A stretch of DNA of 33,938 nucleotides, taken from the NCBI GenBank assembly GCA_022764275.1, contig JALERH010000117.1, positions 1 to 33,938 on the forward strand, in the 5' to 3' direction. A model generated the notes under the pieces. The model saw nothing but the letters and a program-made list of their open reading frames with translations, made no database searches and was not told where the DNA came from. Shown here in pieces: positions 1 to 33,938 of the stretch. Source of the stretch: Blautia sp. (GTDB lineage Bacteria; Bacillota; Clostridia; Lachnospirales; Lachnospiraceae). Both the position numbers and the translations under genes were made by a program. The stretch's first letter is position 1, and every line of letters begins with the position of its first letter.

Positions 1-555
1 AAACAGCCGTCTGACGCTATGGAGAAAGGTATCATCCTTCTTCCGGAAGACCGTCAGAAACAGGGCCTGATCATGAGCTGGGGACTTGGAAGAAACGTAA
101 CCCTTCCGACCATCAGCAAATATGCAAAACACGGATTCAACGATGAAAAGAAGGAGCGGGAGCTTTCCAGAGACCTTCTTGAGGAAGTGGATACAAAAGC
201 CGTTGACATTTTCCAGCCGGCAAGCTCACTTTCCGGTGGTAACCAGCAGAAGGTAGTGGTTGCCAAGGCATTAAGCCAGGAAATGAAGATCGTTATCATG
301 GACGAGCCGACCAAGGGTGTTGACGTTGGCGCAAAGGCTGAGATTTATGCCATCATGGGAGAACTGGCAAAGAAAGGCTATGCCATCATCCTGATTTCTT
401 CTGAGATGCCGGAGATTCTTGGTATGTCCGACCGTATCATCGTTATGTGCAACGGCCGCAAGACCGGTGAGCTCAGCAGAGAAGAAGCAACACAGGAGAG
501 GATCCTGGAGCTTGCTATGGAAAAAGGTACATCAGGAAAGGGGGCCGCTAAATAA
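1..555 (+). CDS. Sugar ABC transporter ATPase (RbsA/RhaT type), C-terminal part
   Basis: The frame is open from base 1, so only the last ~184 residues, most of the second nucleotide-binding domain, are in the window. The visible part has the PEDRQ motif typical of this family, the ABC signature LSGGNQQK, the Walker B/D-loop run MDEPTKGVDVGAKAEIY and the switch-region ISSEMPEILGMSDR. The protein would energise import of a monosaccharide at the inner face of the membrane. Its stop overlaps the next start by one base (TAATG), so it is translationally coupled to the permease. The downstream binding protein resembles RhaS, so this may be the RhaT-like ATPase of a rhamnose importer. The family is certain; the substrate is an inference. 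Confidence 0.93.
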   Translation, partial: KQPSDAMEKGIILLPEDRQKQGLIMSWGLGRNVTLPTISKYAKHGFNDEKKERELSRDLLEEVDTKAVDIFQPASSLSGGNQQKVVVAKALSQEMKIVIMDEPTKGVDVGAKAEIYAIMGELAKKGYAIILISSEMPEILGMSDRIIVMCNGRKTGELSREEATQERILELAMEKGTSGKGAAK

Positions 556-1547
556 TGGAAAAGAAATCTTTCGTAAAAAAGATAACAGGTTCCCGTGAAG
601 CATTGCTCGCTATCATTCTGATTATTCTTTTTGCAGCAATCACGGTTGTCAGTCCATCCTTCCTGACTCCAAAGTCTCTGATGGATATGCTGAAAAACAA
701 CGCGGTAACCATGGTTATGGCACTTGGCATGCTTTGTGTCATGCTGATCGGTGGTATTGATATTTCTATCATGTCCACACTGGCACTGTCTGGTATGTCC
801 ATTGGTATGCTGCTGAAATATGAGCACATTTCCAATACATTCCTGGCGTTTGTGATTGCTATGGCAATTGGTACAGCCTGCGGATTCCTGGTTGGTATGG
901 TCATCTCCAGAGCAGATGTACCTCCGATCATCGCAACAATGGGCTTTATGTATGTATTCCGTGCCATGGGATATCTGGTATCCAATGGCGGTGAGTGGGC
1001 AGGCGCAGCAGCACTTGGCAGCTTCAAGAACTTTGCAACGACCAAGGTTCTGGGAATCAACGCCGTTATCTGGGTGATCATTGTCTGTTATGTGATTTTC
1101 TTCTTCTTTATGAAGTGGACAAGAACAGGCCGTAAGATTTACGCAGTAGGAAGCAACCCGAGCGCAGCAGAGGTTTCCGGTATCAATGTTAAAAATATTA
1201 AGTTAATGGTTTACATGATCATGGGCTTTTTGGCAGGTCTCGGCGGCGCCCTTCAGGTATCCATCTATGCATCTGCCATGCCGGATATGCAGCAGGGCGG
1301 TGAGATGGACGTCATCGCAGCCTGTGTAATCGGTGGTGTCAGCATGAGCGGCGGACGCGGTACTGTGATCGGTGCCCTGCTTGGTTCTCTTGTTCTTGCA
1401 ACGATCGCCAAAGCACTTCCTCTGGTAGGATTTGACGCTCTGTGGCAGAATACCATCAAGGGTATTATGATTCTGGTAGTTGTTGTAGTGAATGTAATCC
1501 TGCAGCGTGTTGCAGACAGAAATGCATTAAAAGGAAGGGAGATGTAA
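555..1547 (+). CDS. Sugar ABC transporter permease (RbsC/RhaP-RhaQ family)
   Basis: This 330-residue, very hydrophobic protein of the BPD_transp_2 (LivHM/RbsC) family has about ten predicted membrane spans. Family hallmarks are the early GGIDISIMS segment (compare GGIDLSVGS in RbsC), the cytoplasmic loop TGRKIYAVGSNPSAAEVSGI and the GGVSMSGGRGT segment near the C-terminus. It should form the membrane channel with the next permease (1550-2551) and be driven by the upstream ATPase. The ATG overlaps the ATPase stop by one base, which fixes the start. Two unlike permeases in one operon are usual for rhamnose and AI-2 type importers, whereas ribose importers normally have one. Confidence 0.93.
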   Translation: MEKKSFVKKITGSREALLAIILIILFAAITVVSPSFLTPKSLMDMLKNNAVTMVMALGMLCVMLIGGIDISIMSTLALSGMSIGMLLKYEHISNTFLAFVIAMAIGTACGFLVGMVISRADVPPIIATMGFMYVFRAMGYLVSNGGEWAGAAALGSFKNFATTKVLGINAVIWVIIVCYVIFFFFMKWTRTGRKIYAVGSNPSAAEVSGINVKNIKLMVYMIMGFLAGLGGALQVSIYASAMPDMQQGGEMDVIAACVIGGVSMSGGRGTVIGALLGSLVLATIAKALPLVGFDALWQNTIKGIMILVVVVVNVILQRVADRNALKGREM

Positions 1548-1549
1548 TC

Positions 1550-2551
1550 ATGGCCGGAAAATCTGGAAGAAGTATTAATAATGTACCGGAAAGTCCGATT
1601 AAACGGATGATATTCAGCTGGGAAGGCGTTCTGGTCATCCTTTTCATCCTGATCAATGTTTTCTGTGCATTTTATTCAGAATTTTACAATTTAAAGAATC
1701 TGCTCCGTCAGATGCCGGTTTACCTTGCTGAGGTATTCCTCATGCTTCCTATGGCATATATCCTGGTACTGGGCGAAATCGATATCTCCGTTGGTTCTAT
1801 CGTTTGTCTTTCCGCTACCATGAGCTGTATCGTCTGCAATACCGGTGCTCCGTTCATCGTTGTAGTTCTGACTGCTCTTTTGGTTGGTACTGCCTGCGGT
1901 GCGGTAAACGGATTTATCCTGACAAGATTTCAGGAGCTGCCTCCAATGATCGTGACACTGGCTACCCAGATCATCTTCCGCGGTATCGCGGAGATCGTAC
2001 TGGGAAGCGGCGGAAGTATTTCCGCTTCCAATACAGACGGTTTCCGTGCAATCGGAGGAAAAATAGGAAGCGTACCATACATTCTTTTCCTGGTACTCAT
2101 TCTTGGTGTGATCGCAGCCGTAATTTTAGGAAAAAGCACTTTTGGACGCCGGGTATACGCAATCGGTACCAACCGTACCACAGCATATTATTCCGGAATC
2201 CATGTACAGAAGATCCGTATGATCATTTACACAGTTATGGGAACTTTTGCCGGACTGTGTGCCCTGTTTTTGGTATCCTCTTCTTATGGAGCAAATACCA
2301 CAACTGGTAACGGATTTGAAATGGATGCCATTGCAATGGCAGTATTCGGAGGTATCTCCTCCACAGGTGGCAAAGGCAACCTGGCCGGCGGCATAATTTC
2401 CGCATTCATCATCGTATGTCTGCGTGTAGGTCTGGGACAGAAAAACGTACATGCACAGGTTATCCTGCTGATCCTCGGTCTCCTGCTGATCTGTGCGGTT
2501 GCACTTCCAAATATTATCGGTTCTATTAAGAAAGCAGCAGCAAAGAAATAA
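1550..2551 (+). CDS. Sugar ABC transporter permease, second subunit (RbsC/RhaP-RhaQ family)
   Basis: This is a 333-residue permease of the same family as its neighbour. It shows LGEIDISVGS early, FGRRVYAIGTNRTTAYYSGI in the coupling loop and FGGISSTGGKGN late. The reading frame is open further upstream (to 1442), but the ATG at 1550 is chosen. It follows a clear AAGGAAGGGAG ribosome binding site and lies two bases after the stop of the first permease. The protein begins MAGKSGRS and the first membrane span starts about residue 25. It probably heterodimerises with the 555-1547 product. A strong hairpin without a U-tract follows the gene (2565-2592) before the binding-protein gene. Confidence 0.93.
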   Translation: MAGKSGRSINNVPESPIKRMIFSWEGVLVILFILINVFCAFYSEFYNLKNLLRQMPVYLAEVFLMLPMAYILVLGEIDISVGSIVCLSATMSCIVCNTGAPFIVVVLTALLVGTACGAVNGFILTRFQELPPMIVTLATQIIFRGIAEIVLGSGGSISASNTDGFRAIGGKIGSVPYILFLVLILGVIAAVILGKSTFGRRVYAIGTNRTTAYYSGIHVQKIRMIIYTVMGTFAGLCALFLVSSSYGANTTTGNGFEMDAIAMAVFGGISSTGGKGNLAGGIISAFIIVCLRVGLGQKNVHAQVILLILGLLLICAVALPNIIGSIKKAAAKK

Positions 2552-2564
2552 TAATCACGTTGTT

Positions 2565-2592
2565 AACTGCTCTGCAGCGAAGCAGAGCAGTT
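2565..2592 (+). other. Intercistronic RNA hairpin between permease and binding-protein genes
   Basis: A perfect 11-bp stem (AACTGCTCTGC / GCAGAGCAGTT) with a six-base loop AGCGAA. It is followed by GCAAAATAAAA rather than a run of T, so it is not a standard terminator. Its position just 5' of the binding-protein gene suggests an mRNA processing or stabilising element that could let the binding protein be made in excess over the membrane subunits. The structure is seen; the role is inferred. Confidence 0.6.
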
Positions 2593-2631
2593 GCAAAATA
2601 AAAAACTATATTCCAAGGGAGGAAAAAACAC

Positions 2632-3654
2632 ATGAACAAAAAATTAGTAAGCACACTTCTTTGTGGAGCAATGGTACTCGCTAGCGCTACTCCGGCATTC
2701 GCTGGTGTTGCAGATGGCCAGAAGATCGCACTGGTTGGAAAATCCGCTGGTAACGCATTCTTCGAAATCGCAGCTTCTTCTTTCAAAGAAACTGTTGAGG
2801 CAGAAGGCGGCACAGTAGAGGTTGTTTATCCGGAAGCTGCTACAGCAGACGCTCAGATCAAGGTTCTTGACAACCTGATTTCCCAGGACTTTGATGCAAT
2901 CTGTATCTCCGCGAACGACGTAAACGCTCTTCAGGCTAAGCTGGAAGAAGCTATGGACGCTGGAATCAAAGTATCTTCCTTCGACTCCGCTCCGAACAAA
3001 GACAGCCGTCAGGTATTCGTAAACCAGGCTGGTACTGTTGCAGTTGCTCAGGCACTTATGGATGCAGTACTTGATATCGCTGGCGGCGAAGGCCAGTGGG
3101 CAATCCTTTCCGCTACATCTCAGGCAGCTAACCAGAATGCATGGATCGACGCTATGAAGAAGATCATGGAAGAAGATGAGAAATACAGCAAACTTGAGCT
3201 TGTTGAAGTTGCATACGGCGATGACGAGCCACAGAAATCCACAGACCAGACCGCAGCTCTTCTTGAGAAATATCCGGATCTGAAAGTTATCTGCGCTCCT
3301 ACTACTGTTGGTATCGCAGCAGCTGCTAAATACCTTCAGGACAACGAGTCCGCCTGCAAACTGACCGGTCTTGGACTTCCGTCTGAGATGCTTGAGTACA
3401 CAGGTGCTGATGATGAGCACTCCTGCCCATACTTCTATCTGTGGGATATGCAGGGCCTTGGTAAACTGAGCGCATATGCAACAAGCGCACTGATCAGCGA
3501 CGAAATCACAGGTGCTCTGGATGAGACCTTCACCGCTGGTGATCTTGGCGAGTATACCATCACAGAAGCTGATGACGGCGGTACAGAAATCGTTCTTGGT
3601 CTGCCTCTGCAGTTCAACAGCGACAACATCGAAGAAATGGCAAAACTGTACTAA
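2632..3654 (+). CDS. Periplasmic-type sugar-binding protein, rhamnose RhaS-like (Peripla_BP_4)
   Basis: A 340-residue extracytoplasmic solute-binding protein that captures a monosaccharide for the ABC importer encoded upstream. The N-terminal ~25 residues form a signal peptide ending in an AxA-type site (ATPAFA). The Cys at residue 11 lies in LLC and does not make a lipobox, so lipoprotein anchoring is not evident. The mature part carries LVGKSAGNAFFE, ICISANDVNAL, SFDSAPNKDSRQVFVNQAG, ILSATSQAANQNAWID and PTTVGIAAAAKYL. These segments resemble the rhamnose-binding protein RhaS family more than ribose RbsB. A GGGAGG site precedes the ATG. No rhamnose catabolic gene is visible here, so the sugar remains an inference; AI-2-like ligands are the main alternative. 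Confidence 0.85.
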   Translation: MNKKLVSTLLCGAMVLASATPAFAGVADGQKIALVGKSAGNAFFEIAASSFKETVEAEGGTVEVVYPEAATADAQIKVLDNLISQDFDAICISANDVNALQAKLEEAMDAGIKVSSFDSAPNKDSRQVFVNQAGTVAVAQALMDAVLDIAGGEGQWAILSATSQAANQNAWIDAMKKIMEEDEKYSKLELVEVAYGDDEPQKSTDQTAALLEKYPDLKVICAPTTVGIAAAAKYLQDNESACKLTGLGLPSEMLEYTGADDEHSCPYFYLWDMQGLGKLSAYATSALISDEITGALDETFTAGDLGEYTITEADDGGTEIVLGLPLQFNSDNIEEMAKLY

Positions 3655-3664
3655 AAAATGCAGG

Positions 3665-3686
3665 GAAAAGGTAGTAATGCCTTTTC
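3665..3686 (+). other. Short hairpin after binding-protein gene
   Basis: A 7-bp stem GAAAAGG / CCTTTTC with an eight-base loop, ten bases after the stop codon. No T-run follows directly. It may protect the 3' end of the message or be a weak terminator ahead of the stronger hairpin at 3712. Confidence 0.35.
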
Positions 3687-3711
3687 AAATATGATAAAAT
3701 CCTTTTAAGAG

Positions 3712-3738
3712 GGACGGGGCTTTTTATAAGTCCCGTCC
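3712..3738 (+). terminator. Probable transcription terminator of the sugar ABC operon
   Basis: Stem GGACGGG / CCCGTCC, extended by a G-T pair, with an AT-rich loop containing TTTTTATAA. The sequence after the stem (TGAAATATTTTA) is only partly T-rich, so termination may be incomplete and some transcription could reach the AraC gene. Confidence 0.55.
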
Positions 3739-3800
3739 TGAAATATTTTATGCGGATATTTGCGGGCATGTCTGGGAAAAGCATCGGAGGTTGAGAAAAC

Positions 3801-4784
3801 GTGCAGAGAGAGCTTTTAGAGCAGCTTAGAAAAATTACAGAGGAAGAACAACGGATTCTGGATGGCGAAGTTCAGGTGGATAAGGATCTGTATACCTCCG
3901 GAAGAGATTTCACCGTAGACAGCAGTAAAATGCTGGAAGAGGGAAAGTTGATCGCAGTACGGACACATACCCGCTTTGTTTATTTTCCGTCACACCGCCA
4001 CAATTATGTGGAAGTGCTCTATGTATGTGAAGGTTCTCTCACCAATATAATTGATGGAAAACAGGTCGTTGTCCGCAAAGGGGAACTGCTTTTCCTGAAT
4101 CAGTTCACCCGTCATGAAATCCTTCCGGCAGGTGAAAATGACATTGCCATTAATTTTATGATTCTCCCCGAATTTTTTGATGTGGCATATTCTATGGCAG
4201 GAAATAACAATGTTCTGGCCAATTTTCTTGTAAATGTGCTGAGGCGTGATGAAGAGAGGGGAGAATATCTCTACTTCAAGGTTTCAGAAGTTCTCCAGAT
4301 TCAGAATCTTCTTGAAAATATGATTTATTCTCTGGTTACCGGGAACGGGGAGGACAACCGCATCAATCAGACCACCATGGGGCTGATTTTTCTGTATCTT
4401 CTGGATTCCGTGCAGTATGTGGAGATGCGTGTGCCGAACCAGTATGAAAATATGATCTCCATGAGTACGCTTAATTATATTGAACAACAGTACCGAACCG
4501 CTACACTTACGGAGCTATGCGAAAATCTTCACCTCCCCATGCATGTTTTAAGCAAGATGATCAAAAAGACCACAGGATTTAATTTTAAGGAGCTTCTCCA
4601 GAGAAAACGTCTGAATAAAGCTGTGGAGCTGATGTGCGAGACGGATTTGTCCATCAGCGATATCATTGCTGCTGTGGGATACGAGAATAACAGCTATTTT
4701 CACCGCGTCTTCAAAGAACGTTTTCATACAACCCCCAGAGCTTTCCGTATGAACAACGAAAAAAATGAAATCATTCATCTGTAA
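3801..4784 (+). CDS. AraC-family transcriptional regulator with N-terminal cupin domain
   Basis: A 327-residue regulator starting at GTG, placed by the GGAGG at 3786-3790, ten bases upstream. Residues ~50-125 form an AraC-binding cupin domain (SHRHNYVEVLYVCEG, VVVRKGELLFLNQFTRHEI). The C-terminal ~100 residues carry two helix-turn-helix motifs, with LSISDIIAAVGYENNSYFHRVFK as the second and the usual TTPRAFR end. It probably senses a sugar or nucleoside-type ligand through the cupin and activates or represses a nearby transporter. It sits between two ABC import operons. The promoter of the downstream BMP operon is 72 bases after its stop, so either system could be its target. Confidence 0.93.
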   Translation: MQRELLEQLRKITEEEQRILDGEVQVDKDLYTSGRDFTVDSSKMLEEGKLIAVRTHTRFVYFPSHRHNYVEVLYVCEGSLTNIIDGKQVVVRKGELLFLNQFTRHEILPAGENDIAINFMILPEFFDVAYSMAGNNNVLANFLVNVLRRDEERGEYLYFKVSEVLQIQNLLENMIYSLVTGNGEDNRINQTTMGLIFLYLLDSVQYVEMRVPNQYENMISMSTLNYIEQQYRTATLTELCENLHLPMHVLSKMIKKTTGFNFKELLQRKRLNKAVELMCETDLSISDIIAAVGYENNSYFHRVFKERFHTTPRAFRMNNEKNEIIHL

Positions 4785-4855
4785 AAGCTGTCTATGTATG
4801 ATTTTCTGAAAGATAAACCATGGTCAAAATTTCTGTATGGATTTTTCAAAAACAG

Positions 4856-4884
4856 TTGACTTTTATTCAGAAAAAAAATACAAT
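4856..4884 (+). promoter_or_regulatory. Sigma-A type promoter of the BMP-family importer operon
   Basis: TTGACT, 17-base A-rich spacer, TACAAT. The match to the vegetative consensus and spacing is good and no other candidate lies closer to the gene at 4928. A 10-bp AT palindrome (ATATTAATAT, 4892-4901) lies just downstream, near the expected transcription start. Confidence 0.7.
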
Positions 4885-4927
4885 GAGCTTGATATTAATA
4901 TTCACAAAATAATAAGGAGGAAGTACT

Positions 4928-6229
4928 ATGAAAAAAAGCATGAAAAAAGTTGTCAGCCTTCTTCTTGCAGCAGTGATGATTATCTCCATGGTAGCATTCA
5001 CTTCTGTTGTTTATGCCGCTGACGACAGTGTGGAAGTTGACCCTGACTTCAAAATGGGCGTCATCCTTGTAGGTGATGAGACCGAGGGTTATTCCAAGGC
5101 TCACATGGACGGAATCAAAGAGGCAGCCGCAGAGATTGGTCTTGATGACAGCCAGATTATCTGGAAGTACAAAATTCCGGAAGATTCCAGCTGCTATGAT
5201 TCTGCAGTAGACCTTATCGGACAGGGATGTTCTCTGGTAATCTCCAACAGCTACGGACATCAGACATACATGGTTCAGGCTGCTATGGAATATCCGGATG
5301 TAACCTTCGTTTCCATGACTGGTGACTTTGCAGCGATCAGCGGATGCGATAATTTCAAGAACGCATTCACAAATATTTATGAATCCCGTTATGTATCCGG
5401 TGTTGTTGCCGGCCTTAAATTAAAAGAGCTTATGGAGAGCGGTACTCTGACAGCAGAGACCCAGCCGGACAGCTTTGATGCAGACGGCAATGTAAAAATC
5501 GGTTATGTAGGCGCATTCAGCTATGCAGAGGTTGTTTCCGGTTATACCGCATTCTATCTTGGCGTTAAGAGCGTTGTTCCGGAAGTTGTTATGGAAGTTA
5601 AATATACCAACTCCTGGTTTGATATTGACAAAGAGGCAGCAGCAGCAGAGGCTCTTATCGCAAATGGTGCTGTAATCGTTGGTCAGCATGCTGACTCCAC
5701 AGGCGCACCGGCCGCTACCCAGAAGCTTCTGGATTCCGGTAAGATCTGCTACTCTGTAGGATACAACATCGACATGCTTGAGACTGCTCCGACTGCAGCC
5801 CTTACATCTGCAACCAACAACTGGGCAGTATATTATAAACATGCAATCGAGACTGTCATGGGCGGCGGAGAGCTGGAAGCTGACTGGTCTGAAGGTTACG
5901 ATGTGGATGCTGTAGGTATCACCGCTCTTGGCGAGTCCTGTGCAGAAGGCACTGCTGAATATGTAGCTGATATTGAGAGCAAGTTAAAAGACGGTTCTCT
6001 TCAGGTATTTGATACCTCTACATTTACAGTAGGCGGCGAGGAAGTAACCACAGCACCTTGCGACCTTTCCTTCCTTGACTTCACTACAGACCCTGCAACT
6101 GTTGTATACCAGGGTGAAACCGTAGAAGCTATTCAGGATGGACATTTCTCAGAGTCTACCTTCAGAAGTGCTCCATATTTCACACTGCGTATCGATGGCA
6201 TCACAGAGGATGCAGAAGCTGTCGAGTAA
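4928..6229 (+). CDS. BMP-family (PnrA/Med-like) substrate-binding protein
   Basis: A 433-residue extracytoplasmic binding protein of the basic membrane protein family, whose characterised members bind purine nucleosides. A signal peptide spans residues 1-31 and ends VVYA. There is no Cys at all in that stretch, so it cannot be a classical lipoprotein. The mature part has MGVILVGDETEGYSKAHMDGI, SYGHQTYMVQAA, GVVAGLKLKELM, IGYVGAFSYAEVVSGYTAFYLGVKS and VGQHADSTGAPAATQKLLDSG, all typical of the fold. It is longer than PnrA (~330-350), mainly because of an extended C-terminal region. AAGGAGG precedes the ATG. It feeds the ATPase/permease genes downstream; nucleoside as substrate is the family default and not shown here. 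Confidence 0.9.
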   Translation: MKKSMKKVVSLLLAAVMIISMVAFTSVVYAADDSVEVDPDFKMGVILVGDETEGYSKAHMDGIKEAAAEIGLDDSQIIWKYKIPEDSSCYDSAVDLIGQGCSLVISNSYGHQTYMVQAAMEYPDVTFVSMTGDFAAISGCDNFKNAFTNIYESRYVSGVVAGLKLKELMESGTLTAETQPDSFDADGNVKIGYVGAFSYAEVVSGYTAFYLGVKSVVPEVVMEVKYTNSWFDIDKEAAAAEALIANGAVIVGQHADSTGAPAATQKLLDSGKICYSVGYNIDMLETAPTAALTSATNNWAVYYKHAIETVMGGGELEADWSEGYDVDAVGITALGESCAEGTAEYVADIESKLKDGSLQVFDTSTFTVGGEEVTTAPCDLSFLDFTTDPATVVYQGETVEAIQDGHFSESTFRSAPYFTLRIDGITEDAEAVE

Positions 6230-6255
6230 TTTAAATTCTATATTTTGAATTTGCC

Positions 6256-6288
6256 AAAGGGGAGCTTAAAAAAAGCTTCCCTTTTCTA
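6256..6288 (+). terminator. Attenuating terminator between binding-protein and ATPase genes
   Basis: A 12-bp stem (AAAGGGGAGCTT / AAGCTTCCCTTT, one G-U pair) with a five-A loop, running into TTCTAAT. It looks like a leaky intrinsic terminator. Because the ATPase and permease genes follow with no clear new promoter, partial read-through would set a high binding-protein to transporter ratio. Confidence 0.65.
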
Positions 6289-6395
6289 ATGAAAAAATAT
6301 ATAATAAGAAAAAGTACTGTTTGGCAGACAGGAAGCGCTGTCAGGGAAAGGGCCAGACAGATACATACAAAACAAGGGAAGGGAGGCACAACGTT

Positions 6396-7940
6396 TTGGA
6401 GTATGCAATCGAATTAAAAAATGTGACGAAGACATTCGGAAAAGTTGTTGCCAACAAAGATGTGAATTTAAATGTGAGAAAAGGAGAAATCCTTTCTCTT
6501 CTGGGCGAAAACGGAAGCGGTAAAACCACCCTGATGAATATGATTTCTGGCATCTATTTCCCTGATGCAGGAGAAATACTTGTAAATGGGAAAAGAGTAG
6601 AGATTCGTTCTCCAAAAGACGCCTATGATCTCAGAATCGGCATGATCCACCAGCATTTCAAACTGATTGATGTTTTTACCGCTGTGGAAAACATTGCTCT
6701 CGGTCTTGATAAAAAAGAAAAGTTTGACCTGAAAGAGGTTCAGAAAAAAGCACAGGCAATCTGCGACCGATATCATTTTAACCTGAACCTGAATCAGAAG
6801 GTTTACGAGATGAGTGTTTCTCAGAAGCAGACTCTGGAAATCGTTAAGGTATTGTACAGGGGTGCTGACATTCTGATTCTGGACGAGCCTACGGCAGTAC
6901 TGACACCACAGGAGACGGAGCGTCTTTTCGAAGTGATCCGAAATATGAAAGCGGATAATAAATCGGTGATCATCATCACACACAAACTTCATGAGGTGCT
7001 GGAAATCTCTGACCGCGTGGCGATTCTGAGAAAAGGAGAATATATCGGTACGGTAGATACGGCAAAGGCAACGGAGAGTTCCCTTACTGAGATGATGGTC
7101 GGTAAGAAGGTGGGGCTGAACATTATGCGCACCCAGCCGGTGAATCCTGTGAAACGTCTTTCCGTCTCACACCTTACGGTGTATAACCGGGAAAATGTAA
7201 AGGTTCTGGATGATGTGAGCTTTGATGCTTATGGCGGAGAGATACTGGGTATTGCCGGTATTTCCGGAAATGGACAGAAGGAGCTTCTGGAGTCTATTGC
7301 CGGGCTTCAGGTGACAGCGCAGGGCAGCAGCATCGAATTTTTTGAAAAAGGAAAGGAAAATGCTCCTCTCCAGCTTGTAGGCAAGACTCCGAAGAAAATC
7401 CGGGATGCCGGCGTTCATCTGGCATTCGTGCCGGAAGACCGTCTTGGTATGGGGTTGGTAGGCTCTATGGGCATGACCGGAAATATGCTTCTGAAGAGTT
7501 ATGGAAAAGGACATTCGTTCCTGACAGATATGAAAGCGCCGAAGAAAATGGCGGAAAAGGTGAAGGAAGAGCTGGAGGTCGTAACTCCAAGCATCAACAC
7601 TCCTGTTTCCCGTCTTTCCGGTGGTAATGTCCAGAAGGTACTGGTAGGACGTGAGATTGCAGAGGAGCCTACCGTACTGATGACTGCCTATGCAGTACGA
7701 GGCCTTGATATCAATACCTCCTACACCATCTATAACCTTCTGGATGAAGAAAAACGAAATGGTGTGGCCGTGGTATATGTGGGCGAGGATCTGGATGTGC
7801 TCATTGACCTGTGCGACAGGATACTGGTATTGTGCGACGGAAAGGCAAATGGAATCGTTGACGGCCGTACGACTACGAAAGAAGAAGTTGGACTTCTCAT
7901 GACAAATCTTAAGAAGGGCGGTGCCGCAGATGAGCAGTGA
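6396..7940 (+). CDS. ABC transporter ATPase, YufO/NupO-like (BMP-type nucleoside/sugar importer)
   Basis: A 514-residue tandem ATPase. The start is taken as TTG at 6396, nine bases after GGGAGG (6381-6386). That gives MEYAIELKNVTKTFG, which fits the family, whereas a longer upstream reading adds residues unlike it. The first domain has Walker A GENGSGKTT and Walker B ILILDEPTAVL. Its signature reads MSVSQKQTLEI, a drift from the usual LSVGMQQRVEI. The second domain has the family's degenerate P-loop (GISGNGQKELLE), an intact LSGGNVQK and a changed Walker B region (LMTAYAVRGLD instead of AAQPTRGLD). Thus only one composite ATP site looks complete. It pairs with the two permeases downstream and overlaps the first by 11 bases. 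Confidence 0.92.
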   Translation: MEYAIELKNVTKTFGKVVANKDVNLNVRKGEILSLLGENGSGKTTLMNMISGIYFPDAGEILVNGKRVEIRSPKDAYDLRIGMIHQHFKLIDVFTAVENIALGLDKKEKFDLKEVQKKAQAICDRYHFNLNLNQKVYEMSVSQKQTLEIVKVLYRGADILILDEPTAVLTPQETERLFEVIRNMKADNKSVIIITHKLHEVLEISDRVAILRKGEYIGTVDTAKATESSLTEMMVGKKVGLNIMRTQPVNPVKRLSVSHLTVYNRENVKVLDDVSFDAYGGEILGIAGISGNGQKELLESIAGLQVTAQGSSIEFFEKGKENAPLQLVGKTPKKIRDAGVHLAFVPEDRLGMGLVGSMGMTGNMLLKSYGKGHSFLTDMKAPKKMAEKVKEELEVVTPSINTPVSRLSGGNVQKVLVGREIAEEPTVLMTAYAVRGLDINTSYTIYNLLDEEKRNGVAVVYVGEDLDVLIDLCDRILVLCDGKANGIVDGRTTTKEEVGLLMTNLKKGGAADEQ

Positions 7941-9036
7941 GAAAACAAAAGTGAAGGAGCCGTTTGTGCGAATCGTAAAGCGCGACGGAGCCACCATGAA
8001 AAATAAAATTCTGATTCGTGCCGCTGCGATCCTTCTGGCTCTGGTAGTGGATGCAGTCTTTATTTTCTCTGTTACAGGCCTCAATCCTCTGGCCGTATAT
8101 GGAGTTATGTTTAATGGAACCTTTATGACACCCATTCGTTTTTCCTGGGCAATGCGTGATCTGGTAACGCTTCTGTGTATCGGTATTGCGCTGGCTCCGG
8201 CGTTTAAAATGCGTTTCTGGAATATTGGAGCAGAGGGCCAGGTCCTCATGGGAGGACTTGCCACAGCGCTTGTGATGGTAAAATGCGGGCAGTCCCTGCC
8301 GACGCCGCTTCTGTTTCTGGTCATGTTCCTTACCAGCATTATCGCAGGCGGTGTGTGGGGATTCATTCCGGCAGTTTTTAAGGCATACTGGAATACGAAT
8401 GAGACTCTTTTTACCCTGATGATGAACTACGTGGCTACCAGTATTGTGGCATGTATGACCAATATCATGCGTGGAAAGGCTTCCAGTCTTGGAAAGCTGA
8501 ATATGTCCAACCAGGCAGGATGGTTTCCTCAGTTCCTGGGACAGAGATATAACATTAACATCCTTGTGGTACTGATCCTGATGTTTGTGATGTATTTCTA
8601 TCTGAAATATTCCAAACAGGGCTATGAGATTTCTGTAGTGGGAGAATCCGAGAATACTGCACGCTATGCAGGAATCAACGTAAGACGTGTTACCATCCGT
8701 ACCATGATCATTTCCGGCGCAATCTGCGGCCTTGCAGGCTTTCTGATCGTAGCCGGAAGAGACCAGACCATTTCCACAGCCTCCGCAGGAGGACAGGGCT
8801 TTACGGCTATCATAGTGGCATGGCTGGCAAAATTTAATACCTTCTATATGGCTTTGATTTCATTCCTTCTGGTATTTTTATCACGAGGTGCATCGGAGAT
8901 TGCGTCTGCGTACAGCCTGAACGACTATGCAGCAAGTATTATCGAAGGTATCATCCTGTTCTTTATTCTGGGCAGCGAGTTCTTTATCAACTACAGAATG
9001 ATATTCCGTGGTTCGAAGCATAAGGGGGTGCAGTAA
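7930..9036 (+). CDS. ABC transporter permease, YufP/NupP-like
   Basis: A 368-residue permease of the BPD_transp_2 family, with a charged N-terminal tail of about 25 residues followed by multiple membrane spans. Key segments are MRFWNIGAEGQVLMGGL, NETLFTLMMNYVA and GYEISVVGESENTARYAGI (the ATPase-contacting loop), all characteristic of the nucleoside importer permease that partners BmpA/YufO. ATG at 7930 is preferred over GTG at 7921 because AAGGGCGG then stands at a proper distance. Either start overlaps the end of the ATPase gene, indicating coupled translation. Confidence 0.9.
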   Translation: MSSEKTKVKEPFVRIVKRDGATMKNKILIRAAAILLALVVDAVFIFSVTGLNPLAVYGVMFNGTFMTPIRFSWAMRDLVTLLCIGIALAPAFKMRFWNIGAEGQVLMGGLATALVMVKCGQSLPTPLLFLVMFLTSIIAGGVWGFIPAVFKAYWNTNETLFTLMMNYVATSIVACMTNIMRGKASSLGKLNMSNQAGWFPQFLGQRYNINILVVLILMFVMYFYLKYSKQGYEISVVGESENTARYAGINVRRVTIRTMIISGAICGLAGFLIVAGRDQTISTASAGGQGFTAIIVAWLAKFNTFYMALISFLLVFLSRGASEIASAYSLNDYAASIIEGIILFFILGSEFFINYRMIFRGSKHKGVQ

Positions 9037-10029
9037 ATGAGTAATTTGATTGCATGGATTATCCGGGCAATTCCTTTCGGAACGATCATTATGTTTGGTT
9101 CCATGGGTGAGATTATCACAGAGAAATCGGGAAATTTAAACCTTGGTGTTCCCGGCATTATGTATCTTGGCGGCTTTGCAGGCTTCGCAAGCTCCTATTA
9201 TTATGAGAAAACAGCAGAAAATCCCCAGGGGTGGATATGTATCCTGATAGCCTTGTTTGCTGCCATCGTTGCCTCCATGCTGGGCGGGCTGATTTTCAGT
9301 TTCCTTACCATTACCCTGCGTGCGAACCAGAACGTAACCGGTCTGGCGCTGACTACCTTTGGTATGGGTGTGGCAAACTTTTTCGGCGTATTCATCCTGA
9401 ATGGAGCCAGCTATACGGCAGCACCGCTGGCATATGCTTCATTTTCCAAGAAGATTCCCTTCCTTTCCTCAAAGTTCGGGGTGATCAGCAAGACCGTATT
9501 TTCCTACGGATTTCTGGTTTATGTGGCGATTATCATTGCGATTGTTCTGCACTTTGTGCTGAATAAAACGAGAGTGGGATTAAATCTGCGTGCAGTGGGA
9601 GAAAATCCAGGTACCGCAGATGCTGCAGGTATCAATGTTACGAAGTATAAATATCTGGCAACCTGCCTTGGAGCCGGACTTTCCGGAATCGGCGGCCTGT
9701 ATTATGTACTGGATTACAACCAGGGTATCTGGGCAACCACCGGACAGATTGAGGCGCTTGGCTGGCTGGCAGTTGCACTTGTTATTTTTACCACCTGGAA
9801 GCCGTTAAATGCGATCTGGGGAGCATACCTGTTCGGAATGCTTTACTGGCTGTATCAGTTCCTTCCGAGTATTCTGGGAATCAAAGTGGCAAGCTATGTG
9901 ACTGACCTGGTGCAGATGGTTCCGTATGTGGTAACCATTATCGTGCTTGTGGTAGTAAGCTTCCGAAAGAAGAAAGAGAATCAGCCGCCGGAAAGTCTGG
10001 GACTGTCCTACTTCCGCGAGGAGAGATAA
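9037..10029 (+). CDS. ABC transporter permease, YufQ/NupQ-like
   Basis: A 330-residue second permease of the BMP-type importer. It contains MGEIITEKSGNLNLGVPGIMYLGGFAGF, ANQNVTGLALTTFGMG and RVGLNLRAVGENPGTADAAGI, the standard motifs of the YufQ branch. The ATG follows directly on the stop of the preceding permease (TAAATG), with AAGGGGGTG as the ribosome binding site. It is the last gene of the operon and is followed by a strong hairpin (10045-10075) shared with the convergent gene. Confidence 0.9.
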   Translation: MSNLIAWIIRAIPFGTIIMFGSMGEIITEKSGNLNLGVPGIMYLGGFAGFASSYYYEKTAENPQGWICILIALFAAIVASMLGGLIFSFLTITLRANQNVTGLALTTFGMGVANFFGVFILNGASYTAAPLAYASFSKKIPFLSSKFGVISKTVFSYGFLVYVAIIIAIVLHFVLNKTRVGLNLRAVGENPGTADAAGINVTKYKYLATCLGAGLSGIGGLYYVLDYNQGIWATTGQIEALGWLAVALVIFTTWKPLNAIWGAYLFGMLYWLYQFLPSILGIKVASYVTDLVQMVPYVVTIIVLVVVSFRKKKENQPPESLGLSYFREER

Positions 10030-10044
10030 AACATATAATGATAA

Positions 10045-10075
10045 AAACAGGGACACCGATGAGGTGTCCCTGTTT
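10045..10075. terminator. Bidirectional intrinsic terminator between convergent genes
   Basis: A perfect 13-bp stem AAACAGGGACACC / GGTGTCCCTGTTT with the five-base loop GATGA. On the minus strand it is followed by TTTTTATC and on the plus strand it ends in TTT. It should stop both the importer operon and the alarmone synthetase transcript. Confidence 0.9.
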
Positions 10076-10086
10076 GATGTCCGGAA

Positions 10087-10764
10087 TCAGATGTCATGAA
10101 ATCTTCCAATCATATTCTTGATATTCTGCATTTCATTATCCATTTCAATTACCGCCTGGGCGGATCGCATCAGTTCGTCACTGATGGCATCATAGCCGTC
10201 CATCTCTTCAATGCCCTTTTTGTAGCGGAGCTGGTGTTCAAGGGTAGCCCAGAAGTCCATTCCGTTTGTACGAATCTGAATCTCAGCGCGCATAGGAGTT
10301 TTTCCCTTTGAGAAAAATACGGGGACTTCCACGATCATATGATAGCTGCGATAGCCATTGGGTTTGGGATTTTTGATATAGTCTTTTACATTGATTACCT
10401 TGATATCGTCCTGATTGGCAAGAAGATTTGCCACCGTATAAATATCATCAATAAAAGCGCACACAACCCGAATGCCTGCCACATCATTCAGATGTTCCTG
10501 GATATTTTCTGCCGTAAAATCATATCCTAACTTTTTTAGCTTTCGATAAATGCTCTCCGGTTTCTTGATTCTGGTTTTAATAAAAGAAATGGGATTTCTT
10601 TTGTATTCCACGGAAAATTCATCGTCCAGAACCTCAAGCTTTGTCTGAACTTCCCGAATCACACAGCGGTACATCATCATCAGATCACTGAATTTTGCGA
10701 CATTATTGATAAAGAGCTGTGGGTCAGGCGTCTCCAGCCAGGTGCTTTCTGTCTTTTCGTCCAT
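10087..10764 (-). CDS. Small alarmone synthetase / GTP pyrophosphokinase (RelQ/YjbM-like)
   Basis: A 225-residue single-domain RelA/SpoT nucleotidyltransferase that makes (p)ppGpp from ATP and GTP or GDP in the cytoplasm. It shows RIKKPESIYRKLKK (ATP/GTP-binding region), DVAGIRVVCAFIDDIY, PNGYRSYHMIV and AEIQIRTNGMDFWATLEHQLRYKK, the core synthetase motifs. No hydrolase, TGS or ACT domain is present, and length matches the SAS1 (RelQ/YjbM) class. ATG at 10764 is chosen over TTG at 10770 because AAGGA then lies seven bases upstream. It is a single-gene unit with its own strong promoter (10809-10837) and a terminator at each end of the region. Confidence 0.93.
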   Translation of the reverse strand: MDEKTESTWLETPDPQLFINNVAKFSDLMMMYRCVIREVQTKLEVLDDEFSVEYKRNPISFIKTRIKKPESIYRKLKKLGYDFTAENIQEHLNDVAGIRVVCAFIDDIYTVANLLANQDDIKVINVKDYIKNPKPNGYRSYHMIVEVPVFFSKGKTPMRAEIQIRTNGMDFWATLEHQLRYKKGIEEMDGYDAISDELMRSAQAVIEMDNEMQNIKNMIGRFHDI

Positions 10765-10808
10765 AGTCAATTCCTTTCTTCGCTGTCTTGTGCGAAGTTT
10801 TTTGTTTC

Positions 10809-10837
10809 ATTATAATGGATTATGGGGAAAATGGCAA
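10809..10837 (-). promoter_or_regulatory. Promoter of the alarmone synthetase gene
   Basis: On the minus strand: TTGCCA, 17-base spacer, TATAAT (perfect -10). A short hairpin, CTTCGC / GCGAAG (10778-10797), lies in the leader just 5' of the ribosome binding site and could modulate translation. Confidence 0.8.
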
Positions 10838-10865
10838 ATATTTTAGTCACAGAAATGATATAGTG

Positions 10866-10910
10866 AAAAACAATAAGCAGTGGTTTCTTTGATTTAGCCA
10901 CTGCTCATTG
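10866..10910 (-). terminator. Terminator of the GntR-containing minus-strand operon
   Basis: Read on the minus strand, CAATGAGCAGTGG pairs with CCACTGCTTATTG (13 bp, one G-U wobble) around a 14-base loop and runs directly into TTTTTC. It lies just after the stop of the GntR gene and upstream of the alarmone synthetase promoter. Confidence 0.85.
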
Positions 10911-10914
10911 TCTG

Positions 10915-11592
10915 CTATACATTTTCGTTTCCTTTCAAACCATGTGCTGAAAAACCTGCAGAATAATCCTGAATAGCTGAATTAATATGCTTGTTTAATG
11001 TTTTGAGTGCCATGTCGAGATTTCCGTTTTCCATGCTTTCCAGGATAAGCATATGGTGTTCTGCATTTTCTGGTCTGATGGAAGAAAAACTGTGAGACTG
11101 ATAAATACATAATTTTACTTCAGCAAGCAGACAATCATAAAGCTTTATCAGACGTTGGTTATCAGTCAGATGAACAAGTTGTTCATGAAAACTCACATCG
11201 GCCTTTATACTCTCATACCAGTCCTGTGTAGAATAAACAGCCCGAACATGCTCCGCAGAATGCCGTAGGGAAGATGGAATCATACCGGATCTTACAAGTT
11301 CTCGGATTGCCTCGCTTTCGAGAACTTCTCTGAGATGGAAAATTTCGCTTATATCTTCTACAGATATTTCTTTCACAAAAATACCCTTGTTCGGTATTCT
11401 GATCAGAAGGCCGTTAATTACCAGGTAAGAAATGGCTTCGCGAAGGGTATTACGACTTACTCCATAGCGTACGGACAGATCATTTTCTGTTATTTTAGAA
11501 CCAGGAGGAAAATACAGAGAATAAATGTCCTTCTCAAGCATCTCACGCACAGCATCCAAGGTAGAGACGGTTTTTAACTGAAGCGTCTTCAT
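10915..11592 (-). CDS. GntR-family transcriptional regulator, FCD (FadR) subfamily
   Basis: A 225-residue DNA-binding repressor. Residues ~10-75 form the winged helix (LSVRYGVSRNTLREAISYLVINGLL, with the wing RIPNKGIFV). Residues ~85-215 form the all-helical FCD ligand domain, with the usual metal/ligand residues in DVSFHEQLV and EHHMLILESM. FCD members often bind carboxylates or sugar acids. ATG at 11592 is preferred over an ATG five codons earlier, because GAGGAG lies eight bases upstream and overlaps that earlier codon. It is the last gene of the minus operon. It most likely controls that operon and the divergent TRAP/catabolic operon through the paired palindromes at 14481 and 14638. Confidence 0.93.
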   Translation of the reverse strand: MKTLQLKTVSTLDAVREMLEKDIYSLYFPPGSKITENDLSVRYGVSRNTLREAISYLVINGLLIRIPNKGIFVKEISVEDISEIFHLREVLESEAIRELVRSGMIPSSLRHSAEHVRAVYSTQDWYESIKADVSFHEQLVHLTDNQRLIKLYDCLLAEVKLCIYQSHSFSSIRPENAEHHMLILESMENGNLDMALKTLNKHINSAIQDYSAGFSAHGLKGNENV

Positions 11593-11643
11593 ACATTCAC
11601 TCCTCATTTATTTTCACATATTATATACCATAATTTTCCTTAA

Positions 11644-11658
11644 TTGCAAGCGCTTAAA
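11644..11658. promoter_or_regulatory. Possible catabolite-responsive element (cre-like)
   Basis: TTGCAAGCGCTTAAA matches the CcpA cre pattern WTGNNARCGNWWWCA at all but one position. It overlaps the stop codon of the cupin-type gene and lies ~50 bases upstream of the GntR start. Such a match can occur by chance, so this is weak. Confidence 0.25.
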
Positions 11659-12175
11659 GCACCAATTCTGCCATATCATCCTCGTCTGTAATGGATCGGG
11701 CAATTTTGTCATTCATAAAGGTTCTGCCAGGCAAAAGACAAATCAAGTGGGCTTCCTCTTTATGGACTGGGAATTGAGTGCCGTGGACAATCAAGGGATT
11801 GATTTTTACAAAGGTGCCCTGAGGGATATAAAAGGCTTCCAGATTATCTGCATTCAGAGAACCAGCTTCCGGTTTTCCGACGAAGATGATAACATCATCA
11901 TCAAAGGGGAACAAACCTTCACAGGTTGTCTGATGATATTCCAAAAATTTCACAATATTTTTTTCTGCCTTTTTGATGTGGCACACGCAGACTGCAGGGT
12001 TATTCCTGGAACGGTCAAAATCCAACCATAAAAGATCTGCGTAAAATCCACCTTCACCTTTTCCGTTACCTGTAATTGTACGGGATGCCATCTGCTTGTT
12101 GTTTGTTAAATCCTGGTAGCTTCCATATTTACGGAAAGCCTCTTCACTCAATGCTTGTACTTTAATGGTATGCAT
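11654..12175 (-). CDS. Ureidoglycolate lyase (AllA)/DUF4867-like cupin-fold protein
   Basis: A 173-residue protein beginning MHTIKVQALSEEAFRKYGSY, very like the N-terminus of AllA-family ureidoglycolate lyases. The core (LEYHQTTCEGLFPFDDDVIIFVG, AFYIPQGTFVKINPLIVHG, HLICLLPGRTF) resembles both AllA and the DUF4867 family. The frame is open to 12235, but ATG at 12175 is chosen because AAGGAGG lies directly upstream at good spacing. No other allantoin or purine catabolic gene is nearby, so ureidoglycolate is an unlikely substrate. Beside a Gfo/Idh/MocA dehydrogenase and a sugar epimerase, a lyase or isomerase acting on a keto-sugar or hydroxy acid is more plausible. The exact function is unknown. 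Confidence 0.75.
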   Translation of the reverse strand: MHTIKVQALSEEAFRKYGSYQDLTNNKQMASRTITGNGKGEGGFYADLLWLDFDRSRNNPAVCVCHIKKAEKNIVKFLEYHQTTCEGLFPFDDDVIIFVGKPEAGSLNADNLEAFYIPQGTFVKINPLIVHGTQFPVHKEEAHLICLLPGRTFMNDKIARSITDEDDMAELVL

Positions 12176-12225
12176 ATAGATCCTCCTTTTCATATTTCTG
12201 AGTGATTGAATACTAAATATTTTTA

Positions 12226-13191
12226 TTACGCCCACCAGATTCCGTCGGGATTTCCAATGGGAAGAATTTCTTTCAGAAATGTGGCTGCTTTGCTTAGCCC
12301 ATCTGGTTTAGACAAAAACATGTCCTCATGTTCAATACTGATAACGCCATCATAGCCTGAAAGGATAAGGAATGAAATTATTTCCTTCCAGGTATCACGG
12401 GACATCCCATAGCCGACTGTCCGAAATGTCCAGGATCGTTCTTCTGCCCTGGAATAATGCCTGGTATCCAGCACGCCGTTGATTCGTACATTTCTCTGAT
12501 TTATAAAAGTATCCTTTGCATGGACATGCCAGATGGCACCTTTCAGTGCGCATATGGCGTCCGGAATAGAAATACCCTGCCAGATCAAATGCGACGGATC
12601 CAGGTTTGCTCCGATTACCGACCCTACAGCCTGGCGAAGCCTTAACAGAGTATCAGGATTATAGACACAGAAGCCGGGATGCATTTCAATGGCAAGCTGA
12701 TTTACTCCAAAGTCGGCCCCTCTTTTGGAAGCCCATGTCCAGAAAGGAATCAGCTTTTCTTCCCATTGCCATTTCAGCATATTCTGATACTGAGGCGGCC
12801 AGGCACAGGTGATCCAATTGGGTGTTTTTTCCCCGGGACCGCCGCCCGGACATCCGGAGAAGGAACACACCGTACGAATATTTAATTTTTCTGCAAGGCG
12901 GAATGCGATTTCAAAGTCTTCTCTGCTTTTTTGCTCTTCACCGGGAATGGGACTGACCGGGTTACAGGAACAGTTTAATTGGCTTATGATCATGTTATTT
13001 CTTTTCAGAGTATCTTGAAAACAGATCAGGGCCGATTCATTTTCAAGAAGTTCCCGGGGATGAAAATGGCGCAATCCACGGTCTGGTTTTGAGGAAAGTT
13101 CAAGAGCTTCTATTCCAAGTTCACGGGTGAGAGCAAGAAGGTCAATCAACTCCATATCGGGAAAAAGCGTTGTGAATAAGCCAAGCTTCAA
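12226..13191 (-). CDS. Sugar phosphate isomerase/epimerase family TIM-barrel protein (AP_endonuc_2)
   Basis: A 321-residue xylose-isomerase-like TIM barrel. The four expected divalent-metal ligands are visible in order: Glu in AIEMHPGF, Asp in NLDPSHLIW, His in WHVHAKD and Glu in SIEHEDMF. Start is TTG at 13191, nine bases after AAGGAG; no ATG is available in frame nearby. Enzymes of this family epimerise or isomerise keto-sugars or dehydrate inososes. Next to a Gfo/Idh/MocA dehydrogenase, the usual theme is oxidation of a sugar to a keto form followed by epimerisation or lyase chemistry, as in the YcjS/YcjR pair of E. coli. It lies 48 bases after the dehydrogenase gene and in the same operon. 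Confidence 0.85.
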   Translation of the reverse strand: MKLGLFTTLFPDMELIDLLALTRELGIEALELSSKPDRGLRHFHPRELLENESALICFQDTLKRNNMIISQLNCSCNPVSPIPGEEQKSREDFEIAFRLAEKLNIRTVCSFSGCPGGGPGEKTPNWITCAWPPQYQNMLKWQWEEKLIPFWTWASKRGADFGVNQLAIEMHPGFCVYNPDTLLRLRQAVGSVIGANLDPSHLIWQGISIPDAICALKGAIWHVHAKDTFINQRNVRINGVLDTRHYSRAEERSWTFRTVGYGMSRDTWKEIISFLILSGYDGVISIEHEDMFLSKPDGLSKAATFLKEILPIGNPDGIWWA

Positions 13192-13239
13192 TGAGTTTAT
13201 CTCCTTTTTTTTATATTTCGGTCTAAAGAACGATTGTTT

Positions 13240-14391
13240 TTACGAAGAGACAGAAGTAATATTGACCCATATGTTTCCTTCTTTTGAAGATCTTTCACAT
13301 GCTTCTACAAAACGAAGCCCGTTCAGTCCATCAGTGACAGTGGGATAGTCCACCATTTCAGGAAAAAAGGTTCCATCCTGTTTTGCACGGATACAGGCAG
13401 TAAAGGAGGCATACAGATTGCTCATTGCTTCGAGAAAACCTTCTGTATGGCCGGCTGGCAGACGCGCATAGGAGGACGCTTCTGCCTCGCCGCCACGGTT
13501 GCCTCGGCGCATTTTATGGACATTTCCTTTTTCATCCGTCAAGGTGAACAGCTCGCATTCTTCCTGGTTCCATTCAATGCTGCCTTTTTCGCCAAAAATA
13601 CGGATACAGAAGCTATTTGCATGTCCAAGGGCAATTTTGCTTATCCAGAACATGCCGGTGGCGCCGCCCTCAAATTCTACAAGCACAAAGTCATTATCAT
13701 CCAGAATGCTTTCCGGGATCATGGTATCTGCTTTTGCCAGAACACGTTTTATTTTTAAATGGGTCATAGTGGATACTGCATTTTCAACATGGGTTCCCAG
13801 ATCACTGAGACAATAAGTAGAGCCTCCCTGCATGGGATCCAGACGCCACCCTTCAGGTTTTTGCTTTTCATTGAACAGACGCGCCATTCCGTCCTGCGGA
13901 TACTCGGACATTACGGTACGGATCTTACCGATTTTTCCACTTTGAATCAGACGGGAAATATGTTTTGCTGTCACATGTCCCATATAGGTGTAGGTAACCA
14001 TGAAAAGCAGTTCCTTTTCCTCGGCAAGTTTTTCCAGCTCCGAACCCTGTTCGGCTGTCAGAGCCAGGGGCTTGTCGCAGGCTACATGGATTCCGGCGTT
14101 TAGAAAAGCTTTTGCAATGGGATAGTGACTGACATTGGGGGTAACAATTACTACAAAATCAATCCCATCCTCGCGGCTCGATTCAGCTCTCGCCATTTCT
14201 TCAAAATTTCTGTAGCATTTTTCAGGGGAAATCCGAAGTTCTTTTGCCGTTGTGATATTTTTTGACGGTGTACGGGAAAAACAGCCGGCTGTTAAGATTG
14301 CAAGATTATCAAGATTGATGGCTCTTCTGTGCTGTGCACCAATAAAAGAACCGGGAGCGCCGCCGACCATTCCGTATGTAAGCTGTTTCAT
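13240..14391 (-). CDS. Gfo/Idh/MocA-family NAD(P)-dependent sugar dehydrogenase
   Basis: A 383-residue oxidoreductase. The N-terminal Rossmann domain starts GMVGGAPGSFIGAQHRRA. FVVIVTPNVSHYPIAKAFLNAGIHVACDKPLAL follows, with DKP standing for the usual EKP catalytic-lysine motif. The C-terminal sheet domain contains GGSTYCLSDLGTHVENAV with the conserved His. An ideal AGGAGG five bases before the ATG sets the start. It is the first gene of the minus operon. It should oxidise a sugar or cyclitol (often at C3) using NAD(P). The long-form N-terminus and GID-FVVIVTPN insertion point to the ~380-residue branch rather than to inositol dehydrogenase IolG. Confidence 0.9.
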   Translation of the reverse strand: MKQLTYGMVGGAPGSFIGAQHRRAINLDNLAILTAGCFSRTPSKNITTAKELRISPEKCYRNFEEMARAESSREDGIDFVVIVTPNVSHYPIAKAFLNAGIHVACDKPLALTAEQGSELEKLAEEKELLFMVTYTYMGHVTAKHISRLIQSGKIGKIRTVMSEYPQDGMARLFNEKQKPEGWRLDPMQGGSTYCLSDLGTHVENAVSTMTHLKIKRVLAKADTMIPESILDDNDFVLVEFEGGATGMFWISKIALGHANSFCIRIFGEKGSIEWNQEECELFTLTDEKGNVHKMRRGNRGGEAEASSYARLPAGHTEGFLEAMSNLYASFTACIRAKQDGTFFPEMVDYPTVTDGLNGLRFVEACERSSKEGNIWVNITSVSS

Positions 14392-14480
14392 ACAAACCTC
14401 CTGTATATGTCCTTATGCGAGTGATAATTGACAATACCTTATAGATTATTTTATACAAAATTTGGATAAAAACAAGTAGT

Positions 14481-14493
14481 ATTGTTCAACAAT
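14481..14493. promoter_or_regulatory. Putative GntR/FCD operator, copy 1
   Basis: ATTGTTCAACAAT is a perfect inverted repeat around one central base and extends to 15 bases with the flanking T and A. The TTGT-n-ACAA type core fits operators of FadR/FCD-type regulators. It lies just upstream of the minus-strand -10-like element. Confidence 0.7.
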
Positions 14494-14637
14494 AATAAAA
14501 AGCTTGTTTTGTGTATTTTATATAGATAAAAAATGATGATAGAAAGAAACTATAGGTGATGTAATTGTGTGATTGTGATAGAATTTGCAAACAATTACCT
14601 GCCAAATATGCAAAATGTATAAAAAATAAACAATAAG

Positions 14638-14650
14638 ATTGTTCAACAAT
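14638..14650. promoter_or_regulatory. Putative GntR/FCD operator, copy 2
   Basis: An identical copy of ATTGTTCAACAAT, 157 bases from copy 1 (about 15 helical turns). It lies just after the plus-strand TATAAA at 14618-14623, a position suited to repression of the TRAP operon. Confidence 0.7.
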
Positions 14651-14781
14651 ACTACTAGACAAATAAGGGGGATTGCTGTTATTATGGAATCACCAAGGAG
14701 GTCGAAACGTTGATCGACCGAAAAAACAGTGAATGGATTTCTGGAATCCAACAAAATTTTTCAATTCAAGGAGGAAGAAAA

Positions 14782-15819
14782 ATGAAGAAGAATCTCGTGA
14801 AAAAAATGATGTCAGTAGTTCTTACTGCAGGAATGCTCGCTGGAATGTGCGCAGTACCCGTTGCAGCAGAGGCACCGGAGTTTGAAGAGCAGACGATTAC
14901 CGTTTCCTACAACGCTGCCGAGACAACGCCTCATGGACAGGGTGTATCGAAGTTCAAAGAACTGGTAGAAGAGAAAACCGGCGGAAAAGTAACAGTGGAC
15001 TGCTACTTTAACGGAACTCTTTACAACACCCAGACGGAGTTTGAAGCGCTCCAGAAAGGTGAAGTTGATCTTATCATGGGGTCCCTGAACTCTGCAATGG
15101 AGTATATTCCGGAACTGAAGACCACATTCTGTCCATTCCTGTGGAAGAGTATTGACCATTACAATGGATTCTGGACAAGTGAAGATGGCCAGGCATTACT
15201 GACGAAAATTCAGGATGAACTGGATGTTCACTATTTTACCTTTGCAAGTGCAGGTTCCAGAAATATTGAGCTTACGAAAGACAAAAAAATCACTTGCCGT
15301 GAAGATATGGCAGACATTAAACTTAGATCTGCAGCCGCAGAAAATATGTTGGCCATGGTAGAAGCACTTGGAGCAAATCCTGTTCCAATCGCATTTGGTG
15401 ACACTTATCTTGGTCTGCAGACCGGCCTTGCAGAAGGCCTTGAAGGTGATACCCAGGGTCTTTATGCACAGGGCTTTAATGAAGTATTAAAAAGCATCAC
15501 TCTTACAGGACATGCATTCAGTTTTGATGGATTTATTGCAAGCCAGAAAATTTGGGATACCTGGTCTCCGGAATTACAGGCAGTGATCGAAGAGTCTATC
15601 GATGAAACAAATGCTTACATCAACGGAATTACTGCAGACGCAGAAGCAGCCGCTGCTGATAAATTGGCAGCAGACGGAATTACAATTTATGAGCTGACGG
15701 ATGAAGAATTGAGTGCTTACCGTGAAGAAGTTATGGAATATTTCATCAATTCTGATTACGCACAGGATTACGATATGGAATTGTTTGAAAAAATGAAAGC
15801 AATGGGTGATCAGTTCTGA
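14782..15819 (+). CDS. TRAP transporter substrate-binding protein (DctP family)
   Basis: A 345-residue extracytoplasmic receptor for the TRAP importer encoded downstream. ATG at 14782 follows AAGGAGGAAG; the frame is open 72 bases further up but without a good site. The signal peptide is residues ~1-32 (ends PVAAEA). The Cys at 23 is preceded by AGM, so no lipobox is formed. The mature protein has GQGVSKFKELVEEKTGGKVTVDCYFNGTLYN, typical of DctP, and SAAAENMLAMVEALGANPVPIAFGDTYLGLQTGLAEGLEGD with the carboxylate-binding Arg just before (KLRSAA). TRAP receptors bind organic acids: sugar acids, uronates, sialate or sulfonates. The first gene of the catabolic operon therefore points to an acidic substrate. 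Confidence 0.92.
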   Translation: MKKNLVKKMMSVVLTAGMLAGMCAVPVAAEAPEFEEQTITVSYNAAETTPHGQGVSKFKELVEEKTGGKVTVDCYFNGTLYNTQTEFEALQKGEVDLIMGSLNSAMEYIPELKTTFCPFLWKSIDHYNGFWTSEDGQALLTKIQDELDVHYFTFASAGSRNIELTKDKKITCREDMADIKLRSAAAENMLAMVEALGANPVPIAFGDTYLGLQTGLAEGLEGDTQGLYAQGFNEVLKSITLTGHAFSFDGFIASQKIWDTWSPELQAVIEESIDETNAYINGITADAEAAAADKLAADGITIYELTDEELSAYREEVMEYFINSDYAQDYDMELFEKMKAMGDQF

Positions 15820-15868
15820 TATTTATCATAAAAGACAGCTGCTTTAAGCAGTAACTGATTAGAAACCG

Positions 15869-15902
15869 GCCAACGGATACAGTATGATCTGCATCCGTTG
15901 GC
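15869..15902 (+). other. Intercistronic hairpin between TRAP receptor and membrane subunits
   Basis: A 10-bp stem GCCAACGGAT / ATCCGTTGGC, with an inner CAG/CTG pairing after one mismatch and a short loop. TATAATACTT follows, with no T-run. A smaller CTGCTT/AAGCAG hairpin precedes it (15839-15851). It probably stabilises the receptor message or partly attenuates transcription. Confidence 0.55.
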
Positions 15903-15951
15903 TATAATACTTCAAGCCTTAGTTTTATCAAAGAATAATGGAGTATGATGT

Positions 15952-16461
15952 ATGAATAAACTGAAAAAAATAGTAAATACGATCCTGGATATAGAGGAAA
16001 TATATATTCCTTCTATCCTTTTTGCTGTAGTTTTTGTTCTGTACCTTGCCATGATCTGCTTTCGTTATATCCTAAACTGGAAAATTGCTCCAATTTATGA
16101 GCTGTGCCAGGTGCTTTACCTGGAATGTGCCATGTTGGCAGCATCTTATGGAGGAAGGACAGATAAGCATGTAATCTTTCCGCTTCTGTACGACAGAGTG
16201 CCGCCGAGAGTAAAGATTATCTTCAGACTGATAGCAGATGTTTTTGTGGCTGTTCTGTCTGCAATCCTGATCTGCCCAGCCTGGGAATCAGTTTCTTTTA
16301 TTGCCAGAAAAAAGACATCCGTTTTGAAAATACCTTTTAGCATTGTTTATCTTCCATTTTTAATTTTCGTTGTATTATCTACTTTCTATTACATTGCCAA
16401 TTTTGTAAAGGATCTGAAAATCTTTATGGGGAAAACGGAAGAGAAGGAGGGGAAGAAATGA
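15952..16461 (+). CDS. TRAP transporter small permease (DctQ family)
   Basis: A 169-residue membrane protein with four predicted spans, roughly residues 18-38, 50-68 (containing YELCQVLYLECAMLAASYGGR), 90-110 and 128-148. Its length and the YGGRTDKHVIF motif after the second span match DctQ. GGAG eight bases upstream marks the start. Its stop overlaps the start of the large subunit (ATGA). It forms the membrane complex with DctM and is needed for receptor-dependent, ion-driven uptake. Confidence 0.9.
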   Translation: MNKLKKIVNTILDIEEIYIPSILFAVVFVLYLAMICFRYILNWKIAPIYELCQVLYLECAMLAASYGGRTDKHVIFPLLYDRVPPRVKIIFRLIADVFVAVLSAILICPAWESVSFIARKKTSVLKIPFSIVYLPFLIFVVLSTFYYIANFVKDLKIFMGKTEEKEGKK

Positions 16462-17747
16462 ACGAATATATACTTATTCTGGTGCCAATTATTGTTATTT
16501 TAGTATGCTTTCTCATTAGGGTTCCTATTCCTTTTGCCTTATTAGGGGCTGCTGTTACATATATCCTGATGACGGGAACCAGTTTAAGCGCTGTGTGCGA
16601 TACGGTCATGGGACAGTTATATTCCAACAGTACACTGATTGCAGCACCTTTGTTTATTTTTACAGCCAATGTCATGATGTCCAGTAAGATATCGGAATAT
16701 ATGTATACGTTTATTAAGGCTATCTTTGGTGGTAAAAAGGGAACGACTGCTTACATGAATATTTTTGCATCTCTGATATTCTCTGGTATGAGCGGATCGG
16801 CAGTTGCAGATGTAGCAGGAAACGGGGTAATGGAAATCGAGGAGATGAAGCGTGACGGATATGACATGCCATTCAGCTGTGCGGTTACTGCAGCGACAGC
16901 GGTAATCGGACCTATTTTCCCACCAAGTATACAGATGGTAATATTTGCCATGCTGACAGGGGCTTCTGTAGGAAGTCTTTTCCTGGGCGGTGTGGTTCCG
17001 GCACTTATGCTGGTTATCATGTTTGCAGTGTATGTATGGTACATTTCCAGGAAAAGAGATTATCCTCGCGGACCCAAATATACAATGAAAGAATTCCTGA
17101 AGTTTACCTGGAAGGCTCTTCCTGCACTGGGAACTCCAATTATTCTTCTGGGAGGCATCTATACAGGTGTTGTTACCACCACGGAATCCGGTGTTCTCGC
17201 TGCTTTTTACGGGATTCTGATTTCTATATTTGTATATAAGGTATTAGGCCCTAAGGAACTTATCAAAGCGATTAAAAATACAGTAATCCAGTCAGGTATC
17301 ATTACAGCCTCTCTGGCCTCTTCTTTTGCATTAAGTTATGTGACTGCAAGATCCGGTATGGGCGTTGCTCTGGCAAATGCGGTAGAAGGAATTACGACAA
17401 ATCCGCTGGTGTTTATGTTCCTGGTAAATATTGTATTTATTATTGCCGGAATGTTTGTTCCCACTGAAATTTCTACCTTTATTATTACGCCGCTTTTGAT
17501 TCCAATCGTAAACGCTTTGGGAATCAATATGATTTATTTTGGTGTTGTTACTTCTATTAATATCATTCTTGGAAACGTTACACCACCTTTCGGATTTCTT
17601 TGCTTTACCATAAGTGGAATGACAGGCGTAAACCTCGGCAAGATTTTTAAAGAGATGATGCCAATGATTATCGGTATGTTTATTGTATTGATCCTTTTGA
17701 TTCTGTTCCCGAATCTGATTCTGTTTATTCCGAGCATGATGGGATGA
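16458..17747 (+). CDS. TRAP transporter large permease (DctM family)
   Basis: A 429-residue protein with about twelve membrane segments. Hallmarks are PIPFALLGAAVTYILMTG, APLFIFTANVMMSSKIS, FSGMSGSAVADVAGNGVMEIEEMKRDGYDMPFSCAVTAATAVIGPIFPPSI and the C-terminal IILGNVTPPFGFLCFTISG. The SGSAVAD and PP(S/F) helix-break motifs are the ion and substrate sites of the elevator-type DctM domain. Its ATG overlaps the DctQ stop by four bases. About 110 bases, including a small GGTGAA/TTCACC hairpin (17776-17791), separate it from the next gene, with no clear promoter. Confidence 0.93.
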   Translation: MNEYILILVPIIVILVCFLIRVPIPFALLGAAVTYILMTGTSLSAVCDTVMGQLYSNSTLIAAPLFIFTANVMMSSKISEYMYTFIKAIFGGKKGTTAYMNIFASLIFSGMSGSAVADVAGNGVMEIEEMKRDGYDMPFSCAVTAATAVIGPIFPPSIQMVIFAMLTGASVGSLFLGGVVPALMLVIMFAVYVWYISRKRDYPRGPKYTMKEFLKFTWKALPALGTPIILLGGIYTGVVTTTESGVLAAFYGILISIFVYKVLGPKELIKAIKNTVIQSGIITASLASSFALSYVTARSGMGVALANAVEGITTNPLVFMFLVNIVFIIAGMFVPTEISTFIITPLLIPIVNALGINMIYFGVVTSINIILGNVTPPFGFLCFTISGMTGVNLGKIFKEMMPMIIGMFIVLILLILFPNLILFIPSMMG

Positions 17748-17858
17748 TCATACATAGATCATACATAAAGATTTGGGTGAAAAGATTCACCTGGCATAAA
17801 ACGGCAATCCACAGTGATGTCGTGGTATAAATTACTCATAGAAGAGGAGTGTTGAATA

Positions 17859-19256
17859 ATGAAACTGGATTATAAGGTTAAGATAGGTCTGGCCCCTGTA
17901 CGTCGTGACTGTACACCCCGTCCGGGTCAGTTTAACTGGGAGTTTGCGGAGGAAAGAGGGAGAAAAATTGTTTCTTATATAGAAGAGAATTACACAGATA
18001 AGCATGTATCCTTTGCAGATACAAAAGAACTCAATGATGTTCAGACAATTGTAAATGAAAAAGACGCGCTCCGTCTGGCTGAGATCTTTAGGGCACAGAA
18101 GGTGGATGCAATTCTGGTAATCAATACAAACTTTGGAAACGAAGAAGCAATCGCGATACTGGCAAAAGAAATGAACGTACCTCTCCTGTTATGGGCACCT
18201 CTGGATGACCATTATGAGGCAGACGGGACTCGTCTTACGGATTCCCAGTGCGGACTTTTCGGGACATCAAGACTTTTGGGAAGATATCATATTCCATTTT
18301 CTTTTATCCCATCCTGTCATGTACATGAACAGGAGTTTAAAGAAGGACTGGAACAGTTTGTACGTGTAACCTGTATGGTGAAGAATTTCCGGAAGCTGCG
18401 AGTAGGACAGTTTGGGCTTCGCCCGAAAGCCTTTACCTCTGTTATTTATAATGAAGACGATCTGATCGAGCAGTTTGGGATTCATGCCATTCCGGTGAAC
18501 ATGGCAGTAATTCAGGATCTTTTTAACAAAATACTGGAGACAAGGGATGAGGAACTGGAAGAGGGAGCAAAATTACTGGCATCCCGCTATGTGATGGATG
18601 AGCCTACAGCACCTCTTTTGAAAAAAATATACGCTTTTGTACTTTTGTACAAAGATCTGTTTGAAGAATACGATTTGAGCCTGTGCAGCGCAGAATGTTG
18701 GAGTGCGACACCTCTGGCTGTCGGGGCGGCACCCTGTACGGCATATTCAATCCTGGCGGATGAAGGCTATCTGATCGGATGCGAAGGAGATATGTACTGT
18801 ACCATCACAATGGGACTGCTTTCCTGTGCGGCATTGGGAGAAAGCGTTCCCTTTATGGGTGAATTCACTGTAAAACATCCGGAAAACAGAGATGTGGAAC
18901 TTCTGTGGCATTGCGGGCAGTTTGCATATTCTCTGAAAAAAGAAGGAAGCCACTGTTCACAGCTGAACCAGAGACAGTGTTTTGAAGTAAAAGAAGGAAA
19001 TTATACTCTTTGCAGGATGGATGAGGACAGAGGAAGGTTTACGATCCTTCCCGGTACTTTTAAGAGCGCACAGGGACCATACACAACCGGAACCTATATA
19101 TGGGCAGAATTCGAGGATTTGAGGAAATGGGAAAGAAAGGTTATGGAAGGCCCATACATTCACCATTTCGCAGAGATAGAGGGAGATTATACAGAAGTAA
19201 TCGCAGAGTTCTGTAAATATGTACCGAATCTTCATCTGGACAGCGTGGAAAAATAA
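17859..19256 (+). CDS. L-fucose/L-arabinose isomerase-family protein
   Basis: A 465-residue protein of the FucI/AraA superfamily, shorter than E. coli FucI (~590) but normal for the short Firmicute branch. The C-terminal half carries LCSAECWSATP, GCEGDMYCTITMGLL (near residue 308), PFMGEFTVKHPENRDVELLWHCG (near 351) and GPYIHH...GDYTEV (near 431). These include the Glu, Asp and His metal ligands. It should interconvert an aldose and a ketose with Mn2+. AGAGGAG precedes the ATG. With the PfkB kinase and class II aldolase later in the operon it forms an isomerise, phosphorylate, cleave set, as for fucose. The TRAP importer argues for an acidic sugar; SQ isomerases of sulfo-EMP2 pathways belong to this family, to my knowledge. 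Confidence 0.85.
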   Translation: MKLDYKVKIGLAPVRRDCTPRPGQFNWEFAEERGRKIVSYIEENYTDKHVSFADTKELNDVQTIVNEKDALRLAEIFRAQKVDAILVINTNFGNEEAIAILAKEMNVPLLLWAPLDDHYEADGTRLTDSQCGLFGTSRLLGRYHIPFSFIPSCHVHEQEFKEGLEQFVRVTCMVKNFRKLRVGQFGLRPKAFTSVIYNEDDLIEQFGIHAIPVNMAVIQDLFNKILETRDEELEEGAKLLASRYVMDEPTAPLLKKIYAFVLLYKDLFEEYDLSLCSAECWSATPLAVGAAPCTAYSILADEGYLIGCEGDMYCTITMGLLSCAALGESVPFMGEFTVKHPENRDVELLWHCGQFAYSLKKEGSHCSQLNQRQCFEVKEGNYTLCRMDEDRGRFTILPGTFKSAQGPYTTGTYIWAEFEDLRKWERKVMEGPYIHHFAEIEGDYTEVIAEFCKYVPNLHLDSVEK

Positions 19257-19286
19257 TAGATTACAGCGAAAAGGAGATACAGATTC

Positions 19287-20351
19287 GTGAAAACAATAAA
19301 AATTGAGGAATTGAAAGAGTTTTCGAAAAAAGCCCTTTTGTGGAAAGGTGTAAGCCCAGAGGATGCAGAAACAACGGTCAACGCGCTGGTTACCACAGAT
19401 ATGTTTGGAGTACTCTCTCATGGAACCAAGAATCTCTATCAGTATATTTTAAAAATGGAAAAGGGCGGTCTTGATCCACAGGCAGTACCAGAAGTGGAGG
19501 CAGAAGGTCCTGCATGGGCTTTGATAAATGGCAATGCAGCTATTGGAATGGTTTCTGCCTGCAAAGCGATGGATCTTGCGATCGAAAAAGCAAAAGCCTG
19601 CGGGATCGGATATGTTGGCGTAAAAAACAGCTGTCATTTCGGTGCAGCAGGATATTATGCAAACAGGGCTGCAAAAGCCGGATTAATGGGGATTTCCATG
19701 AGCAATGCGGATCCGAATATGTCAATACCGAACAGCTGTGCTGTGGCACTTGGAAATAATCCATTTTCCTTTGCTGCTCCATTAAAGAATGGAAAATCGG
19801 TATTTCTGGATATTGCATTAAGTAATGTAGCTGCGTTAAAGGTGGTCATGGCAAAGGAAAAAGGGATATCCGTACCGGATTCGTGGCTGATCGATTCAGA
19901 AGGAAAACCAACTACGGACCCAAGTGATTTCCCCGGAGGTTCGTTCCTCCAGCCTATGGCAGCACATAAAGGATACGGTCTTGCTATTATGGTTGAGATT
20001 CTTGCATCCGTATTGACCGGTTCCGGAATTATGAGTGACGTAACAAGCTGGAATCTGGATCTTCCGGCAAAAAATAATGCAGGACATGCCTTTATCGCAA
20101 TCGATATTACAAAGATGATGCCTGCAGAATTATTTGAAAAACGTATGATGCGTATGATCACAGAACTGAAAAATGCTCCAAAAGCAAAAGATGCAGAGCG
20201 TATCCTGGTTCCGGGTGAGATGGAGTGGGAAAAATATGAGCTGGCAGAGAAAAGGGGCTATATTGAACTGACGGATGCCATGGCAGAGAATATGGAGAAA
20301 TTATCTGCCCTTACCGGTATTCCTGTAACCGTACAGGATAAACCGGAATAG
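19287..20351 (+). CDS. Malate/L-lactate/sulfolactate dehydrogenase family (Ldh2) oxidoreductase
   Basis: A 354-residue NAD(P)-dependent 2-hydroxyacid dehydrogenase of the Ldh2/MdhLDH family, which has a non-Rossmann fold. GTG at 19287 is the start, with AAGGAG ten bases upstream. The conserved motifs VLSHGTKNL (catalytic His), VKNSCHFGAAGYYA, LGNNPFSFAAP and MAAHKGYGLAIMVEIL are all intact, and the length is standard. Family members oxidise malate, L-lactate, ureidoglycolate, 2,3-diketo-gulonate or (R)-sulfolactate, so the substrate is open. In this operon it would oxidise or reduce a hydroxy acid made by the aldolase/aldehyde dehydrogenase steps. Confidence 0.9.
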   Translation: MKTIKIEELKEFSKKALLWKGVSPEDAETTVNALVTTDMFGVLSHGTKNLYQYILKMEKGGLDPQAVPEVEAEGPAWALINGNAAIGMVSACKAMDLAIEKAKACGIGYVGVKNSCHFGAAGYYANRAAKAGLMGISMSNADPNMSIPNSCAVALGNNPFSFAAPLKNGKSVFLDIALSNVAALKVVMAKEKGISVPDSWLIDSEGKPTTDPSDFPGGSFLQPMAAHKGYGLAIMVEILASVLTGSGIMSDVTSWNLDLPAKNNAGHAFIAIDITKMMPAELFEKRMMRMITELKNAPKAKDAERILVPGEMEWEKYELAEKRGYIELTDAMAENMEKLSALTGIPVTVQDKPE

Positions 20352-20379
20352 CTTACAACAGGGAGGAGACGAGAAGATT

Positions 20380-21039
20380 ATGAAAACAATGATGGATATT
20401 TTAAAACTAACCGGTATATGCCCGATCCTGGCATATGCAGAACCTGACCAGGCAGCTCCTGCAGCACGTGCGCTGGTAGAAGGGGGACTGCCGATCATAG
20501 AGGTGCTTCAGAGAGATGAAAATGCTCTGAATAATTTAAAGACGATTGTACGTGAGGTACCACAGGCGTATGCCGGTGCCGGAACAGTCCTGACTGTCAG
20601 ACAGGCAGAAGAAGTGATCGATGCAGGTGCAAAATTTGTCGTCATGCCGGGATTTAAGAAAGAAGTTGTGGAGTACTGCCTGGATCATGATGTAATGGTG
20701 ATTCCTGGCTGTGCGACCCCTACGGAAGTAATGATGATTGCAGATTATGATATAAAAGTGGCCAAATTCTTTCCGTTTTACCAGATGGGAGGCTGCCAGA
20801 CGCTGAATGAGATCAGCGGTCCTTACCCTGATATGCGTTTTATTGTAACAGGTGCTTTGAACTCAGAGAACTTCATGCCGGCTCTGGAAAGCCCAAAAAC
20901 ACTGGCCGCAGGCGGCGATTGGATGTTCCAGGATCATGATGCGCTGAAAAACAGGGATTATAAACAGATATCCAGAAATATGCGGGAATCCGTATGCCGT
21001 GTTCTGGACTGGAGAAATGCAAGAAAATTCGGGTTTTAG
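20380..21039 (+). CDS. KDPG/KHG-type aldolase with altered phosphate pocket
   Basis: A 219-residue class I aldolase. Catalytic residues correspond to E. coli Eda: Glu41 and Arg45 in IEVLQRDENA, Thr69 in GAGTVL, and the Schiff-base Lys129 in VAKFFPFYQMGG. The phosphate-binding sites differ: TGGI is TGAL (157-160) and GGSW is GGDW (178-181), so Ser184 of Eda is Asp here. A negative Asp in that pocket argues for a substrate without a terminal phosphate, giving pyruvate plus an unphosphorylated aldehyde. GGGAGGAG lies upstream of the ATG. It sits between the Ldh2-type dehydrogenase and an aldo/keto reductase, all in one operon. Confidence 0.85.
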   Translation: MKTMMDILKLTGICPILAYAEPDQAAPAARALVEGGLPIIEVLQRDENALNNLKTIVREVPQAYAGAGTVLTVRQAEEVIDAGAKFVVMPGFKKEVVEYCLDHDVMVIPGCATPTEVMMIADYDIKVAKFFPFYQMGGCQTLNEISGPYPDMRFIVTGALNSENFMPALESPKTLAAGGDWMFQDHDALKNRDYKQISRNMRESVCRVLDWRNARKFGF

Positions 21040-21054
21040 GGAGAGGAGAGCAGG

Positions 21055-21903
21055 ATGAAGTCATTAGCAGATGGATATCAGTTGAGCAATGGTGTTGTGA
21101 TCCCCTGTATGGGGCTTGGTACATGGCAGTCTAACGGACCGACGACTATCCAGGCTGTAAAATCAGCACTGAATATGGGATATCGTCTCGTGGATACCGC
21201 AGCAGCCTATGGAAATGAGATCAGTGTCGGTCAGGGAATCAAAGAAAGCGGGATTCCAAGGGAAGAAATTTTTGTTACAAGTAAACTGCGCAATTCCTGC
21301 CATGGTTATGATGCTGCCATGGAAGCATTTGAAAAGACGATCGGAAAACTTGGGATCGACTATCTGGATCTATATCTGATCCACTGGCCCAATCCGGTCC
21401 AGTACAGACCGATCTGGAAAGAAGCGACGATCGGTACATGGAAAGCATTTGAAGAGCTTTATCGTGCCGGAAAGATCAGAGCCATTGGAGTCAGCAACTT
21501 TATGCCTCATCATATTGAACTTCTGAAAGAAAACTGTGATATTTTACCTATGGTGAATCAGCTGAAGCTTTGCCCGGGTGTGACACAGCCGGAGACAGTA
21601 AAATACTGTCAGGAAAATGAAATTATCGTGGAAGCATACAGCCCGTTTGGTACAGGAGCGATCTTCCAGGTGCCGGAGATGAAGGCCCTTGCTGAAAAAT
21701 ATCATAAATCGGTAGGACAGATCGTATTGCGCTGGTGTATGCAGATGAAGTTTGTACCACTTCCAAAATCTGCAAATGCATCCCGTGTAAAAGAGAATTC
21801 GGAGATTTTTGATTTTGAACTGTCGACAGGGGATGTGGAGTTTATTTCCGGACTGAAGGGAGTCTGTGGAGAAGCCCCGGTTCCGGACGAGATTGATTTT
21901 TAA
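21055..21903 (+). CDS. Aldo/keto reductase
   Basis: A 282-residue (beta/alpha)8 NADPH-dependent reductase close to the 2,5-diketo-D-gluconate reductase branch. The catalytic tetrad is complete: Asp47 and Tyr52 (RLVDTAAAYGN), Lys77 (VTSKLRN) and His110 (YLIHWPNP). The cofactor-binding end LPKSANASRVKEN is present. The start lies 16 bases after the aldolase stop, with GGAGAGGAG as ribosome site. It could reduce the aldehyde released by the aldolase or a keto-sugar acid, giving a redox outlet next to the aldehyde dehydrogenase. The substrate is not determined. Confidence 0.9.
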   Translation: MKSLADGYQLSNGVVIPCMGLGTWQSNGPTTIQAVKSALNMGYRLVDTAAAYGNEISVGQGIKESGIPREEIFVTSKLRNSCHGYDAAMEAFEKTIGKLGIDYLDLYLIHWPNPVQYRPIWKEATIGTWKAFEELYRAGKIRAIGVSNFMPHHIELLKENCDILPMVNQLKLCPGVTQPETVKYCQENEIIVEAYSPFGTGAIFQVPEMKALAEKYHKSVGQIVLRWCMQMKFVPLPKSANASRVKENSEIFDFELSTGDVEFISGLKGVCGEAPVPDEIDF

Positions 21904-21939
21904 GGTCAGCTGGCTGTTTATACTGCCTGAAAGGAATTT

Positions 21940-23403
21940 ATGAGAATCAGAAATAAGGAAATGCTTACAAATCATGGCAACATAGAAGGACGTAGAATTG
22001 TTACAGAGCTTCTGGATGCGGGTCTGGATGCACTGGATCCTTATCTGAGGGTCAGGGAATTTGTCAAGCTGGAAAATAACAGAATCATTCTGGATGACCG
22101 GGGCTATGAAATGAAAGGTGATCCTCATGCCGGACCTGCTATATATGATTTAAAGGATTATGACAGAGTTTTTGTGATCGGGGCAGCAAAGGGAATCCAG
22201 CGTGCTGCCCTGGCCATGGAAGAGGTGCTTGGAGATGTGCTGACGGCAGGGCATGTTATTGGCAAGCACGGGGAAGAAATCCTGTGTAAGAAAATCGGAG
22301 TAACCCTGGCCGGGCATCCGGTTCCGGATAAATGCTGCGTAGAAGGCTGTAAAAAGATCGAAGCGCTGGCAAAGGATATTACGGAACGGGATCTTGTATT
22401 TATCATTACGGGAAGCGGCTGCGGGTCTTTAATGACTTATCCGTCAGAAGGAATATCTATTGAGGACATCAGTGCATTCACGCATATGATGCAGATTGAA
22501 AAGGGAGTCCCTACCAGTGACCTGAACCAGATACGGACTCATATAGACCGTTTTAAAGGGGGAAGGCTGGCAAGGCTCTTTGCCCCGGCAGCGCAGGTAC
22601 ATATGACAACCGCTGACCCCTCAAAAATGAATACGCCGGTAATGAGGATGACGTATTTTGAAATGTTGGGGATCAATACTTTTTTTCCTCAGGTTGCAAC
22701 CGCATCAACATATAAAGACTGTATTGCAATCATCAGAAAGTGGGATGCCTGGGATCGTACACCGGAATCCATACGGGAGCATCTTCTTGCGGGCGGGCCG
22801 CATAATGAGAATATGGGGATTGAAGAGTATGAGACTCTGCATGCAAGATTTTTTGGACTGATCTTTAAGGATTCCACCGTATATCCTGCTGTACGAAAAA
22901 AGGCACAGGAGCTGGGGTACCGATGTATCATGCTTTCAGAATATATGCAGGCAGAAGCCAGAGAAGCCGGATTTGTGAATTCATCCATGGCACTCTGTTC
23001 CCAGAGAATGGGAGAACCTTTTGAGGTACCGGTGGTCCTTATGACATCCGGAGAAAATGTGGTTACAGTTGGAAAAGAACCCGGGGTGGGAGGCAGAAAC
23101 CAGGAATACTGCACAGCTGCGGCTATTAATATTCAGGGAAATAAAAAAATCGTATTTGGAGCGGTGGACACGGATGGAACGGATGGACCGGGCGGCTTTA
23201 TTTATCCCGGAGCACCGGAATGCCTTGCCGGTGCCGTGGTGGATGGGGATACCTTCGAGGAAGCAACGAAAGCAGGGATAGATATGTGGGAGATGCTAAA
23301 GACCCACGGTACATCGGAAGGCCTGTGGAGGCTTGGGTGCGGGGTAGATGCTGTAAGCAGTGTTTCTGCCCTGGATCTTGGAATTATTTTGATCATGAAA
23401 TGA
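21940..23403 (+). CDS. Divergent glycerate-2-kinase-type (MOFRL/DUF4147) kinase
   Basis: A 487-residue protein, ~70 longer than typical glycerate 2-kinases. Family features kept are VIGAAKGIQ (catalytic-type Lys84), AGHPVPD (124-130), SEGISIED, KGGRLARL (206-213), GGRNQE (~383) and TDGTDGP (~410). Changed features are GSGCGSL for SGGGSSL, loss of the SDVxGD...ASGP segment (TADPSKMNTP stands there), and GVDAVSSVSALDL where GPTGTNVNDL is expected. The overall fold and kinase activity look likely, but the acceptor pocket is remodelled, so the substrate may be a hydroxy acid other than glycerate. AAAGGA stands four bases before the ATG, a tight spacing. It directly precedes the enolase relative, suggesting consecutive steps. 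Confidence 0.8.
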   Translation: MRIRNKEMLTNHGNIEGRRIVTELLDAGLDALDPYLRVREFVKLENNRIILDDRGYEMKGDPHAGPAIYDLKDYDRVFVIGAAKGIQRAALAMEEVLGDVLTAGHVIGKHGEEILCKKIGVTLAGHPVPDKCCVEGCKKIEALAKDITERDLVFIITGSGCGSLMTYPSEGISIEDISAFTHMMQIEKGVPTSDLNQIRTHIDRFKGGRLARLFAPAAQVHMTTADPSKMNTPVMRMTYFEMLGINTFFPQVATASTYKDCIAIIRKWDAWDRTPESIREHLLAGGPHNENMGIEEYETLHARFFGLIFKDSTVYPAVRKKAQELGYRCIMLSEYMQAEAREAGFVNSSMALCSQRMGEPFEVPVVLMTSGENVVTVGKEPGVGGRNQEYCTAAAINIQGNKKIVFGAVDTDGTDGPGGFIYPGAPECLAGAVVDGDTFEEATKAGIDMWEMLKTHGTSEGLWRLGCGVDAVSSVSALDLGIILIMK

Positions 23404-23431
23404 TAACTTTGGTAGATAGGAGACAGGAAAA

Positions 23432-24739
23432 ATGTCAGGGACAACAATTATTTCTGTAAATGCCAGACAAGTATATACAAACCGGAGAAATCCCGGTGTG
23501 GAGGCGATCGTAACAACAGAAAACGGGGCAGTCGGACGGGCTATGTGTACATCCGGTGTTTCTATAGGGACGCATGAGGTTGACTTTTCCTTTGACGGAG
23601 GGGCGAAATTCCGTGGAAAAGGGGTGATGCGTGCTGTAAATAGTGTAAAGGAGGTCATAAGCCCGGCTCTGATCGGGATGGATGCGGCGAACCAGCTTGC
23701 CTGTGACCAGGCAATGCTTTCCATTGCGGAAAATGCAAAGGAGAAGCTGGGAGGAAACGCTGTCGCAGCAGTATCCGCGGCGATCCTGAAAGCCGGTGCA
23801 AACGCACTGGGGATTCCTCTTTACCGCCATATCGGAGGAGCCGGGGCGATGTATCTTCCGGTGCCGGGTGTGGCGATGGCTGCAGGACATGACCGCTATG
23901 GCGGCGGGATTACGACTCCCGGAGGGAAGCCCACCATGTCTGTGATGTGCTATGGTTTTGACACTTTCGCTGAGGCTTCCTATGCCTGCTGGGATATCCA
24001 TACCCGCTGGTGTGAAAAAATGAAAAAACTTTTTGGCGGAGAGCCGGGCCTCAGGGATTTCATCGTAATTCCCAAAGGAATTTATAAGTCAGATGAAGAA
24101 ATCTGGGATGAAATGATGAAAACTATTATCGAAGCCGGATATGAGGGAAAAGTCGGATTCCAGATGGATGTGGCAACAGACACCTATCACAACAAAGAAG
24201 ACGGAAAGTATTATGGTCTGTTCAACGATCAGCCGAAGACAAAAGACGAACTCTATGAGTTCTATATGCGCATCGTAAAAGAGTATCCGTTTGTGATCAT
24301 CGAGGATCCTTTCAATGAAGATGATTATGATACGACAGCGGCATTTACAAAGGACAGCGGGATCCAGGTCGTGGGTGACGACCTGTTTACGACCAATCCA
24401 AAACGTGTGGCATATGGAATCTCAAAAGGTGCGGCGAATACCATTCTGTTAAAGGTAAATCAGGTGGGGACCATTTCCGAAGCCCTGGAAATGATCCAGT
24501 ATGCATATAAATTCGGATACGCGGTCATGCCGTCTGACAGCCGTGGAGAGGGAGAATCCATCGGGGATTACGCGGTCGGGATCAATGCAGGCTCCATCCG
24601 GGAAAGCGGGATCGGAGCACGTGGAAACCGTCTCCTGGAGATCGAGGAGGAACTGGGGCCAAAGGCGAAGTTTATCGGTGCAAGAGGGCTGAAAGGATTC
24701 CGTAATCAGGAAAGAGCAGATCAGCTGAATCAGAAATAA
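23432..24739 (+). CDS. Enolase-family paralogue lacking key enolase catalytic residues
   Basis: A 435-residue protein with full-length enolase architecture. Kept: metal ligands Asp246 (FQMDVATD), Glu291 (IIEDPF) and Asp316 (VVGDDLFTTNPKR), Lys341 (LLKVNQVGT, yeast Lys345) and the loop serine in TSGVSIG. Lost: the GDEGG motif with general-acid/base Glu211 (aligned LRDFIVIP), the QEF motif (Glu168; aligned PTMSV after a four-residue longer loop), His373-Arg374-Ser375 of SHRSGE (here SDSRGE), and Lys396 (here Arg390). The N-terminal DSRGNPTVE is TNRRNPGVE. It should therefore not be a housekeeping enolase. A metal- and Lys-dependent elimination on another acid is likely. AGGAG nine bases upstream supports the start. 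Confidence 0.9.
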   Translation: MSGTTIISVNARQVYTNRRNPGVEAIVTTENGAVGRAMCTSGVSIGTHEVDFSFDGGAKFRGKGVMRAVNSVKEVISPALIGMDAANQLACDQAMLSIAENAKEKLGGNAVAAVSAAILKAGANALGIPLYRHIGGAGAMYLPVPGVAMAAGHDRYGGGITTPGGKPTMSVMCYGFDTFAEASYACWDIHTRWCEKMKKLFGGEPGLRDFIVIPKGIYKSDEEIWDEMMKTIIEAGYEGKVGFQMDVATDTYHNKEDGKYYGLFNDQPKTKDELYEFYMRIVKEYPFVIIEDPFNEDDYDTTAAFTKDSGIQVVGDDLFTTNPKRVAYGISKGAANTILLKVNQVGTISEALEMIQYAYKFGYAVMPSDSRGEGESIGDYAVGINAGSIRESGIGARGNRLLEIEEELGPKAKFIGARGLKGFRNQERADQLNQK

Positions 24740-24751
24740 GAGGTGATACGT

Positions 24752-26185
24752 ATGTACAAACAGTATATCGGCGGAAAAATGGTAGACGGTCTGGGAAAAG
24801 AAATGCCGGTCTATAATCCTGCAACAAATGAAATTATTGATACAGTAGGGGCTGCAACAGGTACACAGGCGATCGAAGCACTGGAAATCGCGCAGAAAAC
24901 CTTTCAGACATGGTCAAAGACTTCTGTGAATGAAAGGATCGGATGGATGCTGAAATTGCGGGATGCGGTACTGGAAGAGAGGGAAGAGATCATCGACCTT
25001 TTGTCAGCAGAATCCGGAAGACCTTATGCAAACGCGTGCCAGGATTTCAACTGGTTCATTGAAAGCTGTACCTATTATGCAGAAGAAGCAAAAAGGATGA
25101 CCGGAACTTCTTTCCCGAATTATGGGACACCGAATGGAGAATGCTATAACATTGTAGAATACCGCCCTATGGGAGTCGCGGTAGGGCATATGGCCTGGAA
25201 TTATCCTCTTGGAAATGCGGGGCTTAAGATATGCCCGGCCGTTGTTTCCGGCTGCACGACAGTGGTGAAGCCGTCCATTCAGACCCCGCTGGCTACTTTG
25301 CGGATCGGGGAAATCGCAGAGAGGATCGGATTCCCGGCAGGCGTATTCAATATTATCACGGGCTCATCAGAGGAATTGGGAGCAGCTCTGAATTCCAGTA
25401 AGATCCCAAGACTGATCACTCTGATCGGATCCAGTGAGACAGGACGCAGGATTATGGAGCAGGGCTCCACCTCTGTAAAAAAATATTCCCTGGAACTTGG
25501 GGGAAATGCGCCGGTTATTGTAATGGACGATGTAGATGTGGACTTTGTGGCAAAAAATATCGTCCTTAAGAAAGTGGGCAATGCGGGACAGACCTGTGTA
25601 TGCTACAACCGCATTTATATTCATGAGAGTATCTACGAGGAGATGATTGAGAAAGTAAAAGAGCATCTTGCGGACGTTACAATCGGGAAGGGACGCGACG
25701 CCGGAGAGGTGGTCATGGGACCGCTTATTAATCGTGCGGCACGGGACAGGATGCTGGATCTGATTGACGATGCGGTAAAGAGTGGTGCGAAGCTGGTTGC
25801 AGGCGGCGAGATTCCAAAGGGATTTGAAAGCGGCAATTATATTACACCGGCTCTCCTTCGGGATGTCAATGATTCTATGAGGGTGTCCAAAGAAGAAATA
25901 TTCGGGCCGATTATCCCGCTTCAGCCGTTTTCGGATCTGGATGAGGCGCTGAAGCTTGCCGTAGATTCTGAATACGGCCTCGCTTCGTATTTCTATGGAC
26001 ATAATTCCAGGGAAATCGCAAAGGCCGTAGAAGCCTTTGAATCCGGGGAGGTATTTGTAAATGTAGGAGGGGGCGGCCCGCAGACACCACATGCGGGTTG
26101 GAAGCAGTCCGGTGTGGGATGCGACAAGTCACGCTGGTCCCTGGAGGAATACTATGATCTGAAAATGGTCTCCATCTGTCCGTGA
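24752..26185 (+). CDS. NAD(P)-dependent aldehyde dehydrogenase (GabD/lactaldehyde branch)
   Basis: A 477-residue non-phosphorylating ALDH. Catalytic Glu248 is in SLELGGNAP and the nucleophile Cys282 is in NAGQTCVCYNR, a pattern shared with succinate- and sulfolactaldehyde-type enzymes. KVGNAGQ, EEIFGPI and GWKQSGVG are also in place. ATG at 24752 is taken over GTG at 24743 because AGAGGTG then serves as ribosome site. It oxidises an aldehyde to the acid in the cytoplasm; in this operon the aldehyde probably comes from one of the two aldolases. It overlaps nothing and ends 23 bases before the next start. Confidence 0.92.
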   Translation: MYKQYIGGKMVDGLGKEMPVYNPATNEIIDTVGAATGTQAIEALEIAQKTFQTWSKTSVNERIGWMLKLRDAVLEEREEIIDLLSAESGRPYANACQDFNWFIESCTYYAEEAKRMTGTSFPNYGTPNGECYNIVEYRPMGVAVGHMAWNYPLGNAGLKICPAVVSGCTTVVKPSIQTPLATLRIGEIAERIGFPAGVFNIITGSSEELGAALNSSKIPRLITLIGSSETGRRIMEQGSTSVKKYSLELGGNAPVIVMDDVDVDFVAKNIVLKKVGNAGQTCVCYNRIYIHESIYEEMIEKVKEHLADVTIGKGRDAGEVVMGPLINRAARDRMLDLIDDAVKSGAKLVAGGEIPKGFESGNYITPALLRDVNDSMRVSKEEIFGPIIPLQPFSDLDEALKLAVDSEYGLASYFYGHNSREIAKAVEAFESGEVFVNVGGGGPQTPHAGWKQSGVGCDKSRWSLEEYYDLKMVSICP

Positions 26186-26208
26186 TGGTGAAAGTCGGAG
26201 GAAAAGCT

Positions 26209-27186
26209 ATGACAGAGAAAAGGTTCGATGTAATTGGAATCGGAGACCCATACCAGGATCTGCTGGTAGAGGTTGACAGGCTGCCGGAACATAACCAGAA
26301 GATCCGTATGCACGAGTGGTGTTTCCAGGGAGGCGGAAATGTTCCTACGGCAATGGCTATGGCGGGAACCCTGGGCCTGAAGGTGGGAGTCGTATCCATA
26401 GTCGGTGATGATATGCTCGGGAATACGGCAGAAGCGGATTATAAATTTAACCATGTGGATACCTCACATCTGATCAAGGTAAAAGGAAAAAGGAGTAATT
26501 TTTCTGTCTGTATCTCGGAACGGGCAAATGTCGGAAAAGAGTTTATCTGCAAAGCGGGAAATTTTCCGCCGCTTGGCGTAAAGGATCTGGATGAGGACTA
26601 TATCCGGTCAGCCAGGATGATCCATATCGGAGAATTTACAGAAGCAATTCTCACAGCTGCCCGCTGGATCCATGAAGAAGGAGGCAAGGTCAGTATTGAT
26701 GCTGCTTATTACCGTCCGGATATTTATGAAAACTATGAGCATATAGACATATTTATCGGGTCAGAAGATTATTACCGGGAATTGTGTAAAGACAAAGGTT
26801 TTACTCCGTCAGATTATCGGACGGCAATGGAATATGTGAAAGCACAGGGGCCGGAAATCGTTGTATTCACATTTGGGCCGGATGGCTGCAAAGGTGTTTA
26901 CGAGGACCGGTACTTTGAAGTCCCTGCTTTTAAAGTGGATGTCGTAGATTCCACCGGTGCAGGAGACGTATTCCACGGAGCCTTTGTGTATGCTTATCTG
27001 CAGGGCTGGAATCCGGAAAAAAGTGCCAGGTTCTGCTCTGGTGCATCTGCGATAAAATGTACAAGGTTAGGCGGCAGGGCAGGAATTCCGACACTTCCGG
27101 TTCTGGAAAGATTCTTGGAAACAGGAGAGATTGACTATACGGAAATAGACGAGAGAGTGAATTTTTACTGTGCAGGTACATACTGA
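26209..27186 (+). CDS. PfkB/ribokinase-family sugar kinase
   Basis: A 325-residue kinase. The N-terminal FQGGGNVPTAMAMAGTLGLKVG is the first PfkB signature region. DSTGAGDVFHGAF (~247-259) is the second, with catalytic Asp253 and the anion hole. The longer open frame from 26182 is rejected because CGGAGG lies just before ATG 26209. Members phosphorylate ribose, fructose, 2-keto-3-deoxygluconate, 6-deoxy-6-sulfofructose and others; nothing in the sequence fixes the choice. It precedes a class II aldolase, so phosphorylation of a ketose at C1 before aldol cleavage is the simplest reading. Confidence 0.9.
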   Translation: MTEKRFDVIGIGDPYQDLLVEVDRLPEHNQKIRMHEWCFQGGGNVPTAMAMAGTLGLKVGVVSIVGDDMLGNTAEADYKFNHVDTSHLIKVKGKRSNFSVCISERANVGKEFICKAGNFPPLGVKDLDEDYIRSARMIHIGEFTEAILTAARWIHEEGGKVSIDAAYYRPDIYENYEHIDIFIGSEDYYRELCKDKGFTPSDYRTAMEYVKAQGPEIVVFTFGPDGCKGVYEDRYFEVPAFKVDVVDSTGAGDVFHGAFVYAYLQGWNPEKSARFCSGASAIKCTRLGGRAGIPTLPVLERFLETGEIDYTEIDERVNFYCAGTY

Positions 27187-27197
27187 GGAGAAAAAAT

Positions 27198-28025
27198 ATG
27201 TTAATGGATTTAAAATCAATTCTTGGAATTGCGGAGGAAAGAGGCTGCGCCATTGGGGCATTTAATGTTTATAATATGGAAACCTTGATCGGAGTGGTGG
27301 AAGCAGTCAAAGAAACAGGAGCTCCTGTGATCATACAGATGTACAGCCGTCTGTTTGACAACAGGGATGCAAGGTATGTGTCTCCTATGATTTACCAGGC
27401 TGCAAAAGAAATCGATACACCAATCTGTTTCCATCTGGATCATGGTGCAGGAATCGAGACAGTGATGCGTGCTTTGCGTGTTGGTGTGACAGGCGCTATG
27501 ATCGATGCCTCTACCTATCCGTTAGAGGAGAATATTGCAATTACCAGACAGGCCGTGACACTCTGTACAGCCTGTGGGGTAACCGTAGAAGGGGAACTTG
27601 GCCACGTAGGTGGGGCTGGCGATGAAACCATGAGTGCATTCACCGAGGTAGAGGAAGCCGCCCGGTTTGTAAAAGAAACGGGTGTTTCAGCACTGGCGGT
27701 TATGGTTGGAACGGCCCATGGTCATTACAAAAAAGCTCCGGTTCTGGATATTCAGAGAATCCGGGATATCCACGAAAAAGCGGGCATACCGGTGGTGCTT
27801 CATGGAGGCTCCGGAGTTCCGGATGATCAGATCCGTATGGCAATTAAAGCCGGTGTGCGTAAAATTAATTTTGCTACAGATATCTGCTGCGCATTTTTGA
27901 ATGGGATTTTTGAAAAAGGCAATCAGGTTGGCCCATTGGATCGCTATATGGTAGATCCCACAAATGCGGTAAAAGAGTATGCGATTGAAAAAATACGTTT
28001 ATTAGGAGCAGACTTGAAAGCGTAA
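27198..28025 (+). CDS. Class II (Zn) ketose-bisphosphate aldolase, FbaA/GatY-like
   Basis: A 275-residue TIM-barrel aldolase. Zinc and catalytic residues are present: Asp81-His82 in HLDHGAG, Glu in VEGELGHVGG, His in VGTAHGHYKK and His in VLHGGSGVP. The phosphate-binding GxxHGxYK, HGGSG and KINFATD elements are intact, so a phosphorylated ketose is cleaved to DHAP plus an aldehyde. GAGGAG overlaps the preceding stop codon. It is clearly distinct from the KDPG-type aldolase at 20380, which appears to prefer an unphosphorylated substrate. The likely partner is the PfkB kinase immediately upstream. Tagatose- or fructose-type substrates are alternatives. Confidence 0.92.
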   Translation: MLMDLKSILGIAEERGCAIGAFNVYNMETLIGVVEAVKETGAPVIIQMYSRLFDNRDARYVSPMIYQAAKEIDTPICFHLDHGAGIETVMRALRVGVTGAMIDASTYPLEENIAITRQAVTLCTACGVTVEGELGHVGGAGDETMSAFTEVEEAARFVKETGVSALAVMVGTAHGHYKKAPVLDIQRIRDIHEKAGIPVVLHGGSGVPDDQIRMAIKAGVRKINFATDICCAFLNGIFEKGNQVGPLDRYMVDPTNAVKEYAIEKIRLLGADLKA

Positions 28026-28038
28026 GGGAGAGACAGTT

Positions 28039-28824
28039 ATGAAAGATCTGGAAATGTTTAGTCTCGAAGGAAAAACAGCAATTATCACAGGTGCAGAGCG
28101 CGGAATCGGATTGGAAATCGCAGCAGGCTTTGCCAAAGCAGGGGCAAATATCGTAATTGCCGGACTTATGGAATCTGAATTTGACCATGCGATTGAGTAT
28201 GTAAAAAAGGCGAATGATGTAAAATGTGTCTGCATTCAGACAGATGTCTCTGTAGAAGATTCGGTAAAAAATCTTGTAAAAAAGACCCTGGAGCTATTTC
28301 CAACGATTGATATTCTGGTAAATAATGCAGGAATCAATAAGCTTGCTCCGGCAGAAGAAATGCCGTTGGAGGTCTGGCAGAAGATCCTGAATGTAAATCT
28401 TACCGGGCAGTTCCTGATGTGCCGGGAAGTTGGTTCTGTGATGCTGAAGCAGGGAAAGGGAAATATCGTGAATATTGCATCCATGTCGGGGCTTGTGGTG
28501 AATCCGCTTCCACAGCAGCAGTGTGCATATAACTCTTCAAAAGCAGGGGTCATCATGCTCACGAAATGTCTGGCAAATGAGTGGGCACAGAGAGGAATCC
28601 GTGTCAATGCCATTGCTCCGGGATTTACCCGCACACCGCTGACTGCAAAACGTCTCAATACACCAGATGATCCTGCGGTGAAAAAGTGGATTGGAGGTAC
28701 TCCCATGAATCGGGTGGCAGATCCCCGGGAAATGGTGGGACTTGCTATTTATTTTGCAAGTGATGCATCTACTTTTACCACGGGGACTGTTCTGCAGGTG
28801 GATGGAGGATATACCTGTCTGTAA
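28039..28824 (+). CDS. Short-chain dehydrogenase/reductase (SDR)
   Basis: A 261-residue classical SDR. The cofactor motif is TGAERGIG (17-24), with NNAG (95-98). The catalytic elements are ASMSG and YNSSK (Tyr164, Lys168), and the C-terminal end is VLQVDGGYTCL. It is close to the gluconate 5-dehydrogenase and 3-oxoacyl-reductase-like branch. It uses NAD(P) to interconvert a hydroxyl and a keto group on a sugar acid or polyol. It is the last gene of the catabolic operon, 13 bases after the aldolase, and is followed by a terminator hairpin. Confidence 0.92.
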   Translation: MKDLEMFSLEGKTAIITGAERGIGLEIAAGFAKAGANIVIAGLMESEFDHAIEYVKKANDVKCVCIQTDVSVEDSVKNLVKKTLELFPTIDILVNNAGINKLAPAEEMPLEVWQKILNVNLTGQFLMCREVGSVMLKQGKGNIVNIASMSGLVVNPLPQQQCAYNSSKAGVIMLTKCLANEWAQRGIRVNAIAPGFTRTPLTAKRLNTPDDPAVKKWIGGTPMNRVADPREMVGLAIYFASDASTFTTGTVLQVDGGYTCL

Positions 28825-28841
28825 AAGGATAATATGTATGC

Positions 28842-28876
28842 TGTGGGGAGTATTCTTTATAAGAAGATTCCCCACA
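28842..28876 (+). terminator. Terminator of the catabolic operon
   Basis: An outer stem TGTGGGGA / TCCCCACA with an inner TTCTT / AAGAA pairing. It is followed by TTTGAAAATTTT, a broken T-rich tail. It separates the SDR gene from the clpB promoter. Confidence 0.7.
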
Positions 28877-28895
28877 TTTGAAAATTTTCAGAAAA

Positions 28896-28922
28896 TTAGC
28901 ACTCGACTCTTGACAGTGCTAA
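28896..28922. promoter_or_regulatory. CIRCE operator (HrcA binding site)
   Basis: TTAGCACTC, nine-base spacer, CAGTGCTAA. This matches the CIRCE consensus TTAGCACTC-N9-GAGTGCTAA at all but one base. It overlaps the -35 of the clpB promoter, so HrcA would repress by blocking polymerase and release on heat shock. Confidence 0.92.
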
Positions 28923-28938
28923 CAAATAGTGCTATAGT
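28910..28938 (+). promoter_or_regulatory. Sigma-A promoter of clpB
   Basis: TTGACA (perfect), 17-base spacer, TATAGT. The -35 lies inside the CIRCE element. Confidence 0.9.
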
Positions 28939-28965
28939 TCCTCTTGAAAAAGGAAAAAAGGTTTG

Positions 28966-28998
28966 GCGTTCCGCATAAGACTCATGCGGAATGCTTTT
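28966..28998 (+). other. Leader hairpin with T-run upstream of clpB
   Basis: An 11-bp stem GCGTTCCGCAT / ATGCGGAATGC (one G-U pair) with a seven-base loop, followed by TTTT. It lies in the 5' leader, 25 bases before the clpB start. It looks like a weak terminator or a structure that melts on heating; the role is inferred. Confidence 0.55.
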
Positions 28999-29023
28999 CA
29001 TATTCAGAAAAGGAGGAAAGCCT

Positions 29024-31606
29024 ATGAATATCAGCAAATTTACGCAGAAGTCCATACAGGCAGTTCAGGACCTGGAAAAGATTGCTTATGAATATGGCAA
29101 TCAGGAAATTGAGCAGGAGCATCTGCTTTATTCCCTCCTTACACAAGAGGACAGCCTGATTCTCAAACTCGTTGAGAAGATGGAGATCAATAAAGACTAC
29201 TTTATCGACGTGGTAAAGAAAGCACTGGATGCGAAGGTAAAGGTATCAGGCGGGGAACTGCGTTTTGGCCAGTACCTGAACAAAGCACTGGTAAACGCCG
29301 AAGATGAGGCGAAAGCCATGGGAGACGAATATGTCTCCGTAGAGCATCTGTTTCTTTCCCTGCTGAAAAATCCAAGTCCGTCCATGCAGAAGATCTGGAA
29401 GGAATTTGGAATTACCCGGGAACGTTTCCTGCAGGCTCTTTCCACCGTGCGTGGAAACCAGCGTGTGGTGAGTGACAATCCGGAAGCTACCTACGATACC
29501 TTAAATAAATATGGTGAGGATCTGGTAGAAAAAGCACGAAATCAGAAACTTGACCCGGTCATCGGCCGTGATGCGGAAATCCGTAACGTGATTCGGATTC
29601 TTTCCCGTAAGACGAAAAACAACCCGGTTTTGATTGGTGAACCTGGTGTTGGTAAGACTGCTGCTGTAGAAGGTCTGGCCCAGAGAATCGTAGCGGGAGA
29701 TGTTCCGGAGGCATTAAAGGATAAGAAAATTTTTGCCCTGGATATGGGTGCTCTTGTAGCAGGAGCCAAATACAGGGGCGAATTTGAGGAACGACTGAAA
29801 GCCGTTCTGGAAGAAGTAAAAAAGAGCGAAGGCAAGATCATCCTCTTCATCGATGAGCTGCATCTGATCGTAGGTGCAGGTAAAACCGACGGAGCCATGG
29901 ATGCGGGAAATATGTTAAAGCCTATGCTTGCCAGAGGAGAGCTGCACTGTATCGGTGCTACCACCCTGGATGAATACCGTCAGTATATTGAAAAGGATGC
30001 CGCTCTGGAGCGTCGTTTCCAGCCTGTACAGGTAGATGAGCCAACGGTGGAGGATACCATTTCCATCCTTCGTGGACTGAAGGAGCGGTATGAGGTTTTC
30101 CATGGTGTGAAGATCACGGACAGTGCACTGGTAGCTGCCGCGACCCTTTCCCATCGTTATATCACGGATCGTTTCCTGCCGGACAAGGCCATTGACCTGG
30201 TGGATGAGGCATGTGCCCTGATCAAGACAGAACTGGATTCCATGCCTACGGAACTGGATGAACAGCGCCGTAAGATCATGCAGCTGGAGATTGAGGAGTC
30301 TGCTCTGAAGAAAGAGACGGACAACTTAAGTAAGGAACGTCTTGTTGACCTGCAGAAGGAACTGGCAGAGCTTCGTGATTCCTTCAATTCTCAGAAAGCG
30401 CAGTGGGATAACGAGAAGCATTCCGTAGAAAAGCTGCAGAAGCTGCGTGAGCAGATTGAGGATGTAAACAAACAGATCCAGAAAGCACAGCAGAGCTATG
30501 ATCTGGAGAAGGCAGCAGAGCTGCAGTATGGCGAGTTGCCGAAATTACAGCAGATGCTGGAAATTGAGGAGCGCAATGTAAAAGAAAGTGACCGCCGTCT
30601 GGTGCACGAGGCTGTTACAGATGACGAGATTGCCAGAATCATTTCCCGTTGGACCGGTATCCCGGTAACCAAGCTTACCGAAGGAGAGCGGGCAAAGCTT
30701 CTGGGACTGGAAGACCAGCTCCATAAGCGTGTAATCGGCCAGGACGAGGGGGTACGCCGTGTCAGCGATGCCATTCTCCGTTCCAAAGCCGGAATCAAAG
30801 ACCCCACAAAGCCAATTGGTTCCTTCCTGTTTCTGGGACCTACCGGTGTAGGTAAAACCGAGCTTGCCAAGACTCTTGCCGAGACTCTGTTCGATGATGA
30901 ACAGAATATGGTCCGTATCGATATGAGTGAATACATGGAGAAATACTCCGTATCCAGACTGATCGGAGCGCCTCCGGGATACGTTGGTTACGAGGAAGGC
31001 GGACAGCTTACCGAGGCAGTCCGGAGAAAACCGTACAGCGTGGTTCTTTTCGATGAGATTGAAAAGGCTCACCCGGATGTATTCAATGTCCTGCTGCAGG
31101 TGCTGGATGATGGCCGTATCACAGATTCTCAGGGACGTACTGTGGACTTTAAAAACACAATTCTTATCATGACCTCCAACATCGGTTCTCCGTACCTGCT
31201 GGATGGCATCGACGAGAACGGTGAGATCAGACCGGAAGCGGAAAAAGAGGTTATGAATGATCTGCAGTCTCATTTCCGTCCGGAGTTTTTGAACCGTCTT
31301 GACGAAATTATTATGTTTAAGCCCTTGACAAAGAACAACATTGGTAAGATAGTAGACTTGATGGTGAAAGACCTGAGCAGCCGCCTTTCTTCACAGGAGC
31401 TGTCCCTTGAGCTTACCGAAGCTGCAAAGGAAGATGTGATCGAAAACGGTTATGACCCGGTTTACGGCGCAAGACCTCTGAAGCGTTATCTTCAGAAGTA
31501 TGTGGAAACACTTGCGGCGAAGAAGATTCTTTCCGGAGCTGTCCACACGGGAGATACCCTTGTGCTGGATGTGGAAAACGGGGAATATGTGGTTAAGGTC
31601 AGGTAA
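29024..31606 (+). CDS. clpB: ATP-dependent disaggregase chaperone ClpB
   Basis: An 860-residue Hsp100 protein that extracts polypeptides from aggregates with the DnaK system. In order it has the Clp N domain ([20 protein letters not shown]...EHLLYSLL), AAA1 with Walker [10 protein letters not shown] (~205), and the middle coiled coil (~405-525, rich in Glu, Lys, Gln). AAA2 follows, with Walker [10 protein letters not shown] (~605) and a standard C-terminal D2 small domain. The coiled coil and length separate it from ClpA and ClpC. AGGAGG before ATG 29024 sets the start; the frame is open 11 codons upstream through the leader hairpin. It is regulated by HrcA through CIRCE. Confidence 0.97.
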
Positions 31607-31655
31607 AATACAGTATGCCAGGATGTCCGCCAGGCGCGGGCAGTAAAGGAGAAAC

Positions 31656-31829
31656 ATGATTCCAAAGGACCCCATGATCTTGCTGAGCTATGTGAATACA
31701 CAGCTTCGTGATTACTACGAATCCTTAGAAGCCCTCTGCACCTGCAGAGGCATGAAGAAAAAAGAACTGGTGGAAAAGCTTGCGTCTATTGATTATCATT
31801 ACGACGAGAAGACAAACCAGTTCATATAG
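31656..31829 (+). CDS. DUF4250-family small protein
   Basis: A 57-residue protein beginning MIPKDPMILLSYVNTQLRDYY and ending DEKTNQFI, the pattern of the DUF4250 family common in Clostridia. It has no membrane span or signal peptide; it is probably a small helical cytosolic protein. AAAGGAG precedes the ATG. It lies 49 bases after clpB with no terminator between and a strong terminator after it, so it should be co-transcribed with clpB and induced by heat. Its function is unknown. Confidence 0.88.
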   Translation: MIPKDPMILLSYVNTQLRDYYESLEALCTCRGMKKKELVEKLASIDYHYDEKTNQFI

Positions 31830-31842
31830 GAAAATCATTACC

Positions 31843-31873
31843 GGGATGGACATAGATTGTCCATCCCATTTTC
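31843..31873 (+). terminator. Terminator of the clpB-DUF4250 unit
   Basis: A perfect 10-bp stem GGGATGGACA / TGTCCATCCC with loop TAGAT, followed by ATTTTCTTT. Confidence 0.92.
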
Positions 31874-31960
31874 TTTAGGTAATTAAATAAAAAAATAAAA
31901 CAATTCAAGAGAAAATCCAATTTTAAAATCTAAAATTTTTGTGAAATAACCAAAAAATGG

Positions 31961-31988
31961 TTGCATTTTTTGTGCAAATATATATTAT
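31961..31988 (+). promoter_or_regulatory. Probable promoter of the marR-ABC operon
   Basis: TTGCAT, 16-base spacer, TATTAT in a very AT-rich stretch; other AT-rich -10 choices are possible within a few bases. Confidence 0.5.
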
Positions 31989-31994
31989 ATATGG

Positions 31995-32006
31995 TTAGCC
32001 GACTAA
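31995..32006. promoter_or_regulatory. MarR/SlyA-type operator
   Basis: TTAGCCGACTAA is a near-perfect inverted repeat (TTAG-N4-CTAA) close to the SlyA-type consensus TTAGCAAGCTAA. It falls at the expected transcription start, which suits autorepression by the MarR product. Confidence 0.6.
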
Positions 32007-32038
32007 ATAAAATGGCGAAGAAAAATGGAGGTAAAGAA

Positions 32039-32551
32039 ATGCATCCATCTGAAGAAGAAATGGGATTGGATAAAGGGATGCAGGGACTCATTCTGGATAT
32101 CAGCCACTTATATCTGGTCAAATGCTTTTATCAGCTGAAAGGCCTCGGAATCCATCCCAGGCAGATTCCGATTCTGGCAATTCTGCATGGAAAGGACGGC
32201 TGCAGCCAGAAGGAAATCGCACAGCAGCTTGGTGTGAAACCGCCGACAGTAACGGTAAGCATCCAGCGGCTGGAAAAGACCGGGCTTGTCTGCAGAAAAC
32301 AGGATGAAAAGGATCAGCGTGTTACCAGAATATATCTGACAGAGAAAGGCCGGGAAGCAATTCGGGAAGGCATGGCTGTGATGAAAAGAACTGAGGAAGA
32401 GGTCTTCCACAACTTTTCGGAAACAGAAATGTGTCTGCTCAGACGTTTCCTGGAGCAGATGCTGGAAAACATTGAGGCTATGCCGGGGCCATCAGAGGAT
32501 GGCTGCAAATTGATGCCTGAAATTTATGAGAAAGAAGGACAGCATGTATGA
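32039..32551 (+). CDS. MarR-family transcriptional regulator
   Basis: A 170-residue winged-helix regulator. The core is GCSQKEIAQQLGVKPPTVTVSIQRLEKTGLVCRKQDEKDQRVTRIYLTEKG, with the recognition helix and the DxR wing typical of MarR. The start is ATG 32039, six bases after GGAGGT; an open frame from 31961 runs through the promoter and is rejected. Its stop overlaps the ABC transporter start (ATGA). It probably represses this exporter operon and responds to a toxic or signalling small molecule through the TTAG-N4-CTAA site upstream. Confidence 0.93.
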   Translation: MHPSEEEMGLDKGMQGLILDISHLYLVKCFYQLKGLGIHPRQIPILAILHGKDGCSQKEIAQQLGVKPPTVTVSIQRLEKTGLVCRKQDEKDQRVTRIYLTEKGREAIREGMAVMKRTEEEVFHNFSETEMCLLRRFLEQMLENIEAMPGPSEDGCKLMPEIYEKEGQHV

Positions 32552-33938
32552 TTAAACTGATGAAGTATCTGAAAAAATCAGCGGGCTATATTGTCCTGAT
32601 CATAGGCCTTTTATTTTTACAGGCCTATTGTGATCTGTCTCTGCCGGATTACACGTCAAAGATCATAAACGTAGGAATCCAGCAGAATGGAATTGAGGAC
32701 GGTGTACCGGAAAAAATCCGGGTATCCACCATGGAAAGCCTGCAGGTTTTTATGGATGAGGAGACAAAAGAAGAGGTTTCCGATTCCTACACACAGGATG
32801 GTGATATTTACGTTTTAAAGGATGATATCTCCGCAGAGGGGAGAAAAAATTTAAATGAAGATTTCTGCAAACCGATGATGATGTATTACGGGCTGACCTC
32901 CGGAAGCGAGGAAAGTCAGGGAATGCTTGCACAGATGGGGCTTCCGGAGGAAACCGACCCTATGCAGGCGATGTCCATGATGCCGCAGGAAGCAAAAGAG
33001 CAGATGATGGCTGCCATGAATGAAAAGCTTGATGAGATGCCGGAATCCATCCTGACGCAGTCTGCTGTAAACGTGGTTCGTGCGGAATATGAGGAAATGG
33101 GAGAGGATGTGGATGCTCTGCAGATGAATTATATCATCAGATCCGGCCTCAGGATGATACTCATGGCACTGGTTATCATGCTGGCAGCAATCAGTGTGAC
33201 ATTCCTTTCCTCGAGAGTAGCTGCTTTACTGGGACACGATCTGCGCAGCAGTGTGTACTGTAAGGTAATCAGCTTTTCCAGCAATGAGTACCATAAGTTT
33301 TCCACCGCATCTCTGATCACCCGCTGTACCAACGATGTGCAGCAGGTACAGCAGGTGATGGCTATGATGTTCCGAATCGTACTGTATGCTCCGATCGTGG
33401 GAATCGGTGGTGTGATAAAGGTGCTGAATACTGACCCGTCCATGACCTGGATCCTGGCTGTGGCAGTGGTTCTTATTCTGTTGGTAATACTGGTATTGTT
33501 CCAGATTGCCATGCCAAAGTTTACAAAGCTGCAGACTTTGATCGACCGTCTGAATCTTGTAACCAGAGAAATCCTTACCGGCATCCCGGTCATCCGTGCC
33601 TTCAGCCGCGAGAAACATGAGGAAGAGCGGTTTGAAAAGGCAAATCTGGATCTGACGAAAACCAACCTTTTTGTCAACCGCTGTATGACCTTTATGATGC
33701 CCATCATGATGCTGATCATGAATGGAGTATCTGTGACGATCATTTATTTTGGCGCTCACGGAGTGGATAACGGAACCATGCAGGTCGGGAATATGATGGC
33801 ATTTATTCAGTATGCTATGCAGATCATCATGTCATTCCTGATGATCACGGCTATGTCCATTATGCTCCCGAGGGCAAATGTAGCAGCACTTCGTATCAAT
33901 GCAGTCCTGGAAACCACGGCTTCCGTCAGCGATCCGGA
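32548..33938 (+). CDS. ABC exporter (MdlB/MsbA-like), partial, with large extracytoplasmic insert
   Basis: The first 463 residues are visible and the frame runs off the window end before the ATPase domain. TM1 (~residues 10-30, YIVLIIGLLFLQAY) is followed by LPDYTSKIINVGIQ. An insert of roughly 150 residues (~45-195) precedes TM2 (~LRMILMALVIMLAAISV). The insert is acidic and Met-rich (KPMMMYYG, MQAMSMMPQEAKEQMMAAM). After it come standard exporter elements: LRSSVYCKVISFS, TRCTNDVQQVQQ and FSREKHEEERFEKAN. This is the type-1 exporter transmembrane fold. In Lachnospiraceae such genes usually come in pairs acting as a heterodimer after a MarR gene. The substrate is unknown; drug or metabolite efflux is likely. 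Confidence 0.9.
   Translation, partial: MIKLMKYLKKSAGYIVLIIGLLFLQAYCDLSLPDYTSKIINVGIQQNGIEDGVPEKIRVSTMESLQVFMDEETKEEVSDSYTQDGDIYVLKDDISAEGRKNLNEDFCKPMMMYYGLTSGSEESQGMLAQMGLPEETDPMQAMSMMPQEAKEQMMAAMNEKLDEMPESILTQSAVNVVRAEYEEMGEDVDALQMNYIIRSGLRMILMALVIMLAAISVTFLSSRVAALLGHDLRSSVYCKVISFSSNEYHKFSTASLITRCTNDVQQVQQVMAMMFRIVLYAPIVGIGGVIKVLNTDPSMTWILAVAVVLILLVILVLFQIAMPKFTKLQTLIDRLNLVTREILTGIPVIRAFSREKHEEERFEKANLDLTKTNLFVNRCMTFMMPIMMLIMNGVSVTIIYFGAHGVDNGTMQVGNMMAFIQYAMQIIMSFLMITAMSIMLPRANVAALRINAVLETTASVSDP

Follow-up and report, generated by a model that had tools for sequence, protein, structure and literature searches.

What reaction could an enolase relative catalyze in a catabolic operon once its catalytic acids have been replaced? 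The question is raised by P0001, an enolase-like protein encoded in the window, i.e., the whole 33,938-nucleotide stretch of Blautia sp. DNA analyzed here (Table 1). To our knowledge hardly any function besides that of enolase is attributed to members of the enolase subgroup, as the initial annotation of this DNA likewise stated when it singled out the protein as a candidate for an elimination reaction on an acid other than 2-phosphoglycerate (2PG), a candidacy that is supported by the substitutions, the second enolase of the genome, the tree and the operon described below.

Table 1. Features of the window relevant to the enolase-like gene
Feature	Coordinates	Strand	Remarks
GntR/FCD regulator, AllA/DUF4867-like, xylose-isomerase-like TIM barrel, Gfo/Idh/MocA oxidoreductase (divergent group)	10915..14391	-	operon link by position only
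TRAP transporter DctP	14710-15819	+	probable uptake of acidic solute (whole transporter)
TRAP transporter DctQ	15952-16461	+	same transporter, 14710..17747
TRAP transporter DctM	16458-17747	+	same transporter, 14710..17747
Fucose/arabinose-isomerase-family aldose isomerase	17859..19256	+	best NCBIfam sulfoquinovose isomerase NF048012, 109 bits, cut-off 700
Ldh_2 family 2-hydroxy/2-oxo acid dehydrogenase	19287..20351	+	best NCBIfam L-sulfolactate dehydrogenase, 240.8 bits, below cut-off 500
KDPG/KHG-type aldolase	20380..21039	+	
Aldo/keto reductase (AKR), DkgA-like	21055..21903	+	
Glycerate-2-kinase-like protein (DUF4147/MOFRL), probable C2-phosphorylating partner	21940..23403	+	28 nt upstream of enolase-like gene; motif GSGCGSL
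Enolase-like lyase P0001, 435 aa (putative)	23432..24739	+	enolase fold, sequence comparison
Aldehyde dehydrogenase (ALDH)	24743..26185	+	SSADH-like by HMM
PfkB-family sugar kinase	26182..27186	+	30% identical to E. coli YihV; shared C-terminal KCTRxGGRAGIP motif
Class II ketose-phosphate aldolase	27198..28025	+	
Short-chain dehydrogenase (SDR), gluconate 5-dehydrogenase-like	28039..28824	+	

At 19-10029 (+ strand) the window further encodes components of sugar-type ABC transport, an AraC regulator and, along with ABC genes, a Bmp-family binding protein; the best model for the last two permeases is a "putative B6 ABC transporter". The AllA/DUF4867-like protein of the divergent group (11654-12235, - strand) is a weak match. 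Both P0001 and the glycerate-2-kinase-like protein are probably soluble.

Like enolase (EC 4.2.1.11; relatives ~34–40% identical among the matches listed), P0001 consists over its full length of Enolase_N and Enolase_C domains in an enolase fold, an architecture that had been claimed from the start, and retains the metal ligands D246, E291 and D316 and the base K341, also as claimed and in agreement with the site table described below; the loop-1 serine (S44) is likewise kept. Unlike enolase, it has neither the GDEGG nor the QEF glutamate, it reads SDSRGE instead of SHRSGE, so that the His-Arg-Ser order is gone, and the carboxylate-side lysine of GQIK is replaced by R390, all of which had been predicted and is borne out by the alignment. 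Two changes were absent from the initial list, namely R155 in place of the conserved histidine of NGGSHAGG and K166 directly preceding the lost Gln-Glu pair, so that the replaced acid/leaving-group and phosphate-loop positions are R155, K166, P167, T168, D369, S370, R371 and R390. The loop that replaces GDEGG is modeled with low confidence (pLDDT <50 at residues 206–208), and the nearby E204 is not conserved among the relatives.

As described in a study of the Mycobacterium tuberculosis enolase (PMC10619443), Lys335 takes the alpha proton and Glu204 is the acid acting on the hydroxyl, the phosphate is bound by Arg364 and the carboxylate is contacted by Glu163 and Lys386, whereas His154 is said to touch the 2PG hydroxyl in one place and to have a role at the phosphate in another. 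The loss of the acid residues, together with the retention of K341 and of the ligands, suggests that in P0001 the proton-abstraction half of the enolase reaction has been kept and the leaving-group half replaced. Thus, the earlier proposition that both the acid/base partner and the phosphate contacts are replaced stands for the acid side, whereas the phosphate contacts seem to have been rearranged and not lost, S44 being kept and R155 and R371 being new and conserved.

A separate canonical enolase, the presence of which the initial annotation had proposed to check, is encoded on another contig (C2) of the same genome and reaches 632.8 bits with the NCBIfam phosphopyruvate hydratase model TIGR01060 (cut-off 300 bits), a threshold that P0001 (287.4 bits) does not attain. 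Three of the nine variants tested exceed this cut-off (L043:10001-11263, 312.7 bits; L097:9547-10854, 326.9; L102:1615-2886, 308.8), all of them without the catalytic acids, and some members of the group may therefore be labeled enolase. In genome G149 a variant and a 38% identical relative, presumably canonical, share one contig, which argues against mixed-up assemblies.

The scan of genome contigs yielded 46 loci, 14 of which (L032-L044, L075) encode proteins 53–82% identical to P0001 and 32 proteins at most 39% identical. Genome searches added L078 (in G149, 61%), L097 (in G214), three copies in G786 and members in two genomes of another phylum. Profile matches were found in 2/398 genomes of the same phylum, the genome of the window included (cut-off 1e-150), in 2/301 of the phylum of G211, itself included (cut-off 1e-120), and in 0/378 and 2/375 genomes of two other phyla (cut-off 1e-112 each); the variant group is rare and scattered across phyla. 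G786, from the same phylum as L043, a Chloroflexota record, carries three enolase-like copies (L102, L103, L104) and three kinase homologues.

The site table compares 21 members with 58 canonical rows picked by their GDEGG and SHRSGE motifs; the invariance of these two columns in the canonical rows is due to that choice, whereas the canonical His, Gln-Glu and Lys columns are invariant (58/58) independently of it. The metal ligands are present in all 21 members and K341 in 20, while no member has a Glu in either the GDEGG-glutamate or the QEF-glutamate column. The replacements are nearly invariant as well: R155, K166, S370 and R390 each occur in 20/21 and R371 and T/S/N at position 168 in 21/21. 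D/E is found at position 369 in 15/21. In the rows inspected, the exception to the group-specific residues is the second of the two tandem copies of L044 (L044:4486-5760), which lies beside an intact copy, has Asp in place of the catalytic lysine and has lost several of these residues. In an unrooted tree of the 21 members and 30 of the 58 canonical rows, the members lie on one side of a branch with an SH-aLRT of 100 and a length of 2.87 changes per column; long branches lead to L044b and L104. The initial suggestion of a separate clade tied to this operon therefore applies as far as the separate group and the conserved operon are concerned, but the group is wider than the operon.

A co-diverged kinase and, in distant members, short gene sets are what the present analysis adds to the initial annotation. 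The glycerate-2-kinase-like protein of the window, which scores 128.1 bits with DUF4147 and 66.9 bits with MOFRL, resembles glycerate 2-kinases of the GckA/MOFRL class in these two domains and in the NQE and DTDGTDGP-like stretches common to 1x3l and 2b8n; with the NCBIfam glycerate 2-kinase equivalogs, models that are archaeal by name, it scores 86.6 (cut-off 550) and 76.8 bits (cut-off 670). A homologue of this kinase lies at most ~6 kb from the enolase-like gene in 20/22 loci, directly adjacent in most, the two loci in which none was seen being contigs of only 7.3 and 8.4 kb. Kinase homologues are otherwise infrequent, occurring in 8/119 genomes of the phylum (E <= 1e-20), two of which are the pair carriers G000, i.e., the genome of the window, and G214. 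When 20 sequences from 19 pair loci (two from L102; L130 omitted) were placed in a tree with eight others, the pair kinases fell on one side of a branch with an SH-aLRT of 99. Furthermore, the SGGGSAL-type motif [ST]GG[GS]S[AS]L is kept in all eight other kinases and changed in 19/20 pair kinases, which together with the position in the tree sets the partner apart from the GckA/MOFRL class; the single ordinary motif belongs to the L103 kinase, the gene of which is convergent with the enolase-like gene. The genome of the window has a second kinase homologue (G000:C107, 28% identical) with the ordinary motif and thus an ordinary relative of each of the two pair proteins. That the enolase-like protein and the kinase diverged together is more readily explained by a new substrate than by a redundant pathway for glycerate.

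The catabolic-operon setting, another early claim, is corroborated by the conservation of the operon in the close group, which comprises the window, L032-L041 and L075 and in which 9 of the 11 relatives have sequence beyond the enolase-like gene. ALDH, a PfkB-type kinase and the isomerase are found in all nine (the PfkB-type kinase of L037 being only 29% identical), and the class II aldolase, at 55–61% identity, in seven (the contig of L034 ends, and L037 has a 41% homologue). The KDPG aldolase, the Ldh_2 dehydrogenase and the AKR also belong to the conserved operon and the SDR to several copies of it, while a DUF4867 gene follows the aldolase in 4/9 (L035, L038, L039, L041). In L041 a polysaccharide lyase family 8 gene (L041:19192-21288) lies ~1.5 kb downstream of the DUF4867 gene, and upstream of the operon of L037 two ETF subunits, an FAD-linked oxidase and a full LarA are encoded (L037:448-5135) in an arrangement that resembles a lactate-utilization operon.

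Around the more distant members L042, L078, L044 and L097 the sugar genes of this operon were not seen. By Pfam, L042 encodes a SorC-type regulator, the kinase, a branched-chain-type ABC transporter, the enolase-like protein and a Lar_N/DUF362-like protein, genes for an FGGY kinase and a GH3 protein lying farther away; by similarity, L078 has the same gene set. L044 encodes a TctA transporter, a Lar-like protein similar to that of L042, two enolase-like proteins and the kinase, and in L097 the kinase, the enolase-like gene and a Lar_N protein that carries what we take to be the LarA motifs come after genes for ABC permeases, recognized by similarity, and for a probable binding protein, recognized by eye. 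The shortest gene sets are thus transporter, Lar-type protein, kinase and enolase-like protein, and within the neighborhoods, which were scanned in part, they suggest uptake of an alpha-hydroxy acid followed by its racemization, its phosphorylation at C2 and its cleavage to a compound that enters central metabolism directly. In L130 and L131, which represent two genomes of a further phylum, the enolase-like gene is the last of what appears by eye to be an acyl-CoA operon, with AMP-ligase and acyl-CoA dehydrogenase among its genes (L130:1-10770, L131:687-6885), the kinase of L130 lying in two frames.

Taken together, these data tip the balance, if only just, toward an enolase-fold lyase acting on a C2-phosphorylated alpha-hydroxy acid other than 2PG, with the kinase supplying the substrate. 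The glycerate-2-kinase-like enzyme would phosphorylate the C2 hydroxyl of the acid, the carboxylate of which would be bound in P0001 by the metal on D246, E291 and D316, with R390 standing in for the carboxylate-side lysine and with the phosphate held by S44 and R371 and perhaps R155. K341 would then remove the C2 proton as in enolase, and the C3 leaving group, placed most likely against R155 and K166, would depart without needing a proton, the usual glutamates and histidine playing no part in its handling. The reaction would yield PEP or an enol phosphate resembling it. Of the two, PEP is favored because the shortest gene sets, as far as their neighborhoods were scanned, contain no additional enzyme of the sort another product would require, and PEP in turn would imply that the acid has three carbons and carries its leaving group at C3. 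That group would most likely be anionic, sulfite from 2-phospho-3-sulfolactate representing the best-known natural option. On the other hand, the frequent D/E at position 369 places a negative charge near the leaving-group side and does not favor an anionic group, and K166 could act as proton donor to an ordinary hydroxyl. The low-confidence loop in place of GDEGG, the FGGY kinase and GH3 gene of L042, the acyl-CoA-like operons of L130 and L131, the three variants above the enolase cut-off, the kinase-less loci and the ordinary, convergent kinase of L103 also count against this explanation.

If the leaving group were an ordinary hydroxyl, two other reactions could be envisaged. The kinase might phosphorylate the C2 of an aldonate and the enolase-like protein, with K166 or D369 as acid, might eliminate the C3 hydroxyl to give the enol phosphate of a 2-keto-3-deoxy acid for the KDPG-type aldolase of the operon; K166 is nearly invariant and the aldolase, Ldh_2, AKR and, in several copies, SDR genes are found together as in sugar-acid routes, but no aldolase occurs among the scanned neighbors of the short sets L042, L044 and L097, and the ATP cost would be odd for a dehydration that other enzymes perform directly, so that this scheme appears improbable. 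More doubtful again is an ordinary 2PG enolase isozyme closing, within a ketose-1-phosphate pathway, the branch that leads from glyceraldehyde via glycerate and 2PG to PEP: exactly such a chain would result from the isomerase, the PfkB kinase, the aldolase, ALDH and the glycerate-2-kinase homologue, and L043, L097 and L102 pass the NCBI enolase cut-off, yet the known acid-side residues are replaced group-wide while the genome has a canonical enolase, and the partner kinase has diverged as well. That the protein is a non-catalytic paralogue, a scaffold or a regulator is very improbable; the second copy of L044, deprived of K341, indicates that inactive copies do arise, but the near-universal retention of K341 and of the metal ligands, the strong purifying selection and the pairing with the kinase speak for catalysis.

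A narrower form of the lyase explanation, compatible with it and in our opinion unlikely, has sulfolactate as the substrate of the kinase, in a sulfo-EMP2-like operon, and 2-phospho-3-sulfolactate as that of the enolase-like protein, which would free sulfite and leave PEP. The pair would then be a sulfolactate 2-kinase and a 2-phosphosulfolactate sulfite-lyase and would account for anaerobic C–S cleavage in Clostridia and Chloroflexota, replacing a route of the type of the sulfolactate sulfo-lyase SuyAB; we consider this assignment, too, unlikely. It would be favored by the ability of sulfite to leave without a proton, by the Arg that takes the place of the residue touching the leaving hydroxyl and by the Ldh_2 protein, whose best match is the sulfolactate dehydrogenase model, albeit below cut-off. 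In one report (PMC9594981) the parts named for sulfo-EMP2 include an isomerase, a class II aldolase and DUF4867, for which a role in ring opening, as SqvB, is proposed in sulfosugar operons, and the kinase is a PF00365 protein. The operon shares with this pathway (SqvD, SqvB/DUF4867, SqiK, SqiA) the isomerase and aldolase families and, in the 4/9 relatives, an adjoining DUF4867, and the best PDB chain for the aldolase by sequence is the sulfofructosephosphate aldolase 8q58 (181.7 bits), with YdjI (179.4) and AgaY (174.8) scoring almost as high; the operon differs from the pathway in having a PfkB instead of a PF00365 kinase, an ALDH without the proposed sulfonate residues and the additional kinase–enolase pair. 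Across the operons the PfkB protein does not keep K27/N109, which we take to be the sulfonate residues of YihV. For the sulfolactaldehyde (SLA) dehydrogenase RlGabD, another paper proposes Arg/Arg or His/Asn as sulfonate residues (PMC10599462); at these positions, counted from the motifs of that paper, the ALDH of the window has Leu and Gly, both arginines being missing, and in all 10 operon ALDHs the proposed residues are replaced by Ile/Val/Leu and Gly. A YihQ-type sulfoquinovosidase was found neither next to the operon nor, at E <= 1e-40, elsewhere in the genome of the window, YihQ-like enzymes occur in just 3/18 carriers (29–31% identical) and the GH31 protein beside L038 is not YihQ-like, even if some sulfo-EMP gene clusters also lack an SQase according to the same paper (PMC10599462). 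A sulfite-reductase domain is present in 10/16 carriers vs 71/150 family genomes, without clear enrichment and with carriers that belong partly to other families; DUF4867 is present in 14/18 carriers, but in G000 and G149 it adjoins other isomerases and FGGY-like kinases (by similarity). The D/E at position 369 and the acyl-CoA-like operons of L130 and L131 are further points against sulfolactate. In the matches listed by a literature search that left the subscription literature mostly uncovered, none relevant linked enolase or glycerate kinase to (phospho)sulfolactate.

The reading of the whole operon as one for sulfoquinovose is weakened, the YihQ, GH31, ALDH/PfkB-residue, sulfite-reductase and DUF4867 results being unsupportive or neutral, and the sulfoquinovose context survives only as one reading of the kinase–lyase pair. 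The isomerase is nearer to enzymes encoded in probable D-apiose operons (~33% identity), operons of this kind harboring its nearest plasmid relatives, which also counts against sulfolactate, and D-apiose was for this reason considered as the operon sugar; a kinase, aplK, and transketolases, aptA/aptB, are named for apiose operons (PMC13001218). This candidate was rejected by reasoning, since a class II aldolase would have no sensible reaction to catalyze on apulose.

Two known enzymes come close to the proposed kinase-dependent lyase and are set apart from it by their descriptions. Carboxyphosphonoenolpyruvate (CPEP) synthase of bialaphos biosynthesis is an enolase homologue with a substrate other than 2PG; it is biosynthetic and keeps the C3 hydroxyl as leaving group, and a literature search on it gave nothing among the matches listed, subscription papers being mostly uncovered. 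ComA, the phosphosulfolactate synthase, is reportedly called in its structure paper an enolase that is not an enolase; phosphosulfolactate and PEP would be common to both systems if the sulfolactate reading is right, the formation of sulfite and PEP from phosphosulfolactate being chemically the reverse of the ComA reaction, whereas ComA belongs to another TIM-barrel family and is biosynthetic.

Should the lyase explanation be correct, it would provide a second reaction in the enolase subgroup and a compact way of reaching a glycolytic intermediate with a kinase and a lyase. Were sulfolactate the acid, sulfur cycling would gain a desulfonation route; otherwise, the pair would still point to an unknown acid catabolized via a phosphorylated intermediate.
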